This document shows, piece by piece, positions 1 through 64,000 of a stretch of 64,000 bases of DNA. The notes below the pieces were generated by a model. That model saw only the letters and a program-made list of their open reading frames with translations. It was not told the DNA's origin and did no database searches. Position 1 is the stretch's first letter, and every line of letters begins with the position of its first letter. A program made the position numbers and the translations under genes. This stretch comes from a virus, in IMG/VR virus record IMGVR_UViG_3300008266_000016, positions 44,790 to 108,789 of that record, one strand, 5' to 3'.

Positions 1-188
1 ATCCAGCAATTGATCACCAATACGACATAATTTTGCCCAGTCTAGACAAAATCAATCAGCGCACCATTGTTGAAGCTCGCAGAAATCGAGCAGATCGTAT
101 CAAACGTGAAACTGGTGAAGTGATTGATCAAAAGAAGATCCCCAACACAGATCTTGTGTTTAGAATCACCTGCTGGGAACACATACCC

Positions 189-794
189 ATGGCACCCAAA
201 AAAGTTACCAAAGCCGCTGCCAAGAAAAAGAAACTGGAAGACATACTTGATTTGGATGATGTGTCAGAAGATCCGCTGGCAGATTTAATAGATGAACCTG
301 TGCTAGACCCCACACATGTGCGTGTGAATTTTCCCCCGTTTTTTCACTACAGACTTGACGAGCAAAAGGTACCGTTTTTGGTGGGCAAGAGTCATTGGCG
401 TGGCGATTTGGCCACAGGAGAGTTTTCAAAGGATCACGGCAACATGACCAAGAAGCTGGCCATGATGTTTATGAAACTGTGTGAACGCTATGCCACTCGT
501 TCCAACTGGCGTGGCTACACCTACAACGAGGAAATGCGTGGACAAGCTCTACTTCAACTTAGTCAAATTGGTTTACAATTTGACGAATCTAAATCGCAAA
601 ACCCCTTTGCTTACTATACCGCTGCTATCACTAATAGCTTTACACGGATTCTTAACATTGAAAAGAAAAATCAAAATATCAGAGATGACATCCTGGAGAT
701 GAACGGCTTGAACCCATCGTGGACTAGACAGAACTCCGGCAAAGCTGGCATGGCTGCCATGTCCGGACCGGTTGTATCTAGTCTGGATCAGTAG
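189..794 (+). CDS. gp55: Late-transcription sigma factor (T4 gp55 family)
   Basis: Predicted late sigma factor of 201 residues that redirects host RNA polymerase to T4-type late promoters. The C-terminal half carries the sigma-like block with RSNWRGYTYNEEMRGQ, QIGLQFDESKSQNPFAYY and ITNSFTRILNIEKKNQN, which I recognise from gp55 proteins of environmental T4-like phages. The N-terminus is Lys-rich (APKKVTKAAAKKKK). I chose ATG 189 because homologous proteins begin with such a Lys/Ala-rich stretch. The frame is nevertheless open back to the window edge with no stop, and TTG 33 is another possible start. The stop lies 12 bp before the gp47-like gene. Late octamers in front of most structural genes in the window fit its role. 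Confidence 0.88.
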   Translation: MAPKKVTKAAAKKKKLEDILDLDDVSEDPLADLIDEPVLDPTHVRVNFPPFFHYRLDEQKVPFLVGKSHWRGDLATGEFSKDHGNMTKKLAMMFMKLCERYATRSNWRGYTYNEEMRGQALLQLSQIGLQFDESKSQNPFAYYTAAITNSFTRILNIEKKNQNIRDDILEMNGLNPSWTRQNSGKAGMAAMSGPVVSSLDQ

Positions 795-800
795 TATACT
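772..800 (+). promoter_or_regulatory. Possible sigma70-type promoter before the gp47-like gene
   Basis: TTGTAT (772-777) and TATACT (795-800) are separated by 17 bp and lie just upstream of ATG 807. The -10 is good, but the -35 matches the consensus at only three of six positions and there is no extended -10. Weak candidate. Confidence 0.3.
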
Positions 801-806
801 AGCAGG

Positions 807-1823
807 ATGACTAATCTATTCCGCAAAGCCGCAATCTTCACTGACATACATTTTGGACTCAAAAGCAATTCAACTCTGCACAATGAAGATTGTTTGGCCT
901 TTGTAAAATGGGCCACTGCTAAGGCCAAAGAGGAAGGGTGCGAAACTGCCATGTTTCTGGGTGACTGGCACAACAATCGAGCCAGCCTAAATATTGTTAC
1001 CCTAAACTATAGCCTTCGATCATTAGAGCACCTAAATGCTAATTTTGACCGTGTGTATTTTATACCTGGGAATCACGATCTTTATTATCGCGACAAGCGT
1101 GATATTCAGAGCGTGGAGTGGGCACGTCATCTCCCCAATGTGGAAATATGTAACGATTGGTTTAGTAGCGGTGACGTCGTTATTGCTCCTTGGCTTTGCG
1201 GCGATGACCATAAACGTATTCCTAAACTAACTGGCAAGTACATGTTTGGACACTTTGAACTGCCCGGCTACTTGATGAATGCCATGGTAGAGATGCCAGA
1301 CCATGGCGAAGTGCGCAGAGAAGACTTTGAGAATTTTGAACATGTATTCACCGGACACTTCCACAAGCGACAGACTAAAAAGAATATTACCTACATCGGT
1401 AATGCGTTCCCTCATAATTATGCAGATGCTGGTGACGACGAACGAGGACTTACTATATTGGAGTGGGGAGCAGCGCCTGTTTTTCATGCTTGGCCTGCTC
1501 AACCGACGTATAGAGTATACGGACTCGCCAACCTTATTGACAACGCTCCGGCTCTTCTTAAGCCCAAAATGCATGTGCGTGTTGGACTAGACATTGAGAT
1601 TTCATATGAAGAAGCCAACTTCATCAAAGAAACGTTTGTGAAAGACTACGACCTACGTGAGATGTCGCTTATTCCAAACAAAAACTCAGATGTAGACACA
1701 GATATGGCGCCAGGCGAGATTAAATTTGAGTCAGTGGATCAAATTGTCACAGACCAACTCACTAACATTGAATCAGAATTCTACGACAACAAGTTACTGT
1801 TAAAGATTTATCAAAACTTATGA
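807..1823 (+). CDS. gp47: Recombination endonuclease subunit (T4 gp47, SbcD/Mre11-like)
   Basis: Metallophosphoesterase subunit of the T4 gp46/gp47 (SbcCD, Mre11-Rad50-like) nuclease that resects DNA ends for recombination-dependent replication. In order, the five metal-binding motifs are visible: FTDIHFG near residue 13, LGDWHNN near 51, GNHD near 88, a GHFE segment near 146, and GHFHKR near 188. The length of 338 residues is normal for the family. ATG 807 follows an AGCAGG stretch. The gene end overlaps the gp46-like gene by 4 bp (ATGA), a standard coupling for this two-subunit complex. Confidence 0.95.
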   Translation: MTNLFRKAAIFTDIHFGLKSNSTLHNEDCLAFVKWATAKAKEEGCETAMFLGDWHNNRASLNIVTLNYSLRSLEHLNANFDRVYFIPGNHDLYYRDKRDIQSVEWARHLPNVEICNDWFSSGDVVIAPWLCGDDHKRIPKLTGKYMFGHFELPGYLMNAMVEMPDHGEVRREDFENFEHVFTGHFHKRQTKKNITYIGNAFPHNYADAGDDERGLTILEWGAAPVFHAWPAQPTYRVYGLANLIDNAPALLKPKMHVRVGLDIEISYEEANFIKETFVKDYDLREMSLIPNKNSDVDTDMAPGEIKFESVDQIVTDQLTNIESEFYDNKLLLKIYQNL

Positions 1824-3901
1824 TACAAATACGAAATCTCACTGTTAAAAACTTCATGAGTGTAGGCGCAGCCACACAGGCCATTGACTTTGACCGCAAT
1901 GATCTTACACTGGTGCTGGGTGAAAACTTAGACTTGGGTGGCGATGGATCGAGAAACGGCACAGGTAAGACCACAATCATCAATGCACTAAGTTATGCAT
2001 TATATGGCCAAGCACTGTCAAACATCCGCAAAGACAATCTAGTAAACAAAACCAATGCCAAACACATGTTGGTCAGCTTAGACTTTCATATCAACGGCAC
2101 AGACTACAAAATTGAACGTGGGCGCAAACCCAACGTACTCAAGTTCTATGTAAACAACGAACACAAGGCCGCAGAGGATGAGGCACAGGGAGATTCAAGA
2201 GAGACACAAGACGCCATAGAGCGTATTATTGGCATGAGCCATGACATGTTCAAACATGTGCTGGCGCTGAACACCTACACAGAACCGTTTCTAAGTTTGA
2301 AGGCCAATGACCAGCGCACAATCATTGAGCAGTTGTTAGGTATTACCTTGTTGAGTGAACGTGCGGACCGCATCAAAGAACTCAACCGACAAACCAAAGA
2401 TGCTATCCAGTCTGAAGAGTTTAGAATTCGTGCTGTGCAAGAAGCCAACAAACGCATCGAAGAACAGATTGAGAGTCTAAAGCGTAGGCAAGTGCTTTGG
2501 CAAAAGAAGTACGACAGTGACGTGGCTTATCTAGTTGGTCAGTATGACGATCTAGCAAAGATTGATATTGAACTAGAACTGCTGGCTCACAAAGATCTAG
2601 CTGTGTGGTCTGCAAGAAAACAACAACAAGATGCATATACTGCTCTTGTTGGTCGACAAACTGCTTGGAAACAAAAACAACACAAAGACATTGGTGAGCT
2701 AGAATCAACCTACAACAAACTCAGTCATATCGACATCTTGGCAGAACTTCAAGCACACACAGATTTGGCTGCTTACATTCAAAAAGCCAAAGACATTACA
2801 GACTTAGAAAAATACATTGCTCGATGTGTAGCAGACGAGGCCAAAGAACAAAAGGTCATCAACAAACTCAAAGCCGAAATTGAAGAATTAAAAAATCACA
2901 AGTGCTATGCTTGCGGGCAAGACTTCCATGATACCAATCACGAAACAGTATTGGCAACAAAAGAAAAGGCCTTGCAAGAGGCAGCACTACAAGCATTGTC
3001 TATCAATACTCAGTGGATGGAAAATACAGATGCGTTAACCGCATTGGGCGAGTTGGGTGCCAAACCCACAACACACTACCAAACAGAAACAGAAGCTATT
3101 CGACATTCTAGTGAGTTGGAAAACATTCAACACAAGATTGATGCCAAACGTGCAGAAACAGATCCCTATGCTGAACAGTTAGCAGAACACACACCTGTAG
3201 AAGTTGGCACACAACCTGTCACACATTATGATACCGAAACACAGGCAATCGATCATCGCAGTCGCATGAACACCCTGCTGACACAGATCAATGGCAAAGC
3301 ACTAGAGACCGATCCGTATACAGAACAAATTACCGAAATGCAACAACAGGCCCTACAGGTTGTGAGTTACGATCACTTAAACGAACTTACTAGAGTGCAA
3401 GACCATCAGGACTTCTTGCTCAAACTTTTGACCTCAAAAGACTCGTTTGTGCGTAAGAAGATTATTGAACAGAACTTGAGCTATTTGAATCAACGTCTCA
3501 CACACTACTTGGATAGAATTGGCTTACCACACACAGTGAAGTTCATGAACGACTTGACAGTGAGCATTGAAGAACTGGGTCGTGAACTGGATTTTGACAA
3601 CTTGAGTCGTGGCGAACGCAATCGATTGATCTTAAGCATGAGCTGGGCATTCCGTGATGTTTGGGAAAGTTTGTACTCGCCCATCAACTTGTTGTTTATT
3701 GACGAGATGATTGACAACGGGTTGGACACACAAGGTGTGGAAAATGCACTAGGCCTGTTGAAGAAGATGAGTCGCGAACGCCACAAGTCAATCTGGCTGG
3801 TTAGTCATAGAGATGAACTTACTAGCAGAGTTGAAAACATTCTCAAAGTGATCAAAGAGAATGGCTTTACCAGCTACAACACAGATATAGAAGTGGCATG
3901 A
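1820..3901 (+). CDS. gp46: Recombination endonuclease ATPase subunit (T4 gp46, SbcC/Rad50-like)
   Basis: SMC-like ATPase partner of gp47. It has a Walker A motif GSRNGTGKTT at residues 43-52 and a long central coiled coil interrupted by a zinc hook CYAC near residue 362. An ABC signature LSRGE lies near 594, and Walker B LLFIDEMIDNGLD near 625. At 693 residues it is longer than T4 gp46 (about 560), with the extra length in the coiled coil. The start overlaps gp47 by ATGA, and the stop in turn overlaps the next gene by ATGA, so the radical-SAM cassette is translationally coupled to the recombination genes. Confidence 0.95.
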   Translation: MIQIRNLTVKNFMSVGAATQAIDFDRNDLTLVLGENLDLGGDGSRNGTGKTTIINALSYALYGQALSNIRKDNLVNKTNAKHMLVSLDFHINGTDYKIERGRKPNVLKFYVNNEHKAAEDEAQGDSRETQDAIERIIGMSHDMFKHVLALNTYTEPFLSLKANDQRTIIEQLLGITLLSERADRIKELNRQTKDAIQSEEFRIRAVQEANKRIEEQIESLKRRQVLWQKKYDSDVAYLVGQYDDLAKIDIELELLAHKDLAVWSARKQQQDAYTALVGRQTAWKQKQHKDIGELESTYNKLSHIDILAELQAHTDLAAYIQKAKDITDLEKYIARCVADEAKEQKVINKLKAEIEELKNHKCYACGQDFHDTNHETVLATKEKALQEAALQALSINTQWMENTDALTALGELGAKPTTHYQTETEAIRHSSELENIQHKIDAKRAETDPYAEQLAEHTPVEVGTQPVTHYDTETQAIDHRSRMNTLLTQINGKALETDPYTEQITEMQQQALQVVSYDHLNELTRVQDHQDFLLKLLTSKDSFVRKKIIEQNLSYLNQRLTHYLDRIGLPHTVKFMNDLTVSIEELGRELDFDNLSRGERNRLILSMSWAFRDVWESLYSPINLLFIDEMIDNGLDTQGVENALGLLKKMSRERHKSIWLVSHRDELTSRVENILKVIKENGFTSYNTDIEVA

Positions 3902-5379
3902 CTGATGTTTTGATTTTAAGTATACCACGTTTGAGTGCCACTCGGCCTCAAAGTGCCTGTGGCATACTCAAATCAATTTGCAATCGTGCGGGCGTTACTT
4001 CAAAAGTTTTTGATATTAATTTGGACTTTTATCAAAATTTTAAATCTTCTAATCCGTCAACTGCCAATGCCATTGATCAATATTGGATACAATGGAACAA
4101 AAATCTGTTGCCTGAGGAGAAAACAACTTACTCTAGTTGGTTGCAAGCATGGGTTGAAAAATTAATGGCTTTTGATTGCAAGATCATTGCAGTAAGTGTA
4201 TTCAGTTGGGAAAGTCAACGATTTTGTCTTGACTTTTTTCCATTGTTGCGTAAAAATTTTACAGGCACAATCATTGTAGGCGGACAAGGTCTTATCAATG
4301 AACAAAACGGTAGCTTTAGTACCAAGATGCATTTTGCACACAAGTTAAAAAATCAAGGACTAATTGATCATTGGATTGCTGGAGAAGCTGAAAACAGTTT
4401 TTACAATTTTTTAACTGGTAGCAATGTACCTGGATTAGACAGTGATGTGTTGGTCAATGATGTTGATCTTGATACTAACAACATCGCAGATTATAGTGAC
4501 TTTGCAATAGAACAATATGTAACTGCCTACCCCGGCGGGGTATTGCCAATTGAAAGCAGTCGTGGATGTGTTAGAAGCTGTGCGTTTTGTGACATCCCCA
4601 CACATGCTGGAGGATATAGATACAAAAACGGAAAGGTACTAGCTAATGAAATGATTGGCTATTACCAACAGTATGGTGTGCGTAACTTTTATTTTAACGA
4701 TGCGTTGATGAACGGCAGCGTCAAAGATTTTAAACTATTTTTGAACTGCATCATTGAGTTTTATCAACAAAACAATTTACCTGACAGATTCTTTACATTC
4801 AGTGGTTATTGGATTGTGCGAAGTGAAACTCAATTCAAAGAGCACAATTTTGAACTGCTAAGTCGTGCCGGAGGAGAAATGTTTGAAACTGGAGTTGAGA
4901 CTGGTAGCGAACGTTTGCGAAACATCATGAACAAGGGATTTTCAAACGCAGATCTTGAGTTTAACATACAGCAGTTCAGCAAGTACAAAATGAAATTCTT
5001 CTTGTTGTTGCTGGTAGGGTTTCCAAATGAAACACAAACCGACTTTGAAGAGACCAAGAACTTGCTACGACGCTGGCAGAAATATGTTGCACTAGGAACT
5101 ATTATTGGATGCAACTTAGGCACAGGATTGACAGTAGAACAAGGAACACCTATGTTTGATAATCCTGCAAAATTTAACATTGTTCCAATCAAGGGCGACA
5201 CCGCCAAAGGCATCAATTGGATTTGTACCACAACACCTGAACTTGACTATGCAGAACGTGTGCGTCGACGCATTGAACTGCACAAGTTGGCCGAAGATCT
5301 GGGATATACTATCTGGAAAGGTGATGATCACTTGAGTATTATCAAAGATCGATATCTTACGGAGTTGGCCAATGTCTGA
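3898..5379 (+). CDS. Cobalamin-binding-type radical SAM protein
   Basis: Radical-SAM enzyme of 493 residues. The first ~190 residues look like a B12-binding Rossmann domain (IIAVSVFSWES, then TIIVGGQGLI), although the classical DxHxxG cobalamin ligand motif is not evident. The radical-SAM core starts at ESSRGCVRSCAFCDIP with the 4Fe-4S cysteines C224, C228 and C231 (CxxxCxxC), followed by a GVETGSERLR strand typical of the barrel. The reaction and substrate cannot be read from sequence; methyl transfer or a carbon-skeleton rearrangement would be usual for this architecture. It is coupled to gp46 by ATGA overlap and overlaps the next gene by 8 bp. It is not a T4 core gene and was probably acquired. 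Confidence 0.88.
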   Translation: MTDVLILSIPRLSATRPQSACGILKSICNRAGVTSKVFDINLDFYQNFKSSNPSTANAIDQYWIQWNKNLLPEEKTTYSSWLQAWVEKLMAFDCKIIAVSVFSWESQRFCLDFFPLLRKNFTGTIIVGGQGLINEQNGSFSTKMHFAHKLKNQGLIDHWIAGEAENSFYNFLTGSNVPGLDSDVLVNDVDLDTNNIADYSDFAIEQYVTAYPGGVLPIESSRGCVRSCAFCDIPTHAGGYRYKNGKVLANEMIGYYQQYGVRNFYFNDALMNGSVKDFKLFLNCIIEFYQQNNLPDRFFTFSGYWIVRSETQFKEHNFELLSRAGGEMFETGVETGSERLRNIMNKGFSNADLEFNIQQFSKYKMKFFLLLLVGFPNETQTDFEETKNLLRRWQKYVALGTIIGCNLGTGLTVEQGTPMFDNPAKFNIVPIKGDTAKGINWICTTTPELDYAERVRRRIELHKLAEDLGYTIWKGDDHLSIIKDRYLTELANV

Positions 5380-5866
5380 ATTTTTGTTTGAGTTTGATTA
5401 CGATGATTATTTTGGTATCCCTACAGTCAAAATTTTTATTGATCAACAATGCTTGTATCAAGACACAGTGAAAAAACAAATTGTTGTGAACACAGAGTTA
5501 GTGCCAGGTACTCACACATTGACTATAGAACACTTTGGTAAGCATGCCTGGAAACATCAGAATGCCGAACATGATCGTCATATTGAATTAAAATCTATTG
5601 TGGTCGACGGAGTAGATTTAGATCATCATGAACATTGCATGCTAACGCATCAAGGACGTTGGTACCCAGATTACAGTTTGGAGTGCATTACGCCATGTCA
5701 TTGGTTGGGCAACAACGGTACATGGATTTTGAATTTTGATGCGCCAGTATTGAATTGGATTATTAAAACAATCAATCCTGCAGGCGTGAGTCCAGAACAA
5801 ACACTGGATCGCAGTGGCAATGACATACTCAAAGACACTTTGGACTTTTTTAAAATAAATGTTTGA
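5372..5866 (+). CDS. Unrecognised beta-rich protein between two radical SAM genes
   Basis: A 164-residue protein with no motif I can name. It has alternating hydrophobic strands (EFLFEFDYDDYF, PTVKIFIDQQ, HTLTIEHFGKH, IELKSIVVDGVDL, GTWILNFDAP) and many His, Asp and aromatic residues. This pattern is compatible with a beta-sandwich such as a carbohydrate-binding module, which is inference only. There is no signal peptide or membrane segment. It overlaps the flanking radical-SAM genes by 8 bp on each side, so it is probably a substrate, carrier or partner of those enzymes. Confidence 0.75.
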   Translation: MSEFLFEFDYDDYFGIPTVKIFIDQQCLYQDTVKKQIVVNTELVPGTHTLTIEHFGKHAWKHQNAEHDRHIELKSIVVDGVDLDHHEHCMLTHQGRWYPDYSLECITPCHWLGNNGTWILNFDAPVLNWIIKTINPAGVSPEQTLDRSGNDILKDTLDFFKINV

Positions 5867-6947
5867 TTATAAAACTATTGACGAGTATCAGATAGAGATC
5901 ACCAGCTATTGTAATGCTGCCTGTCCCCAGTGTCCTCGCAACCTCAACGGACATGGTATCAATCCTTACATGCCGTTAACACACTTATCACGTGAAGTAA
6001 TTGACCGTGCATTCTCTGAAGAATTGTGCAGTAGATTACGTCAAGTATTCTTTTGCGGCAGTTATGGCGATCCCATCATGCATCCAGACTTTTTAGACAT
6101 ACTACGTGACTTTAGAAAGAAAGCTCCTACACTTTGGTTATACTTCCATACCAATGGCGGAGTACACGATCCTGATTACTGGGCAGAAGTTTCTAGTATC
6201 ATGAACGGCTACGGACAAATTGACTTTGGTATTGACGGACTAGAAGATACTTTACATTTGTATAGAAAAAATGTAAAATACAACAAAGTTATTGAAAACG
6301 CCGCTGCGTTTATAAATGCTGGAGGACGAGCACAATGGAACTATATTGTATTCAAACACAACGAGCACCAAGTTGAGCAGGCCAAACAACTGGCCAGCAG
6401 TATGAAATTTTTTAACATACTAATTCGAAACACTGGTAGATTTTTGAATCACACCACCCTGGAAGAGATGCCTGTGTGGCCAGTGGCCAAAAGTGACTAT
6501 GTACTTGAACCACCTAGTGATGCACAGTACAAGAATCGCAGTATGACATTTTTACCTGAGTTAAAAAAGCAACAGAACTACTTTGCTACTACTACTATCA
6601 AATGTGATGCCTTGCAAGGACGCAAAGTAGCTATCAACGCCGAAGGTGTTGTATTACCATGCAACTTTTTCAATCACAATTTGTATGATGCAAGATTTTA
6701 TGATGGATCAATGCCAGGAGCAAATGCATTAAGTCAGCCCGGTGGTCGCAATCAAGTACGAGACTTTTTGTTGTGTTACGGATTAGATAATCTCAACATT
6801 CATAACAATAGCCTCGAAGGTGTTTTTGAAAATCCCATGTGGAGTGATTTAGTTGAATCGTTTACTCGTGATCGATTGTTTGAATGTGCTATGACATGCG
6901 GTGAAAAATTTACAAAAGTTTGGGATCAAGGAGGAAGCAAAAGATGA
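5859..6947 (+). CDS. Radical SAM protein with C-terminal cysteine cluster
   Basis: Radical-SAM enzyme of 362 residues. The 4Fe-4S motif lies near the N-terminus: ITSYCNAACPQCPRN with C18, C22 and C25. Further barrel segments FFCGSYGDPIMHP and FHTNGG follow. Additional cysteines in the last third (KCDALQ, GVVLPCNFF, CYGLDN, MTCGEK) resemble the auxiliary-cluster (SPASM-like) region of peptide- or sugar-modifying radical-SAM enzymes; that assignment is inference. There is no B12 domain, unlike the enzyme two genes upstream. It overlaps the upstream gene by 8 bp and the SDR gene by 4 bp (ATGA), within one translational unit. Confidence 0.88.
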   Translation: MFDYKTIDEYQIEITSYCNAACPQCPRNLNGHGINPYMPLTHLSREVIDRAFSEELCSRLRQVFFCGSYGDPIMHPDFLDILRDFRKKAPTLWLYFHTNGGVHDPDYWAEVSSIMNGYGQIDFGIDGLEDTLHLYRKNVKYNKVIENAAAFINAGGRAQWNYIVFKHNEHQVEQAKQLASSMKFFNILIRNTGRFLNHTTLEEMPVWPVAKSDYVLEPPSDAQYKNRSMTFLPELKKQQNYFATTTIKCDALQGRKVAINAEGVVLPCNFFNHNLYDARFYDGSMPGANALSQPGGRNQVRDFLLCYGLDNLNIHNNSLEGVFENPMWSDLVESFTRDRLFECAMTCGEKFTKVWDQGGSKR

Positions 6948-7534
6948 AAATGTTAGTTACAGGCGGTAACCGAGGACTGGGGCAACACCTAGTGGATGTG
7001 TTTGGTGCTGACAGTGTCAGCAGATCCACAAACTTGGATATCACTGATGACCAAGCAGTCAAATTGATTGCTCAACAAAGTTTGAATTATGATGTGTTTG
7101 TAAACAATGCATTTGATGGGCCACCACAAGAAGCCTGGGCCAACTTTGCACAAACAAACTTGTACATGGCAGTATACGACAAGTGGAAAAACGCTGGCAA
7201 AAGTGGGCACATCTTTAATATTGGATCAGTGGGCGAGCATCATATTGTTGCTGCTGAGCCTAGATTTGAAACGTACCGCGTGGCCAAGGCGGCACTGGCA
7301 CATGCCAGCAGGCAGGGCACCCAGTCATTCAAACAAAATCTGGTGCAGTTCAGAACCACGCTAATCACACCTGATCGCTTGGACACAGAACTAAGTCGTG
7401 GACGGCCCACCTGGACAGGAAACGGCATTAATTTAAAAGATATTAGCAATTTTATAACATACGCTATCTCTGTTGGTCCAAACACAGTGATAGAAGAGGC
7501 AACTTTTTACGTAAACTTTGATCATAAATCATAA
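6944..7534 (+). CDS. Short-chain dehydrogenase/reductase (SDR)
   Basis: NAD(P)-dependent SDR-family oxidoreductase of 196 residues. The dinucleotide-binding motif TGGNRGLG spans residues 6-13, an NNA segment is at 54-56, the catalytic serine is in IGS (S95), and the catalytic pair is YRVAK (Y111, K115). ATG 6944 is chosen because a perfect AAGGAGG sits about 9 bp upstream and the start overlaps the previous stop by ATGA; TTG 6920 would have no such site. It is a little shorter than the usual 240-260 residues, with a reduced C-terminus. It is the last gene of the radical-SAM cassette, so it probably acts on the same substrate. Confidence 0.85.
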   Translation: MKMLVTGGNRGLGQHLVDVFGADSVSRSTNLDITDDQAVKLIAQQSLNYDVFVNNAFDGPPQEAWANFAQTNLYMAVYDKWKNAGKSGHIFNIGSVGEHHIVAAEPRFETYRVAKAALAHASRQGTQSFKQNLVQFRTTLITPDRLDTELSRGRPTWTGNGINLKDISNFITYAISVGPNTVIEEATFYVNFDHKS

Positions 7535-7567
7535 CTATAACACGAAAGGCAAACCCACTAAACGCAC

Positions 7568-7996
7568 ATGACATGGCTACATCAAGACACCCCAGTTGAG
7601 ACTCTGCCCGAAGAATGTGTAGGTTTTGTTTATCTAATCACAAATAATCTATCTGGACGCAAGTACATAGGCAAAAAATTAGCAAAATTTAGCAAAACAA
7701 CATACAAAATAGTCAAACAAAAGAACGGCACAAAGAAGCGGAAGAAGATACGATCAAAGATTGATTCAGATTGGAGAGAGTACTACGGGTCAAGCCCAGA
7801 ATTAACCGCAGACGTAATCACTTTAGGCACCGAAAACTTTACCAGAGAAATACTTTACTATTGTAAATCAAAATCAGAATGTTCGTACATTGAAGCAAGA
7901 GAACAGTTCACAAGAAAAGTATTGGAATCAACAGATTATTATAACGGCCATATTCAAGTTCGTGTGCATGGCTCACACATCGTAGGAAAATTATGA
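7568..7996 (+). CDS. GIY-YIG-like endonuclease
   Basis: Small nuclease of 142 residues. A GFVYL strand (residues 19-23) and KYIGKK (32-37) form the GIY-YIG core, followed by a basic stretch KKRKKIRSK and SDWREYYGSS. ENFTREILYYCKSKSECSY, with Y-x-E-A-R just after it, gives the downstream conserved helix. Similar free-standing enzymes occur in many T4-like phages as putative homing endonucleases. It lies directly upstream of a zinc-ribbon gene and a group I ribozyme-like region, so it could mobilise that element, which is inference. It overlaps the next gene by 4 bp. Confidence 0.8.
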   Translation: MTWLHQDTPVETLPEECVGFVYLITNNLSGRKYIGKKLAKFSKTTYKIVKQKNGTKKRKKIRSKIDSDWREYYGSSPELTADVITLGTENFTREILYYCKSKSECSYIEAREQFTRKVLESTDYYNGHIQVRVHGSHIVGKL

Positions 7997-8259
7997 CTAA
8001 ACTTGACTACAGTAAAACTAACAAAAGCGACACTGGCTTTTTGAATGATCCGTATTGGACTAATCCAAAGACAGGATTTGATAAAGCATGGCACGAACAA
8101 CGAAAAAAACTCAGGCAACAATTAGGCATACACGAAAATCATGAATGGGAAATAGTCAACAAACCTACCGGACCGCATGCAGGCAAAATAGTTTGCAACA
8201 CTTGCGGTGGAAAATTTGTTAATTGGATTCCAAAAGGTTATATTTTACCTAACACTTAA
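7993..8259 (+). CDS. Small zinc-ribbon-like protein
   Basis: An 88-residue hypothetical protein. The N-terminal half is polar and basic (DKAWHEQRKKLRQQLG). The C-terminal half reads HEWEIVNK, PHAGKIVCNTCGGKFVNWIPKG, with one CxxC knuckle and two His that could bind zinc. I have seen similar short HEW...CxxC...WIPKG proteins in environmental phages but know no function. It is coupled to the GIY-YIG gene by a 4-bp overlap. The stop lies at the very start of the ribozyme-like RNA, so the natural 3' end of this gene could be in a downstream exon. Confidence 0.65.
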   Translation: MTKLDYSKTNKSDTGFLNDPYWTNPKTGFDKAWHEQRKKLRQQLGIHENHEWEIVNKPTGPHAGKIVCNTCGGKFVNWIPKGYILPNT

Positions 8260-8483
8260 GGTTGGCGGGCCAGTTTGTAATACCGCTGTGGAAAAACCGG
8301 GGAATAACCGGACACGTGACATATTGAGGCACTCCCGTCAGTAAATCTGACTATCCTGAAAAATTGGAAGTGAGTCTGAGGCTAGAACAATAGGGCCGAC
8401 GCATTGATATAGTATGAATGTTAGCATACGAGAACACCGGCTATAAAAATCTAAACACTAGGAACGAGGTTTAGAGCACGTAG
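8260..8483 (+). ncRNA. Group I intron/ribozyme core, boundaries uncertain
   Basis: No reading frame is seen, but the conserved elements of a phage (IA2-type) group I ribozyme occur in the right order. P4 is CGGGGA (8298-8303) with TCCCG (8333-8337). A small P6, GTCAG/CTGAC, lies at 8337-8351. The R element GACTATCC is at 8349-8356 and is followed by GGAAGT. P8 is formed by GTC/GGC with GCC/GAC (8374-8382 and 8395-8400). The S element GATATAGT is at 8406-8413, giving P7 as ACTAT/ATAGT. A P9-type hairpin TCTAAAC/GTTTAGA (8450-8475) has a GGAACGA-containing loop. R, S and the terminal hairpin closely resemble the T4 td intron as I remember it. The 3' splice G is probably 8480 or 8483. The 5' splice site, P1 and P3 are not resolved. 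Confidence 0.75.
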
Positions 8484-8717
8484 AAATATGTGTATCGTGG
8501 TAGGAAGGAAAAGCACAGAGTCCTTTAGCATACGGTGTATAATAAATTACCTACTTCCAATGTCTTGGCTAGTGATACTCACATGAAGACAACAGCGGAA
8601 CCGCGCAAAACGGTTCCGTCTGACTAGATCTATCTACATGAATACTTAATCGCTTCGCTCTTGAAAATCAATCAATTAACGAGCGCAAGCGAAGTTAATA
8701 GACTTGCGTAGCAAGTC
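8484..8717. other. Gene-free region rich in hairpins between converging genes
   Basis: No convincing frame or RNA gene is visible. Three hairpins stand out: CGGAACCG/CGGTTCCG at 8596-8618 with a 7-base loop; ACTT plus CGCTTCGCTC at 8644-8660 pairing with GAGCGcAAGCG plus AAGT at 8681-8695; and AGACTTGC/GCAAGTCT at 8700-8718 with a 3-base loop. None has a T-run, but they lie between converging transcription units and could end transcription from both sides. The part just after 8483 may be a 3' exon of the ribozyme-like element. Confidence 0.5.
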
Positions 8718-9254
8718 TTATAATAAGTTTAACTCTTTGAGTTTGTTGACATAATGTGATTGTCCTTGAGCAACTTGTTGTTGCCAATCATTGTGTGCGT
8801 GTTGGTTGGCTTGATCGCTGATGTATTTCCAACACACAAACTCAACTCCATATTTCTCGCATGCTTTGGCAATGGCATAGGCTTCCATGTCTACAACATC
8901 TGCTGGTATTTGTAGTATGGGATTCATCACAAAGTTGTCACCAGTACTGCAAGTTAAGCCAGTAGAGTTGCCAATGTGTGTGCTAGTTTCAAAAGGTGTT
9001 TGTCCTGGGGTACACCCTAATGCTTCACAAGTCATGTCTCTTTGCACAAACTGAGTGCATTGATAGAATCCTGGTGCGACTGTTATACCACCAGCTGTGC
9101 CAAAGTTAATGATACGCCGGGGACGATACTTTGTGATAACTTCACTGGCAGTGATGGCAGCGTTAACCTTGCCCACACCAGTGTAAAACAAGTTCATCAT
9201 GTGGCTGAGATCTGGTGCTTCTGCTCGAATAGCTATTAAAATAATATCATTCAT
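8718..9254 (-). CDS. mtnN: MTA/SAH nucleosidase (phosphorylase superfamily)
   Basis: Predicted 5'-methylthioadenosine/S-adenosylhomocysteine nucleosidase. Family enzymes also cleave 5'-deoxyadenosine, the by-product of radical-SAM reactions. Family marks are YTGVGKVNAA, NFGTAGGI, the CSTGDNFV loop, the nucleoside-binding VDMEAYAIAKAC with the Glu that contacts ribose, and KYISDQAN with the catalytic Asp. At 178 residues it is shorter than bacterial MtnN (about 230), with a trimmed middle. ATG 9254 and ATG 9260 are both possible; each overlaps the end of the apt-like gene. It is the last gene of the minus-strand operon. Confidence 0.87.
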   Translation of the reverse strand: MNDIILIAIRAEAPDLSHMMNLFYTGVGKVNAAITASEVITKYRPRRIINFGTAGGITVAPGFYQCTQFVQRDMTCEALGCTPGQTPFETSTHIGNSTGLTCSTGDNFVMNPILQIPADVVDMEAYAIAKACEKYGVEFVCWKYISDQANQHAHNDWQQQVAQGQSHYVNKLKELNLL

Positions 9255-9771
9255 CAACATTGACCATTCCTTCCCACATAATATTGTGCCGAGTCAATGC
9301 TGTCCCTCCAGGCAAGTTCTGCAAGTTTATAATCACAGCAGCAGAAATTTTAGTGTCAATCCAATGACTGCGAATTAGATTTGCTGTGGCCATTATAGTG
9401 CCTCCAGTGGCTAGCAAGTCATCCACAATCAATGGATGTGCGCCTACTGGAGCGTGTGGGTGCATTTCAATGGTATCAGTGCTGTATTCAGTTTGATAGC
9501 TGTGTTGTATTGTGGGGCCGGGCAATTTGCCACGTTTACGTACTAGGATTAGTGGAAGTCCTAATTGTCTTGCTACAGGTGCCGCAAACACAAAGCCACG
9601 GCTTTCCACAGCCACAAGACTGGAAGCATTATACCAATGTGCTTGATGCTTTAACCATCCACAGCAGTAATCAAATGCTTCTGGATTGGCAAGAATGCCA
9701 GTTACGTCAAAAAAGTTAATACCTGGTTTGGGCCAATCAGGTACTACAGGTACATGATCGAGGATGTTCAT
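9247..9771 (-). CDS. apt: Adenine phosphoribosyltransferase
   Basis: Converts adenine and PRPP to AMP. The 174 residues match the usual APRT length and order: PKPGINFFDVTGIL near residue 15, VAVESRGFVFAAPVA near 54, VRKRGKLPG near 77, and the PRPP-binding loop LIVDDLLATGGT at 114-125. It is followed with overlap by the MTA/SAH nucleosidase, whose product is adenine, so the two genes make a two-step salvage route. The ATG overlaps the upstream stop by 4 bp. Confidence 0.93.
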   Translation of the reverse strand: MNILDHVPVVPDWPKPGINFFDVTGILANPEAFDYCCGWLKHQAHWYNASSLVAVESRGFVFAAPVARQLGLPLILVRKRGKLPGPTIQHSYQTEYSTDTIEMHPHAPVGAHPLIVDDLLATGGTIMATANLIRSHWIDTKISAAVIINLQNLPGGTALTRHNIMWEGMVNVDE

Positions 9772-10103
9772 ACAAATGTGTCTGGCCAGTCTCTAAATAA
9801 AGCATGTTGAATATTGCCTGACACAAATTGATTGAATGACTTGTGTTTGACTTCAAGTTCACCCTCAAGCGGTGCTACTCGTTTGAAAGCCGAGTCCATT
9901 TGACCCATGTCTCGGAACTCCATGATAATCATCCATTCAGGCATGTCCGCAATTGAACGGAATCCCATCTTGCATCTTGTGATACGATAGTCTACCATCT
10001 TGTCTTCTGATATCAAATGATCAAAGAAACTTTTCATTCCGTTGACCCAGTCTAAGTCTGAGATGTCGCCTTCTTTGTCTGCCCAAATTGTATATAAATC
10101 CAT
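9768..10103 (-). CDS. Conserved small protein, DUF6614-like
   Basis: A 111-residue protein with the pattern MDLYTIWADKEG, then DWVNGMKSFFDHL, MVDYRITRCKMGF, EWMIIMEFRDMGQMDSAF and ALFRDWPD. This matches my recollection of the DUF6614 family, whose members look like small dimeric alpha/beta-barrel proteins; function unknown. The family label is from memory. It sits in the middle of the minus-strand operon, starting 2 bp after the upstream stop and overlapping apt by 4 bp, so it is probably co-translated with the salvage enzymes. Confidence 0.7.
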   Translation of the reverse strand: MDLYTIWADKEGDISDLDWVNGMKSFFDHLISEDKMVDYRITRCKMGFRSIADMPEWMIIMEFRDMGQMDSAFKRVAPLEGELEVKHKSFNQFVSGNIQHALFRDWPDTFV

Positions 10104-10105
10104 AG

Positions 10106-10540
10106 TTACTCCAGTGGTCCTAGTATTTCAAATCCGTCCATGTTGGATTTGTATAGGTGTGCTTGCTCAAGATACAAGTATTGGAATCCTCGTTCCTTGT
10201 AGATAGCACACTCTGTTTTCATTGTTTCAATTCCCAACCGTAGTTTAGGATTGTTGTAGTTCCATGCAAATTGATCGCACAGTGCGTTATGATCATCATA
10301 GCGTCGGATCAAACTGAATGCAACCAATCGATTTTGATCGTAATATCCTATTACATCTGTCATTGGGTCTGTGTAACGACAGTCAAATATAGGCATCACA
10401 CTTGCAAAATGTTTGTATTTGCAATAGTCTCTGTAGATAGAGTTTAGCTGTTTGATGTTGGGCTCACGCAAATACTCCCACTTTACATTTGGTGTGTAGT
10501 TGGTCTGGCTGAGATCGATTCTGGCAAACTGATAGCTCAT
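10106..10540 (-). CDS. Possible acyltransferase-fold (GNAT-like) protein
   Basis: A 144-residue protein. The core TDVIGYYDQNRLVAFSLIRRYDDHNALCDQFAWNY, followed by LRLGIETMKTECAIYKERGFQYLYLEQAH, has the strand-helix-strand order of GNAT and arginyl-transferase C-terminal domains. The classical acetyl-CoA motif (Q/RxxGxG/A) is weak (KLRLGIE). Function is unknown; an N-acyl or aminoacyl transferase is possible. The start overlaps the upstream gene by 4 bp and the stop is 2 bp before the DUF6614-like gene. Confidence 0.65.
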   Translation of the reverse strand: MSYQFARIDLSQTNYTPNVKWEYLREPNIKQLNSIYRDYCKYKHFASVMPIFDCRYTDPMTDVIGYYDQNRLVAFSLIRRYDDHNALCDQFAWNYNNPKLRLGIETMKTECAIYKERGFQYLYLEQAHLYKSNMDGFEILGPLE

Positions 10541-11037
10541 CTTGGATCCTTACGATGTTCAAACAGTCCCGCAAGATACTCTTCTGGCCAGTTGTGATAG
10601 AATCCCTTCTCAGCCATAAGTTTGGCTTTGTTGTTTAAGTCGCTGAGACTTTGCACTAGAGCTAGAGCATACTTGCCTTGATTCATACACACACCGTTCA
10701 CCATCTCAACGTCTGCGGGATGATCCTCTAGTGCAAGTAGATCGTTGCGTAACAAATGTTCCTTGTTGGCATTTTTCAAACTGTCACTGAACAATTCATA
10801 TGGCCATTCCACAGGATCGTAAGCATAGATAATAACTTCCTTATCGCCCATGCCCCATCGTGCTCGATTTTTAAGATCAAAGTAAGGATCTACGCCAACA
10901 TGTACATCGTAGCTTTTTTTCATGCGTGCTGAGCGTGCGTATGGACAAGGAGCCCAGCCTCCAAGAGCAGGATGTGGAACTTCTACAAAGTTCACAATCC
11001 AGTTTTCAATATCTTGTTTAACTGTATCTAAGTCCAT
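10537..11037 (-). CDS. Conserved hypothetical phage protein
   Basis: A 166-residue protein with no assignable domain. The opening IENWIVNFVEVPHPALGGWAPCPYARSAR is distinctive and, as I recall, recurs in environmental T4-like phages without a known role. The rest alternates charged helices (LLRNDLLALEDHPADVE) and aromatics. ATG 11037 shares its A with the TAA stop of the upstream gp51-like frame (TAATG), so the genes are coupled. A cytoplasmic protein is likely, with no signal or membrane segment. Confidence 0.68.
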   Translation of the reverse strand: MDLDTVKQDIENWIVNFVEVPHPALGGWAPCPYARSARMKKSYDVHVGVDPYFDLKNRARWGMGDKEVIIYAYDPVEWPYELFSDSLKNANKEHLLRNDLLALEDHPADVEMVNGVCMNQGKYALALVQSLSDLNNKAKLMAEKGFYHNWPEEYLAGLFEHRKDPR

Positions 11038-11255
11038 TAGAAATACGGCAGTTTAGTTTTGTTGGTGGTTTCCATGTTTTCTTCGGCTATCTTGCTGATC
11101 ATTTTTCTTTCAGTGAAACTTAGTGCCAACACCTGATCGTAGGTGAGTCCGCCGCGCATTAACCAAGCCAATCTTAAACTGTTTGATCTAATTGCGTTGG
11201 CCTCCTGATCAAGGCTGTCAATGTACTCGCCAATTTCCTCTACTGGGAGGATCAG
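11037..11255 (-). CDS. gp51-like baseplate protein, apparent CTG start
   Basis: A 72-codon frame without any upstream ATG, GTG or TTG. Its residues (SNSLRLAWLMRGGLTYDQVL, then ALSFTERKMISKIAEEN and METTNKTKLPYF) look like the small baseplate-hub gp51 proteins that accompany gp26 in T4-like phages, as I recall them. CTG 11255-11253 overlaps the gp26 stop as CTGA, mimicking the ATGA couplings used elsewhere here. Its stop overlaps the next start as TAATG. An AGGAGG also lies 8 bp before an in-frame ATT codon about 22 residues in. The start is therefore unsure, but the reading frame is well supported by both junctions. Confidence 0.6.
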   Translation of the reverse strand: MILPVEEIGEYIDSLDQEANAIRSNSLRLAWLMRGGLTYDQVLALSFTERKMISKIAEENMETTNKTKLPYF

Positions 11256-12097
11256 GAGGCGGCTTCGAAAAAATTTGTAAGATCCAGATTTAGTGCTTGA
11301 TCATGTTCGTGATTGCATTCACTGCAAGTGAGATGCACAGGTTTCAGTTCTGTACGATTGCGCAAGTCAACTGCGTGATCTCTAACAGCAACAAAAATTT
11401 GACGATCGCAGTTTTGCAAAAATTCATCAATGTGCTCAGTCTCTGACACAACAGCATTTGGTGTACGAATTGCTGAAATTGAGTACTTGAGAGCTCGCAT
11501 GGTCAGCTGAGTTAGTATTTTCATCACTTCTGCTAGTTTTTGTAACTTTTCGTCTTCGGTGAGCTCAGTATCCATGCTGATGTTGCGCATCATGCGTTGA
11601 TTTTCAAACTGCTCAAGATTGATTTCATTTTGCTTTTCGTAACTCATGGGATGAAAATAAATTTCCAAATCACCATAAGTTACTGTGGCAGAAAAGTCCG
11701 GCATGGTCAACTGATCCAGTGCATTGCGCAAGTCTAACGCAAAACTCTCAATGTGTTTGCAAGCAGGACATGTAGTTTCAATTTCAAGCTCATGCCCGTA
11801 GCTGGCAATACGAATAGCAACTAGGATAGAATTCAAATCTGCCACAGGAGCATGCCAGGCATTCTTAATTGACGGCACACAACTGTGTATTACATTGACC
11901 ACAGCTTGCCCGCTAAACAGCGCATCTGGCGTGCGATAGGTGATTTCGTCAATGGCTGTCATGGGATAAACAGGCAGCTCACCGTTTTGAGGCACGTCTA
12001 AGCTGCCTTCGGGCCAGTATTTGCCCTGGCTGGGCAACCGCAAGTAAATTGCTGGTTGTCTAAAAAATTGTCTAAGTGGATTGTGATTTTGGTTCAT
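11252..12097 (-). CDS. gp26: Baseplate hub protein (T4 gp26 family)
   Basis: A 281-residue baseplate protein. The opening PLRQFFRQPAIYLRLPSQGKYW, then PVYPMTAIDEITYRTPDALFSGQAVVNVI and SCVPSIKNAW, is the signature of the gp26-type T4 baseplate family. Two CxxC pairs (CPACKH near residue 112 and CSECNH near 262) probably form a zinc site. It is the first gene of the minus-strand operon and is divergent from the tape-measure gene, with 41 bp between the starts. Confidence 0.85.
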   Translation of the reverse strand: MNQNHNPLRQFFRQPAIYLRLPSQGKYWPEGSLDVPQNGELPVYPMTAIDEITYRTPDALFSGQAVVNVIHSCVPSIKNAWHAPVADLNSILVAIRIASYGHELEIETTCPACKHIESFALDLRNALDQLTMPDFSATVTYGDLEIYFHPMSYEKQNEINLEQFENQRMMRNISMDTELTEDEKLQKLAEVMKILTQLTMRALKYSISAIRTPNAVVSETEHIDEFLQNCDRQIFVAVRDHAVDLRNRTELKPVHLTCSECNHEHDQALNLDLTNFFEAAS

Positions 12098-12105
12098 AGT
12101 GTACC

Positions 12106-12113
12106 CATAAATA
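12106..12113 (+). promoter_or_regulatory. Late promoter CATAAATA before the tape measure gene
   Basis: T4-type late octamer CATAAATA in the divergent intergenic region, 25 bp before ATG 12139. No counterpart reads towards gp26. Confidence 0.6.
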
Positions 12114-12138
12114 TACTTCTACTTATAGGTGTTTTTCA

Positions 12139-15100
12139 ATGGCGGACGTAAATCAAGCATCACAAGAAATGGCTGAAGTCATAGCACGAGTTTCTGACGA
12201 CCTTAGAAATTTTGGGCGAGTTACTGAAGATACCCAGGCAGCACTGGCAGCAGGAAGTTTCCGTCGAGCAAAAGAACTTGACAAGGCCAGTGCGTTAACA
12301 GCAGGTGCGCTGGGAAACCTAGCAGGTGCAGGTCTTGCAGCCGGCAAAGCCATGTACGATGGCCAAAAAGGCGCCGCAGCATTTAACAGTTCACTTGACA
12401 GCATGAGCAAAGCAGTTACCGCAGCCGGTGCTGCGTTGACTTTCTTGGTGCCTGGCGGGTTCTTGATCAAAGCTCTAATTGGTCTGGGCACAGCCGCAGT
12501 TGGCGCTAGTATTAAGATGACTCAGGCGGCCAACGACATGGCCGACAACTTGTTTGCTGCCAATACCAAAATGGCCAAAGCTGGCCTGGCTGGTTCAGAT
12601 GGCATGATGGGCATCTTCCGCGACGCCAAGAAGCTTGGCTTGAGCATGAAAGAGCTGGGTGTATACACCAATGCAGTAGCAGCCAACAGCGCAGAATTGG
12701 CCTTGTTCAAAGGCACAGCATTTGAAGGACGTCAGGCATTTGCCAACATTGGTGCGGCCATGAAGCCTTTCCGGGTCAGCTTAGAGGCAGCTGGTATCAG
12801 TCTGGAAGATCAGATTGAAGGAACAGCTGGCTATTTGAGACTGCAAACTTTGATTGGTCAGAGTCAAAACAAAACCAACCAAGAACTGGCTACTGGTGCT
12901 AGAAAATATCTTGTTGAAATGGACGGCCTCAGCAAGCTCACAGGCATGCAACGTCAAGAAATTGAAAAGCAAATGGAATCTGCTCTCAGCGAACAGAGAT
13001 TCCGTGCCAAGCTGGATGCCATGCGAGCGACCAAGGATCCTCAACAAATGGCTGCTGCTGATCAACTGATGAGAGCTAATCTTATGTTGAGCAAGCAGGC
13101 TCCAGAGTTAGGACAAGCATTTAGAGACATTCAATCTGGAGCTCTTACCAGCGATGCTGCTGTCAAGGGCGTGATCAGCACTCAAGGTCAGTTGATGCAA
13201 TCAAGTGAAGCATTGCAGTCAGGTCAAATTGATGCCAATCAAGCTGTCAAACAAATTGGTACCTCAATTGGCCAATTCAATAAGGACTTGAACTTTACGG
13301 CTCAGCTGGGCCTGTTGAATGATTTTGCAATTGATTATGCACAGGGACAAAAACTGGCTATTTTTGCCCAGCAAGACATCAGTAAGATAGCTGCTGAAAT
13401 TGTCGTTGAACAAAACAAACAGATGAGTGGCCTGGGTGATGCCAACACTCGGGCCATGGCTGAACTGCGTGAAATGCAGCGCAATGCCAATGAAAAATTT
13501 GAGACCACAGTGTCGCAATCAATCAGCACTGCCATTGCCATGAGCAAATCTTTGGTCGGAGTTACTGAACCTATTGCCACTGCATTTAAAGAACTGCAAC
13601 CAGTGATGGACAAGTTTATGAAACAAATGGTCAAACTCACAGACTGGATTGCCGAAAAACTAGGATTCATTGTTGGTAAAACTGTTGATGTGGTAGAAGC
13701 CACACAAAAAGACGGCATGGGCGGATTTTACAGATCTGGCGGCAGTGAAATGGTTGGAACTGGTGTTGGTGCATTAGCTGGTGCGGCGGGTGGTAAAATA
13801 GCTGGTACTTATGCAGGTGGAATAGTTGGCTCTCTTTTTGGACCTGCGGGCACTGTGGCTGGAGCCGCTATAGGTGGAAAGATTGGCCCATATATTGCCA
13901 CTGCCCTTGGTAGTGTTCTTGGCAAATATTTAGGCATGGGCGCTGATGCATTAGGTACCGCATTAACTCCTCCTGGGCGTGCCGCTGGCGGACCTGTCAG
14001 CAGACGAAATCCCTACATTGTGGGCGAACGTGGTCCAGAGCTCATGGTGCCTGAGCAATCAGGAAAAATTATAAACAATGACAAACTAAGCAAGATGTTT
14101 GAGTCAATGGCTTCTTCTGTATCTTCAGGACAAGTCAGTGTTGATATGATATCTCAAGTGATGGGCAGTTCTGTAACTGTGGTTACTAACACCAATGACG
14201 AACTGACTAACAATTTGAGAACCACACAAAACGTTGGTAGCACATATCAAGCAATACTGAGATCTGTTGACGAGCTAAACGATAAAAACAAAAAAACAAC
14301 AGAATCAGTAATTGTAGCTCAACGTGATACTTTGACAGACATACAACGCATTGAACGTTACACTGATCAAGACACCAAACGCACAAAAGAGTTTGTGGAT
14401 TTTCACAAAAAATATCTTGACAGTGTCACCCAGATATTGGGTGAAAACTTAGAGCTACTGCAAGAACAATCTGAACAAAGTGGTTCTGCGGGTTCAGGCG
14501 GTGCGCCAGGCATGGGTGGAGGCACTGGCCTAAAAATTCCAGCAGCACCACCAGCTGGGGGCATGGGCGGAGGTAGCGGTGTTAGCCCAGGTGGCGGCCA
14601 AGGCATGAAAACTGCCAATGAAAACAATTTGTTGTCCATGGGCCTCAAATTTGATCCCAATCGTGATGTACAAGCTGAAGGCGCGGCAATCAGCCCTAAG
14701 CTGATTGAGCTGGCTAAAAATGTTCAAAGTCTAGTGCCTGGATTTTCAGCATTTACAGGATTTAACGATCAATTCCACAATGAAAAAAGTCCAAATAGCT
14801 TGCATACCAAAGGCCAGGCCATGGACTTTGTGCTGAACAAAAAGCCCACACGAGAAGAAGGTGCAAGCATTGTTAGTTGGCTCAAACAGTCAGGAGCCAG
14901 TCTTGCTATAGATGAGTACCACAACGCCACTAAAAATGCCACAGGTGGCCACTTCCATGCACAGATCCCGGCATTTGGTGATGGCGGCATGGTGGACAAA
15001 GCCACACTGGCGTTGATTGGTGAAAAAGGTCCAGAAGCTGTGATTCCCATGGATGGCAAAGAAATTCCACTGAATATATCCAAGCCAATTCCGATCAAGC

Positions 15101-15615
15101 TGGATTTCAAAGATGTAATGGCCGAAGGCGGCATTGGCCCATCAGTCATGGGCTACAATCAATATACGGGTTACAATACAGGAGCAGTAAGTACTGATCT
15201 TGCCGCAGTTAAAGAAATTGCAACAGCCATGGGGGCTTTTGATAAAGCATCACAAACCATCACTGATCCAGCAACCTGGAAAGAAATTATAAATTCAGGC
15301 ATTGCAACAAATTTTGATACTAATATTATGAAAATAGGCACTCAAATGTTTGACGGCGCAGGCCCCCTATTAGGTCAACGATTGAATGATATTGTGGCCG
15401 AAAACGGTGTGAATCAGAAAGAAGCATTTGATTTAATGTTTGCAGAGTTCAAAGAAGCTATGACAGTATTGGGAACAGAAATGGCAAATAAAATAGCCAA
15501 AGAAAACGCTTCCCCAGAAACAGATGCGCTGATTGCCGGCATTGATGCACTAATTGCCAAGCAGAGTGAAGCCAACGACATCAGCAAGAAGATACTCCAG
15601 GTGAGTGCAAACTAA
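12139..15615 (+). CDS. Tail tape measure protein with M15-like peptidase domain
   Basis: A 1158-residue tail-length protein. The N-terminal third is Ala-rich helix, with a hydrophobic hairpin-like segment near residues 95-130 (AAGAALTFLVPGGFLIKALIG). Gly/Ala-rich hydrophobic stretches near 540-620 follow. Two GPE tags typical of tape measures occur: GERGPELMVPE near 633 and GEKGPEAVIPM near 961. Between them SLHTKGQAMDF (H889, D896) and GGHFHAQI (H938, H940) give the metal-site pattern of M15 D,D-peptidases, so this part may cut peptidoglycan during injection. A Gly-Ser-rich linker near 780-830 separates it from a coiled coil. It lies between gp26 and the portal gene. Confidence 0.8.
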   Translation: MADVNQASQEMAEVIARVSDDLRNFGRVTEDTQAALAAGSFRRAKELDKASALTAGALGNLAGAGLAAGKAMYDGQKGAAAFNSSLDSMSKAVTAAGAALTFLVPGGFLIKALIGLGTAAVGASIKMTQAANDMADNLFAANTKMAKAGLAGSDGMMGIFRDAKKLGLSMKELGVYTNAVAANSAELALFKGTAFEGRQAFANIGAAMKPFRVSLEAAGISLEDQIEGTAGYLRLQTLIGQSQNKTNQELATGARKYLVEMDGLSKLTGMQRQEIEKQMESALSEQRFRAKLDAMRATKDPQQMAAADQLMRANLMLSKQAPELGQAFRDIQSGALTSDAAVKGVISTQGQLMQSSEALQSGQIDANQAVKQIGTSIGQFNKDLNFTAQLGLLNDFAIDYAQGQKLAIFAQQDISKIAAEIVVEQNKQMSGLGDANTRAMAELREMQRNANEKFETTVSQSISTAIAMSKSLVGVTEPIATAFKELQPVMDKFMKQMVKLTDWIAEKLGFIVGKTVDVVEATQKDGMGGFYRSGGSEMVGTGVGALAGAAGGKIAGTYAGGIVGSLFGPAGTVAGAAIGGKIGPYIATALGSVLGKYLGMGADALGTALTPPGRAAGGPVSRRNPYIVGERGPELMVPEQSGKIINNDKLSKMFESMASSVSSGQVSVDMISQVMGSSVTVVTNTNDELTNNLRTTQNVGSTYQAILRSVDELNDKNKKTTESVIVAQRDTLTDIQRIERYTDQDTKRTKEFVDFHKKYLDSVTQILGENLELLQEQSEQSGSAGSGGAPGMGGGTGLKIPAAPPAGGMGGGSGVSPGGGQGMKTANENNLLSMGLKFDPNRDVQAEGAAISPKLIELAKNVQSLVPGFSAFTGFNDQFHNEKSPNSLHTKGQAMDFVLNKKPTREEGASIVSWLKQSGASLAIDEYHNATKNATGGHFHAQIPAFGDGGMVDKATLALIGEKGPEAVIPMDGKEIPLNISKPIPIKLDFKDVMAEGGIGPSVMGYNQYTGYNTGAVSTDLAAVKEIATAMGAFDKASQTITDPATWKEIINSGIATNFDTNIMKIGTQMFDGAGPLLGQRLNDIVAENGVNQKEAFDLMFAEFKEAMTVLGTEMANKIAKENASPETDALIAGIDALIAKQSEANDISKKILQVSAN

Positions 15616-15616
15616 C

Positions 15617-15624
15617 GGTAAATA
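15617..15624 (+). promoter_or_regulatory. Late-promoter-like GGTAAATA before gp20
   Basis: GGTAAATA ends 7 bp before ATG 15632, with no Shine-Dalgarno between, so a transcript from it would be nearly leaderless. Confidence 0.45.
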
Positions 15625-15631
15625 AACAACC

Positions 15632-17392
15632 ATGGCAGAACCCAAACAACAAGGCTGGCGCAAATATTTCAAAGTTGCAGACACATCCGGAGTGATGAGT
15701 CCAATTTCTGGACAAAATCAATTTGGATTGTCCAACTACGGCAAAAACGACGGCTCTGATTCGATGATAAATGATTTTACTTTTCGAAACTATGCCAGCA
15801 GATTGCCCGAAGTTTATTCAGGCCATCCCAACAGAGTAGAGCGTTACAATCAGTATGAGAACATGGACATGGACTCAGAGATCAATGCCTGCTTGGATAT
15901 TATTGCTGAGTTTTCCACACAGATCAACGAGTCAAACGCCACCCCGTTTGACATTCAATACAACGAAACACCCACAGACCACGAAGTTGACATCATTAAA
16001 AAACAACTGCAACAGTGGGTCAAGCTGAACAAACTAGATCAGCGCATATTTAAACTGTTCCGTAACACCATCAAGTATGGTGATCAGGTGTTTGTGCGTG
16101 ATCCAGAAACATTTGAAATGTACTGGGTTGACATGACCAAAGTTGCTAGAGTTATTGTGAACGAATCTGAAGGCAAACGTCCTGAACAATATGTGATCCG
16201 TGACATCAACCCCAACTTCCAAAACATGACTGTGGCAGCAAAGACCACCACAGACTACATGACCAATCCTGTGACAGGCAGTGTATCTGGCGCTGCCAAC
16301 TACACCATGCCCAATGGTGGGTCAGGTGGCGGCGTGGGCAACAGTCGCTTTATGACTGCCATGAACGAAACTTGTTTAGATGCCAAGCATGTGATACACA
16401 TGAGCTTGAACGAAGGCCTAGACGTATTTTGGCCGTTTGGACGCAGTGTACTAGAACAGATTTACAAAGTATTCAAGCAAAAAGAACTGCTGGAAGATGC
16501 AATCTTGATTTATCGTGTGAGCCGTGCTCCTGAACGACGAATCTTTAAAATTGACGTAGGCAACATGCCATCACACTTGGCCATGGCGTTTGTGGAACGT
16601 GTTAAAAACGAAATGCATCAACGTAGAATCCCCACGGTATCAGGTGGCGGAGCCAACATGATGGATAGCAGTTACAATCCACTGTCAATCAACGAAGACT
16701 ACTTTTTCCCACAAGGACAAGACGGCCGCGGAAGCTCAGTTGAGACATTGCCAGGCGGTCAAAACCTAGGCGAAATTGACGACTTAAAGTACTTTAACAA
16801 CAAAATGGCCCGTGGTCTGCGTGTGCCATCGAGCTATTTGCCCACTGGTCCTGACGATTCAGACCGTGCTTTTTCAGACGGAAAAGTAGGCACAGCTCTT
16901 ATACAAGAGTACAGATTCAACCAGTATTGTGAGCGTTTGCAAGGGCATATTTCACAAAAATTAGACGACGAATTCAAGATGTTTTTGAAATGGCGTGGGT
17001 TTAACATAGACTCTAGCCTGTTTAATTTGAAGTTTTCACCGCCTCAAAACTTTGCAAGTTATCGTCAAAGCGAACTAGACAACACAAGAATTCAAGCATT
17101 CACAGCCATGGAGCAACTGCCTTACATGTCAAAACGTTTTATGCTACAGCGTTTCTTGGGATTGAGTGAAGACGAAATCAAAGAAAACGAAGAACTCTGG
17201 CGAGAAGAACGTGATAGCCCTGAAATGCAAAATTCAGGCGGTGCTGACTTACGTTCTGTGGGTATCACGCCTGGCGGCATGGAAACTGATATTACCACTG
17301 GCGAAGAAATTGGGCAAATGCAACAGCCTGGCGCAGGCGAAATGGTTGGCCCTGGCGCGGCTGCACCTGGGGCTGCACCTGGCGGAGTATAA
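15632..17392 (+). CDS. gp20: Portal vertex protein (T4 gp20)
   Basis: Head-tail portal of 586 residues, the dodecameric channel for DNA packaging. Recognised by FRNYASRLPEVYSGHPNRVE, then MDSEINACLDIIAEFSTQ, by RAPERRIFKIDVGNMP, and by KYFNNKMARGLRVPSSYLP, which are strongly conserved in T4-type portals. The C-terminus is a Gly/Ala/Pro-rich tail. Length is close to T4 gp20 (524). It starts 16 bp after the tape measure and is followed 8 bp later by a small head gene. Confidence 0.95.
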   Translation: MAEPKQQGWRKYFKVADTSGVMSPISGQNQFGLSNYGKNDGSDSMINDFTFRNYASRLPEVYSGHPNRVERYNQYENMDMDSEINACLDIIAEFSTQINESNATPFDIQYNETPTDHEVDIIKKQLQQWVKLNKLDQRIFKLFRNTIKYGDQVFVRDPETFEMYWVDMTKVARVIVNESEGKRPEQYVIRDINPNFQNMTVAAKTTTDYMTNPVTGSVSGAANYTMPNGGSGGGVGNSRFMTAMNETCLDAKHVIHMSLNEGLDVFWPFGRSVLEQIYKVFKQKELLEDAILIYRVSRAPERRIFKIDVGNMPSHLAMAFVERVKNEMHQRRIPTVSGGGANMMDSSYNPLSINEDYFFPQGQDGRGSSVETLPGGQNLGEIDDLKYFNNKMARGLRVPSSYLPTGPDDSDRAFSDGKVGTALIQEYRFNQYCERLQGHISQKLDDEFKMFLKWRGFNIDSSLFNLKFSPPQNFASYRQSELDNTRIQAFTAMEQLPYMSKRFMLQRFLGLSEDEIKENEELWREERDSPEMQNSGGADLRSVGITPGGMETDITTGEEIGQMQQPGAGEMVGPGAAAPGAAPGGV

Positions 17393-17395
17393 ATA
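17388..17395 (+). promoter_or_regulatory. Late promoter TATAAATA
   Basis: Perfect T4 late octamer TATAAATA, overlapping the gp20 stop and ending 5 bp before ATG 17401. Confidence 0.6.
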
Positions 17396-17400
17396 TAATC

Positions 17401-17619
17401 ATGCTGCTACAAGAATTTTTCAAAAAAGATCCTGAGGCCTATCAAGATCTATCGCAAGACAACAGTCAACCGCAACTGGGTGATCTGCGCAAAACTCGTT
17501 TGACTTTGAGACAACTAAACAAGTTGAGAAAAATGAATGACGTCCGTGCATTTGAGTACAAAGAAAAACTCAAACTAGTGCGCCAACAATACTCACCTCC
17601 CCCAGCCCCAATGGCTTAA
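17401..17619 (+). CDS. Small basic protein between portal and prohead core gene
   Basis: A 72-residue basic protein with DLRKTRLTLRQLNKLRKMNDVRAFE forming a long amphipathic helix and a Pro-rich end (YSPPPAPMA). A protein of this type commonly follows gp20 in environmental T4-like phages, as I recall, in the position of T4 core genes 67/68. A prohead core or portal-associated role is likely by position; no enzymatic motif is present. Confidence 0.75.
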   Translation: MLLQEFFKKDPEAYQDLSQDNSQPQLGDLRKTRLTLRQLNKLRKMNDVRAFEYKEKLKLVRQQYSPPPAPMA

Positions 17620-17671
17620 TTGGCATTTATCGCCATTTTGACTCCTTAAACAGCAGAGTTTTTGGTTGTTA

Positions 17672-17679
17672 TGTAAATA
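17672..17679 (+). promoter_or_regulatory. Late-promoter-like TGTAAATA before the prohead core gene
   Basis: TGTAAATA lies 32 bp before ATG 17712, with an AGGAG ribosome-binding site (17698-17702) correctly between them. Confidence 0.5.
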
Positions 17680-17711
17680 ACAGCACACTTTACCTATAGG
17701 AGTTTTCCCTT

Positions 17712-18593
17712 ATGAACAAATTTGAACAGTTGATTGAATACGTGATCAACGACGAAGACCAAAAAGCTCGCGAGCTTTTCCATGACATCGTGGTGGCCAA
17801 AAGCCGTGAAATCTACGAAAATCTAATGCAAGAAGAGGCTGATGAAGACCTTGACGAAGCAGAAGTAAACGAAGCTGACGATTCCGACGACGAAGAAACT
17901 GACGACGAAGAACTCGACGAAGGTGCAATGGGCGGCGATGCTAGCGATGATTTAATTGACGAAATTGAAGCTGACGAAGAACAAGACATGAGCATGGAAG
18001 CCGAAGGCGATGATGACATGGGCGATGATGACGAAGGCGGAGATTTTGGCGGCGACGACATGGGCGGTGACGACATGGGCGGTGACGACATGGGCGGCAG
18101 CGATGAGCCAGCAACCAAAGATGACGTTATGAATCTAGAAGACAAACTAGATGAGTTGATGGCCGAGTTTGAAGGCTTGATGGGCGGCGACGACATGGGT
18201 GACATGGGCGACGGCGACGGGTTTGGTCCCGAAGAAGGTGGCGATGCCATTGAAATGGACGACACAGGCGAAATGGAACCAGGCATGATGGAAGCCATCA
18301 GCATGAAAGCAGCCCCAAAGCCAGTTACCGCTGAACAAGGCAACGGCAAAGCAGGTCCTGTAGCATTTAACTCAGGTGCAGCTGGTATGGCCAGCAAGCC
18401 AGTACACACTGGCACCAGCATGGGCGGCGTGCATGACAGTTCTGCATATCGCAACACAGTAAAAGAACTTGGTGTAACTCCTACTCAAGACGCTGGAAAG
18501 AAAGCATTTAAATCTGCTGCTCCTGCGCCTGTAAAGAGTCAAGCCAGTGGTGTAAACACCAAAAGCCCACTACCAAGCGGTCGTAAGGGTTAA
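17712..18593 (+). CDS. gp67: Acidic prohead core protein (T4 gp67-like)
   Basis: A 293-residue, extremely acidic protein. The N-terminus FEQLIEYVINDEDQKARELF and VVAKSREIYENLM parallels T4 gp67, which starts with a similar helix followed by an acidic run. The middle is Asp/Glu/Gly, including three tandem GGDDM units around residues 113-130, then a 30-residue helix (TKDDVMNLEDKLDELMAEFE) and a Ser/Ala/Lys tail. T4 gp67 is only 80 residues, so this is a much expanded version. In T4 the protein is degraded by gp21 during head maturation. It has a good AGGAG site and lies 4 bp before the protease gene. Confidence 0.8.
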   Translation: MNKFEQLIEYVINDEDQKARELFHDIVVAKSREIYENLMQEEADEDLDEAEVNEADDSDDEETDDEELDEGAMGGDASDDLIDEIEADEEQDMSMEAEGDDDMGDDDEGGDFGGDDMGGDDMGGDDMGGSDEPATKDDVMNLEDKLDELMAEFEGLMGGDDMGDMGDGDGFGPEEGGDAIEMDDTGEMEPGMMEAISMKAAPKPVTAEQGNGKAGPVAFNSGAAGMASKPVHTGTSMGGVHDSSAYRNTVKELGVTPTQDAGKKAFKSAAPAPVKSQASGVNTKSPLPSGRKG

Positions 18594-18597
18594 TTAG

Positions 18598-19236
18598 ATG
18601 TCATCTAAGTACCTAAGAGAAGATCTTACTTTTAGCCAGGCCAACATCCAAGTTTTGGAAGAAGCTGATGTTGGCGGCAAAAAGCATCTCTATCTCAAAG
18701 GCATCTGCATTGAAGGCGACAAGCGCAATGCAAATGAGCGTATCTACCCCCGACACGAAATTATCAAAGCAGTAGAAACTATCAACGAGCAGATCCGTGA
18801 CGGTAACTCCGTTTTAGGTGAAGTGGACCATCCAGATGATTTAAAAATCAATTTAGATCGTGTGTGTCACACAGTTGAAGGCATGTGGATGGACGGACAT
18901 GCCGGTTGCGGCAAGTTGAAAATTCTGCCAACCCCAATGGGTGAATTGATAAAGACTCTGTTGACATCAGGCGTGAAGCTGGGTGTTAGCAGTCGTGGAT
19001 CAGGTAATGTCGATGACAGAACCGGACATGTAAGTGACTTTGAAATAGTCACTATAGATGTGGTTGCCCAACCCAGTGCTCCTAATGCGTATCCTACAGC
19101 AATCTATGAAGGTCTCATGAATATGAGAAACGGTCATAAGATCTTAGAGATGGCTAGAGAGTCTGGTCAGGACGACAAAGTGAAGAAGTATCTCGCAGGT
19201 GAGGTTAAACGCCTTATCCGAGAACTCAAAATCTAA
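18598..19236 (+). CDS. gp21: Prohead core protease (T4 gp21)
   Basis: Maturation serine protease of 212 residues. GEVDHP holds the catalytic His (H78), and GVSSRGSG the catalytic Ser (S131 or S132). FEIVTIDVVAQPSAPNAYPTAI is the conserved C-terminal strand of the family. Length equals T4 gp21. Its targets should be gp23, gp22, gp67 and internal head proteins, cut after (L/I)-x-E. It is placed between core and scaffold genes as in T4. Confidence 0.95.
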   Translation: MSSKYLREDLTFSQANIQVLEEADVGGKKHLYLKGICIEGDKRNANERIYPRHEIIKAVETINEQIRDGNSVLGEVDHPDDLKINLDRVCHTVEGMWMDGHAGCGKLKILPTPMGELIKTLLTSGVKLGVSSRGSGNVDDRTGHVSDFEIVTIDVVAQPSAPNAYPTAIYEGLMNMRNGHKILEMARESGQDDKVKKYLAGEVKRLIRELKI

Positions 19237-19248
19237 GGAGAACCAGGC

Positions 19249-20343
19249 ATGTTTGATGCTATTAAACCATTGCTTGACAGCGGATTAATCAACGAAGATG
19301 TTAGTAAAGAACTCAACGAAGCTTGGGAATCTAAACTGACAGAAGCTCGTGAGATTGTGCGTGCAGAACTTCGCGAGGAGTTTGCACAACGCTATGAGCA
19401 TGACAAAACAGTGATGGTAGAAGCCCTAGATAAGATGGTAACAGAAGGTCTCGCAGGAGAATTAGCCAGCATTGCTACTGAAAAGCAAGCATTGGCTGAA
19501 GACCGTGTGAAGTTTCAACACAAGATGAAAGAGTCAGCCACTAAGTTTAACAGCTTCTTGGTTACTAAACTTGCTGAAGAAATTTCTGAACTGCGCAAAG
19601 ACCGTAAGATGCACACAGAAGGAGTTGCAAAACTTGAGAACTTCGTGGTGCATGCATTGGCAAAAGAAATTCAAGAATTTGCTGCTGACAAACGTGACTT
19701 GGTGGAAACCAAAGTGCGTTTAGTTAGTGAAGCACGTAACAAACTTGAAACTTTGAAAGCACGATTTGTTAAAGAAAGTGCCAACAAAATGAGCCAGGCT
19801 GTTAGCAAACATCTTAAGGCTGAATTAAACCAGTTGCAAGAAGACATCAAAGTTGCTCGCGAGAACAATTTTGGTCGTCGTATCTTTGAAGCATATGCTA
19901 CCGAATTTGGTGCTACTCACTTGAATGAGAAAGCCGAAGTTCGTAAGTTGCATAACACAATTGCGCACAAGGACAAGAAATTGTCTGAGGCAATTAAACT
20001 CACCATGAAAGCAAAAGTCCTGGTTGAGAATAAAGAGCGCGAACTGCGTATGATTAAAGAATCTAATGAGCGTGACAGCTCATTGGATGAATTGCTACGT
20101 CCCTTGAACAAGGAAAAGCAAGAAGTCATGCGTAATTTGCTCGAAAGCGTCCAAACTAACCGTTTGAAAAACGCTTTTGAAAAGTATCTACCAGCAGTGT
20201 TGGAAGACCGTTCCGTGAAAGCCCATAAAGTGATCACAGAAAACGTCACCGCAGTTACTGGTGATAAAAATGTTTCGAACCAGCAGACCGCCCAGGAAGA
20301 TCGCAGCAATGTGATTGACTTGAAGCGCCTGGCAGGGCTTTAA
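19249..20343 (+). CDS. gp22: Prohead scaffold protein (T4 gp22)
   Basis: Main scaffolding core protein of 364 residues, almost all charged coiled coil rich in Glu and Lys, with a conserved opening FDAIKPLLDSGLINEDVSKE and a C-terminal helix ending in NVIDLKRLAGL. Sequence and position between protease and capsid match gp22, although it is about 100 residues longer than T4. A GGAG ribosome-binding site precedes ATG 19249, and the gene is followed 19 bp later by gp23. Confidence 0.92.
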   Translation: MFDAIKPLLDSGLINEDVSKELNEAWESKLTEAREIVRAELREEFAQRYEHDKTVMVEALDKMVTEGLAGELASIATEKQALAEDRVKFQHKMKESATKFNSFLVTKLAEEISELRKDRKMHTEGVAKLENFVVHALAKEIQEFAADKRDLVETKVRLVSEARNKLETLKARFVKESANKMSQAVSKHLKAELNQLQEDIKVARENNFGRRIFEAYATEFGATHLNEKAEVRKLHNTIAHKDKKLSEAIKLTMKAKVLVENKERELRMIKESNERDSSLDELLRPLNKEKQEVMRNLLESVQTNRLKNAFEKYLPAVLEDRSVKAHKVITENVTAVTGDKNVSNQQTAQEDRSNVIDLKRLAGL

Positions 20344-20362
20344 AATTTTTTAGGAGACTTAA

Positions 20363-21559
20363 ATGTCACAAGATCTATTAGAAAGTCGTTGGGATGAGAC
20401 CAAAGAGGCCCTGTTAGAAGGCCTCCAAGGCACCAAACGCAATAGCATGAAAGTTATTCTTGAGAATACTCGTCGCTATTTGAAAGAGAATGCTTCTTCT
20501 GGAAGTACTGTTTCTGGCAACATCGCCACACTTAACCGTGTGATTCTGCCAGTGATTCGTCGTGTTATGCCTACCGTTATTGCTAACGAGTTGGTTGGCG
20601 TTCAGCCCATGACAGGCCCAGTTGGCCAAATTCACACCTTGCGTGTGCGTTACGCCAACAGCTTGACTGACAACTCAGCTGCCGCTACAAGCGTTACAGC
20701 TGGTCAAGAAGCATTGAGCCCATTCACAATTGCAACTGCTTACTCTACTGTGCCAGCAGGCACAGCTACAGCTACTACCTACACCGGCGGCTCAACAGCC
20801 AGCATGGAAGGTACCGGCGGTAAGCAAATCAGCGTTCAAATCTTGAAACAAGCTGTTGAAGCCAAGACCCGCAAGCTGCAAGCTCGCTGGACTTTTGAAT
20901 CTGCACAAGACGCACAAGCCATGCATGGTATTGACGTTGAAGCAGAAATCATGGCTGCTCTGGCTCAAGAGATTACCGCTGAAATCGACCAAGAGATTCT
21001 TTTGAGCTTGCGCTCATTGGCATCCACTGAGTTCACATACAACCAAGCTACCGTTTCAGGTACAGCTACATTCGTTGGTGACGAACATGCCGCATTGGCA
21101 GTTTTGATCAACCGTGTTGCTAACTTGATCGCCCAACGTACTCGTCGTGGCGCTGGTAACTACGCTGTTGTGAGTTCAGCTGCTCTGACAGTGTTGCAAT
21201 CAGCAACAACTTCAGCTTTTGCTCGTACCACAGAAGGCACCTTCGAAGCACCTACAAACACCAAGTTTGTTGGCACATTAAACGGCGCTATGCGTGTGTT
21301 CGTTGACAGCTATGCCAGCGATACAACTCCAGTTCTGGTTGGCTACAAAGGCTCTTCAGAAGCTGACGCTCCTGCATTCTACTGCCCATACATTCCGTTG
21401 ATGAGCAGTGGTGTTGTGTTGGATCCATCAACCTTTGAACCAGTGGTGTCATTCATGACACGTTATGGTTACATTGAGTTGACCAACACTGCATCGTCAT
21501 TCGGTAACGCCGGTGACTATGTGGGTGAGATCGCAGTATCTAACTTGTCATTCTCCTAA
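20363..21559 (+). CDS. gp23: Major capsid protein (T4 gp23)
   Basis: HK97-fold major capsid protein of 398 residues, shorter than T4 gp23 (521) because the T4 insertion domain is reduced. Conserved parts are IATLNRVILPVIRRVMPTVIANELVGVQPM, split by typical gp23 residues, PVGQIHTLRVRY, the LEMEIxxEI-like VEAEIMAALAQEITAEIDQEI, and PYIPLMSSGVVLDPSTFEP near the end. A possible gp21 cut lies after RYLKE (residue 41). AGGAGA precedes ATG 20363. A strong terminator follows the gene, as expected for a very highly expressed late gene. Confidence 0.96.
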   Translation: MSQDLLESRWDETKEALLEGLQGTKRNSMKVILENTRRYLKENASSGSTVSGNIATLNRVILPVIRRVMPTVIANELVGVQPMTGPVGQIHTLRVRYANSLTDNSAAATSVTAGQEALSPFTIATAYSTVPAGTATATTYTGGSTASMEGTGGKQISVQILKQAVEAKTRKLQARWTFESAQDAQAMHGIDVEAEIMAALAQEITAEIDQEILLSLRSLASTEFTYNQATVSGTATFVGDEHAALAVLINRVANLIAQRTRRGAGNYAVVSSAALTVLQSATTSAFARTTEGTFEAPTNTKFVGTLNGAMRVFVDSYASDTTPVLVGYKGSSEADAPAFYCPYIPLMSSGVVLDPSTFEPVVSFMTRYGYIELTNTASSFGNAGDYVGEIAVSNLSFS

Positions 21560-21591
21560 TCAGAGAACCAACCCAGGGATGGGAAGGAACG

Positions 21592-21617
21592 AAAAAGCAC
21601 CCGAGGGGTGCTTTTTT
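21592..21617 (+). terminator. Rho-independent terminator after gp23
   Basis: GCACCC (21597-21602) pairs with GGGTGC (21606-21611) across a GAG loop, flanked by A5 and T6 runs. It ends the head operon and may also act on the other strand. Confidence 0.93.
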
Positions 21618-21624
21618 GTCCTCT

Positions 21625-21632
21625 GATAAATA
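21625..21632 (+). promoter_or_regulatory. Late promoter GATAAATA
   Basis: GATAAATA lies just after the gp23 terminator and ends 4 bp before ATG 21637, restarting late transcription for the fibre region. Confidence 0.55.
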
Positions 21633-21636
21633 ATTC

Positions 21637-21903
21637 ATGGCTAATCGAATTCCGCTGGTTGTCAACTCAGCGAGCAGTCAAATTGAAGAAATAGCAGTTG
21701 GTGACAATCTTAATTTAAGTAATAACGACATTATAAATGTAGGCAATGTCAGTGCGGTTGGCAAAACTACTTCCAGTACTATGCAGTTATTAGGATTGGT
21801 AGCTGATCCTGCAGGTGTAGCAGGCTTGATTTACTACAACATTAACACAGGTAAATTTCGTGGATATAATGGCGTAGTTGGCGCCTGGCAAGATCTAAAT
21901 TAA
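21637..21903 (+). CDS. Small fibre-related structural protein
   Basis: An 88-residue protein. Its first ~40 residues (MANRIPLVVNSASSQIEEIA, then VGDNLNLSNNDIINVGNVSA) are a clear paralogue of the N-terminus of the 2782-residue fibre at 26899. The rest ends in GLIYYNINTGKFRGYNG and GAWQDLN, a short strand pair often seen in phage fibre and structural proteins. It may be a minor fibre that shares the attachment domain of the large one. It converges with the glycosyltransferase gene and overlaps it by 4 bp. Confidence 0.75.
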   Translation: MANRIPLVVNSASSQIEEIAVGDNLNLSNNDIINVGNVSAVGKTTSSTMQLLGLVADPAGVAGLIYYNINTGKFRGYNGVVGAWQDLN

Positions 21904-23051
21904 ACTTTCATCCACCCTAGATATTGGCTGACTTTTTTGGTAACTGCTGTCCAGTCATCAAAGTTTTCTTGTCTAAAAAGTCTAGCAGTTGAATACCAAG
22001 GACTAGAATCTTGATTCAACAACCAACGCCAGTCTGTGCTGAATTTTTGTAGCATTATCCATGTGGGCCGACCTAATGCGCCACTCAAGTGTGACACAGC
22101 AGTGTCTACGCCAATAACAACGTCCATGGCCATAATTAATGCCGCAGTGTCTACAAAACTTTTAACGCTGCCAGGATAGGCCTGCACTCCTGCTTCAAGC
22201 AAGGCTGCTTCTTCTTCTTCAGGATCGGCGTCAACTTGCAAATTGATCCATTCGTATTGAGGATTAGATTTGATCATGTCCAGCATTACAGGGAACGGCA
22301 CACTCTTGTGTTGATTAAGCCAAGAATCTCTGCGCCCACTCCAACAAAAACCCACACGCATGCGGGTTTTAGGACCCAGTATCTGCAACCACTCTTGCTG
22401 ACGGCCTTGATCTACGTTGAGATAGTTCACTGGCCTGGGCAAATTTTCCAACGTTACTCCAAGTATGCCAGGGATGCTCATGATAGGAATCCAATAATCA
22501 AACTCACCCATGTCGTCAGTGTATGTTCCCAACTGCTGAATGACGTCGCTAGATTGCAACAAAGGAATCAATCCGTCGGTAACCTGAAGCTTGATTTTTG
22601 CTCCAGCCACATGCAAGTTGTACAAGAATCTGCAAAACTGAATGTTGTCTCCGTGGCCTTGTTCGCCTACCACAAGAATAGTTTTGTCTTTGAGATCTTC
22701 GCCACGCCAGCGAGGCTGTTGGTGTTTGGGTTCAGTGCCAGCAAGATGTTCGTATTGCCATCTGGCTTCATAAGCTGGCCATCCATTGGTGTAGTCGCCC
22801 ATCAACAACAGTGCCACTGCCAAATTGAATCTAGCAGTTACGTTATTTGGATCCAAGAGAACAGCATGTTGCAAGAACGGTATGGCTCGTTGAGGATGTC
22901 CAATTTCTCGCATGACATTGCCGTAGTTGTTGAATGCCGCTGCTGAATCCATGTCTTTGGCAAATGCCAATGCATAACATTGCAGGGCTTCACCGTATTG
23001 TCGGTCAGCTCGATGTTGGTTGCCTTGTGAAATTAAAAAATCAGTTTCCAT
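21900..23051 (-). CDS. TPR-repeat glycosyltransferase (GT9/GT41-like)
   Basis: A 383-residue protein. The N-terminal ~120 residues hold about three TPR units (QYGEALQCYALAFAKD; AAAFNNYGNVMREIGHPQRA; VTARFNLAVALLLMGDYTNG). They are followed by YEARW and PRWRGEDLKDKTILVVGEQGHGD, the typical junction to a glycosyltransferase domain. The C-terminus has VDTAALIMAMDVVIGVDTAVSHLSGALGRP, the nucleotide-sugar-binding pattern of heptosyltransferase-like enzymes. It probably glycosylates virion proteins or host surface sugars, which is inference. It is alone on the minus strand inside the late region, with an ATTAAATA late-like sequence just upstream (23056-23063). Confidence 0.85.
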   Translation of the reverse strand: METDFLISQGNQHRADRQYGEALQCYALAFAKDMDSAAAFNNYGNVMREIGHPQRAIPFLQHAVLLDPNNVTARFNLAVALLLMGDYTNGWPAYEARWQYEHLAGTEPKHQQPRWRGEDLKDKTILVVGEQGHGDNIQFCRFLYNLHVAGAKIKLQVTDGLIPLLQSSDVIQQLGTYTDDMGEFDYWIPIMSIPGILGVTLENLPRPVNYLNVDQGRQQEWLQILGPKTRMRVGFCWSGRRDSWLNQHKSVPFPVMLDMIKSNPQYEWINLQVDADPEEEEAALLEAGVQAYPGSVKSFVDTAALIMAMDVVIGVDTAVSHLSGALGRPTWIMLQKFSTDWRWLLNQDSSPWYSTARLFRQENFDDWTAVTKKVSQYLGWMKV

Positions 23052-23091
23052 GGTACTATTTAATGGCTATATGACTACATTCTAACATTTC

Positions 23092-23099
23092 CATAAATA
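23092..23099 (+). promoter_or_regulatory. Late promoter CATAAATA with long leader
   Basis: CATAAATA is 88 bp before ATG 23188. The leader carries a GCGG/CCGC hairpin near 23126-23139 and a TAAGGAGA ribosome-binding site near 23172. Confidence 0.6.
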
Positions 23100-23187
23100 C
23101 TTGTCAACACAATACGGTGTTTTATGCGGTTTAACCCGCCGCGTAGCGACTAGAACTCGCATCGGACTTCTGTAAGGAGAAACAAAA

Positions 23188-23973
23188 ATGGGACGTCCTC
23201 TTAAAATACAAAAAACAAGCACTGGTTCAGGCAACGGCGGCGCAGCCGTTAGCGTTGACATTGGCTTTCCAAATTTTGGATCATTAACTGCCCCTGTGAC
23301 CAACACAGGCGACACACTCAGTGCTACTGAATATCTTGGCGTGGTGGGTGGTGCAGCCCCCACTGATACGCCTTCGGCAACCAATCCTAGAATTGACGTA
23401 ATTGTGAACATTGCAGCCCCTGACGGCAGCGGTATTGGCGTTGCTAATGGATATATTATCCGTCAAAAAGGTTCACACAAATACCTAGTTGGTGATGCCA
23501 ATGGCGTTAACGACGGCAGTTTTGTAGTTGGGCAAGCATATCAAATTAGTGTTGTTGGAACAACAACTAACTGGACCGCAGCCGGTGCTCCTAGTAACTT
23601 TGGATTAGGCACAATTTTCACAGCAACTTCTGTTGGTGGATCTGGCAACGGCGCAGCATTCTCAGTGGGTGTTTGTGTACTGGCCGATGACACTACTCCA
23701 GCAGCTGGATTGATGGCTATCACATTTACAGTTACTGATTCTACTGCTACTACTATCTCCAAATTGACCAACAAGTTCTTGTTGGATTGGACTGGCGGCG
23801 CAAACTATGACCCTGCCAGCGTTGTGGCTGACAAGCGTTATGCAACCAACTTCTTTACAGACGAAGGTACAGTTATCAAATCAGGTACCACTGGTGCAGC
23901 AAACTCAGGCACAGTACAAAGCGGACAACAAAATCTGCTTGACTTGGCCATTGTTGACAACGTTACTTCTTAA
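23188..23973 (+). CDS. Virion structural protein, Gly/Thr-rich
   Basis: A 261-residue structural protein with low-complexity beta-rich sequence (GSGNGGAAVSVDIG, SGIGVANGYIIRQKG, GSGNGAAFSVGV). It lacks the TGN-x-TGGN repeat of the fibres. The opening GRPLKIQKTSTGSGN and the KGSHKYLV and LDWTGGANYDPASV segments resemble decoration or fibre-associated proteins of environmental T4-like phages; the exact role is not known. A good SD and its own promoter and leader suggest high expression, so a head decoration protein is an alternative. Confidence 0.7.
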   Translation: MGRPLKIQKTSTGSGNGGAAVSVDIGFPNFGSLTAPVTNTGDTLSATEYLGVVGGAAPTDTPSATNPRIDVIVNIAAPDGSGIGVANGYIIRQKGSHKYLVGDANGVNDGSFVVGQAYQISVVGTTTNWTAAGAPSNFGLGTIFTATSVGGSGNGAAFSVGVCVLADDTTPAAGLMAITFTVTDSTATTISKLTNKFLLDWTGGANYDPASVVADKRYATNFFTDEGTVIKSGTTGAANSGTVQSGQQNLLDLAIVDNVTS

Positions 23974-23989
23974 TTGATTTAACCCCTGG

Positions 23990-24021
23990 ATCCTCCTAGA
24001 TAACTACTAGGAGGATTTTTT
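23990..24021 (+). terminator. Terminator hairpin whose 3' arm is the next gene's ribosome-binding site
   Basis: ATCCTCCTAG (23990-23999) pairs perfectly with CTAGGAGGAT (24007-24016) over a 7-base loop and is followed by a T-run to 24021. The 3' arm contains AGGAGG (24009-24014), 7 bp before ATG 24022, so folding both ends transcription and hides the ribosome-binding site. Confidence 0.88.
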
Positions 24022-24609
24022 ATGAGTTTTGGTTTTGTATTAGGCAATGGTGTCAGTCGGTTAGAATTGAATTTGCAAACTCTCAAAGAGCTTGGTCCAA
24101 TCTATGGATGTAATGCATTGTATCGAGAATTTGCACCCACGGTTTTGGTCAGCACAGACAAGCCCATTAGCGAATCCATTCAACACAGTGGATATGCCAG
24201 TGAACACAGGATGTACACTCGAAAACCCATACCGGGACTAGGAGCACATAGAGTCCCGGATGATTATTTTGGATTCAGTTCAGGACCCATTGCAGTGGCT
24301 CTTGCGGCTATAGATCAAAATCGTGCAGTGTATCTCATTGGATTTGATATGGGTCCCACAGCCGGGGACCGATTTAACAATGTGTACGCAGACACTGAGT
24401 TCTATAAAAAAAGCTCTGCCCGCCCAACTTACACAGGAAATTGGGTCAAACAACTGCAAAGAGTGTGCAAGGACTTTCCAGACGTTGGATTTTTCCGGGT
24501 AATGGGCAAAACCACAGCGGCAATTGCTGAGTTACGGGGCATTAAAAATCTAGCTGCCATGCAAATGGAAGACTTTCAAAACCGCATAAATAACACAAAG
24601 GATCTTTAA
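24022..24609 (+). CDS. Conserved Rossmann-like phage protein, possibly DUF115-like
   Basis: A 195-residue protein. GFVLGNGVSRLELNL, then IYGCNALYREFAPTVLVSTD, GPIAVALAAIDQNRAVYLIGFDMGP and the basic C-terminal helix form an alpha/beta pattern. I recall it from pelagic and cyanobacterial T4-like phages and, more distantly, from DUF115/MAF-type proteins implicated in surface glycosylation. Function is not established. The gene's AGGAGG lies inside the preceding terminator stem, which suggests translation is controlled by RNA folding. Its stop abuts the next start. Confidence 0.7.
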   Translation: MSFGFVLGNGVSRLELNLQTLKELGPIYGCNALYREFAPTVLVSTDKPISESIQHSGYASEHRMYTRKPIPGLGAHRVPDDYFGFSSGPIAVALAAIDQNRAVYLIGFDMGPTAGDRFNNVYADTEFYKKSSARPTYTGNWVKQLQRVCKDFPDVGFFRVMGKTTAAIAELRGIKNLAAMQMEDFQNRINNTKDL

Positions 24610-26124
24610 ATGACTACCTACAATCGTGTCGCAGGCAATTTGGTATTCCAATCCGTAGGAAATACCGACACAGTAACTTTTGAAGGCTTGACAGCCAATG
24701 CAGCCACGGTTGTGATCAACGGTAACCTTTCAGTGACTGGCAATGCCGCACTCACAGGTAATATTTCTGGCGATAATATCTTTAACGGAACCACCAGTAT
24801 TGCTATTCCCACTGCCAGTGGCAATGCAGTAATTTCAGTAGGTGGTGTGTCCAATGTGGCAGTTTGGTCAACCACTGGTGTGGTTATCACAGGAACAGAA
24901 TCTGTGACTGGCAATGTCACAGGCGGTAACGTATTAACTGCTGGATTGATTTCAGCAACAGGCAATGTCAGTGGTGGAAATATTGTTGCATCAAGCAATA
25001 TTATTTTAAGTTATACTTCAGGTGCAACTACAGACAGAATTCTGCGTTTTTCTGATGCAAATACTGCTATTACCACAGTTGGTGCCAACATTGGAGCAAT
25101 TGAATGGTTTACATCTGATGCAGCACCAGGATCTAGAGTTACCGCTGCCATCAGAGCTGTGTACTCCGACTCTCTTGGCAATGCCAATATTTTAATTCAA
25201 ACAGCCAACACCACAGCAGCCACTCGTATTGCTATCATTGGAGCATCTGGCAACGTTGGTATTGCCAACACTGCACCATTGCACACATTTGCAGTTAGTG
25301 GCACCATGTACGGATCCAGCACATTGACCATAGTTGGCAACATAGATGGCGGCAATCTAAGCACAGCCGGGTTGGTAACAGCCACGGGCAATGTAACTGG
25401 TGGTAATGTGGCCACAGCTGGATTGATAACAGCTACAGGTAACATCACCGGCGGCAATTTGATCAGTGTTGGTGCAATTGGCGCAGGAGCCGGCGGCATC
25501 AGCACAACTGGCAACGTTACAGGTGGTAATTTGGTCAGCCAAGGTGTTATCACATCAACTGGTAACATTACCAGCGGCAACGTGTTTATTGGTACCACAG
25601 CCAGCTTGACAGCCAATGTCAATGCTGGAAACGCAGTTATCACATCAAATGTTTCTGGCGCCAACGTCAGTATTGGAACCCTGCTGACTGGTAACGGTAT
25701 TGGAGTACCAAATTTTGTTGTGCAATCTAGCGATGCTCCAATTTCTTCAGCTACCCCGGCCAACATTGGAACATTGACATTTACAGCCGCTGCTAACAAT
25801 CGATATTCTTTTGTGAGTTATGTTACACTGGTCCCAGACGGATCAATGACCATTTCTCCAAGCGTTAATTTTTCATCAGGCACCTGTAACTTCACTACAG
25901 AAACTCAAACCACTGGTACGTCTGCATTTGCCACAGCTACAAAAACCACAAGTGATGACGTGGCAACCACTTATGCCAGCACCGGCACCGTTGCTAGAAC
26001 ACTGAGAATTTCGGGTACTTTCTTCAACACAGTAGATACCGCAGTGACCTTGAGATTGCAAAATTCCACCGGTATAATAACCGCTAAAACAGGTTCTTAC
26101 CTTACTTTCACCAAAGTTGCCTAA
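24610..26124 (+). CDS. Tail-fibre protein with TGN-x-TGGN repeats
   Basis: A 504-residue fibre. The N-terminal ~60 residues (TYNRVAGNLVFQSVGNTDTV) are unique. The centre carries several copies of the 17-residue repeat TGNVTGGNxxTAGLISA. A non-repeat knob in the last ~140 residues (FVVQSSDAPISSATPANIGT, RYSFVSYVTLVPDGSMTISP, TVDTAVTLRLQNSTG) probably makes a trimeric jelly-roll-like tip; that fold is inference. An IFNGTTSIAIPTASGNAVISVGG segment is shared with other fibres in the window. It is likely a receptor-binding fibre or chain of the fibre complex. Confidence 0.82.
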   Translation: MTTYNRVAGNLVFQSVGNTDTVTFEGLTANAATVVINGNLSVTGNAALTGNISGDNIFNGTTSIAIPTASGNAVISVGGVSNVAVWSTTGVVITGTESVTGNVTGGNVLTAGLISATGNVSGGNIVASSNIILSYTSGATTDRILRFSDANTAITTVGANIGAIEWFTSDAAPGSRVTAAIRAVYSDSLGNANILIQTANTTAATRIAIIGASGNVGIANTAPLHTFAVSGTMYGSSTLTIVGNIDGGNLSTAGLVTATGNVTGGNVATAGLITATGNITGGNLISVGAIGAGAGGISTTGNVTGGNLVSQGVITSTGNITSGNVFIGTTASLTANVNAGNAVITSNVSGANVSIGTLLTGNGIGVPNFVVQSSDAPISSATPANIGTLTFTAAANNRYSFVSYVTLVPDGSMTISPSVNFSSGTCNFTTETQTTGTSAFATATKTTSDDVATTYASTGTVARTLRISGTFFNTVDTAVTLRLQNSTGIITAKTGSYLTFTKVA

Positions 26125-26144
26125 AACGGTAAACTGGGTCTTAT

Positions 26145-26152
26145 GGTAAATA
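26145..26152 (+). promoter_or_regulatory. Late-promoter-like GGTAAATA
   Basis: GGTAAATA, 22 bp before ATG 26175, with AGAGGATC as a ribosome-binding site between. Confidence 0.45.
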
Positions 26153-26174
26153 CACCAGAGGATCCTGTAAACCT

Positions 26175-26876
26175 ATGGCACAACAAATAATTGACACCGG
26201 CGCCGCGGCCAATGATGGCACGGGCGAGCCGTTGCGTGATGCATTCGATGCTGTAAATGACAATTTTACAGAAATTTATGCCGCAGGTCCTGTTGGCAGC
26301 AATGTTGTTATTGCCAACAATGTAATTTCTGTCAACGGTCTTAATTCCAATTTGGTGCTGGCTGCCAATGGTATTGGAAACATTCAGGCCAATAGTTCCA
26401 TCATGCCTTCAATTGATGCTGTGTATGACATAGGATCGCCAACCAAACGAATTGACACAGTTTATGCTTCGTATTTTGTGGGCAACGGCAGCCTGCTTAC
26501 AGGTATTGCTGGTGGATCTGGCAACGGCACAGCCATTGCTAACGGCACATCAAATGTAGCTGTTCGCAGTTCAGGTGGTAATGTCACAATTGGCATTGGC
26601 GGAACTGGCAATGTGGCTGTGTTTTACAACAACGGCCTCACTCTCAGCGGCAACCTACAAGCTGCAAATATTTTCAGCACTGGCTTGGTCAGTGCTTCGG
26701 GCAACGTTACTGGCGGCAATATCAATGCCACTGGCAATATTTACATTGGTAACACTGTTTTTACTAGAACACTAACTGTGGGCACTAGAACCACTCCGGT
26801 ATCCGTACCATTGTCCAGTAACAACAGTTTTAATGTTTTGACTCGCACCGGCAACGTGGTTGTGTATACCACATAA
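26175..26876 (+). CDS. Fibre-type structural protein with GAAANDGTGEPLR N-terminal module
   Basis: A 233-residue protein. The opening IDTGAAANDGTGEPLRDAFD, then AVNDNFTEIYA, is a widespread phage structural N-terminal module, probably for attachment. It is followed by LVLAANGIGNIQ, SIDAVYDIGSPTKRIDTVYAS and YFVGNGSLLTGIAG, all of which recur in the giant fibre, and by two TGN-x-TGGN units. The C-terminus is a short beta segment. It is likely a short fibre or adaptor. Confidence 0.78.
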   Translation: MAQQIIDTGAAANDGTGEPLRDAFDAVNDNFTEIYAAGPVGSNVVIANNVISVNGLNSNLVLAANGIGNIQANSSIMPSIDAVYDIGSPTKRIDTVYASYFVGNGSLLTGIAGGSGNGTAIANGTSNVAVRSSGGNVTIGIGGTGNVAVFYNNGLTLSGNLQAANIFSTGLVSASGNVTGGNINATGNIYIGNTVFTRTLTVGTRTTPVSVPLSSNNSFNVLTRTGNVVVYTT

Positions 26877-26898
26877 ATGATAAAATTGGATTAAGATA

Positions 26899-29800
26899 AT
26901 GGCAAACAAGATTCCGTTAGTAGTAAACACAGGTAGCGCACAGATTCAAGAGCTGGCCAGTGGCGATAATTTGCTGTTGACCAACAATGATATTTTGGGT
27001 GTAGGCAGTATCACTGCTGCCAATAACATTGTTGCTAGTGGCAATGTTTACGGTACGTATTTTATTGGTAACGGTTCACAGTTAACTGGGCTTGCCACCG
27101 GCAATTCAACTGCTATTGAAAGTGGAACATCTAACGTTGCTGTTGTAAGTTCAGGCGGCAATGTCACTGTTGGTATTGCTGGCACCGGTAATGTGGTTGT
27201 GGTTGGAACCAACACAGTCACAGTCAAAGCCAATATTCTTCCTGCTGCCAATCTAACCTACAGCCTTGGCAGCCCAACAGCACAGTTCAACGATCTTTAT
27301 CTTTCCAACAGCACTATTTTCCTAGGCAATGCCACAATCAGTGCCAACTCAACTGCTGTTATAATGACCAACGAAAGTGGTCAACAAACTGTAATCAGCG
27401 GTGGCGGTACGCTCACAAGTTATGGCAATGCCAATGTGGCATCTTATCTTGCCAGTGGCGCAGACACTAGCAACATTATCACTACTGGCAATGTTCAGGG
27501 CACTTATGTTTTAGGTAATGGTTCACAACTGACTGGCTTGCCTGCAACATACGGCAATGCCAATGTTGTGGCTAATTTGGCTGCACTAGGCACCAACCCA
27601 ATATCAACTACTGGTAACATCACTGCTGGATATGTGTTTGGTAATGGTAGCCAACTGACTGGCTTGCCTGCAACATACGGCAATTCAAACGTTGCTGCAT
27701 ACCTGCCAACCTACACTGGTAACCTAGGTGGCGGCAACGTTGGAGTGAGTGGAGCAGTAACTGCTGCCACAGTTAGTACTTCAGGCAACATCACCGGCAG
27801 TTATATATTAGGTAATGGTAGTCAACTGACTGGCTTGCCAGCAACATATTCAAACGCTAATGTTCAGGCATATTTGCCAACCTACTCGGGCAACATTGGC
27901 GCACTACTTGCCAACGGCAACATACAAGTTGTCAACGGTATTTTCATTGGTAACGGTGCTGGACTTACTGGCGTTACTGCCAGCTCAAATGTTGGATCAG
28001 CAAGCAAACTTTCAAACGGCACAACAGAATTTAATATTCCTGTGGCCAACGGCAACGTGGTTGGTAACATTGGTGGCGTGACCAACGTTTATACTTTTGC
28101 CTCAACAGGAATGAGTGTTGCTGGTAACGTAACAGCAAACTACTTTATTGGTAATGGTAGTCAACTGACCGGTTTACCTGCCAGCTATGCAGATTCAAAT
28201 GTTACAACATTATTGGCCGCGTTAGGGTCAAATGTTATTAGCGGAACAGGCAACATAACAACCACTGCCAACATCAGTGGCGGCAATGTTGCCGGTACAT
28301 TGAGCACAGCCGCACAACCTAATATCACAAGTGTTGGTACACTCGGATCATTGAGTGTAACTGCCAATATTGATGGTGGCAACTTACGCACTGTTGGACT
28401 GATATCAGCAACTGGCAATGTGTCAGGTGGTAATTTAAATGCCACAGGATTGAGCTTGAGTGGTAACGTTGTTAGTGCGTTAGTTTCAGCAGCCAATATT
28501 ACAACTACTGCTAACATTTCAGGCAACTACATTTTAGGTAATGGCTCACAACTCACAGGGGTCAATTCCGTAACTGTTGATGTAACAGACACAAACGGCC
28601 TAACAACCATTTACTACCCTACGTTTGTAGAGAATCGCACCACAGCTCAGATAGCACGGGCGGATGTGGATCTCACCTACCGGACTGATGATAACCTATT
28701 GACCGTGGGCAATGTTTCAGTCACTGGCAACATAGATGGCGGTAATCTACGCACAGCAGGGCAGGTTACAGCTACTGGTAACGTCACTGGTGGTAACTTG
28801 AATGCCACAGGCTTGAGCCTAAGTGGCAACGTTGTCAGTGCATTAGTGTCTGCGGCAAATATAACAACCACAGCCAACATCAGTGGCGGATACATTTTAG
28901 GTAATGGCAGTGCGTTGACTGGCTTGCCAGCAGGATATGCCAACTCAGATGTTTCAACATACTTGGCCAGTGGTACTGAAACTGCTAATATTATCACAAC
29001 TGCCAATGTCAGTGGCGGAAATTTAGTTTCAACTGGTTTGGTCAGCGTTGCTGGCAACGTTATTGCTAACAACATTAATACAACTCAAAGCGTAACTGGC
29101 ACAGTAATCAGTGCTTCGGGCAACATCACAGGTGGGAATGTAAACACAGGCGGCCAAGTGGTTGCTACTGCTAATGTGTCAGGTGGCAATTTAACCACAG
29201 CAGGACAAGTAAGCGCAACAGGCAATATTACTTCAGCAGCCAATGTGTCAGGTGGAAACTTGACCACAGGTGGTCTGATTAGTGCAACTGGTAACATCAC
29301 CGGTGGTAATATCTTAGGTGGTGCTAATGTTAATGCAACCACTCACACAGGTACTACAGTATCAGTAACTGCCAACGTAACTGGTGGAAACTTGACCACA
29401 GCAGGATTGATCACTGCTACAGGCAACATTGACGGCGCAAACATACGCACTCAAGGTACAGTAAGTGCCGCAGGTAATATTATCACTACAGGTTACTTTG
29501 TGGGTAACTTTGCCGGCAACATTACTGGTAACTTAACTGTTCCTGGTTCAAACACACAAGTGCTTTACAACGCCAATGGCAATGCTGGCGCAGTAGCAGG
29601 ATTTACATATAACACAGACTCCAACACAATGACTGTGTTGGGAGTTGTATCTGCACAAGGAAATGTGATAGCTGGCAACGTGACCACAGTTGGTCAAGTC
29701 AGTGCCACAGGCAACGTGACTGGCAATTACTTTGTTGGTAATGGTGCATTGTTGACAGGCGTTGCAACAGGTACACCCACACAAATTGTCAGCGGAACAT

Positions 29801-32800
29801 CAAATGTTTCTATTGTAAGCTCAGGTGGCAACGTAGCAGTTGGGGTTGGCGGAACTGCCAATGTGGCGGTATATGCTGCAACTGGCGAATATGTTACTGG
29901 CTTGATCAGTGCTACAGGCAATGTGTCAGGTGGTAATTTGACCACAGCAGGACAAGTTGTTGCTACAGCCAACGTGTCAGGTGGTAATTTGACCACAGCT
30001 GGCGAAGTAAGTGCTACAGGCAATGTAACTGGTGGCAACATCATGGGTGGCGCTAACGTTAACGCCACAACTCACACAGGTACCACAGTCAGTGTAACTG
30101 CCAACGTGTCAGGTGGCAATCTAACTACAGCAGGTCAAATAAGTGCTACTGGTAACATTACTGGTGGTAACTTGAATATTGCTGGCAATATTGTAGACAC
30201 TGGTGCTTTAACAATTATTACAGGTAGCAACGGCAACATTGCGTTGGCACCAAATGGTACAGGTATAGTCACAGCGTCTGGCGCATTTAGTGCTGTTGGC
30301 AACATCACTGGTGGTAATATTTTAGGTGGTGCTAATGTCAACGCAACTACCCACACAGGTACTACAGTATCAGTAACTGCCAACGTGACTGGTGGCAATC
30401 TAACCACAGCAGGACAAGTAAGTGCTACTGGCAACATCACTGGTGGCAATATCTTAGGTGGTGCTAACGTTAATGCAACCACTCACACAGGTACTACAGT
30501 CTCGGTAACTGGCAACATCACTGGTGGCAATATCTTAGGTGGCGCCAATGTCAACGCAACCACTCACACAGGTACCACAGTATCAGTAACTGCCAACGTA
30601 ACTGGTGGTAATTTGGTAACAGCTGGTACGGCCAACGTAGCAAGCATAGTCACAAGCGGCACTGCAATTGTAACTGGTAACGTAACTGGTGGCAATTTGT
30701 TGACTGCTGGCGTAGTTTCTGCAACTGGTAACGTCACAGGTGGCAACATTGTTACCACAGGCGCTGGCGGCAACATTACTGGTGCCAACGTTATCACAGC
30801 AACAACATTGAGTGCAACTGGTGTTGTTGTTGCAACAGGCAATGTCAGCGGTGGCAATTTGACCACAGTTGGCAATGTCAGCGCATCAGGTAACGTAGCT
30901 GGTAATTACATTTTGGGTAACGGTGCATTGCTGTCAGGCATTGCAGCCGGTACTCCTACAAAGATTGCTAACGGTACTACAGAAGCCAATATTGGTGTCA
31001 CTGGTGGTAACGCCAACATTTCTGTTGGTGGTATTGCCAATGTGGCAGTGTTTGCCAATACTGGTGCGTTTGTAACTGGACTGATCAGTGCTACTGGTAA
31101 TGTAACCGGTGGCAATTTGGTAACTATTGGAACTGGTAACATAGCTGCATTGGTAGTTTCTACTACAGCCAATATTACAGGTAACGTAACTGGTGGTAAT
31201 TTATTAACTGCTGGATTGATTTCTGCAACTGGCAACATCACTGGCGGCAATTTGAATGCTACCGGCTTGAGTCTAAGTGGCAATGTTGTAAGTGCATTGA
31301 CCAGCGCGGCAAATATCACAACCACTGCCAACATCAGCGGTGGATACGTGTTAGGCAATGGTGCTCTGTTAACTGGCGTTGTGGCCACCAGCATTGGTAC
31401 ACTGCCAAGTGTGAGTGTAACTGGCAATACTGTAACTGGCAACTTGAATGCATTGGAACAAGTTAGTGCCGTGGGCAACATCACCGGTGGCAACATTTTG
31501 TTTGGCACATTCAAATTACTTGGTAATGGTGATGCACAAGTTGGTAATTTAACAGTTACTAATGGCCCAGGTACTGGCAACATTGTTGCTGGTAGCATCA
31601 TAAGTGCCACAGGTAATATATTAAGCGGTAGTAATATCATTGCAACTGCCAATGTCACTGGCGGCAATATTACCACTGCTGGATTGATTTCTGCAACTGG
31701 CAACATCACCGGCGGTAACATATTGGGCGGCGGAGTTGGTACTCAAATCAGCACAGGCGGCAATGTTAATGGCGCGGCGTTCAATGGTAATGTATATTTT
31801 GGCACTGGTATAGTAACAGGCACTGGTAACATCACCGGCGGCAATATTGCAGTTTCGGGTGTGTTGTTGTCTACTAATACAGTTTCAGCAACTGGTAATA
31901 TCACTGGCGGCAATATTGGAACAGCTGGAAATATCACTAGCACAAACACTGTTATTGCTGAAAATATCATAGTTGGACCAGGCATCACCGGTGGTAACAT
32001 CAGTGCACTGGCCAATATCACAGGTGGCAATTTGCTCACAGGTGGTATAGTAACTGCTACAGGCAATGTAACTGGTGGCAATTTGGTCACAGGTGGATTG
32101 ATCAGTGCCGCAGCCAACGTCATTGGCGGTAATTTAATCACAGTTGGAACAGTCAACGGCGCCACACTTAACATCACTGGTAATGCAGTTGTGGGTGGTG
32201 ACTTGACTGTTGATGGCAATGTTATCTACATTAACATCACAGACTTAAATGTTCAAGATCCAATTATTGGATTAGGCCGTGGTGCCAACAACACACCTCT
32301 TACAGTCAACGATAACAAAGATCGTGGCGAACAAATGTGGTATTATACCACTGCTGAGAATTCAGCGTTTATTGGTTATCAAAACTCCACAGGCAATTTG
32401 ATTGCAGCCAGCAACGTAAGCATTGCTAACGAAATTGTCACAGTCAACAGCTACGGTACATTTGTGGTTGGTGCATTGGCAGCAGCATCTGTAACTTCTA
32501 CTGCTACCATAGCAGCCGGCAACGTGACCACAGCAGGATTGATCAGTGCCGCAGGCAATGTCACAGGTGGTAATGTTAGAACTGTTGGACAAGTTAGTGC
32601 CACAGGCAACATCACTGGTGGCAATGTTGGTACTGGTATCTTAACAGCAACCACAGTTAGCGCAACAGCCAATATCACTGGTGGTAATATTCTTACTGGC
32701 GGAGCAATTAGTGCAACTGGTTTGATTGTAGCAACTGGCAATATCACCGGCGGAAATATTGACACCACAGGAACAATCAGTGCATCTGGACTGAATGTAA

Positions 32801-35247
32801 CTGCTAACACAGCCACTGGAAATTTAACCACAGCGGGCATAGTAAGTGCAACTGGCAACATCACTGGTGGCAACATCACTGGTGGTATTTTGTCAGCCAC
32901 AGGCAACGTAGTTGGTGGAAATGTATCAACTGCAGGTTTGATCCTGGCAACTGGCAACATCACAGGCGGTAATTTGAATGCCGCAGGATTGAGTTTGAGT
33001 GGTAATGTTCAGAGTGCATTGAACTCTACTTCTAACGTCACAACCACAGGCAACATCAGTGCCGGCTACTATGCTGGTAATGGTAGTTTGTTAACTGGCG
33101 TGGTTGCCACTGCAATTGGTACTTTACCTAGCTTGAGTGTAACTGGTAACGTTGATAGTGGAAATCTACGCACAGCAGGGTTAGTTTCAGCCACAGGCAA
33201 CATTGACGGTGGCAACTTGCTGACAGGTGGCACAATCACAGCCACAGGCAACATTTTTGGTGGTAATCTGCAAGGTGCATTGATTTCTGCCACAACAGCA
33301 ATATCAGCTACTGGCAACGTGATTGGTGGCAACATTGTCACAGGTGGATTGATCACAGCCACAGGCAACATTGTTTCTACTGCCAACGTTGCAGGTGGTA
33401 ATGTGGTTGCTACCACTTTGGTACAAGGTGCTGGACTTAGTGCTACAGGCAACATTGATGGCGGCAACTTAACAGTTAGCGGTGGAGTAACAGCCACAGC
33501 CAATGTGTCAGGTGGCAATTTGGTCACTGGTGGTTTGGCTGCAATCACTGGCAACGTAACTGGTGGCAATTTACGCACAGTTGGTTTGGTAACAGCAACT
33601 GGTAATGTCACTGGCGGCAATATCACAACAGCTGGTGAAGTAAGTGCAACAGGTAATGTAACTGGTGGCAATGTCAACGGCAGTATTGTTAGTGCAACAA
33701 CCAATGTCACAGCAGGCGGCACAGTAAGTGCGCAAGGTAATGTAACTGGCGGTAATATTGTTACTGGTGGATTGATCACTGCTACTGGTACTATCACTTC
33801 TGCTGCTAACGTAGCAGGTGGAAACTTAACAACTGGTGGTGCTGTTAGCGCAGCTGGTAATATCACAGCCGCAGCCAACATTGCTGGTGGCAATATTTCA
33901 ACTGCTGGGTTGATTGTAGCAACAGGTAACATCACAGCTATAGCTAACATTGCTGGCGGCAATATTTCAACAGGCAATGCAATTGCAGGTGGCAGCATAT
34001 TATCAAGTACCACTCTCAGTGCAGTGGGCAATGTGATTGGTGGCAATATCAATACTGGCGGACAAGTTAGTGCTACTGGTGCCATTACAGGCGCAAATAT
34101 TTCTGGTACAAATTATACAGGTACCACACTCAGTGTTACAGGCAATATTGACGGCGGCAACATCAGAACAGTTGGTCAACTTTCAGCAACAGGTAACATC
34201 ACTGGTGCAAATGTCATAGCAACCACATTTATTGGTAACTTGCAAGGTAATATCTCCCTAGCAGGCAGTAATACTCAAGTGTTGTTTAATGACGGCGGCA
34301 TTGTTGGTGGTACTGCTGGCATGGTGTTTGACAAAACTACCAATGCACTCAGCATCACTGGCACATTTGCCACAAACGGTGTGGCAGCAGACATCAACGT
34401 TGGCGGCAGAATTTCAGTAGCTGGTAACATTTTGACTGGTACTGGCAACATCAGTGGCGGCAACGTTTTGAGTGGTGCTCAAATTAGCGGTATTGGTAAC
34501 GTCACAGGCGGTAACATTGTCACAGGTGGATTGATAACTGCAACAGGTACAATCACTTCTGCTGCCAACGTTGTGGGCGGAAACATCACCACAGGTGGTC
34601 AAGTAAGTGCAACAGGTAACATCACTGGCGGTAACATTATTACCGCAGGCGCAAGTGGTAACATCACTGGTGCCAATGTAATCTCGGCTACCACATTGAG
34701 TGCAACTGCCAACGTAAATGGCGGCAATGTTATCAGTGTAGCATTGGTACAAGGTGCAACGGTCAGCGCAACTGGTAACGTGATTGGTGGCAATGTAACC
34801 ACAGCAGGTTTAGTGTCAGCAACTGGCAATCTTGCTACTGGTGCCAACGTAGTAGCATCTGGATATGCTACCGTAACTGGCAATATCACAGGCGGCAATA
34901 TTATCACTGCAGGAACAGCCACAGTAACTGGTAACATAACCAGTGGAAACATAGCAGCTACAAATCACACAGGAACCACAGTCAGTATCACTGGCAACGT
35001 GATTGGTGGCAACTTGACCACAGGTGGATTAATAACTGCAACAGGCAATATAACTGGTGGCAATGTCAACGCCACAGGATTGAGCTTGAGTGGCAACGTG
35101 GTTTCTGCAATCACAATGACTGCAAATATCACCACTACAGGCAATATTTCAGGTGGAAATATCTCAGCTACAGGTAACATAAATATTGCTGGACAGTTGG
35201 CGGCAACCATAGCAGACGCAACAGCATTGGCAATAGCATTAGGATAA
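26899..35247 (+). CDS. Giant repeat tail fibre, 2782 residues
   Basis: The largest gene of the window. The N-terminus (MANKIPLVVNTGSAQIQELA) matches the 88-residue protein at 21637. The body is made of dozens of tandem units of about 17 residues with core (S/T)(A)TGN(V/I)(T/S/D)GGN followed by (L/I/V)xTxGxVSA. YFIGNGSQLTGL blocks and longer modules such as ILGGANVNATTHTGTTVSVT (about five copies between 29309 and 30600) are interspersed. Unique islands include LNVQDPIIGLGRGANNTPL near 1780 and two NTQVLxN blocks. The periodicity suggests a long trimeric beta-helix shaft. The low-complexity DNA leaves long antisense frames, which are artefacts. Confidence 0.88.
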   Translation: MANKIPLVVNTGSAQIQELASGDNLLLTNNDILGVGSITAANNIVASGNVYGTYFIGNGSQLTGLATGNSTAIESGTSNVAVVSSGGNVTVGIAGTGNVVVVGTNTVTVKANILPAANLTYSLGSPTAQFNDLYLSNSTIFLGNATISANSTAVIMTNESGQQTVISGGGTLTSYGNANVASYLASGADTSNIITTGNVQGTYVLGNGSQLTGLPATYGNANVVANLAALGTNPISTTGNITAGYVFGNGSQLTGLPATYGNSNVAAYLPTYTGNLGGGNVGVSGAVTAATVSTSGNITGSYILGNGSQLTGLPATYSNANVQAYLPTYSGNIGALLANGNIQVVNGIFIGNGAGLTGVTASSNVGSASKLSNGTTEFNIPVANGNVVGNIGGVTNVYTFASTGMSVAGNVTANYFIGNGSQLTGLPASYADSNVTTLLAALGSNVISGTGNITTTANISGGNVAGTLSTAAQPNITSVGTLGSLSVTANIDGGNLRTVGLISATGNVSGGNLNATGLSLSGNVVSALVSAANITTTANISGNYILGNGSQLTGVNSVTVDVTDTNGLTTIYYPTFVENRTTAQIARADVDLTYRTDDNLLTVGNVSVTGNIDGGNLRTAGQVTATGNVTGGNLNATGLSLSGNVVSALVSAANITTTANISGGYILGNGSALTGLPAGYANSDVSTYLASGTETANIITTANVSGGNLVSTGLVSVAGNVIANNINTTQSVTGTVISASGNITGGNVNTGGQVVATANVSGGNLTTAGQVSATGNITSAANVSGGNLTTGGLISATGNITGGNILGGANVNATTHTGTTVSVTANVTGGNLTTAGLITATGNIDGANIRTQGTVSAAGNIITTGYFVGNFAGNITGNLTVPGSNTQVLYNANGNAGAVAGFTYNTDSNTMTVLGVVSAQGNVIAGNVTTVGQVSATGNVTGNYFVGNGALLTGVATGTPTQIVSGTSNVSIVSSGGNVAVGVGGTANVAVYAATGEYVTGLISATGNVSGGNLTTAGQVVATANVSGGNLTTAGEVSATGNVTGGNIMGGANVNATTHTGTTVSVTANVSGGNLTTAGQISATGNITGGNLNIAGNIVDTGALTIITGSNGNIALAPNGTGIVTASGAFSAVGNITGGNILGGANVNATTHTGTTVSVTANVTGGNLTTAGQVSATGNITGGNILGGANVNATTHTGTTVSVTGNITGGNILGGANVNATTHTGTTVSVTANVTGGNLVTAGTANVASIVTSGTAIVTGNVTGGNLLTAGVVSATGNVTGGNIVTTGAGGNITGANVITATTLSATGVVVATGNVSGGNLTTVGNVSASGNVAGNYILGNGALLSGIAAGTPTKIANGTTEANIGVTGGNANISVGGIANVAVFANTGAFVTGLISATGNVTGGNLVTIGTGNIAALVVSTTANITGNVTGGNLLTAGLISATGNITGGNLNATGLSLSGNVVSALTSAANITTTANISGGYVLGNGALLTGVVATSIGTLPSVSVTGNTVTGNLNALEQVSAVGNITGGNILFGTFKLLGNGDAQVGNLTVTNGPGTGNIVAGSIISATGNILSGSNIIATANVTGGNITTAGLISATGNITGGNILGGGVGTQISTGGNVNGAAFNGNVYFGTGIVTGTGNITGGNIAVSGVLLSTNTVSATGNITGGNIGTAGNITSTNTVIAENIIVGPGITGGNISALANITGGNLLTGGIVTATGNVTGGNLVTGGLISAAANVIGGNLITVGTVNGATLNITGNAVVGGDLTVDGNVIYINITDLNVQDPIIGLGRGANNTPLTVNDNKDRGEQMWYYTTAENSAFIGYQNSTGNLIAASNVSIANEIVTVNSYGTFVVGALAAASVTSTATIAAGNVTTAGLISAAGNVTGGNVRTVGQVSATGNITGGNVGTGILTATTVSATANITGGNILTGGAISATGLIVATGNITGGNIDTTGTISASGLNVTANTATGNLTTAGIVSATGNITGGNITGGILSATGNVVGGNVSTAGLILATGNITGGNLNAAGLSLSGNVQSALNSTSNVTTTGNISAGYYAGNGSLLTGVVATAIGTLPSLSVTGNVDSGNLRTAGLVSATGNIDGGNLLTGGTITATGNIFGGNLQGALISATTAISATGNVIGGNIVTGGLITATGNIVSTANVAGGNVVATTLVQGAGLSATGNIDGGNLTVSGGVTATANVSGGNLVTGGLAAITGNVTGGNLRTVGLVTATGNVTGGNITTAGEVSATGNVTGGNVNGSIVSATTNVTAGGTVSAQGNVTGGNIVTGGLITATGTITSAANVAGGNLTTGGAVSAAGNITAAANIAGGNISTAGLIVATGNITAIANIAGGNISTGNAIAGGSILSSTTLSAVGNVIGGNINTGGQVSATGAITGANISGTNYTGTTLSVTGNIDGGNIRTVGQLSATGNITGANVIATTFIGNLQGNISLAGSNTQVLFNDGGIVGGTAGMVFDKTTNALSITGTFATNGVAADINVGGRISVAGNILTGTGNISGGNVLSGAQISGIGNVTGGNIVTGGLITATGTITSAANVVGGNITTGGQVSATGNITGGNIITAGASGNITGANVISATTLSATANVNGGNVISVALVQGATVSATGNVIGGNVTTAGLVSATGNLATGANVVASGYATVTGNITGGNIITAGTATVTGNITSGNIAATNHTGTTVSITGNVIGGNLTTGGLITATGNITGGNVNATGLSLSGNVVSAITMTANITTTGNISGGNISATGNINIAGQLAATIADATALAIALG
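26899..35247 (+). repeat. Imperfect ~51-bp coding repeat array
   Basis: Tandem imperfect units with the core GGCAAyrTNACTGGTGGyAAy encode TGN-x-TGGN. Some neighbouring segments are nearly identical over more than 100 bp, notably around 29300-29400, 30040-30110, 30310-30380, 30445-30520 and 30525-30610, which implies recent duplication or ongoing recombination. Confidence 0.85.
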
Positions 35248-35250
35248 AAA

Positions 35251-35586
35251 ATGGCAAACACTTTTACACGAAAACTCAGCAGACTTGTTGGAACCACAGC
35301 TACCTCAGTTGGTGCGTACACAGTTGCGGCAAATACAACCGCAGTTGTGGTTGGACTTTCTTTGACCAATGTCACATCAAGTGCAATTGCAGCCAACGTG
35401 ATTATTTTAGATAACGCAGCGCAAACCACTCGATTGGCAGTAAATGCACCTATTTCAGCAGGGTCAAGTTTGGTTGTAGGAGGCGGCGATCAAAAGATTG
35501 TGTTGGTCACAGGAGATCAATTGCAAGTTCAAAGTAGCGCAGCTACCAGTATTGATGCAGTAATGAGCATAATGGAAATCACATAA
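35251..35586 (+). CDS. Small virion structural protein
   Basis: A 111-residue protein (ANTFTRKLSRLVGTTATSVGAY, split here as one N-terminal helix-strand region; then VVVGLSLTNVTSSAIAANVI and GGGDQKIVLVTGDQLQVQSS). The beta-rich C-terminal half has a VVGGGDQKIVL turn that I recall from head-tail or fibre-associated proteins of many phages, without a known role. It starts 3 bp after the giant fibre gene and overlaps the next start, so it is probably co-expressed as a fibre accessory. Confidence 0.72.
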   Translation: MANTFTRKLSRLVGTTATSVGAYTVAANTTAVVVGLSLTNVTSSAIAANVIILDNAAQTTRLAVNAPISAGSSLVVGGGDQKIVLVTGDQLQVQSSAATSIDAVMSIMEIT

Positions 35587-38500
35587 TGAGTTACGTTGGC
35601 CTAAATCCGCAACAACAACTGCTGAACACCAGCACACAGACCTTTAGTGGCAATGCGGTAGCATATCAGTTCACTTTGGGTCGAGCCGTTGCATCAGCGT
35701 CTGACTTGGACGTGATGATTGACCAAACTCTACAACGTCCATTCACTGACTACGAAGCCGAAAATGTAAGTTTGTTGTTTCAAACACCACCTCCTAGTGG
35801 TACCAACAACATCACGGTTACCTATCGTGCAGGCGCACTTAACTCTTTAAATCTCACAGCCAACGCATTTGGCGCTGGCACAGTTGGCGCACCTAGTGTG
35901 TACTCAGTAGCAGCCAACAACACTGGTATATATTGGCCAAATGCTACCACAATGGTCATGACTGTGGCAGGTGGCAATCGTGCCACTTTCAGTAGTAATG
36001 TTGAATCAACCAGCAATGTAACAGGTGCGTTGACAGTAACAGGTGGAGTTGGCGTTACTGGTAATATCAACACCAGCGGAGCAGTGACCATTACCAATGC
36101 TACTAACAGTGGCAATGTAACCACTGGCGCATTAACTGTGGCAGGTGGTGCAGGCATTGTTGGTAACTTAAATATTGGCGGCGACATTACCTGTGTGGGC
36201 GATTTTACAGTTAATGGAACATTTACCACAACAGGCACAGACAGTTTAGAGGTAAACGATCCGTTTATCTTCTTGGCCAATGCCAATCCGGGTGACACAT
36301 TCGATTCTGGTGTGATCACTGAATACTTTGATGGCGTCAACACACGTTATTCTGGATATTTCCGTGACATCACAGATGCCAAATACAAACTCTTTGGTAA
36401 TCTAATCGTCAAACCAACCACAGTTGTTGACACAGCCAATGCCAGTTTCACATACAATGATTTGATTCTGGCCAATTTGAGTGCTACAGGCAACGTTAGT
36501 GGAACATATATTTTGGGCAACGGTGCATTGCTGAGTGGTATTACAACTGAGACCAGTCAAATTTTCAATGGTACCAGTCGAGTTATTATTCCATCAGCAG
36601 CTGGTAATATTGTTAACAACGTTAATGGAGTAACAATTGCCACAGTTTGGTCAGGCGGCCTTGTTGTAACTGGTGCCATAAGTGGATCAACTACACTTTT
36701 GGTAACTGGCAACGTCACAGGTGGTAACATAACCACAGCTGGCGAAGTAACTGGCACAGGCAACATAACTTCAGCAGCTAACATATCTGCTGGTAACATT
36801 TTAACAGGCGGCATGTTCAGCGCCGCAGGTAACATTACTGGTGCAAACGTCAACACTGGCGGTTTGGTATTGGCCACTGGCAATGTCACAGGTGGTAACT
36901 TGCGCACAGCTGGTCAAGCCAGCGCTGGTGGTAACGTCATTGGTGGTAACGTAACCACAGCTGGATCAGTTTCGGCAGCTGGTGTTGTATACGGAGACAG
37001 TTTTAGTGCAGCAAATGGTGTTAGTGCTGGCACAACAGTTGCGGCAACTACAGATATCACTGCTGGTGGCACAATATCAGCGGTGGGAACAATCACTGGT
37101 GACGGTGGCGTAACATCTTCTGCAAACATAGCAGGCGGCAACATCACAACTGGTGGTGTAGTTAGCGCCACTGCTAACGTAATTGGTGGTAACATAACCA
37201 CAGCTGGTCAGATAATATCATCTAAACTTGGCAGCTCAGCGGCTAATGCAGGCCAAATTTTCTTGAATGGTGCTGGTAACAATCGAATTGATTTCAACAC
37301 AAACGGTACCGATGCTCCGGCATATACCACAAGAAGTGCTGGTACTAAAATTACATTATTCCCTTCGGTGGGTGCAACCAATGCAGATTATGCCATTGGT
37401 ATTGACATCAGTACGCTATGGAACAGCGTGCCAGGCAATGACGGTTCGCAATTTTTCAAATGGTACGGCGGCACAACACTGGTTGGAAGTTTAAGTAGCA
37501 CAGGTATATTGTCAATTGTGGGTAATGTGATTGGTGGTAACATCAATACTGGTGGAATAGTTTCATCTACAGGTAATGTGGTTGGCGGAAACGTAATTGC
37601 AACCACATTGGTTCAAAGTACTTCAGTCAGTGCCACTGGTAACATCACAGGTGGAAACGTACTTACTGGTGGAATTGCCAGTGCCACAGGTAATATCACA
37701 GGCGGCAACATTATCACAGGTGGTGCTATATCTGCAGGTGGTGCTGTTAGTGCCACAGGCAACGTGGTTGGTGGCAATGTCACTGCAACCACAGCAGTCA
37801 CAGCAGGTTCAGGTGGTGTGAGTGCAACAGGCAACGTCACAGGCGGTAATTTAGTTACTGCTGGAATTATTACATCAACTGGTAACATAACATCAGCTGG
37901 CAACATTGCTGGCGGTAATATTTTAGGCACCACACTAGTGCAAGGATCAATTGTTAGTGCCACAGCCAACGTGTTGGCAGCAGCTAACATTTCAGCAGCT
38001 GGCACTGTGTTGGCAGCTCAGTTGAGTTTGAGCGGTAACATTATCAGTGCTGTAGCAACCACAGGCAATATCACAGGCGCTAACGTCAATGCCACGCTTG
38101 CATTGAGTGCAGTTGGCAACATCACAGGCGGCAATATTTCAACTGCTGGTAACTTGGCAGCACCAACCGCAGCTCAAAATACCAATACTACACAAGTGGC
38201 AACTACTGCATTTGTTATTGGTCAAGCCAGCTCAACTTCACCAGGTGCAGTTGGGTCAGCCGCAGTTGGAACAGGTACAACTTTTGCCCGAGCAGACCAC
38301 ACTCACTCAGGTGTTACAAACATCACCACCAGCAGTGGATTAAGCACCAATACCAATGCTACTGGTGCAGTTTCAATTACCAACACTGGTGTTACATCAG
38401 CTGTGGCTGGCACAGGTGTTGGCGTAAGTGGAGCAACAGGTGCTGTTACAATTAGTATTGGACAGTCAGTAGCAACAGGTGCAACTCCAACATTTGCTGG

Positions 38501-39002
38501 ATTAACAGTTGGCACAGGATCAATTACTGGCGGCAACATTATCAATGGCAACGGCAACGGCGTTGGTAACATTGGTAGTTCAACAGTGTATTTCAACACT
38601 GGTTTCTTGAAAGCAACCACAGCACAATACGCTGACTTGGCAGAAAATTATTCTGCCGATGCCGTGTATGCACCAGGCACTGTGTTGGTGTTTGGCGGTG
38701 ACAACGAAGTCACAATGGCAAACAAGGTCAGTGACCCCAAAGTGGCTGGTGTGGTTTCTACCAATCCTGCACACTTGATGAACAGTGTGATGGAAGCTGA
38801 ACACATTGTGGCAGTGGCACTAACTGGACGAGTTCCAGCGCAAGTGATTGGACCTGTGAAGAAAGGCGACATGATGGTGTCAGCAATCAACGGTCGTGCG
38901 CAGGCCTGTGCTACTCCTGCAATGGGCACAGTGATAGGCAAAGCATTGCAAGACTTTGATGGCGATCAAGGTACGATTGAAATTGTTGTAGGAAGATTAT
39001 AA
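35586..39002 (+). CDS. Second large repeat fibre with conserved C-terminal head domain
   Basis: A 1138-residue fibre. The N-terminal adaptor SYVGLNPQQQLLNTSTQTFSG leads into VMIDQTLQRPFTDYEAENVS, and resembles the N-terminus of the next, 130-residue protein (AYVGYSPVLGQYRKMDALTF). A shaft of TGN-x-TGGN repeats follows. The last ~150 residues (TTAQYADLAENYSADAVYAP, TVLVFGGDNEVTMAN, KVAGVVSTNPAHLMN, VPAQVIGPVKKGDMMVSA) form a non-repeat domain common at the end of marine phage fibres, possibly a trimerisation or autocleaving chaperone domain. Confidence 0.85.
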   Translation: MSYVGLNPQQQLLNTSTQTFSGNAVAYQFTLGRAVASASDLDVMIDQTLQRPFTDYEAENVSLLFQTPPPSGTNNITVTYRAGALNSLNLTANAFGAGTVGAPSVYSVAANNTGIYWPNATTMVMTVAGGNRATFSSNVESTSNVTGALTVTGGVGVTGNINTSGAVTITNATNSGNVTTGALTVAGGAGIVGNLNIGGDITCVGDFTVNGTFTTTGTDSLEVNDPFIFLANANPGDTFDSGVITEYFDGVNTRYSGYFRDITDAKYKLFGNLIVKPTTVVDTANASFTYNDLILANLSATGNVSGTYILGNGALLSGITTETSQIFNGTSRVIIPSAAGNIVNNVNGVTIATVWSGGLVVTGAISGSTTLLVTGNVTGGNITTAGEVTGTGNITSAANISAGNILTGGMFSAAGNITGANVNTGGLVLATGNVTGGNLRTAGQASAGGNVIGGNVTTAGSVSAAGVVYGDSFSAANGVSAGTTVAATTDITAGGTISAVGTITGDGGVTSSANIAGGNITTGGVVSATANVIGGNITTAGQIISSKLGSSAANAGQIFLNGAGNNRIDFNTNGTDAPAYTTRSAGTKITLFPSVGATNADYAIGIDISTLWNSVPGNDGSQFFKWYGGTTLVGSLSSTGILSIVGNVIGGNINTGGIVSSTGNVVGGNVIATTLVQSTSVSATGNITGGNVLTGGIASATGNITGGNIITGGAISAGGAVSATGNVVGGNVTATTAVTAGSGGVSATGNVTGGNLVTAGIITSTGNITSAGNIAGGNILGTTLVQGSIVSATANVLAAANISAAGTVLAAQLSLSGNIISAVATTGNITGANVNATLALSAVGNITGGNISTAGNLAAPTAAQNTNTTQVATTAFVIGQASSTSPGAVGSAAVGTGTTFARADHTHSGVTNITTSSGLSTNTNATGAVSITNTGVTSAVAGTGVGVSGATGAVTISIGQSVATGATPTFAGLTVGTGSITGGNIINGNGNGVGNIGSSTVYFNTGFLKATTAQYADLAENYSADAVYAPGTVLVFGGDNEVTMANKVSDPKVAGVVSTNPAHLMNSVMEAEHIVAVALTGRVPAQVIGPVKKGDMMVSAINGRAQACATPAMGTVIGKALQDFDGDQGTIEIVVGRL

Positions 39003-39394
39003 TGGCTTATGTAGGTTATTCACCTGTATTGGGACAATACCGTAAAATGGATGCGTTGACTTTTAATGGATCCACGCAGACATTCAACATCACTGTGGGT
39101 GGTGTGAGTTTTACACCACCAACTGCGTATGCAATGTTGGTAGTGCTAAACAACATTCCATTAAATCCTGGTGTAGATTTCAGCGTAACAGCTTCTACCA
39201 TAAGTTTTTCTGTAGCACCTGTAAACAACACACCGTTCTTTGCGTTGTTGTTTGGCGACACACTATATACAGGCACACCCAGCGATGCCACTGTTATCAA
39301 CAGTAAAATAGCCACAGGTGCTGTGAGTTATGACAAGTTCAGTGCTAGTACACAAGCTAGACTAACTGCCGGACAAATTATATTTGGAGTTTAA
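39002..39394 (+). CDS. Short fibre/adaptor protein
   Basis: A 130-residue protein whose first 100 residues (AYVGYSPVLGQYRKMDALTF; TFNITVGGVSFTPPTAYAML; NNIPLNPGVDFSVTASTISF) are the same kind of adaptor domain as the start of the 35586 fibre. It ends in INSKIATGAVSYDKFSASTQ, a helix-turn typical of fibre tips. Start and previous stop overlap (TAATG). It is probably a free adaptor or a minor fibre that competes for the same attachment site. Confidence 0.72.
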   Translation: MAYVGYSPVLGQYRKMDALTFNGSTQTFNITVGGVSFTPPTAYAMLVVLNNIPLNPGVDFSVTASTISFSVAPVNNTPFFALLFGDTLYTGTPSDATVINSKIATGAVSYDKFSASTQARLTAGQIIFGV

Positions 39395-39397
39395 AAG

Positions 39398-42300
39398 ATG
39401 GCAAGAAAAAGATTATACGAGTATTCGTTTACCCCAGGAACTGCTGGTTTAGGCACAGTGAAGGTGCCAGACAGATACAACCTGGCTGACATTCTGGCTA
39501 TCTATGATACAACATACAATGTTGCTATCTACAACTTTGCCGATCCTACCATGGGTGGTACAGTGTCATGGGCAGCGGGCCCAACTGCAACATTCCCCAC
39601 AGCCTATGCTGGTGTAACAACTATCACTTTGGATTTAGATACCAGTGCATACGTTAACACTGATAAATTAGCAGTTTATGTTGAAGAACGTAGTTTAGTA
39701 GTTGAACCTTGGGCGTTTGGCGAAGACGCAATTGGACGTAATCGTATTTCAAATCCAGAAGCCTTGATTGACGCTGACTTTGAATATGGTTTGCAAAACA
39801 CCAAGTGGCAAAACGTTTCAACCAACAACAACATTCCTGGGTTTTTTGAAGACATTGGAGGTGATTTAACAATCAATACCAATGGTTATATTAGTTTGAT
39901 AGCCGGCGATGATGTTATTACATCCAACGTTGATACCAGTCTCAAATTGCAAAATCCTGGCACTGCCCAATGGGTAGCCAATGACTATGCGTTGATCATC
40001 AGTCAAACACAAGGTAATGTCACACCATTTACTAGCAACTATCTCACAACCGCAGTCAACAGTTCAGCAGAAAGAACATTTACTTTGGCCAGTACCACTG
40101 GGTTCACTGCATTGGATAACGTGATATTGATTGGCAGACCCACTTCTGGTGGTACCACAATTGCAGTAGCCAATATTACCAGCACTGCAACAACCACAGT
40201 TAACGTGGCCAATGCGTCAGGTATTGTGGATGGTTCTTATGTTATTGCTGAAACAATCACTGGCAACGTGTATGAAGTCATGGCAGTGACTAACGTAGCT
40301 GCTAATGCTTTAACAGTTACTCGACAGACCAACAACACTAACGGTGCTGGCGCAAACATCATCATTGGCGCAAACATCTATCCTGTAAGTACTTTAGAAA
40401 TTGCGCAAGTGCAGAGTGTGGGCAACGGCACAGCTATTAACTTGAACAGAGGTTGGTACAATACCACTGCTGCTAATGCTTTTGCTACAGGCACAGTCAT
40501 GCAAAAACTCAGCAGTAACGTAGAAATTGTGCAACATACTGTGATCAGCACTGCTGTAAACGGAACTCAAACAATTTCTAGAGGCATCAATAATACCACA
40601 GCATTGACAGCAGCCGGCGCAGGATCACCAATGGTGAGATTGACTGGAATATTTTATGCCACAGGATCTAACAATCTTCCTCAAGTTGGCGTTAATCAAA
40701 GTGACACTCCAATTGATGTGAACGAGTATGTAAGCAATCAAAATTCAGCCAGTTCTAATGCTGAAGGTATTGGTTTGGTATATTCTGCAAACACCAACAA
40801 TTTCTTTTACTATCCACGTAGAAGTTTGAATCTAGCACCTGGTTATCCAATCAATCAATTTGATTCCACAATCAGACAGGCATTCCCGTATACTGGTGCA
40901 GATTTGGACGTTGTGTCTATTGTGAGTGATGGCGGCAATCCTAGCACAATCACAGTGACCACAACCTATGCACATGGCATGGTACCTGGCACTCCAATCT
41001 TGGTCAGTCTGAGCTCAGGTACTAACGAAGCTTATGCTGAAGGATCGTTTTTTATAATTTCTGTGCCCAGCACAACTACATTTACATACACTGCCAAAAC
41101 TGGAGCCGCAGTAAGCGGTAGTTTGGCTGGTACAATTAATGTGCGAAGTAACGCAGTGTTTTTACCAAGACCATTTGACGGCGGCGTTATATTAGGCCCA
41201 GGCACTCCCACACGTGGTGCTTCCGCTACTAGACAGACCAAAAAATATTTCCGTTATCAATCTGGTAAAGGTATCCTGTTTTCATCTGGTACCATGCTCA
41301 AGCCAACATTTGACATTTCTGCTCTGAGTGCTGACGGAACAACAGTCAACAGCAATATCACAGTTACCACAGATGTTGAACACGGTCTCAATGCTGGCGC
41401 AACAGTAACCATCAGTGGTATTACTACTAGTGGTTACGATGCTTCAGGGTATATTGTGACCAGTATCACATCAGATGTCAGTTTTGTTGTACAGGCGCAA
41501 GGCTCGCTAGGAAGTGTTGCACCAGAGTTAGGGCAACAACCAAGATTGTTTATCACAGCCTGGCACGGTTCAAGCATCCGTGCTGGAATTTTTGATGATC
41601 AAAACGGACTATTTTGGGAATCTGATGGCATATCATTGAATGCAGTTCAACGCACCAGCACGTTCCAAACAGCTGGCCTTGTGTCAGTTGGAGTGGGATC
41701 CAACCTTGTTACAGGTGATGGAAACTGTAGATTCCAAGATCAACTCAACAACGGTGACGTAGTGGTAATCAAGGGCATGACTCACACAGTGACCAGTGTG
41801 ATTGACAACAATGCCATGACCATTGTGCCCACTTTCCGCGGAGTGAGCAATCAGACTCGTGTAAAAATGACTTTGCGTAATGAAATTAGAGTTCGTCAAA
41901 GTGACTATAACATTGATCCAATTGATGGCACAGGCGCAAGCGGGTATACTATTGATACCAACAAAATGCAGATGTTGGCAATTGAGTATTCATGGTACGG
42001 TGCTGGCTACGTGACTTGGATGGTGCGTGGACAAGATGGCAGATTTATTCATGCACATCGTCGTCCTAACAACAACTTGAACAACGAAGCTTACATGCGT
42101 TCAGGTAACTTGCCAGCAAGATACGAAGCCATTAACGAAACTGCTACCAGCAGTCTTGATGGCGGCATTACAGATGCAGACACCACAATTAGTTTACGTG
42201 ACGCAACAGACTATCCTGCGGCCAGCGTAACATATCCAGTGTATGTGATGATTGACAGTGAGATTATTAAGTATTCAGGTAAGAGTGGCAATGACCTAAC

Positions 42301-43351
42301 TGGTTGCACACGAAATGCAACGTTTACACAATGGGTTGAAGGTGCAAGTCGCAGCTTCACAGGAGGTCCAGCTGCTTCGCATACTGACAACACTGGTGTG
42401 ATATTGATCAGCAATACTTGTACTCCGCTGGTTAATCACTGGGGTAGTTCAGTGATCATGGACGGTAATTTTGATGGTGACGAAGGCTATCAATTTACCT
42501 ACAATAGATCAAACTACGGCTTGCCAGCCACAATTGGTGCAAAGCAAGTGGCATTTGCCATGCGATTGGCTCCTAGCGTTAGCAATGGTATCATTGGTGA
42601 CTTGGGAGTAAGAGATTTGATCAATCGTGCGCAGTTGACACTGATCGATCTAAACGTGCAAGTGGGAGCTGGTAGATATCTAATTGAAGGTATTTTGAAT
42701 CCCAACAATATAGATTCTGCCAACACTTCTTGGCAGGGGCTGAACAATTCGGGCGGTGGCTTCCAGCCTAGCTTTAGTCAATTCTCAGTGGCGCCTCGTT
42801 TCACTTCAGAATCAACTGGTGGTTTGACTGGTGCTCCTTTTAATACCACTGGTGGTATGAGTCGCTCGGGCGTAAAAGTAACCACCAGTGGCCAAAGAGT
42901 GTATGCTAACCTTGCTCCAACCAACATATCAAGTTCTGGAACAGGTGCAAATTTAACAGTGACACTGACTGCTGCTGGCACCGCATATAATACCACAACC
43001 ACTCAAATTTCAGTTCAAGTAGCTGGTACTGGATATGCTGTGGGAGATACTATTAAAATTCTTGGTAATGCGCTAGGTGGATCAACCACTGCTAATGATT
43101 TAACGCTGACAATTCAAGCTATCACTGCTGACATTAATGGTGGCGAGCGACTGTTTGCTATTCCAGTCAGTTCTACAAACCAAGGAGTGTTGAACCTAAG
43201 CTCAGTCAAACAAATTGGTACCAGTGCAGTGCCTGGCACAGGAACTTTCCCAAATGGACCAGAAGTGTTGGCTGTACAAATTACTGCACTGTCAACTCAG
43301 TCAACTCCAGTGGGTGAAATTCAACTGAGCTTCCAAGAAAGTCAGGCTTAA
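39398..43351 (+). CDS. Large virion structural protein (baseplate/fibre attachment)
   Basis: A 1317-residue structural protein. The segment NRISNPEALIDADFEYGLQN (residues ~110-130) followed by TKWQNVS is strongly conserved in large structural proteins of cyanophages and other environmental T4-like phages, where it is found in the fibre/baseplate gene cluster. The middle has beta-sandwich-like repeats (TITVTTTYAHGMVPGTPILV; SNITVTTDVEHGLNAGATVT), two copies of a module about Ig-domain size. YEWY-type aromatic segments and a Gly/Thr C-terminus complete it. It has no TGN-x-TGGN repeat. Role by position: platform between baseplate and fibres. Confidence 0.75.
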   Translation: MARKRLYEYSFTPGTAGLGTVKVPDRYNLADILAIYDTTYNVAIYNFADPTMGGTVSWAAGPTATFPTAYAGVTTITLDLDTSAYVNTDKLAVYVEERSLVVEPWAFGEDAIGRNRISNPEALIDADFEYGLQNTKWQNVSTNNNIPGFFEDIGGDLTINTNGYISLIAGDDVITSNVDTSLKLQNPGTAQWVANDYALIISQTQGNVTPFTSNYLTTAVNSSAERTFTLASTTGFTALDNVILIGRPTSGGTTIAVANITSTATTTVNVANASGIVDGSYVIAETITGNVYEVMAVTNVAANALTVTRQTNNTNGAGANIIIGANIYPVSTLEIAQVQSVGNGTAINLNRGWYNTTAANAFATGTVMQKLSSNVEIVQHTVISTAVNGTQTISRGINNTTALTAAGAGSPMVRLTGIFYATGSNNLPQVGVNQSDTPIDVNEYVSNQNSASSNAEGIGLVYSANTNNFFYYPRRSLNLAPGYPINQFDSTIRQAFPYTGADLDVVSIVSDGGNPSTITVTTTYAHGMVPGTPILVSLSSGTNEAYAEGSFFIISVPSTTTFTYTAKTGAAVSGSLAGTINVRSNAVFLPRPFDGGVILGPGTPTRGASATRQTKKYFRYQSGKGILFSSGTMLKPTFDISALSADGTTVNSNITVTTDVEHGLNAGATVTISGITTSGYDASGYIVTSITSDVSFVVQAQGSLGSVAPELGQQPRLFITAWHGSSIRAGIFDDQNGLFWESDGISLNAVQRTSTFQTAGLVSVGVGSNLVTGDGNCRFQDQLNNGDVVVIKGMTHTVTSVIDNNAMTIVPTFRGVSNQTRVKMTLRNEIRVRQSDYNIDPIDGTGASGYTIDTNKMQMLAIEYSWYGAGYVTWMVRGQDGRFIHAHRRPNNNLNNEAYMRSGNLPARYEAINETATSSLDGGITDADTTISLRDATDYPAASVTYPVYVMIDSEIIKYSGKSGNDLTGCTRNATFTQWVEGASRSFTGGPAASHTDNTGVILISNTCTPLVNHWGSSVIMDGNFDGDEGYQFTYNRSNYGLPATIGAKQVAFAMRLAPSVSNGIIGDLGVRDLINRAQLTLIDLNVQVGAGRYLIEGILNPNNIDSANTSWQGLNNSGGGFQPSFSQFSVAPRFTSESTGGLTGAPFNTTGGMSRSGVKVTTSGQRVYANLAPTNISSSGTGANLTVTLTAAGTAYNTTTTQISVQVAGTGYAVGDTIKILGNALGGSTTANDLTLTIQAITADINGGERLFAIPVSSTNQGVLNLSSVKQIGTSAVPGTGTFPNGPEVLAVQITALSTQSTPVGEIQLSFQESQA

Positions 43352-43788
43352 TGTTCAGTGGCAAGATAGCGTTCAACAATGTCTATCTTGTCCTGAATTG
43401 CTACAATATTCACAGTTGACCACAAGCCTGGATGCATGGGCTTGGGCCAGGTGCCTTTGTCTATCCATGCATATCCTAAGTGTTCGTGATTTAGTGTGGG
43501 TTGAAATTCTTCAGCAACCACACATACCCAGGTGTGATATTCAAAGTTTAAATCTGCTGATGTGAATTTTTCCAAAGGAACCAGGCGTTGGTAAACAGGA
43601 AAACTTCCCAGTTCTTCAATGCATTCGCGTTCCATACCACCCAGTAGAGTTTCGCCAGTTTCCACTTTGCCCCCCGGCAATCCCCATGCACCTGGATGTT
43701 TTGAATCGTTGCGCAACAAATAAAGATAACGGCCAGTGTTGCTGGCTCTAAACCAAACACCCACAGCTTTTACAGCACCAGTCTCCAT
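43348..43788 (-). CDS. Nudix hydrolase
   Basis: Hydrolase of nucleoside diphosphate-linked compounds, 146 residues. The Nudix box is complete: GKVETGETLLGGMERECIEE spans residues 40-59 and is followed by LG (GX5EX7REUXEEXGU, with R54, E55, E58 and E59). The preceding AWGLPGG is also typical. ATG 43788 is preferred because GGGAGG lies just upstream; ATG 43827 would overlap the upstream gene by 58 bp. The substrate cannot be told; T4 NudE-like clean-up of dinucleotides or oxidised nucleotides, or decapping of NAD-like molecules, is possible. It converges with the 39398 gene with a 4-bp overlap. Confidence 0.9.
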   Translation of the reverse strand: METGAVKAVGVWFRASNTGRYLYLLRNDSKHPGAWGLPGGKVETGETLLGGMERECIEELGSFPVYQRLVPLEKFTSADLNFEYHTWVCVVAEEFQPTLNHEHLGYAWIDKGTWPKPMHPGLWSTVNIVAIQDKIDIVERYLATEH

Positions 43789-45167
43789 TGGCCTCCCGGG
43801 TAGTATCCTTGATAACTTTTCATCCATGCGTCACCAGTCCACATATACTGTTGACTGGTGGTTATGTTGGTCACATACTGGCCAGCAGGTTGTCCATTGG
43901 CTCTAAAAACCACACGCCAGTAGTTGTTTGAGTACTCAATTACATCATTGGCTTCGGCAACAAGTGGCCTGCCATTGGCTCCTATCCAGGCCTCAGCAGG
44001 TCCTGAATTGCCAGCAGATCCTGTGCTTTCGGTAAGCAAATATCTTTGCCCTTCTAGCGCACTGTCTAATCCGTTTAACGGGCCACTTGCTTGTGGGTTA
44101 ATCACAGCGTCAATTGCATCCAGTGTGTTTTGTGGCGCAGTGTCAATGTCTATATCATACAACACAAATCGATCATCATTTGGGTCAAGGGCAATGGTAC
44201 CAACAACCTCAGACCCATCTGGTTGTTCTAAATAAATTTGACTTATTCCGGGCCGCAGAACACCGTATGCATCAATAACTGCTGGCCACAACAAGTTGCT
44301 GTTGCCTACAATGTTAGTTGGAGTAAGACTGCTGTTGCTGGGTTCTTCTACAGAACTTGGAGGTCGCAAAATTTGTATTTTGTTGCCAATCAACACTGTG
44401 GCATAGTTGTAGGGTGTGATCACTTGTCTAGTACCCAACAACAAATCATTGTTTGTGATAGCATCAACAGCATCGCCTTGTGCATCAAACACACTGGCAA
44501 TAACTCTTTCCACCACACCCAATTTTTTAACTTTGGCAGGTGAACTGATCCAGATTGGCAATGTGAATCTCAGTGTGCATATATCTATGGGATTTTCTGC
44601 ACCCATGGGGATAGTTCTAGACGTCCAAGTGGTGCCATCTAGTTCTACCACACTCAATGAAGTCCAGTCAATGTAATTGTCTGTGCTTTGAATTTCCAAA
44701 CTGGGGTTGAACAGCGTTAGAATTTGCTCAAGCAATTGCAATTTTTGATTGGTATTTGAAGTCCACAAATCTAAATTCAAAGTCAGCTTGTACGGAACAG
44801 GCATCAGGCGTTCAATGGTAAATGCATTGCCTTGAGTGGTTTCGTAAGTTTCAGTGCTGGTATCGTAGGTGCGTTGACGTACAGAAACCTTACTCACATG
44901 GTAAGGCTCTTGGATTCTGGGTCTATCATAATCTAGTGCAGTGATGTAAAATGTCATCAACGGAGTTGACGGCAAGCTGTTGCGTGAGTTGTCCTGCAAT
45001 ATGGTTTGTGCGTTTCTACTTGAATCACCATATCTGATTGGAACTCTAAGCAAGGCCGCATTCTCGCTGCCTTCTTCTCTGCCATACTCAATTTGGAACC
45101 CCGAAAAGATTCTAGTGAATTGCAGTAAGAATCTGCGTATCTGTTCGTCGTAAAAAAATTGTTGCAT
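43770..45167 (-). CDS. gp15: Tail sheath stabiliser / tail terminator (T4 gp15-like)
   Basis: A 465-residue protein. The first ~270 residues have the layout of T4 gp15: an N-terminal QFFYDEQIRRFLLQFTRIFS (compare FYNSSFRRY in T4), then LLRVPIRYGDSSRNA, a PVPYKLTLNLDLWTSNTNQK segment, LEQILTLFNPSLEIQSTDN, and a late FTLPIWISSPAKVKKLGVV strand. The extra ~190 residues at the C-terminus end in short W-rich units (NNYWRVVFRANG, YMWTGDAWMKSYQGYYPGGQW), absent from T4. Its partner gp14-like gene lies directly upstream on the same strand, as expected for neck genes 14-15. Confidence 0.7.
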   Translation of the reverse strand: MQQFFYDEQIRRFLLQFTRIFSGFQIEYGREEGSENAALLRVPIRYGDSSRNAQTILQDNSRNSLPSTPLMTFYITALDYDRPRIQEPYHVSKVSVRQRTYDTSTETYETTQGNAFTIERLMPVPYKLTLNLDLWTSNTNQKLQLLEQILTLFNPSLEIQSTDNYIDWTSLSVVELDGTTWTSRTIPMGAENPIDICTLRFTLPIWISSPAKVKKLGVVERVIASVFDAQGDAVDAITNNDLLLGTRQVITPYNYATVLIGNKIQILRPPSSVEEPSNSSLTPTNIVGNSNLLWPAVIDAYGVLRPGISQIYLEQPDGSEVVGTIALDPNDDRFVLYDIDIDTAPQNTLDAIDAVINPQASGPLNGLDSALEGQRYLLTESTGSAGNSGPAEAWIGANGRPLVAEANDVIEYSNNYWRVVFRANGQPAGQYVTNITTSQQYMWTGDAWMKSYQGYYPGGQWRLVL

Positions 45168-45169
45168 TG

Positions 45170-46540
45170 TTAACTTGACTTTTGTCCAGGTTGTGTGCCA
45201 GGTCTAGGGTTAGCAGGTTTGTCCCCACCTTGATCACCGTTGTCAGCACGGGGTTTCAATATCTCGCTGAGACTCTGTCTACTTGGTATGTTACCCAGGT
45301 CTGTAGTATTCACAGTGTATGTATTGTTCACAAAGGTCGAGCGCAAAGTATCATTGGTAGGACCATTGTTAAGATTTGTACGCACATTGCTTTCAATTTT
45401 GACCCAGCGTCGGCCATCATAGCGGAACAGTCGATTTGGTTGATAATCTAGTCGCAAGGCATAATCTCCACTTACAGGATTGGTTGGGAAACTCACGCCA
45501 GGTGTAACAGGCAGGCCATTTGGTGCCATATCGTCGCCAGTGAGGTAACCCATGGTATAACCAAATGACTTTGGTGTGACATTCATGCCACCTTGTGTGC
45601 CATCTACTGTGACAGTGCTTTCTGACCCAAGGCCTACTGGATTGGCAGGTTGACCATCTTGTGTGGGCTCAATGTAAAATTTAGTTACGTCATAGCCACT
45701 CAATGGAACTTCTGCGTCGGCCTGTGTGAGTATGGCGTCATTGATCTGAGTGTCTTTGGCACGAGTTCCTTGAACATCACTAATGGTGGCAGGAGTATAG
45801 GGCACCCAAAATTCAGTGTTGGTTATTTCTGTGCCTGCTGGCGTATTTTTCTGAGCTTGATAATACACATCTCCATAGTTCACAATAGAACCCATGGGGT
45901 AAAAATCGCCCGGATCCCAAATGTACTCAGCCACAAAAGGTTTATCAGTGATTGATTTGTATTCTTGTTGATCGTTCAGTGGCGTGGCTTTCACACGCCA
46001 CAAGTGTGGCAACCAAGTTTGGCTAAATCCTTCAGAAGCAAACGACGCATCTTGTATCACGTAGTATTTTGGAAATGCTTTTGGGATAGCAGGATTCAGT
46101 GGATTGTAATCTTTTAAATTTGGAATCTCAAGCACATCGCCGTTCATGAGTTTACGACCAAATGTGTCAATCATGTCGTTGTAGTGGAACGTGATAAACA
46201 GCGTGTCGTTGTTCAAAAACAAACCAAATTGTGTGAGATCAAAGTCAATATCTTGTGTGTTGTACACACCACGCATGACATAAACATCTGTGTCATACAC
46301 TCTATCTCTGTTTTCCAGCAACAGCAAGTCTTGAATGTTCAGTACACTTTGCGTTTCATAAACAGGTTGTGTAGCATCAGCATTGCCGCTGAATGCAGAA
46401 TCTTGGCCGCCAGTTTCTGGCCCTAGATACTTGTGAACAAGGATATCCAAGCCGCCCACAGTGTACATTTCACTGATAGTACGGTCAAAAAATTGGTAGT
46501 CTCTTGTGCGATTTGGGCGGTATAAACTTAGGCGTGGCAT
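45170..46540 (-). CDS. gp14: Neck protein (T4 gp14-like)
   Basis: A 456-residue neck protein, longer than T4 gp14 (256). Diagnostic segments are DILVHKYLGPE, YVMRGVYNTQDIDFDLTQFG, NDTLFITFHYNDMIDTFGRK, LMNGDVLEIPNLKDY and HLWRVKATPLNDQQEY, which I recognise from gp14 proteins of environmental T4-like phages. The C-terminal extension contains YALRLDYQPNRLFRYDGRRW and VKI, a small beta module also seen in sheath and fibre proteins here. It has a late octamer just upstream on the minus strand and is followed 2 bp later by the gp15-like gene. Confidence 0.8.
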   Translation of the reverse strand: MPRLSLYRPNRTRDYQFFDRTISEMYTVGGLDILVHKYLGPETGGQDSAFSGNADATQPVYETQSVLNIQDLLLLENRDRVYDTDVYVMRGVYNTQDIDFDLTQFGLFLNNDTLFITFHYNDMIDTFGRKLMNGDVLEIPNLKDYNPLNPAIPKAFPKYYVIQDASFASEGFSQTWLPHLWRVKATPLNDQQEYKSITDKPFVAEYIWDPGDFYPMGSIVNYGDVYYQAQKNTPAGTEITNTEFWVPYTPATISDVQGTRAKDTQINDAILTQADAEVPLSGYDVTKFYIEPTQDGQPANPVGLGSESTVTVDGTQGGMNVTPKSFGYTMGYLTGDDMAPNGLPVTPGVSFPTNPVSGDYALRLDYQPNRLFRYDGRRWVKIESNVRTNLNNGPTNDTLRSTFVNNTYTVNTTDLGNIPSRQSLSEILKPRADNGDQGGDKPANPRPGTQPGQKSS

Positions 46541-46546
46541 AACATA

Positions 46547-46554
46547 TATTTATG
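46547..46554 (-). promoter_or_regulatory. Minus-strand late promoter CATAAATA before gp14
   Basis: CATAAATA on the minus strand ends 6 bp before the gp14 ATG (46540), leaving no room for a ribosome-binding site. It lies back to back with a sigma70 promoter on the plus strand. Confidence 0.6.
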
Positions 46555-46560
46555 GGCAGG

Positions 46561-46589
46561 TTGACCAATAATTCCAAACCTGCTATACT
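46561..46589 (+). promoter_or_regulatory. Sigma70 extended -10 promoter
   Basis: TTGACC (46561-46566), 17-bp spacer, TGC plus TATACT (46584-46589). Its spacer end CAAACCTGC closely matches the promoters at 46854 and 50718. It drives the small gene at 46596. Confidence 0.85.
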
Positions 46590-46595
46590 TTGGGC

Positions 46596-46865
46596 ATGAA
46601 AGTAGTTAAACTGAACAACCGATTCCGCCAATTCAAACAGCATGGGCATGTGATTGCTGTGCGATGTGATAGTTGGCTGGGAGAAGGCACATCTTTTGAA
46701 CAAGTATGCAAAGCCAAACTGGGAGGCCAAGGTTACATGCCCACCAACGACTGGCATGCTTACTTTGGTAAAAACAACGGCCGCGCCAATCGTCCATTCT
46801 GGATTTCCTTCCGCAGGGAATCAGATCTTACTTTAGTACTACTTTCTGCCTGCTTGACCAAATAA
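46596..46865 (+). CDS. Small early-type hypothetical protein
   Basis: An 89-residue basic protein (KVVKLNNRFRQFKQHGHVIA; FEQVCKAKLGGQGYMPTNDW; RPFWISFRRESDLTLVLLSA) of unknown function. ATG 46596 is only 6 bp after the -10 box, so its transcript may lack a usual leader; TTG 46590 would lie inside the promoter and is rejected. Possibly a host-takeover protein, judged only by its promoter and size. The second promoter of this pair overlaps its last codons. Confidence 0.7.
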   Translation: MKVVKLNNRFRQFKQHGHVIAVRCDSWLGEGTSFEQVCKAKLGGQGYMPTNDWHAYFGKNNGRANRPFWISFRRESDLTLVLLSACLTK

Positions 46866-46882
46866 TCAAAATCTGCTATAAT
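46854..46882 (+). promoter_or_regulatory. Sigma70 extended -10 promoter
   Basis: TTGACC (46854-46859), 17-bp spacer, TGC plus perfect TATAAT (46877-46882). The spacer end AAAATCTGC matches its neighbours. It drives the gene at 46910. Confidence 0.88.
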
Positions 46883-46909
46883 ACACACTTGTTCACTACA
46901 GGAGTCTGT

Positions 46910-47197
46910 ATGCAAAAGGCAGCAAAATTTGTTGCAAAGTACTCTACTGCCAACAAGTCCAAAGCAGTGGTTCCTTATGATCGTATACAAGCCACAGAAA
47001 AATGGGTGGAATACAGCCTGGACATTGTGGATATGAATCGTATTTTGATGCAGTCAGACTTTGACACCAAATGGCGTCTAATGGAGGCTTTGGACATTGC
47101 AGAGCGCAAGAGAAAGTACATGTACAACCACAAAAACTTTAAACTCAAACGTGCTACGGAATTGTTTGAACTCTGCCGAGATTTACCTGTAAAATAA
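46910..47197 (+). CDS. Small early-type hypothetical protein
   Basis: A 95-residue, highly basic and helical protein (QKAAKFVAKYSTANKSKAVV; WVEYSLDIVDMNRILMQSDF; IAERKRKYMYNHKNFKLKRA). I do not recognise it. ATG 46910 has an AGGAG site 6 bp upstream and follows a perfect sigma70 promoter; an upstream TTG at 46889 is less likely. It ends 12 bp before the next start, so it is probably co-transcribed with the possibly frameshifted gene that follows. Confidence 0.75.
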   Translation: MQKAAKFVAKYSTANKSKAVVPYDRIQATEKWVEYSLDIVDMNRILMQSDFDTKWRLMEALDIAERKRKYMYNHKNFKLKRATELFELCRDLPVK

Positions 47198-47209
47198 GTA
47201 AGGACACAC

Positions 47210-47365
47210 ATGAGCACCACATTCAAAATTAAACTGCTAAACCCTCGCAGTTCTGACACTAACATCCTAGGTATGGAGCCTACTTGGCAAATCCAGCCCA
47301 CAGAGTATCGCACCAGTCGACTGAGCAAAGCTATTTCTACGGCAAAAAAGATGCCCGGGACATGA
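47210..47365 (+). CDS. Zero-frame ORF of a possible -1 frameshifted gene
   Basis: A 51-codon frame starting at ATG 47210 with AAGGA 5 bp upstream (STTFKIKLLNPRSSDTNILG; EPTWQIQPTEYRTSRLSKAI). It ends at TGA 47363-47365, shortly after an A-AAA-AAG heptamer in frame. The second frame (47284-48330) lies in the -1 register and continues beyond. In homologues I remember, an EPxWxxQP...RxxRLxKA segment is directly followed by a YFYGKKDA segment in one protein, so the two frames are probably halves of one gene, joined by frameshifting or split by an indel. If it slipped at the heptamer, a 373-residue protein would result. Confidence 0.6.
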   Translation: MSTTFKIKLLNPRSSDTNILGMEPTWQIQPTEYRTSRLSKAISTAKKMPGT

Positions 47366-48330
47366 TTGTAAACTATCTCGAAGCACATGACCGCAAAGCC
47401 GATGTGCGGTTACTCAAAGGCATTCCAGACTCAGCAATTCGACTGACCACAGGTTGGCTGTGTCGCATGAGTATGGTGGGCTTGGAACTGCATGGCGAGG
47501 AACAGCTCAAGCTGGAAAACCAACTGCGAGAAATCCTGGACAGCAAGCAGAATGAAGTTGCGTCCGAAGCAGTAGTGGAAGACGCTACACCAAGAATTAC
47601 CATCCAAGACCGACTGCGCGAAAAGGCAGCAGAGTGTAACGGTGAATTGGAAGGCTTATTTGATGAATTTATGTTGAGTGGCGCTAAGATGACTGCTGAC
47701 TTCAAGCCTGTGGTAATCATGCGTGGATTGAACATAGCACCACAACTGATCAGTCAAATTTCTGACAACTGGAAACGCAAGCTCGCAGAGTTTGAGCGTG
47801 TGGCAGAAGGCAAAGACCCTCAATTGGTTGAAGGCTACAGTTACCTTTCTAAAATACAACTGCGCAATGTGATCAAGTTTTGCGAAGCTGTGGTCAACGA
47901 CTGTGGTGCTTATGTGCAGATCAAGAAAGTGGAACGCAAGCCACGCAAGGTCAAGGCAGTGCCACCTGAAAAACGTGCGGCCAAGTTCAAGATTTTGGCA
48001 GAATTTGCAGAGCTCAAACTCAAGAGTTTGCCCGCCGCAAGCCTTGTGGACAAAACAGAAGCCTGGTTGTATGACAGCAAAAAACGCAAGCTCATCCACC
48101 TTGTGGCAGACAGCCACACACAGGCATTCACTGTGAAGAACAACTCAATCATTGGGTTCTCAACTGTGGAAACCATGCAAAAAACTCTGCGGAAACCAGC
48201 AGAACAACTGAAAGGTATTACAGGTGCTGGCAAGCCAGCCGCCCGCAAAGCATTCAAGGATATCAAAGCCACAGAAACTGCATGGAATGCCCGTGGCACA
48301 GAGAACTTGATCATACTCAAGAGCTGGTAA
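47284..48330 (+). CDS. Conserved phage protein, -1 frame part of the split gene
   Basis: A 348-codon frame whose first possible start is TTG 47284 (GGAG 5 bp before it). Key segments are SYFYGKKDARDMIVNYLE, TTGWLCRMSMVGLEL, RITIQDRLREKAAE, KPVVIMRGLNIAPQLI, KVERKPRKVKAVPPEKRAAK, KTEAWLYDSKKRKLIHLVAD and KTLRKPAEQLKGIT. I recall this family from cyanophages and pelagiphages as a conserved protein of unknown function. It is basic and helical, plausibly nucleic-acid binding. The first 27 codons overlap the 47210 frame. ATG 47362 is another start but would lose conserved residues. Confidence 0.8.
   Translation: MANPAHRVSHQSTEQSYFYGKKDARDMIVNYLEAHDRKADVRLLKGIPDSAIRLTTGWLCRMSMVGLELHGEEQLKLENQLREILDSKQNEVASEAVVEDATPRITIQDRLREKAAECNGELEGLFDEFMLSGAKMTADFKPVVIMRGLNIAPQLISQISDNWKRKLAEFERVAEGKDPQLVEGYSYLSKIQLRNVIKFCEAVVNDCGAYVQIKKVERKPRKVKAVPPEKRAAKFKILAEFAELKLKSLPAASLVDKTEAWLYDSKKRKLIHLVADSHTQAFTVKNNSIIGFSTVETMQKTLRKPAEQLKGITGAGKPAARKAFKDIKATETAWNARGTENLIILKSW
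47344..47350 (+). promoter_or_regulatory. A-AAA-AAG slippery heptamer in correct phase
   Basis: In the 47210 frame the codons read gcA AAA AAG, the dnaX-type -1 slippery site. Slippage places ribosomes in the 47284-48330 frame, and the zero-frame stop follows four codons later. A GCACAT/ATGTGC stem (six pairs) lies roughly 40 bp downstream. No upstream Shine-Dalgarno-like stimulator is seen. Confidence 0.5.
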
Positions 48331-48333
48331 ATA
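48326..48333 (+). promoter_or_regulatory. Late-promoter-like GGTAAATA
   Basis: GGTAAATA overlaps the previous stop and ends 7 bp before ATG 48341, with no ribosome-binding site between. Confidence 0.4.
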
Positions 48334-48340
48334 TGGCTAT

Positions 48341-49258
48341 ATGAAATTGAAATTTGATGAAAAAGTAGAATTTTACATTACCAATGTCTGCAACTACACC
48401 TGCGATAATTGCAACCGTTTTAACAATCATAAATTTTCAGGATGGCAACGCTGGAGCGATTACGAAGGCATCTATCAACAGTGGGCAAAACAAATTGAAC
48501 TACGTGCCATAACTATCTTAGGTGGCGAGCCCACACTAAATCCCACACTGTCAGAATGGGTAGTGGGCTTGAATGAAATATTCAATTGCGATGTAGAAAT
48601 ACTGACCAATGGCACTCGACTGAATCATGTCCCAGGACTGTATGAGGCAATGACCAGACCCCGACCGCCAGAAAGGCCAGTGAATCACATTGGAGTGAGT
48701 CTGCACAACATAGCAGACTTTGAAATGTTGCGTCAAAACATATTGGATTTTCTTGATACCGTTGTAGTAGAATTTGGTTTTAAATTAGACCTCCCCCCAC
48801 CACCAAATTGGCAAGGATGGGATTCATACTGGACTGTGGTTGATAAAAATGGTGTGATTGTTTGCATGCACCTAGCCAACAATTTCCAAACATCCGCTGT
48901 GCAGTTAAACAACACTGGCCGATTTATTGTTCATGACAGCGACCCTATACGCAGTCATCAACAGTGCGGATTTGTTAAATTTAAATGCTATCACTTTGTT
49001 CGCGGAAAAATATACAAATGCGGCCCCGCGGCGCTGTTTCCAGAATTTGATGAACAAAATCAATTTGACATTTCTGAATCAGATCGCCAGATCATGAACA
49101 GCTACCGACCACTGACCTTGGACAACTTTGAACTCTACAAAGATGATTGGGTGGAAAGTTTAAAGCACCCAATTCCACAATGTAAATTTTGTCCAGACAA
49201 AGGAATCAATAGAATTATTACCCCCACAGTCAAAGGCACTGCATCCAATGACACATAA
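48341..49258 (+). CDS. Radical SAM protein
   Basis: Third radical-SAM enzyme of the window, 305 residues. FYITNVCNYTCDNCNRF carries C17, C21 and C24 (CxxxCxxC). AITILGGEPTLNP (GGEPT at 61-65) is the SAM-binding strand, and VEILTNGTRL follows. C-terminal cysteines (QQCGFVKFKCYHF, KIYKCGPAAL, PQCKFCPDKG) suggest an auxiliary cluster. It is not closely similar to the two enzymes at 3898 and 5859. It overlaps the SGNH hydrolase gene by 11 bp, so the two are co-translated. Substrate unknown. Confidence 0.9.
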   Translation: MKLKFDEKVEFYITNVCNYTCDNCNRFNNHKFSGWQRWSDYEGIYQQWAKQIELRAITILGGEPTLNPTLSEWVVGLNEIFNCDVEILTNGTRLNHVPGLYEAMTRPRPPERPVNHIGVSLHNIADFEMLRQNILDFLDTVVVEFGFKLDLPPPPNWQGWDSYWTVVDKNGVIVCMHLANNFQTSAVQLNNTGRFIVHDSDPIRSHQQCGFVKFKCYHFVRGKIYKCGPAALFPEFDEQNQFDISESDRQIMNSYRPLTLDNFELYKDDWVESLKHPIPQCKFCPDKGINRIITPTVKGTASNDT

Positions 49259-49922
49259 AACGTTATTAACATTTGGCGACAGCTGGCCACAAGGCGGAGA
49301 GCTAACCCCACCCCATGAGGTACCATACGGCGACCTACTGCAACGTCAAATGGGTTTTGATAAATTTTTCAACTACGGATCTGCTGGAGCCAGTAATGAG
49401 GACATGTTGTATCAGTTTCAAGAATACATTGCTGATCATCACAACACTGATGACGAAATCACTGCTGTGTTTTTTTTAACAAATCCAGGTAGGTCTACAC
49501 ACTGGCCTAGATTTGGAACATGGAACGAACAAGATCGTGAGTGGAAACACTGGCCTACAGACGCCAAAGAATGGGCACGTGAGGTGTTCATGCACTTTCA
49601 TCGCAAAGGACACGAAGTCATGCGTTCTTCGGCCACAATAACAGCCTTGCAATCTTGGTCCAAGCATTACAAAATCAATGACTTTTACTTTGCTGGATGG
49701 GTGCGATATCCTGAATGGCTGCCTGGAGTTGACACAAGTAAAATTTGGAAACAAGGAACAGAAACAGCCGCAGACTGGTTTGGTGCAACAGACTACCACG
49801 GAGAACACCTACTAAATGTTGCAGACAATGAATTTATTAGACCTAATTTTGCACACCCCAATCAACTTGGGCATGAACTGATTGCATCCAAGCTAGAAAA
49901 ATGGATAACCCCTGGTAAATAA
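49248..49922 (+). CDS. SGNH-family hydrolase
   Basis: Predicted esterase or deacetylase of 224 residues. Block I is LLTFGDSWPQGGEL (GDS at 10-12). NYGSAGASNEDMLYQ gives the block II Gly, ITAVFFLTNPGRS the block III Asn, and FAHPNQLGHELIA the block V His (about residue 203). The Asp that normally sits three residues before this His appears to be Asn, which is odd for the catalytic triad. It may deacylate a surface sugar on virion or host. It overlaps the radical-SAM gene and lies 17 bp before the gp13-like gene. Confidence 0.8.
   Translation: MTHKTLLTFGDSWPQGGELTPPHEVPYGDLLQRQMGFDKFFNYGSAGASNEDMLYQFQEYIADHHNTDDEITAVFFLTNPGRSTHWPRFGTWNEQDREWKHWPTDAKEWAREVFMHFHRKGHEVMRSSATITALQSWSKHYKINDFYFAGWVRYPEWLPGVDTSKIWKQGTETAADWFGATDYHGEHLLNVADNEFIRPNFAHPNQLGHELIASKLEKWITPGK
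49914..49921 (+). promoter_or_regulatory. Late-promoter-like GGTAAATA before gp13
   Basis: GGTAAATA is 18 bp before ATG 49940, with TCGGAGT as a ribosome-binding site between. Confidence 0.5.
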
Positions 49923-49939
49923 CATTATCGGAGTCCACA

Positions 49940-50710
49940 ATGGCTGAACAGCAACAAGATACACTTTCCACGCTCAAGCAAAATCTCATAGATTATGCAC
50001 AGCTTCAGCTGGGCAGTCAAATTATCGATCTTGAACTAGATCCCGAACATTACGAAGCAGCATATCAAAAGACCATTGGCACCTATCGTCAACGTGCCAA
50101 CAATGCCTATGAAGAAAGCTACAGCTTCATGTACCTGGTCAAGGACGAAAACATCTACCAGCTGCCGCAAGAAGTCATAAGTGTGCGTCAGATATTTCGC
50201 AGAACATTTGGTGACTCAACTGGACCCTTTGCATCAAACTTTGATCCGTTTAGTCAGGCCAGCTTGAATGTGTATCTGATGAACTTCAACGTGGCAGGCG
50301 GCTTGGCCACATACGACTTTTACTCACAGTATGTGGAACTGGCTGCCAGAATGTTTGGTGGCTACATGAACTACACATACAATCCTGTAACCAAAAAACT
50401 GCAATTGATTCGTGATCCCAAAGGCACCGGCGAAGCTGTGTTGTTGTGGACTTACAATCTAAAACCTGAAATCAACTTGTTGAGTGATTTCCAAATCCAA
50501 CAATGGATCAAAGACTACATGGTTGCCAACTGCAAAATGATCATTGGTGAAGCCCGTGAGAAGTTTGGTCAAATTGCAGGCCCACAAGGCGGCGGCACTC
50601 TAAATGGCACTGCCATGAAAGTCGAAGCGCAAACTCAAATGGATGCTCTTCTTGAACAACTCAAAATGTATGTAGACGGCTCACAACCGTTGACTTGGGT
50701 AATTGGTTAA
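49940..50710 (+). CDS. gp13: Neck protein (T4 gp13-like)
   Basis: A 256-residue neck protein. LKQNLIDYAQLQLGSQIIDL and ELDPEHYEAAYQKTIGTYRQ begin the protein. NIYQLPQEVISVRQIFRRTF, NVAGGLATYDFYSQYVELAA and a final WIKDYMVANCKMIIGEAREK complete the gp13 pattern of environmental T4-like phages. Length is near T4 gp13 (309). Unlike in T4, it is separated from genes 14 and 15 by several kilobases and lies on the opposite strand. Confidence 0.82.
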   Translation: MAEQQQDTLSTLKQNLIDYAQLQLGSQIIDLELDPEHYEAAYQKTIGTYRQRANNAYEESYSFMYLVKDENIYQLPQEVISVRQIFRRTFGDSTGPFASNFDPFSQASLNVYLMNFNVAGGLATYDFYSQYVELAARMFGGYMNYTYNPVTKKLQLIRDPKGTGEAVLLWTYNLKPEINLLSDFQIQQWIKDYMVANCKMIIGEAREKFGQIAGPQGGGTLNGTAMKVEAQTQMDALLEQLKMYVDGSQPLTWVIG

Positions 50711-50717
50711 CACACAG

Positions 50718-50746
50718 TAGACACATAGTCATAAATCTGTTATAAT
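50718..50746 (+). promoter_or_regulatory. Sigma70 extended -10 promoter
   Basis: TAGACA (50718-50723), 17-bp spacer, TGT plus perfect TATAAT (50741-50746). The spacer end TAAATCTGT matches the pair at 46561 and 46854. ATG 50753 follows 6 bp later. Confidence 0.87.
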
Positions 50747-50752
50747 CATCAA

Positions 50753-51274
50753 ATGGACCTGATGATTGATCTTGAGGGCTTGGGAACAGGCCCCGACACT
50801 ACTATTCTTACCATTGCTGCTCAGGCGTTTGATCCGTTTGGCTCTGGCTGTTACGAACAATCATTTTATGCTAGAGTCACACTGGAAAGTCAAGAAACTC
50901 GTAGCATACAGCAAGGCACCATAGAATGGTGGGCCACACAACCTGCTGTGGTGCGTGACGAAGCCTTTGCTGATGAAGATCGCATACCATTAGACCAAGC
51001 ACTGGATGGACTAGGCCGATTAATTTGGCATGCCAAGCGTGTGTGGGCGCAAGGACCGACATACGACATGAACATCCTGGAGCATGCCTACAAGAGCTAC
51101 AACAAACCCTTACCCTGGCAGTACTACATGGTACGAGACAGCCGCACAGTGTTCAGTTTATGGCCCGGCCAACCCATGCCTCCCACCACTCACCATGCAC
51201 TAGAAGACTGCCGCAGACAAATAGGCATGTTACAAAATACACTTAAATATCTCAATGTTCGGGAGTTGAAATAA
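50753..51274 (+). CDS. 3'-5' exonuclease, Rv2179c/DexA-like DEDDh family
   Basis: Predicted exonuclease of 173 residues. LMIDLEGLGTGPDTTILTIA contains the first acidic pair (D6, E8). WAQGPTYDMNILEHAY supplies the second Asp, and THHALEDCRRQIGML the His-Asp pair of the DEDDh site. The EWWATQPAVVRDEAF segment is typical of the Rv2179c-type 3'-5' exoribonuclease family, and T4 DexA has the same fold. It is driven by a strong host-type promoter, consistent with an early role in nucleic-acid turnover. Confidence 0.87.
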   Translation: MDLMIDLEGLGTGPDTTILTIAAQAFDPFGSGCYEQSFYARVTLESQETRSIQQGTIEWWATQPAVVRDEAFADEDRIPLDQALDGLGRLIWHAKRVWAQGPTYDMNILEHAYKSYNKPLPWQYYMVRDSRTVFSLWPGQPMPPTTHHALEDCRRQIGMLQNTLKYLNVRELK

Positions 51275-51280
51275 GTTGCT

Positions 51281-52354
51281 ATGACTCAGGTGGTTACGTT
51301 TGATTTTGGCGGAAAATTTAGCCCGGTATCCTATGAAAACTTGTTGACCAGCATTGCTGTTCTTGCTAAAAAAAGCAAAGATGTTTTGGTATTAGGTTGT
51401 CGGGAAGAAGATTGCAATCCATTAGAGCACTATGCTCAAACTCTTGCACTGCAAGAACACATACACAATCTAGGCATGAAATTTTGTGTGTTTTTTAATT
51501 TTTACACTCAATACACTCAAGAACATTTGCCAGGAATAGATGTTGATTATATTGACTTCATGTTGTTAAAAACAATCCACAATGCTCCTGCGCCTGTTGC
51601 AAAGCAAGGCAGTCGCATTTTATTTTTAATTGGCAAACCTGATAGACCACATCGAGCACCACTGTTATACAAGTTTTATGAGCGTGAGCAACTGGATAAA
51701 CTGAGCTGGTCGTTGTTTATACCTGTTCAAATTGAAAATCAAGTACGCAAGTTGATTCCTCATGCAGCTGATCAGCAATGGCAAGAGTTTATGCAACTGC
51801 AAGGCAGTCCTGATGGGGTGACACCAATAGTGAGTGGGTCCAGCATTCACGTTTGTAATTATTGTGATTATGATGCAAAAATATTTGCTGATACCAGCGT
51901 GAGTTTGGTCAGTGAAAGCATGTTTGAACAATCCAATGCGTTGACTGCTCGGGCCACAGAAAAAACTTACAAAGCAATCAACAATCGCCATCCTTTTGTG
52001 ATTGCCGGCCCAGCAGGAACCTTGGAACGATTGCAGTCGCTAGGCTACAAAACGTTTGAAAAACACCTACCCAATCCAGGGTATGATCAGGAAGTTAACA
52101 ATGACATCCGTTTGGAACTAATTTATGAAAACATTTTGGCGTTGCATAAGTTGGCCACAGAGCATCCAGAATCTCTTGCAAATGATATAGAACATAACTA
52201 TACTGTCAACAAGCAACGATATCAACAACAACTTGATCGTGCCGCTGCCATGTTAGCAAAATACGGTTACAACGGATCAGCAATTGACGTTCTCATGCTG
52301 CATGACCAAGTGGCCCCAAACACACTGACAGAAAAATTTATGGAACTTGTATGA
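51281..52354 (+). CDS. Putative glycosyltransferase-like phage protein
   Basis: A 357-residue protein of uncertain function. The central SWSLFIPVQIEN and HVCNYCDYD, then SVSLVSESMFEQS, ATEKTYKAINNRHPFVIAGP and AGTLERLQSLGYKTFEKHLP, follow the order SLVSE, TEKTYKAI, HPFVI, G-L--L---GF-TF seen in the C-terminal half of fucosyltransferase-like (GT10-type) and other phage sugar transferases. The N-terminal half (VVTFDFGGKFSPVSYENLLT) has no known motif. It overlaps the kinase gene by 4 bp and shares the promoter at 50718. Confidence 0.65.
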   Translation: MTQVVTFDFGGKFSPVSYENLLTSIAVLAKKSKDVLVLGCREEDCNPLEHYAQTLALQEHIHNLGMKFCVFFNFYTQYTQEHLPGIDVDYIDFMLLKTIHNAPAPVAKQGSRILFLIGKPDRPHRAPLLYKFYEREQLDKLSWSLFIPVQIENQVRKLIPHAADQQWQEFMQLQGSPDGVTPIVSGSSIHVCNYCDYDAKIFADTSVSLVSESMFEQSNALTARATEKTYKAINNRHPFVIAGPAGTLERLQSLGYKTFEKHLPNPGYDQEVNNDIRLELIYENILALHKLATEHPESLANDIEHNYTVNKQRYQQQLDRAAAMLAKYGYNGSAIDVLMLHDQVAPNTLTEKFMELV

Positions 52355-53001
52355 TCATTGGTATATGTGGATTCATTGGGTCTGGCAAAGACACCATAGC
52401 TGATTATCTTGTAAACTTGCACCACTTTCGTAGAGAAAGTTTTGCGAGCACATTAAAAGATGCTGTGGCACAAGTGTTTGGGTGGGACAGAACCATGCTG
52501 GAAGGCCGCACAAAAATGGCCCGTGAATGGCGAGAACAAGTGGATCCGTGGTGGGCAGAACGCTTGCACATGCCCACTCTAACGCCTCGTTGGATACTAC
52601 AATACTGGGGCACAGAAGTGTGCAGAGCCGGGTTTCATGATGATATTTGGATTGCCAGCTTGGAAAACAAACTGCGCCACAGCCAGGATGATGTTGTGAT
52701 CTCAGACTGCCGTTTCCCCAATGAAATTTTAGCCATTAAGAACGCAGGCGGACGTGTGGTGCGTGTGGTGCGTGGTCCTGAACCTGCTTGGTATAATGCA
52801 GCCGTAAGTGTCAATCGTGGTGCCAATGGCAATTCAACCTGGGCGCTGAGTCAACGCAAACTGGAAAAACTAGCAATTCATGCGTCAGAAACTGCCTGGG
52901 TGGGAACTGAATTTGATGCTGTGCTAGACAACAACGGCACACTAGACGACTTGTATCAACAGGTCAAGAGTCTGGTTCAAGATCCCCGGGCTTCCACGTA
53001 G
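52351..53001 (+). CDS. Deoxynucleoside monophosphate kinase (T4 gp1-like)
   Basis: Phosphorylates dNMPs to feed phage DNA synthesis. 216 residues. The P-loop is GFIGSGKDT at 7-15, followed by IADYLVNLHHFRRESFASTLKDA. RWILQYWGTEVCRAGFHDDI is the substrate-binding stretch, and VISDCRFPNEILAIKNAGG a Walker B-type strand and helix. This pattern is that of the phage dNMP kinase family (T4 gene 1). The 3' end overlaps the convergent HNH gene by 38 bp. Confidence 0.9.
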   Translation: MIIGICGFIGSGKDTIADYLVNLHHFRRESFASTLKDAVAQVFGWDRTMLEGRTKMAREWREQVDPWWAERLHMPTLTPRWILQYWGTEVCRAGFHDDIWIASLENKLRHSQDDVVISDCRFPNEILAIKNAGGRVVRVVRGPEPAWYNAAVSVNRGANGNSTWALSQRKLEKLAIHASETAWVGTEFDAVLDNNGTLDDLYQQVKSLVQDPRAST

Positions 53002-53308
53002 AATCTGTGCGTTTTAAATCCGCCACACAGTTCATACACACAGTCTTTAAATTACGAAGCTCACAGTTATTGAGGTTGCCATCCACATGGTATACCAGCA
53101 ACTGACTGTGATGTCTGGCCTTAAACCCACATCGATCACATGTGGGTTTTTTCTTATATCCGCTTGACTGCCAGCGCGGCACCGGTGCTTTGATTTTGCG
53201 ATTTTTCTTCGTGCAAGTTTCGCAACGACTGCGATAGTATATCTTGCCATCTCTATGGCAGTTTACAGCTCGAGGTCGTTGATTGCAGGCCGGGCACATG
53301 GGTCTCAT
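52964..53308 (-). CDS. HNH-type zinc-ribbon endonuclease
   Basis: A 114-residue protein with four CxxC knuckles: CPACNQ, CETC, CDRCGF and CMNC. YHVDGNLNNCELRNLKTVCM holds the H-x-D-G-N-x-x-N core of HNH nucleases. Free-standing enzymes of this form are frequent in T4-like phages and may be homing or packaging-associated nucleases. It lies alone on the minus strand with its own late octamer. ATG 53308 is used; an in-frame ATG at 53299 is a possible alternative. Confidence 0.82.
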   Translation of the reverse strand: MRPMCPACNQRPRAVNCHRDGKIYYRSRCETCTKKNRKIKAPVPRWQSSGYKKKPTCDRCGFKARHHSQLLVYHVDGNLNNCELRNLKTVCMNCVADLKRTDSTWKPGDLEPDS

Positions 53309-53312
53309 GGTG

Positions 53313-53320
53313 TATTTATG
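53313..53320 (-). promoter_or_regulatory. Minus-strand late promoter CATAAATA
   Basis: CATAAATA on the minus strand, ending 4 bp before the HNH gene ATG at 53308. Confidence 0.5.
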
Positions 53321-53370
53321 CTCAAACCTTACGGTAAGGGCAGTCTACGACACCGTTTTTTGAATCTACC

Positions 53371-53378
53371 CATAAATA
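53371..53378 (+). promoter_or_regulatory. Late promoter CATAAATA before gp18
   Basis: CATAAATA 25 bp before ATG 53404, with AAAGGAA as a good ribosome-binding site between. Confidence 0.65.
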
Positions 53379-53403
53379 TCTACAACTTGAAAAGGAACCC
53401 ACC

Positions 53404-56400
53404 ATGGCTCTAGTATCCCCAGGCGTAGAAGTAACAGTAATTGACGAAAGTCAATATATCCCTTCAGCCGTTAACACCGTACCGTATTTCCTCATTGCCA
53501 CTGCACAAAACAAAGTGTCAGGCGATGGAGTAACTGTTGCTGCTGGCACAACTGCTGCCAACGCCAACAAAACCTATTTAATCACCAGTCAACGAGATTT
53601 GGTGGCCACATTTGGTGTGCCATTCTTTTATTCTACCACAACTGGCACTCCAATCAACGGTTACGAACTCAACGAATATGGTCTACTGGCTGCTTATTCG
53701 GCACTAGGCGTTACAAATCGTGCCTATATCCAACGTTGTGATATTGATCTCACAGAGCTTACTGCTAGTTTGACTCGTCCGGTAGGTGAGCCAGCTGACG
53801 GTACCTATTGGTTAGATACTTCAACATCAGTTTGGGGCATCCAAGAGTGGAATGAAACTACCAATGTTTTCACTGTCAAAACACCAATTCAAATCATTAG
53901 CGAAGATGATGTTGTTGATGCCGCAGGCGGAGACTATGAGCCATTGCCATCAATTGGCAGTGTTGGTGACTATGCTGTAATTGCATTTGCGCAGTTTATA
54001 CCAGGCTACTACAAAAATTCTAGCAATCTTTGGGTGCAAATTGGTACTGATGAGTGGAAAACATCGTGGGCCACAGTGGCAGGCACAGCAAGTCCTGCCA
54101 CATTGACTGTTGGTGCAAGCATGTTTATCAACGATACGTTGATCACAGTGGGTGCTACCAATACTGTTGCTGGACTAGCGGCAGTTATTACTGCTGCTTC
54201 TATAACTGGTGTAACAGCCGCCGCAGTAAGTGGTAAGTTACAAATTTTTGCCACCAGCGACGCTACCAATGACGGATCTACTGGCTCAGGTGGCATTGTG
54301 TCAATTGAAGCTGGACCAACCAGCGGTGCAGCATTACTGACAGCATTAGGCATTGAAGCTAAAGATTATCTTGCACCCACATACTTTGTGGGGTACAGTT
54401 ATCAAGCTCCACGCTGGAGAACCACTGATACAAGTCCTCGTCCAACTGGATCTATATGGAACAACATCAGCTCTGCCAACAATGGCATGAGTTTGAAAGT
54501 GCAAAAATACAGCACCACCTTGGGTGCTTGGGTAAGTCAAGTTAGTGGCGTTTATACTTCAGACCGTGCTGCCAATTATGATCTAGATCCATCTGGTGGT
54601 GGTAAAAATATTCCAGTAGGAACGACCTATGTGCTAACACAAGCTGTAGAATCTGCTTCTGGATTCCCACAATTTAATTTTGAAATCCTTGAAAGAATTG
54701 CACTTGGTGCTACTGTAGTTACTGGTACTACTGTGCCTCCATCGTTTACTGTTGGTGATTCGCTTCTTATAAGAGCGTCTGTTGCTGGATCAGCAACTAC
54801 AGTTAACCAAGGCACTGCAACTGTTGGTGGTACTGGAACAGTGGCTGATTTTATTGCAGCAATAAGTGCTGCCAATGTGCCTTATGTATCAGCCAGTGTG
54901 AACTCAGCTGGTAACATTGTGTTTTCACACAGTCAAGGCGGATCTATTGCATTGCAAGAAGTTTCAGGGACACCAATTCTTGAAGCTGGATTTACAGACG
55001 CAACACCCAAATGCCGCCTTAATAAAACTGATGACACGTTTTTAGATTTGAGCAACTGGGTCACAGCTGACTTGTTCACTTACACAGCCAGCGACACTGC
55101 ACCTGACGTTGATCCAGATGACGGACGTTTGTGGTATTACAGCACTCCAAGTCAAGTTGATATCATGATTCAAAACAACGGCAGCTGGATTGGATATCAA
55201 AACGTAACTAATGATGTTCGTGGTTACGATTTGACAATTACCAATGCAAGTGGACCTATTGTGGCTGCGACTGCACCAACAACACAAAATAATGCTGCTG
55301 AATCTCCTTTGGAGTACGGTGATTTGTGGATTGATTCAAGTGATCTTGAAAACTATCCATTGATTTATCGTTGGGAATCAGTAAACAACGTTGATCAGTG
55401 GGTAGCAATCAATACCACTGATCAAGTTACAGAAAATGGTATACTATTTGCCGACGCTCGTTGGGCCACAAATGGTACCACAGATCCGATCAGTGATCCA
55501 TTCCCAACCATTGAAGCATTGGCAAGTTCTAACTATTTAGACTTGGATGCTCCAGATCCTGCCCTGTATCCACAAGGCATGTTGTTATGGAACACTCGTC
55601 GATCAGGATACAATGTCAAGAGCTATCAAAGCGACTACTTTAATGCCACAGACTTCCCAGATGATACATTGCCAGCTGTGAAGAATACCTGGTTGACAGC
55701 TAGCGGCAACAAAGATACTGGTGCAATGTTTGCTGGACGTCAAGCACAACGCAAGATGGTTGTGGCAGCAATGAAGTCAGGTATTGATACCAGTGCTGCT
55801 GCAAGAGAAGAGCAGAATGGATTCAACTTGATTTCTGCCACAGCATATCCTGAGTTGACACCAAACATGATTGCACTCAGCAACGAGCGCAACAACACAT
55901 TGTTTGTGGTTGGTGATACACCAATGCGTCTTGGACCAGATGGCAACAGCTTGGTTAGCTGGGCTACCAACAACCTTGGACTTGGTTTAGATACTGAAGA
56001 TGGATTGACATCAACCAGCAACTACGCCGCCAACTTCTACCCAAGTTGCCAAACAAGCGATCTCAGCGGAAACACTGTGGTTAGTGCGCCAAGTCACATG
56101 ATGATGCGTACAATTCTACGATCAGACGCTGTGAGCTATCCATGGTTGGCACCAGCAGGCACACGTCGTGGTGTTGTTGACAATGCTGTGGCCATCGGCT
56201 ACATCAATGCCGCAACTGGCGAATTTGAACAACTCAGCGTTGGACAAGCTGTACGTGACATCCTGTATGAGCGTAACATCAACCCAATCACCTTTATTCC
56301 AGGTGTGGGTATTACCAACTTTGGTAACAAGACATCGACCACTGTTACCACAGCATTGGATCGTATCAACGTTGCACGACTGGTTGCATTCTTGCGTGGA

Positions 56401-56679
56401 CGTCTTGAAGAAATTGGTAAACTGTATTTGTTTGAGCCCAATGACGAAATCACACGCAATGAGATCACCAACACTTGCAACAGTTTGATGATTGACTTGA
56501 TTGCTAAACGTGCAATCTATGACTACTTGGTAGTGTGCGACTTGAGTAACAACACTCCAGCTCGTATTGACCGTAATGAGTTGTGGGTTGATATTGCCAT
56601 AGAACCAGTGAAGGCAGTGGAGTTTATCTATATTCCATTGCGTATCAAGAACACTGGTGAAATCGCTGCTGGAGGCTAA
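53404..56679 (+). CDS. gp18: Contractile tail sheath protein (T4 gp18)
   Basis: A 1091-residue sheath protein, much longer than T4 gp18 (659). The start ALVSPGVEVTVIDESQYIPS and the C-terminal core (DILYERNINPITFIPGVGIT; LDRINVARLVAFLRGRLEEI; RAIYDYLVVCDLSNNTPARI; VKAVEFIYIPLRIKNTGEIA) are the conserved sheath domains. The middle contains inserts. About five short W-rich units are of the form DGTYWLDTS...WxxxEWN or DGRLWYYS...WIGYQN. Two modules of ~90 residues each start near TVGASMFINDTLITVGATNT and TVGDSLLIRASVAGSATTVN. These inserts should lie on the outer surface of the tail. Confidence 0.94.
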   Translation: MALVSPGVEVTVIDESQYIPSAVNTVPYFLIATAQNKVSGDGVTVAAGTTAANANKTYLITSQRDLVATFGVPFFYSTTTGTPINGYELNEYGLLAAYSALGVTNRAYIQRCDIDLTELTASLTRPVGEPADGTYWLDTSTSVWGIQEWNETTNVFTVKTPIQIISEDDVVDAAGGDYEPLPSIGSVGDYAVIAFAQFIPGYYKNSSNLWVQIGTDEWKTSWATVAGTASPATLTVGASMFINDTLITVGATNTVAGLAAVITAASITGVTAAAVSGKLQIFATSDATNDGSTGSGGIVSIEAGPTSGAALLTALGIEAKDYLAPTYFVGYSYQAPRWRTTDTSPRPTGSIWNNISSANNGMSLKVQKYSTTLGAWVSQVSGVYTSDRAANYDLDPSGGGKNIPVGTTYVLTQAVESASGFPQFNFEILERIALGATVVTGTTVPPSFTVGDSLLIRASVAGSATTVNQGTATVGGTGTVADFIAAISAANVPYVSASVNSAGNIVFSHSQGGSIALQEVSGTPILEAGFTDATPKCRLNKTDDTFLDLSNWVTADLFTYTASDTAPDVDPDDGRLWYYSTPSQVDIMIQNNGSWIGYQNVTNDVRGYDLTITNASGPIVAATAPTTQNNAAESPLEYGDLWIDSSDLENYPLIYRWESVNNVDQWVAINTTDQVTENGILFADARWATNGTTDPISDPFPTIEALASSNYLDLDAPDPALYPQGMLLWNTRRSGYNVKSYQSDYFNATDFPDDTLPAVKNTWLTASGNKDTGAMFAGRQAQRKMVVAAMKSGIDTSAAAREEQNGFNLISATAYPELTPNMIALSNERNNTLFVVGDTPMRLGPDGNSLVSWATNNLGLGLDTEDGLTSTSNYAANFYPSCQTSDLSGNTVVSAPSHMMMRTILRSDAVSYPWLAPAGTRRGVVDNAVAIGYINAATGEFEQLSVGQAVRDILYERNINPITFIPGVGITNFGNKTSTTVTTALDRINVARLVAFLRGRLEEIGKLYLFEPNDEITRNEITNTCNSLMIDLIAKRAIYDYLVVCDLSNNTPARIDRNELWVDIAIEPVKAVEFIYIPLRIKNTGEIAAGG

Positions 56680-56687
56680 ACCAAATT

Positions 56688-56710
56688 GGGGGCGGTTTTA
56701 ATCCGCCTCC
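56688..56710 (+). terminator. Hairpin after gp18
   Basis: GGGGGCGG (56688-56695) pairs with CCGCCTCC (56703-56710) over a TTTTAAT loop, with one G-U pair. There is no T-run, so it may protect or attenuate rather than end the message. Confidence 0.55.
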
Positions 56711-56716
56711 ATTCCA

Positions 56717-56724
56717 GGTAAATA
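56717..56724 (+). promoter_or_regulatory. Late-promoter-like GGTAAATA before gp19
   Basis: GGTAAATA 22 bp before ATG 56747, with TAGGAGA as a strong ribosome-binding site between. Confidence 0.55.
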
Positions 56725-56746
56725 ACAATATAGGAGATTACTACAA

Positions 56747-57379
56747 ATGGCAGTTTCATCACTACAGAGAATGACAGTACCACTGGCAAGCGACCAAAGC
56801 TCGAATGCTCAGGGTCTGTTGATGCCCAAACTCAAATATCGCTTTCGAGTGTTTTTTGAGAACTTTGGTGTTTCAAAACCAACTACAGAACTTACAAAGC
56901 AAGTTGTCAGCGCCACACGCCCAAATTTGACTTTTGAAGAAATTACAATTCCAATTTATAATTCAACATTGAAATTGGCCGGCAAGCACACCTGGGCCGA
57001 CATCACAGTGTCGCTGCGTGATGATGCATCAGGACAAATTTCACGCTTGATTGGCGAGCAACTTCAAAAGCAAATGGACTTTTTGGAAATGGCTTCTGCT
57101 GCATCTGGTATCGACTACAAGTTCTTGACCAAGATTCAAGTGCTTGACGGCGGCAATGGCGCAACAGAAATCAACGTTCTTGAAACTTGGGAGTTGTATG
57201 GTTGCTACCTCAAAGGTGCCAACTATGGTGACTTGAACTATGGTACCAACGAAGCAGCCACAATTGAAATGAGCATTGCTTACGATAACGCCAACCAGAC
57301 ACCTGAAGGCTCAGGAGTTGGCAGTGCAATTGGCCGCACAATTAACGATGTTGTAACAGGCGCTGGTCAAGGCGCATAA
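56747..57379 (+). CDS. gp19: Tail tube protein (T4 gp19)
   Basis: A 210-residue inner tail tube protein. LLMPKLKYRFRVFFENFGVS, then TKQVVSATRPNLTFEEITIP, YNSTLKLAGKHTWADITVSL and INVLETWELYGCYLKGANYG are the gp19 family strands in order. Length is close to T4 gp19 (163), with a Gly-rich tail. It lies directly after the sheath gene as in T4, 9 bp before a second tube-like gene. Confidence 0.94.
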   Translation: MAVSSLQRMTVPLASDQSSNAQGLLMPKLKYRFRVFFENFGVSKPTTELTKQVVSATRPNLTFEEITIPIYNSTLKLAGKHTWADITVSLRDDASGQISRLIGEQLQKQMDFLEMASAASGIDYKFLTKIQVLDGGNGATEINVLETWELYGCYLKGANYGDLNYGTNEAATIEMSIAYDNANQTPEGSGVGSAIGRTINDVVTGAGQGA

Positions 57380-57388
57380 GGATAACTT

Positions 57389-58573
57389 ATGGCCAACGGT
57401 GGCGGCCCTTTTGGCATTGGTAATGAAATCCTTCAGGGATTCATTGGCAACAATACCTTGCGTGACTACACTCACGCAAGTAAAACTTTCACCACGAACA
57501 GTTACGAACTTAAACCTCGGTTTAAGTTCTTGTTCCACGTTAGTTTTACCATAAACACAGATGCCATTCCTTATTTGAGATCAGCAGGCGTATTTGGAAA
57601 TCAAGAACGCAATGACCTCAGTCTCTTGGTCAAAACAGCTGAACTGCCAAAATACAAAATGGCCACTGAGACGCTGAATCAATACAATCGCAAAAGAATA
57701 ATTCAAACCAAAATTGATTACCAGCCAGTGACTCTCACCTTTCATGACGATGGTGGAGACAATGCTCGCAAGTTGTGGTACTATTACTATTCCTACTACT
57801 ACAAAGATCCGACCCAACAGTATTTGGCAGCATCTGCTACCAACGGCACTAATGGTACAGTAAACAATCAAACCACTGGATCGAGTCTCAACACCAGAGA
57901 CATCTATTCTGATACCATTCAAAATCGCAACGGCTGGGGATATTCAGGTGAAAGCTGGCTGGATGGCACTGGTTCAGGCACCGGCGGTGGCAAGCCTCCT
58001 TTCTTTAGAGACATCCGAATCTACGGCCTGGATCAGCGCAAGTTTGCTGAGTATGTGCTAATCAATCCTGTAATATCAAACTGGAACCACGATACCTATA
58101 ACTACACTGAAGGTGGTGGCATCATGGAAAATACCATGACTATAGATTATGAAACTGTAAAATACTATGATGGCGCAGTTGGCAGCAGTAGACCTGATGT
58201 TAACGTGCAAGGATTTGCTGATCGCAGTCACTATGACACCACAGTCAGTCCAATTGCTCGTCCGGGTGGCAATCGTACAATTTTTGGTCAAGGCGGCTTG
58301 CTAGATGCAGGTGCAGGCATCATTGGTGATTTGCAAAGCGGCACAGTGGGTGGACTAATTGGAGCAGCACAAAAAGCCATGCGCACATATCAAACTTTTG
58401 GCGGCAACAAGGGCCCAGGCCTGGCAGCAGTGGTAAAAAGCGAAGCCACTGCACTTGGAACTCAAGTGTTGTTGGGCGGAGTAGCATCTGCCACACGATC
58501 AGTGATGAACCGTCCTACTGGTGTGTTTATTCCAACTCCAAAGACATCACCATCAACTCCTAATGGAACATAA
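57389..58573 (+). CDS. Second tube-like protein (gp19/gp54 superfamily)
   Basis: A 394-residue protein. ELKPRFKFLFHVSFTINTDA, then LSLLVKTAELPKYKMATETL, NQYNRKRIIQTKIDYQPVTL and a late VSNWNHDTYNY-type strand (NPVISNWNHDTYNYTEGGGI) give the tail-tube fold pattern. A YYYYSYYYKD insert and a C-terminal Gly/Ala/Thr extension of about 130 residues follow. A tube-like protein of this kind usually sits at an end of the tube, so a tube initiator like T4 gp54 or a tube terminator is likely; which one cannot be told. Confidence 0.75.
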   Translation: MANGGGPFGIGNEILQGFIGNNTLRDYTHASKTFTTNSYELKPRFKFLFHVSFTINTDAIPYLRSAGVFGNQERNDLSLLVKTAELPKYKMATETLNQYNRKRIIQTKIDYQPVTLTFHDDGGDNARKLWYYYYSYYYKDPTQQYLAASATNGTNGTVNNQTTGSSLNTRDIYSDTIQNRNGWGYSGESWLDGTGSGTGGGKPPFFRDIRIYGLDQRKFAEYVLINPVISNWNHDTYNYTEGGGIMENTMTIDYETVKYYDGAVGSSRPDVNVQGFADRSHYDTTVSPIARPGGNRTIFGQGGLLDAGAGIIGDLQSGTVGGLIGAAQKAMRTYQTFGGNKGPGLAAVVKSEATALGTQVLLGGVASATRSVMNRPTGVFIPTPKTSPSTPNGT

Positions 58574-58576
58574 CAC

Positions 58577-58936
58577 ATGAGCACTGTAAACGCCGTTAAC
58601 CCTAACATTGATGCAACTGTAAGAGTTTTTGATAACTTTTACAAATTTGAAGTCAACGTGCCGGCTGCTGAATATGATGTGGTCTACAGCTATTTCTTAA
58701 AAGAAATGGGCAACAAAAATTCAGCTGGAAACTTTACATCAAGTTTGTTTCAAGTTGCTTCAAGTACTAACATTCCAGCCTTGACATTGCTCAAAGAATT
58801 TCAGGGCACCAATGGAGTAAATCTAAATGCCAGCTTGGCCTACTACCTCAATCAAATACGCAGCCGTGCCACACTGCTGGGTGTGGGTGTGGCAGTGGTA
58901 CCAAACGCATACGTGGCTAGAAACGTATTGCAATGA
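58577..58936 (+). CDS. Hypothetical virion-associated protein
   Basis: A 119-residue protein (NIDATVRVFDNFYKFEVNVP; AEYDVVYSYFLKEMGNKNSA; LLKEFQGTNGVNLNASLAYY). The helical core with NQIRSRATLLGVG near the end recalls small tail proteins that follow tube genes in environmental T4-like phages. There is no enzymatic motif. It starts 3 bp after the tube-like gene and overlaps gp4 by 4 bp; a tail or head completion factor or a tail assembly chaperone are possibilities. Confidence 0.68.
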   Translation: MSTVNAVNPNIDATVRVFDNFYKFEVNVPAAEYDVVYSYFLKEMGNKNSAGNFTSSLFQVASSTNIPALTLLKEFQGTNGVNLNASLAYYLNQIRSRATLLGVGVAVVPNAYVARNVLQ

Positions 58937-59364
58937 GTCGCTGGGCCCAAGGTCAATACGTAGTTCAAAACCCTGCCAAATACGTGGGCAAGGGCACACC
59001 TAGATTTCGTTCTGGGTGGGAACACAGCTTTATGAGATTTTGTGACAGCAACGATCACATACTGCAATGGGCCAGTGAAAGCATAGCCATACCATACCGC
59101 CATCCGCTCACAGGTAAAATGACCCAATACATACCTGATTTTCTGATTACCTATCGCAATAGAGACAACACTGTGCGAGCAGAGTTGATTGAAATCAAGC
59201 CCAAAAAGCAAAGTGTAGTGGAATCAAAAATGAGCAGTAGAGACCGAGCAGTGGTAGCAATCAACTATGCCAAATGGGACGCTGCAACCAAATGGGCTAG
59301 ACGCAATGGTATGACGTTTCGAGTCATCACCGAAAATGACATGTTTCATAACGGTCGTCCGTAA
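58933..59364 (+). CDS. gp4: Head completion protein (T4 gp4/gp50)
   Basis: A 143-residue head completion protein with the TnsA/endonuclease-like layout: KYVGKGTPRFRSGWEHSFMR, then WASESIAIPYRHPLTGKMTQ, YIPDFLITYRNRDN, AELIEIKPKKQS and NYAKWDAATKWARRNGMTFR. The PDF and EIKPK segments are the conserved nuclease-like residues of this family. T4 gp4 closes the packaged head before tail joining. It overlaps the preceding gene by 4 bp and precedes the small terminase. Confidence 0.88.
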   Translation: MSRWAQGQYVVQNPAKYVGKGTPRFRSGWEHSFMRFCDSNDHILQWASESIAIPYRHPLTGKMTQYIPDFLITYRNRDNTVRAELIEIKPKKQSVVESKMSSRDRAVVAINYAKWDAATKWARRNGMTFRVITENDMFHNGRP

Positions 59365-59367
59365 GTC

Positions 59368-59375
59368 CATAAATA
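59368..59375 (+). promoter_or_regulatory. Late promoter CATAAATA before the small terminase
   Basis: CATAAATA ends only 4 bp before ATG 59380, so a transcript from it could be leaderless. Confidence 0.5.
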
Positions 59376-59379
59376 TGGC

Positions 59380-59865
59380 ATGACACGAAAACTAGAAGAA
59401 CTCTTCGATTTACCCCCTTCTGACAAAGAAATAGACTTGGCTGTTCCTGCCTTAGAGGAAAATCGCAACACCATCGTTGCATTAGATCAAGCCATTGACA
59501 AAATAGATGCGGCCTTGCCGGCTGTGCGAGGCTTGGAATCTACTGATAAAGAAATGGACGAGCTTAGTGACCTCGCCACTTCCAGTTACCGAGACCTAAT
59601 GGATCTTGGCATGCAGGTAGACAGTCGATTTGCCAGCGAAATATTTTCAGTAGCATCAAACATGCTGGGACATGCAATCACAGCCAAAACTGCCAAGCTG
59701 GACAAAAAACTCAAGATGATCGATTTGCAAATGAAAAAAGCACGATTAGATCAGCAACAACCTGAAGAAAAACAGCCACAGCAAGGCCAAGGCCATGTGC
59801 TCAGTCGCAATGAGTTGTTGGACAGAATTATTGGTGCCAAGAACCAAAAAGCACAAAATGAATAA
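59380..59865 (+). CDS. gp16: Small terminase subunit (T4 gp16)
   Basis: DNA-recognition subunit of the packaging motor, 161 residues. TRKLEELFDLPPSD is a familiar opening. YRDLMDLGMQVDSRFASEIF and SNMLGHAITAKTAKLDKKLK, then KMIDLQMKKARLDQQ, form the conserved helical oligomerisation core. The C-terminus is Gln-rich and ends in a RNELLDRIIG helix. Length matches T4 gp16 (164). The large subunit is expected downstream of the window. Confidence 0.9.
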   Translation: MTRKLEELFDLPPSDKEIDLAVPALEENRNTIVALDQAIDKIDAALPAVRGLESTDKEMDELSDLATSSYRDLMDLGMQVDSRFASEIFSVASNMLGHAITAKTAKLDKKLKMIDLQMKKARLDQQQPEEKQPQQGQGHVLSRNELLDRIIGAKNQKAQNE

Positions 59866-59868
59866 ATA
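59861..59868 (+). promoter_or_regulatory. Late promoter AATAAATA
   Basis: AATAAATA overlaps the gp16 stop, 17 bp before ATG 59886, with CAGGA as ribosome-binding site. Confidence 0.5.
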
Positions 59869-59885
59869 TATCACAGGAACCTGAC

Positions 59886-60494
59886 ATGAAACCATTTGCC
59901 AAATATCTAGCAGAAAGCGAACGCACATACGACTATCGTATCAAAATGTGCGGCCGCATTCCAGACGATCTTGTGCGTCAACTCAAAACCAAGCTGGATC
60001 AATTTGATCCAACTAAGTTGGGCGATGCCAAGACCACTCCTATTCAAAAGATCCTCACAGACTTTCCAAACAATCAGAATGATGCTGTGACAATGTTTGA
60101 TGTGAGTTTCAAGTATCCTGCTATTGAGCCGCAGATCAAACAACTGTTTCAAATGCTCGGTGGCAATCCCAATCTTATTGTGATGCAGACTCAAGCTCAC
60201 GTTGATGGCCTGGTTGATGAAGCAGACAAGATTGAAGCTGAAAACAAAAACTTGTTGGCTGACACAGACTATCCAACACCTGATGCTGCTCAGCGAGCAC
60301 TTAGCAAAGACTACTCAACTGGTCCATACGATCATGCTGTGTTGAAAAATGCTTACCGCAGTGATTTTACTATTGCTGGAGAAAAGACTCCACCTGCTAA
60401 AACCACTAACCAACTTCCCCAGGGCAACAAGAGCCCTATGACCAATATCAAACGTCAACCCAAGCCTGCAACCGGCGCCAACCCAAGAGGATAA
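59886..60494 (+). CDS. Putative internal head protein with capsid-targeting-like N-terminus
   Basis: A 202-residue protein. The start MKPFAKYLAESERTYDYRIK parallels the T4 capsid-targeting peptide (MKTYQEFIAE) and contains LAE, a possible gp21 cut after residue 10. The body is helical (DLVRQLKTKLDQFDPTKLGD; HVDGLVDEADKIEAENKNLL), ending in a basic, Pro/Asn-rich tail (GNKSPMTNIKRQPKPATGAN). Similar proteins with a YLAE-type start and TYDYRIK occur in marine T4-like phages, as I recall. It may be packaged with the DNA. Function otherwise unknown. Confidence 0.7.
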   Translation: MKPFAKYLAESERTYDYRIKMCGRIPDDLVRQLKTKLDQFDPTKLGDAKTTPIQKILTDFPNNQNDAVTMFDVSFKYPAIEPQIKQLFQMLGGNPNLIVMQTQAHVDGLVDEADKIEAENKNLLADTDYPTPDAAQRALSKDYSTGPYDHAVLKNAYRSDFTIAGEKTPPAKTTNQLPQGNKSPMTNIKRQPKPATGANPRG

Positions 60495-60499
60495 TCAAA

Positions 60500-62431
60500 A
60501 TGACATTTTTTTACGACTTAAACAAAAAGCTGGATTCCATTCGTGAGAAGCCAGAAACCACACACGGTCAACTTAACGAACGTGACATGAGCCGTGCAGC
60601 CAAGGGTTATGAAAAGTATGGCAAGCAAGGTATGGAAGCATTGGCCAAAGCTGGACGTGAAGGCAAGGCATTAGATCCTGTTCGCAAAAAATACGACAAG
60701 TATGACGAAGGCGCCACTGGTGCTGCTGTTGGTGGCGGATTAGGAGCATTGGCTGCCGGACCGCTGGGTGGCGCTGCTGGAGCTGCTCTTGGTCACTATG
60801 CTGAAAAAGGCATGGACACTGAAAAAACTGCCAAAGAAAGCATGGGCGACATGGCCAAGAAAGTTGGCGGTATGGCCAAGAAAGTTGGCGGCGCTGTGTT
60901 AAACAAACTAGGCCACGGCGACGATGCTGACATGATGCGTGACCTACAACGCAAGATGGGTGTTCCGCAGACTGGTATGAAGCCAGGCGCAGAACCCAAT
61001 CCCAAGCAAGTTAAAGAAAAAATGTCACCAGCCAAGGCCAAGAGCTTTGCTGCACTTGCTGAACCTAAAGACAAAATTACTTTTGCTGACAAGATTGCCG
61101 GCGCCAAGAAAGAAGTTGACGAGCGTTTGGGCGATGTAGCTGCTGAAGCAATGAAGGCTGCACTTAGTCCCAAGCAAAAGAAAATTGACATGAACAAAAA
61201 TGGCAAACTAGATGCCAACGACTTTGCTATGTTACGCAAAGGCGGCAAACAAGAAACTGCCGAAGACGATGATAACAATCCGTTTACATCATGGAAAAAG
61301 CCACGTGCTGATCGACCAAAGGTTGGATCAGTTGAACGCGGTCACAAACACGACATTGAACACACTGCCACTGGCCGTAAAGTAACTCGTAGAGTGGATG
61401 ACCAAGGTCATTCAGTGGGCGCAGATGACACTGCTGATGCTCAACCAGCCAAGCGCGGCCGTGGACGTCCTGCAGGAACAGGTAGCAAAATGGGCGCCAA
61501 AGGACCATCAGGTCGTTCAAAGTTGATGACCAAAGAAAACGACATTGATCCTGGTGAAGACCACGGCGATCTTAAAGCTGCAATGGCATTGTTGAAGAAA
61601 GCTGGCTACAAAGTTAGCAAGTCTGACAGCAAGCCTGAAAGCAATAATGACTCTGCACCAAAGAAAAAATCTTCTGGCAGCAAGCCTGATTTTGCCGATG
61701 TTGATGGCGATGGCGACAAAAAAGAACCTATGAAAAAGGCCGCCAAAGAAAAAGGATCTTCAGAAGACAAACCTAAAAAAGTCAAAGAAGAAGGCGGTAC
61801 TGGAACACCAACAGCGTCTAGCGGATTTGGGTTTGGCAAAGGCATCTATGATTCATTGAATCGTGACTTAGAAGCCATGATTGCTGAATCAATGAGCATC
61901 AACATGAGCGACTCCACAGAAGGCGGCAAGAGCCTGACCATTACAGCGTCTGACGAAGATGCACTTAAATTAGGCATGCTGTTGAAAAACGCAGGTCTTG
62001 GTGGCAGTGGTGATGAAGGCAGTTACATGGGCAGCAAAGTTTCTTGTCCAACTTGTGGCAGCGGCGATTGCGGATGCGGTGATATTGAAAAGGCTATTGA
62101 TGAAAATGCTCCTGATTGGCCCACAGAAGAAGAAGGCACAGAAGATGCCATGATGTACAGTGGCGGTCTGAACGGTCCCAAGTCAACTGGTCAAACCACT
62201 GTGCCTGTGATTGCCAGCCAAGAAAATCGTCAACACACCTACGAAGCAGAGTTACAGCGCATGCGTGACATTGCTGGTATTAAGGAAGCCAAGAAACCTG
62301 ATTTTTTAGATGTTGACAAAGATGGCGACAAGAAAGAACCTTTCAAGAAAGCCGTTGATGACAAAAAAGAAAAAAAAGTTGAAGAAAGTATTTTTGATTT
62401 GACCAATCAATGGAAAGCCTACAAGGGGTAA
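60500..62431 (+). CDS. Multidomain structural protein with EF-hand-like and AT-hook-like motifs
   Basis: A 643-residue low-complexity protein, rich in Lys, Asp, Ala and Gly. A Gly-rich hydrophobic stretch (GAAVGGGLGALAAGPLGGAA) is at 77-96. An EF-hand-like loop follows (KIDMNKNGKLDANDFAML, near 233). The basic AT-hook-like KRGRGRPAG lies near 321. Two repeats PDFADVDGDGDKKEPMKKA (near 395) and PDFLDVDKDGDKKEPFKKA (near 598) have Ca2+-loop-like Asp patterns. LTITASDEDALKLGMLLKNA and a Cys cluster (CPTCGSGDCGCG, near 514) complete it. It probably lies inside the head or tail and contacts DNA; this is inference. Confidence 0.75.
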   Translation: MTFFYDLNKKLDSIREKPETTHGQLNERDMSRAAKGYEKYGKQGMEALAKAGREGKALDPVRKKYDKYDEGATGAAVGGGLGALAAGPLGGAAGAALGHYAEKGMDTEKTAKESMGDMAKKVGGMAKKVGGAVLNKLGHGDDADMMRDLQRKMGVPQTGMKPGAEPNPKQVKEKMSPAKAKSFAALAEPKDKITFADKIAGAKKEVDERLGDVAAEAMKAALSPKQKKIDMNKNGKLDANDFAMLRKGGKQETAEDDDNNPFTSWKKPRADRPKVGSVERGHKHDIEHTATGRKVTRRVDDQGHSVGADDTADAQPAKRGRGRPAGTGSKMGAKGPSGRSKLMTKENDIDPGEDHGDLKAAMALLKKAGYKVSKSDSKPESNNDSAPKKKSSGSKPDFADVDGDGDKKEPMKKAAKEKGSSEDKPKKVKEEGGTGTPTASSGFGFGKGIYDSLNRDLEAMIAESMSINMSDSTEGGKSLTITASDEDALKLGMLLKNAGLGGSGDEGSYMGSKVSCPTCGSGDCGCGDIEKAIDENAPDWPTEEEGTEDAMMYSGGLNGPKSTGQTTVPVIASQENRQHTYEAELQRMRDIAGIKEAKKPDFLDVDKDGDKKEPFKKAVDDKKEKKVEESIFDLTNQWKAYKG

Positions 62432-62435
62432 TAAC

Positions 62436-62606
62436 ATGGTATACAAGCCTTATAACGAAAACTTGAACACGCCCACACAGCAGAACCCTCACAGTCCTGC
62501 TACCAGTGGGTACCGACAACAGCCAGTAGAAATTCCTGGAGTGTTGCATCAAACACGTGAGTTGTTTCGCCCTGTGGTGATTCAACCCAATCAGGATAGC
62601 AAATAA
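62436..62606 (+). CDS. Small Pro/Gln-rich protein, 56 residues
   Basis: A short frame starting at ATG 62436, 4 bp after the upstream stop, and ending as TAATG with the next start, so it is tightly coupled on both sides. The sequence is hydrophilic and Asn/Gln/Pro-rich (VYKPYNENLNTPTQQNPHSP; EIPGVLHQTRELFRPVVIQP). I do not recognise it. Its location among head and structural genes suggests a minor virion protein. Confidence 0.6.
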   Translation: MVYKPYNENLNTPTQQNPHSPATSGYRQQPVEIPGVLHQTRELFRPVVIQPNQDSK

Positions 62607-62896
62607 TGGCCAATGTATATACTACCTTAAGCAATACTACTGTTTACACTGACAAACTTGAAATCAGCACCAGTACAGCCAATGCTTGGTTGCAGGTGTA
62701 TGCTGTTGCGTTAGGAACAGCCAACGCAGTTGGCAATTTGTATTCTGTACCAGTTAATATCCCAGCCAACACTGTGTATCAAACTTATTCTGGTGCTGGC
62801 AACAAAGTAACAGTGATATCTACTGCCCCGTTTACCGCAACAGAACTTGGCACAGCCAGTTCAGCCACATCTGGAGTGATTGGCGGAGGCAGCTGA
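62606..62896 (+). CDS. Small beta-rich virion protein
   Basis: A 96-residue protein (NVYTTLSNTTVYTDKLEIST; AWLQVYAVALGTANAVGNLY; YSVPVNIPANTVYQTYSGAG; VTVISTAPFTATELG). The pattern is Thr/Ala-rich strands, as in small structural proteins adjacent to head genes in marine phages. No motif gives a specific role. Its start overlaps the upstream stop (TAATG), and it ends 2 bp before the next gene. Confidence 0.7.
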   Translation: MANVYTTLSNTTVYTDKLEISTSTANAWLQVYAVALGTANAVGNLYSVPVNIPANTVYQTYSGAGNKVTVISTAPFTATELGTASSATSGVIGGGS

Positions 62897-62898
62897 TT

Positions 62899-63270
62899 GT
62901 GCGAGCACAAGAGTTCATTGCAGAAGACAAAGTTGGCACGATTAGCAAACGCAATCAAAATGCCACAGTAGGCTTGAACAAGTTTCGAGACAAGCAGTTT
63001 GCTGACCGCGTGTATGAACTCAACAGAATCATGATGGCAGTGGCATCTACTGATGGCACGTTTGTACCTGATCTTGACGGCGAATCATGGAGCGGTCGCA
63101 ACAATGTGGCAGCACCATACACTCCTGAAGAACAGGCCATGTTGAAAAAGGCCTATCAAGCAGTGGGCAGTCATCACCAAGACCTAAATCATGGCGATTT
63201 GGCTTCGCAAGAACATCCAGCAGTGAATGCCACCAGTCCAGTCAAAGCATTCCAGGGCTATCCAAGATGA
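62899..63270 (+). CDS. Putative internal head protein, GTG start
   Basis: A 123-residue protein starting with GTG. The N-terminus MRAQEFIAEDKVG matches the T4 capsid-targeting peptide core (QEFIAE), with IAE as a possible gp21 cut after residue 9. The C-terminus NATSPVKAFQGYPR recurs in the next protein. Between them are helices (RDKQFADRVYELNRIMMAVA; TPEEQAMLKKAYQAVGSHHQ). A DNA-associated head interior location is inferred. It overlaps the next gene by 4 bp. Confidence 0.7.
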   Translation: MRAQEFIAEDKVGTISKRNQNATVGLNKFRDKQFADRVYELNRIMMAVASTDGTFVPDLDGESWSGRNNVAAPYTPEEQAMLKKAYQAVGSHHQDLNHGDLASQEHPAVNATSPVKAFQGYPR

Positions 63271-63656
63271 GAGCACGAGAATTCATTACTGAACAAGCAG
63301 CTATTTTGCCACCAGAGCAATCTGACCCCATGCGTTACACTTATGTGATTCCAGGACTGAGTGCAGCCGACCCCTATCGCAACTATAGATTTGGTGTGGC
63401 ATTGGCACGAGCCAGAAGTGATGCTGGCAAAGATGGAATTACCAATCACATTCCCAATTGGCATGATGAAACAGCATTTGGTGAACATGGTGTGGTCGAA
63501 GGCATGGGTCCTAACGTTGCTGAAATTATTGATCAAGCGTTGGCAATGACCAACACACCTGGTGGCAAAAAACTAGTGTCAACACCTGACAGCACAGAAC
63601 CCAGCTTTGTAAGCACAACCAGTCCTGTAAAGGCATTTGCTGGCTACCCTCGCTAA
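63267..63656 (+). CDS. Putative internal head protein, paralogous ends
   Basis: A 129-residue protein with the same flanking peptides as the previous one: N-terminal MRAREFITEQAA (EFITE, possible cut after residue 9) and C-terminal TTSPVKAFAGYPR. The interior is different (MRYTYVIPGLSAADPYRNYR; GVALARARSDAGKDGITNHI; AEIIDQALAMTN), so the two genes share terminal tags on unrelated or strongly diverged cargo. Function of the interior is unknown. Confidence 0.7.
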   Translation: MRAREFITEQAAILPPEQSDPMRYTYVIPGLSAADPYRNYRFGVALARARSDAGKDGITNHIPNWHDETAFGEHGVVEGMGPNVAEIIDQALAMTNTPGGKKLVSTPDSTEPSFVSTTSPVKAFAGYPR

Positions 63657-63667
63657 ACTTTTTTTTT

Positions 63668-63675
63668 GCTAAATA
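63668..63675 (+). promoter_or_regulatory. Late-promoter-like GCTAAATA
   Basis: GCTAAATA, 18 bp before ATG 63694, just after a run of nine T. Confidence 0.45.
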
Positions 63676-63693
63676 ATTCAAATTGGAATTATA

Positions 63694-63972
63694 ATGGCAA
63701 ACCCACCCCCACCATACGACAACATCACAGGCATAAGCCGTGCTGTAATGAAAGACAACGCACAAGTAACATTGGCAAATTACAATGGCAATGCTAGACC
63801 TGGTGAACTGGTAGTTGATCAAAGTACTGATCAAGTGTATATTGGCAACAGCTCTGGCGCACTAACACAGATTGCTGCCGGTATTAGTAACGGCGGTAGT
63901 TCAGGACTTCCTGCAGGATTTTTTCAATTGGCTTACAATCCCACCACTGGTGAAATTGTATATTACACTTAA
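63694..63972 (+). CDS. Small fibre-related structural protein
   Basis: A 92-residue protein. ARPGELVVDQSTDQVYIGNS and LAYNPTTGEIVYYT are two copies of the short strand-turn-strand unit (GELxxD--TxxxYxGN) common in phage fibre and baseplate proteins. The Pro-rich N-terminus (ANPPPPYDNITGISRAVMKD) is shared by many such proteins in environmental phages. It is likely a minor fibre or baseplate protein. Confidence 0.72.
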   Translation: MANPPPPYDNITGISRAVMKDNAQVTLANYNGNARPGELVVDQSTDQVYIGNSSGALTQIAAGISNGGSSGLPAGFFQLAYNPTTGEIVYYT

Positions 63973-63982
63973 AGAATAATCA

Positions 63983-64000
63983 ATGATACAATTTAACCCA
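63983..64000 (+). CDS. Start of a gene cut by the window end
   Basis: ATG 63983 opens a frame (MIQFNP) that continues past the edge. In T4-like order the large terminase could follow, but six residues do not allow identification. Confidence 0.35.

Follow-up and report, generated by a model that had tools for sequence, protein, structure and literature searches.

Genetic organization of the locus

The window, that is, the whole stretch of 64,000 nucleotides analysed (positions 44,790 to 108,789 of the virus record IMGVR_UViG_3300008266_000016), contains the genes of a nucleosidase (NUC) and an adenine phosphoribosyltransferase (APRT), upon which two radical-SAM genes (rSAM1 and rSAM2) converge from the opposite strand (Table 1).

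Table 1. Features of the locus, with their positions in the window and the basis of assignment
Feature	Position	Strand	Basis
rSAM1, resembling B12-binding radical SAM enzymes	3898..5379	+	PF04055 8.2e-12, CVRSCAFC
164-aa ORF in the rSAM cassette (orf164)	5372..5866	+	without family match
rSAM2, resembling SPASM-type maturases	5859..6947	+	PF04055 2.3e-11, CNAACPQC
SDR oxidoreductase, final gene of the rSAM cassette	6920..7534	+	PF00106 1.2e-6
segE-like GIY-YIG endonuclease	7568..7996	+	PF19835 1.4e-32
Terminator-like hairpin downstream of NUC	8596..8618	-	consensus scan only
NUC, 180-aa MTA/SAH-type (PNP_UDP_1) nucleosidase	8718..9260	-	Pfam/NCBIfam, catalytic residues, AF2 and Foldseek
APRT, adenine phosphoribosyltransferase	9247..9771	-	NF002636; phmmer against solved APRTs 1.4e-37
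DUF6614 gene, upstream, presumed operon with NUC-APRT	9768..10103	-	PF20319 1.4e-20
144-aa ORF (orf144), presumed NUC-APRT operon	10106..10540	-	weak ATE_C match below cut-off
166-aa ORF, first in the presumed NUC-APRT operon	10537..11037	-	PF21780 (DUF6875) 0.0066, below cut-off; phrog_28122 8.1e-10
rSAM3	48341..49258	+	PF04055 5.8e-9, CNYTCDNC

The NUC gene shares 14 bases with APRT, which in turn shares 4 bases with the DUF6614 gene. The radical-SAM genes lie outside the presumed operon: the interval from rSAM2 to NUC holds the SDR gene, segE, an 88-aa ORF and a gap of 458 bp with a terminator-like hairpin, and rSAM3 is located 39 kb from the pair. The overlapping order mentioned in the preliminary description is therefore restricted to NUC and APRT. 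A homologue of the DUF6614 gene was found in 33 of the 38 state-clusters without NUC, for which reason this gene is probably older at the locus than NUC and APRT.

The consensus scan of the region gave six terminator-like hairpins against 3.5 expected, and the T4-type late promoter TATAAATA was matched once in the window against 1.58 matches expected, which is uninformative. The segE gene marks the NUC neighbourhood in several phage contigs.

Identity of the nucleosidase and the phosphoribosyltransferase

NUC matched PF01048 (1.6e-19; 70.7 bits, cut-off 25.1), and with its AF2 model (pLDDT 83.4) all 50 Foldseek matches listed were MTAN or futalosine hydrolase at a probability of 1.00. Residues E13, M124-E125 and D148 of NUC (A1 alignment numbering; the positions in the 180-aa ORF are higher by one) align with E12, M173-E174 and D197 of E. 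coli MtnN, and the equivalents of E12, E174 and D197 are invariant in 21 of 21 phage NUC sequences. E12 and D197 recur in the titles of mutants among the Foldseek matches, and E174 is likewise a catalytic residue of the E. coli enzyme. Residues V102, F105, Y107 and P113 of the latter, which presumably belong to its 5'-pocket, correspond in the alignment to C77, L80, C82 and P88 of NUC.

The best NCBIfam model was NF004168 'nucleosidase' (5.7e-30), although its score of 104.5 bits was below the cut-off of 129. The cut-offs of the curated MtnN models (TIGR01704, 55/73.8 bits; NF004079, 77.5/169 bits; NF005522, 62.8/161 bits; TIGR01705, 60.6/152.2 bits) were not attained either. Since NUC falls below all the NCBIfam cut-offs listed, homology does not settle which substrate it uses. 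The reaction predicted for it is the hydrolysis of MTA, SAH and 5'-deoxyadenosine.

APRT exceeded the curated model NF002636 (160 bits, cut-off 125) and remained under TIGR01090 (149.3/185.85), NF002632, NF002633 and NF002634. The identities originally proposed for the two proteins, an MtnN-like nucleosidase and an APRT, are supported.

Coupling of APRT to NUC and genomic neighbourhoods

APRT was present in 12 of 26 state-clusters with NUC and in 1 of 38 from the portal-seeded set without it (p=2.9e-5), a count slightly biased toward APRT, as some NUC-containing loci came from an APRT-seeded scan. In the other 14 of the 26 clusters APRT is absent from the slot, and five NUC-containing records, searched in full, had no APRT match. 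The loci include contigs fetched repeatedly, the copies of which are collapsed by clustering. The APRT and NUC trees conflict at the starred branches (L034-L039; L064), which indicates an exchange of one of the two genes without loss of the pairing. The dependence of APRT on NUC supports the adenine loop suggested earlier, and a module leading from NUC through adenine to AMP is well supported. The overlapping pair occurs in at least two phage genome settings, retained despite one-member exchange between relatives; no published description of a phage nucleosidase-APRT pair was found in the open-licence literature.

A single-protein scan of bacterial genomes gave no relative, and the scan was repeated with alignment A1. 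Of 80 NUC loci from bacterial genomes, 23 had an APRT match within about 2.3 kb, and two of these 23 (L172 and L173) cluster with phages in the trees. The SAR11 locus L220 has apt and a NUC-speD/speE fusion, L228 has the order apt-mtnP-NUC, and in L187 a homocysteine S-methyltransferase gene precedes NUC. These neighbours favour a general salvage of SAM by-products; the setting aside of general methionine salvage in the preliminary description finds no support in the bacterial contexts examined. NUC adjoins mtnP in L193, L214 and L228, and its main substrate at these loci may therefore be other than MTA. Two Acinetobacter 'phage' matches, H2 and H3, were rejected, the surroundings of H2 being host chromosome genes (ileS, argA).

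Since speD was found in 0 of 23 phage records, a phage-borne polyamine route via this gene was rejected for the lineage. The metK gene was absent from the four searched records of this phage and present in 6 of 25 records, four with NUC (G048, G064, G075, G059) and two without (G055, G057); for records from about 300 kb upwards the counts were three of four with NUC versus one of six without (p=0.19).

Radical-SAM genes in relation to NUC

All three radical-SAM proteins reported for the window (rSAM1, rSAM2 and rSAM3) contain CxxxCxxC and exceed the Pfam cut-off of PF04055. This tally holds for the window and not for the whole 108,789-bp record, which has eight PF04055 matches at E <= 0.001 (the threshold of all counts given here, so that not every match is above the Pfam cut-off), four of them over the cut-off and five outside the window. 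NCBIfam was run on four of these five, and all four scored above the NF033640 ('twitch domain-containing radical SAM protein') cut-off; the fifth is truncated by the end of the record. Identification of rSAM3 as a prokaryotic viperin was rejected (NF038283, 41.7 bits against a cut-off of 180, residues 8-96 only).

It was proposed in the preliminary description that the phage carries a dedicated clean-up for its radical-SAM chemistry; NUC and APRT would mainly clear 5'-deoxyadenosine released by the phage's own enzymes. The biochemical premise, inhibition by 5'-deoxyadenosine and its cleavage by MtnN/Pfs, is established for bacterial enzymes, as stated in portions of PMC8102628 and PMC10986504. 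Also in keeping with the proposal are the abundance of radical-SAM matches in the present record, the 16 matches in a 364-kb record with identical NUC, and the presence of such matches in 13 of 13 NUC-containing records of at least 90 kb. In the bacterial locus L228 a SPASM radical-SAM gene adjoins NUC although mtnP is present, an order repeated in L193 and L214.

However, matches were found just as regularly in records without NUC (18 of 18), and the density was equal, 5.49 with NUC and 5.37 without it per 100 kb (p=0.86; 13 versus 18 records), in a comparison confined to records of at least 90 kb and omitting G000, G001, G003, G005 and G031 as copies of the phage of G004 (identical NUC), where fragmentary records scored as lacking NUC may hide it in the missing part. 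G106 (21 matches) and G115 (19), as rich as any record, have no PF01048 match, the rSAM1-orf164-rSAM2-SDR cassette occurs without NUC in L090, L111 and L112, and C48C1 (156 kb) and G072 (110 kb) have NUC with a single radical-SAM match.

At the level of the gp46-segE slot, a radical-SAM gene was counted in 19 of 24 clusters with NUC versus 15 of 29 without (97% clusters, p=0.048), or 17 of 31 of the latter when two clusters were resolved by hand (p=0.087). These counts cover the clusters with a scored slot state, which leaves aside loci L076, L093 and L098 (without NUC) and three NUC-containing clusters; L123 was scored as lacking NUC in the slot, although its record has NUC elsewhere. Matched pairs gave 9 versus 2 of 21 (p=0.065) and 92% clusters p=0.13; a resolved variant at 92% (p=0.148) was not used, both clusters already holding known states at that level. 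A cruder first count within 2.5 kb (23 of 26 versus 10 of 23, p=0.0018; with 4 kb, p=0.32) gave way to these tests, having been inflated by near copies and truncated windows. When only occupied slots were considered (gap >500 bp or radical SAM seen, counted by hand), the proportions were 19 of 20 and 17 of 20 (p=0.60). A weak local association thus remains, which disappears among occupied slots.

Because radical-SAM richness is common to relatives with and without NUC, the clean-up proposal fails genome-level co-occurrence and is regarded as improbable. It provides a clean example of an attractive pathway story failing such a test. It is tempting to speculate that in this giant-phage lineage with over a dozen radical-SAM genes a compact NUC tuned to 5'-deoxyadenosine by its small 5'-pocket could, together with APRT, act as a relief valve in some members, acquired beside the radical-SAM cargo slot. 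The virus would then itself encode housekeeping functions for radical enzymology, but we consider this rather unlikely.

Proposed function of the pair

An unlikely function is also purine or deoxynucleoside salvage, in which NUC would act on (deoxy)adenosine set free by the degradation of nucleic acids, the adenine then being converted by APRT and ribonucleotide reductase to dATP for phage DNA. APRT-NUC directly follows ribonucleotide reductase genes in C48C1, L303 and L066, and a SurE-MTAP-apt recycling of deoxyribonucleotides is proposed for Prochlorococcus in a section of PMC11698098. Against this stand the MtnN-type active site and the bacterial relatives located by speD/speE, mtnP or homocysteine methyltransferase; moreover, no ribonucleotide reductase was seen near the pair among the window ORFs searched against the family library, which were a part of the total. 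A counter-defence role, in which NUC or APRT would undo a host signal or restore adenylates after an ATP- or NAD-cleaving effector, is very improbable, since, although host effectors releasing adenine from ATP exist and NUC weakly matches a PADLOC phosphorylase-type effector over a short stretch (4.6e-6, 42 residues), APRT occurs in the slot almost only with NUC and the bacterial neighbourhoods examined are metabolic.

The explanation that we regard as probable is that NUC and APRT constitute a bacterial-type two-step module for the recovery of adenine from SAM by-products, separate from the radical-SAM cargo. NUC would hydrolyse SAM-derived 5'-substituted adenosines (MTA, SAH) to adenine and the sugar, and 5'-deoxyadenosine may be a further substrate, the family being known to be promiscuous. 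APRT would join the adenine to PRPP, and the resulting flux into the AMP pool would feed nucleotide synthesis during infection, while by-product removal, a presumable benefit to the phage, would spare host and phage SAM-dependent enzymes product inhibition. The pair appears to be cargo that joined a phage operon of probably greater age (the DUF6875-like gene, orf144 and the DUF6614 gene) at its 3' end, and the facing-strand radical-SAM genes would be cargo of their own and no more than one of the sources of substrate. The pair is good comparative evidence for phage use of adenine recovery from SAM by-products.

Comparison with known systems

The phage NUC resembles E. coli MtnN/Pfs (MTA/SAH/5'-deoxyadenosine nucleosidase, EC 3.2.2.9) in modelled fold, catalytic residues and expected reaction. 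It differs in length (180 versus 232 residues; some 22 residues are missing around residue 25, and shorter gaps follow), in the smaller residues of its 5'-pocket and in scoring under the curated cut-offs. Comparable to it are short NF004168-like nucleosidases, mostly of uncultured marine bacteria and often beside apt, which share 38-58% identity and a similar length with NUC. In the most informative bacterial loci, however, the gene stands by speD/speE, mtnP or homocysteine methyltransferase, whereas the phage gene is appended to a phage operon.

A phage population with an MTA/SAH nucleosidase, MetK and radical-SAM genes has already been reported from Lake Baikal. According to PMC7678222, this population, VP_139, has an MTA/SAH nucleosidase, radical SAM proteins and ribonucleotide reductase, interpreted as SAM-cycle auxiliary genes, and in addition a methionine adenosyltransferase; the likeness to the present phage is one of gene content. 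As the word 'adenine' is absent from the main text of PMC7678222, no APRT is named there for VP_139. The complete genome of phage C48C1 (OQ984149, unclassified Kyanoviridae) likewise has an overlapping APRT-NUC pair followed by segE, but differs in the position of the pair beside ribonucleotide reductase, in its other genome setting and in its solitary radical-SAM match.

Gene organization of the locus

The virus record comprises 108,789 bp, of which the window takes 44,790-108,789, and was read as a T4-like phage from the ORFs around 33-3901 and the portal gene. On the + strand, gp46 is followed by rSAM1, a 164-aa ORF, rSAM2, an SDR oxidoreductase gene, segE of the GIY-YIG endonuclease type and an 88-aa ORF. 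Convergent with these radical-SAM genes, the - strand carries an operon-like run of DUF6875-like, orf144, DUF6614, APRT and nucleosidase (NUC) genes, with stop/start overlap at three of four junctions and a terminator-like hairpin 3' of NUC. NUC and APRT are probably additions behind the first three genes; DUF6614 was found in 33/38 state-clusters (loci grouped at 97% segE identity) lacking NUC. These three predicted genes, without assigned function, were retained in most relatives seen.

Coordinates of the features in the window
Feature	Position	Strand	Remark
rSAM1	3898-5379	+	after gp46
rSAM1-orf164-rSAM2-SDR cassette	3898-7534
rSAM2	5859-6947	+	after 164-aa ORF
NUC	8718-9260	-
APRT	9247-9771	-
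DUF6875-like/orf144/DUF6614	9768-11037	-
Portal	15632-17392
Freshwater-2 RNA match	23105-23190	+	Rfam RF02980
rSAM3	48341-49258	+	39 kb distant

The freshwater-2 RNA match (68.6 bits, gathering 49.9) is a candidate cis-regulatory RNA within the phage; a literature search found no paper under that name. The first 96 residues of rSAM3 are prokaryotic viperin-like (PADLOC pVip, 5.7e-12), and its assignment as a viperin was rejected, being far under the curated cut-off. OQ984149.1 CDS0110 (L003:14455-14949), labelled 'NAD synthetase', is actually a SegE GIY-YIG protein (PF19835, 1.1e-34); PHROG 447 bears the same label.

Identity of the two enzymes

The enzyme identities named in the preliminary description were borne out by family searches. 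NUC is a short phosphorylase-superfamily member, its top curated model being NF004168 'nucleosidase' (104.5 bits vs a cut-off of 129), followed by MTA/SAH nucleosidase models, every one under cut-off. The positions matching E. coli MtnN E12, M173-E174 and D197 were invariant in the alignment of 21/21 phage NUC sequences, and each of the 50 PDB matches listed for the AlphaFold2 model (mean pLDDT 83.4) was an MTA/SAH nucleosidase or futalosine hydrolase, a related enzyme. Four E. coli MtnN residues, which we take to line the 5' pocket, align with C77, L80, C82 and P88 of the window protein (numbering of alignment A1); these are compatible with MTA or 5'-deoxyadenosine (5'-dAdo) alike and do not discriminate. 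APRT exceeded the NF002636 cut-off, fell under those of four other APRT models and matched solved APRTs at up to 1.4e-37.

Coupling of nucleosidase and APRT in phages

In 112 phage loci spanning the gp26-like to segE/gp46 interval, some contigs being fetched more than once, APRT was found in 12/26 NUC+ vs 1/38 NUC- state-clusters (p=2.9e-5), the uncollapsed counts being 51/72 vs 1/40 loci. The APRT and NUC trees conflict at starred branches, so one of the two genes must have been exchanged without loss of the pairing: the APRT of L034-L039 groups with L067 and their NUC nests among L016/L022/L026, and the APRT of L064 groups with L031 and its NUC with L286/L277/L047. Which member was exchanged the trees alone do not tell. 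Some phage contigs (C48C1, L303-L307, L310, L311 and L066) have APRT, NUC and segE grouped at a site other than this locus; in C48C1, L303 and L066 the group comes after ribonucleotide reductase genes. Because of this co-occurrence, partner exchange and recurrence, the pair looks like a selected combination. APRT was absent from the gp26-like to segE/gp46 interval in 14/26 NUC+ clusters, and whole-record search gave no APRT match in five NUC+ records (G011, G026, G027, G032 and G048).

A metK gene over the curated cut-off occurred in 6/25 phage records (G048, G064, G075, G059, G055 and G057), four of them NUC+; a larger SAM-cycle gene set is possible in some relatives.

Relation to radical-SAM genes

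The preliminary description had proposed that NUC and APRT dispose of 5'-dAdo made by the phage's radical-SAM enzymes. Its count of three such proteins holds for the window and not for the whole record, which gave 8 matches, 4/8 exceeding Pfam's cut-off; G004, a 364-kb record with identical NUC, gave 16. Co-occurrence in relatives, the test suggested in the preliminary description, was examined in records of >=90 kb, 13 of them NUC+ and 18 giving no match to PF01048, after five copies of the phage of the window had been set aside. Radical-SAM matches were present in 31/31, at densities per 100 kb of 5.49 in NUC+ vs 5.37 in NUC- records (p=0.86; medians 5.48 and 5.79). In records of ~300 kb or more (4 NUC+ vs 6 NUC-) p was 0.61. 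A specific radical-SAM purpose of the pair is unproven, and the genome-level comparison gives it no support.

Within the gp46-segE slot, a radical-SAM gene was found in 19/24 NUC+ vs 15/29 NUC- clusters (p=0.048; an earlier, cruder count had given p=0.0018). For two further NUC- clusters, L087 and L132/L133, coordinates place a radical-SAM gene directly upstream, which brings the NUC- count to 17/31 (p=0.087). Clusters at 92% gave 15/20 vs 14/28 (p=0.13), nearest-relative pairs 9 vs 2 among 21 (p=0.065), and occupied slots only 19/20 vs 17/20 (p=0.60). We read the slot as a cargo slot, mostly radical-SAM when filled and somewhat oftener filled in NUC+ phages; a real but weak local link may exist.

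The rSAM1-orf164-rSAM2-SDR cassette recurs with NUC (L144, L284, L292) and without it (L090, L111, L112), its rSAM1/orf164 part being inverted in L047. Locus L005 (record bases 771-8062, outside the window) encodes four 'twitch domain-containing radical SAM' proteins over the NF033640 cut-off, alternating with ORFs of no assigned family and followed by an acyl-CoA-ligase-like ORF (9746-10831).

Bacterial relatives

An alignment-seeded scan of bacterial genomes yielded 169 NUC loci, the best 80 of which belonged to marine alphaproteobacteria including SAR11, SAR86 and other gammaproteobacteria, Chloroflexi, Phycisphaerae and others. An APRT match lay within ~2.3 kb of NUC in at least 23 of these 80, a lower bound since phage APRTs served as queries; two of the 23, L172 and L173, cluster with phage proteins in the tree. 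SAR11 L220 has apt and NUC in divergent orientation, and the gene after NUC encodes a fusion of SAM decarboxylase and spermidine synthase, which would supply MTA; the gene preceding NUC in Chloroflexi L187 is a homocysteine S-methyltransferase. L228 has apt, MTA phosphorylase (over the TIGR01694 cut-off) and NUC in that order, with a SPASM radical-SAM gene next in line on the opposite strand and converging on them, an arrangement also assigned to L193 and L214 by gene order. Unrelated neighbours elsewhere included a dioxygenase (L191), an oxidoreductase (L237) and a LysR regulator (L174). Where the neighbours are informative, they favour a general recycling role for SAM by-products, and the L228 type of context leaves room for SAH or 5'-dAdo as the NUC substrate.

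Comparison with known systems

According to passages of PMC10986504, E. coli Pfs/MtnN cleaves SAH, MTA and 5'-dAdo, with roles in adenine salvage and detoxification, and part of PMC8102628 describes inhibition of radical-SAM enzymes by 5'-dAdo. Radical-SAM gene cassettes within a variable region were already published for pelagimyophages (in part of PMC7029224). No published description of a nucleosidase-APRT pair in phages was found in the open-licence literature. PMC7678222 describes a Lake Baikal phage population in which radical-SAM proteins and RNR occur with MetK and an MTA/SAH nucleosidase, a set interpreted there as SAM-cycle modulation. Among known phage auxiliary metabolic genes, the NUC-APRT pair falls with those of the SAM cycle and of purine salvage.
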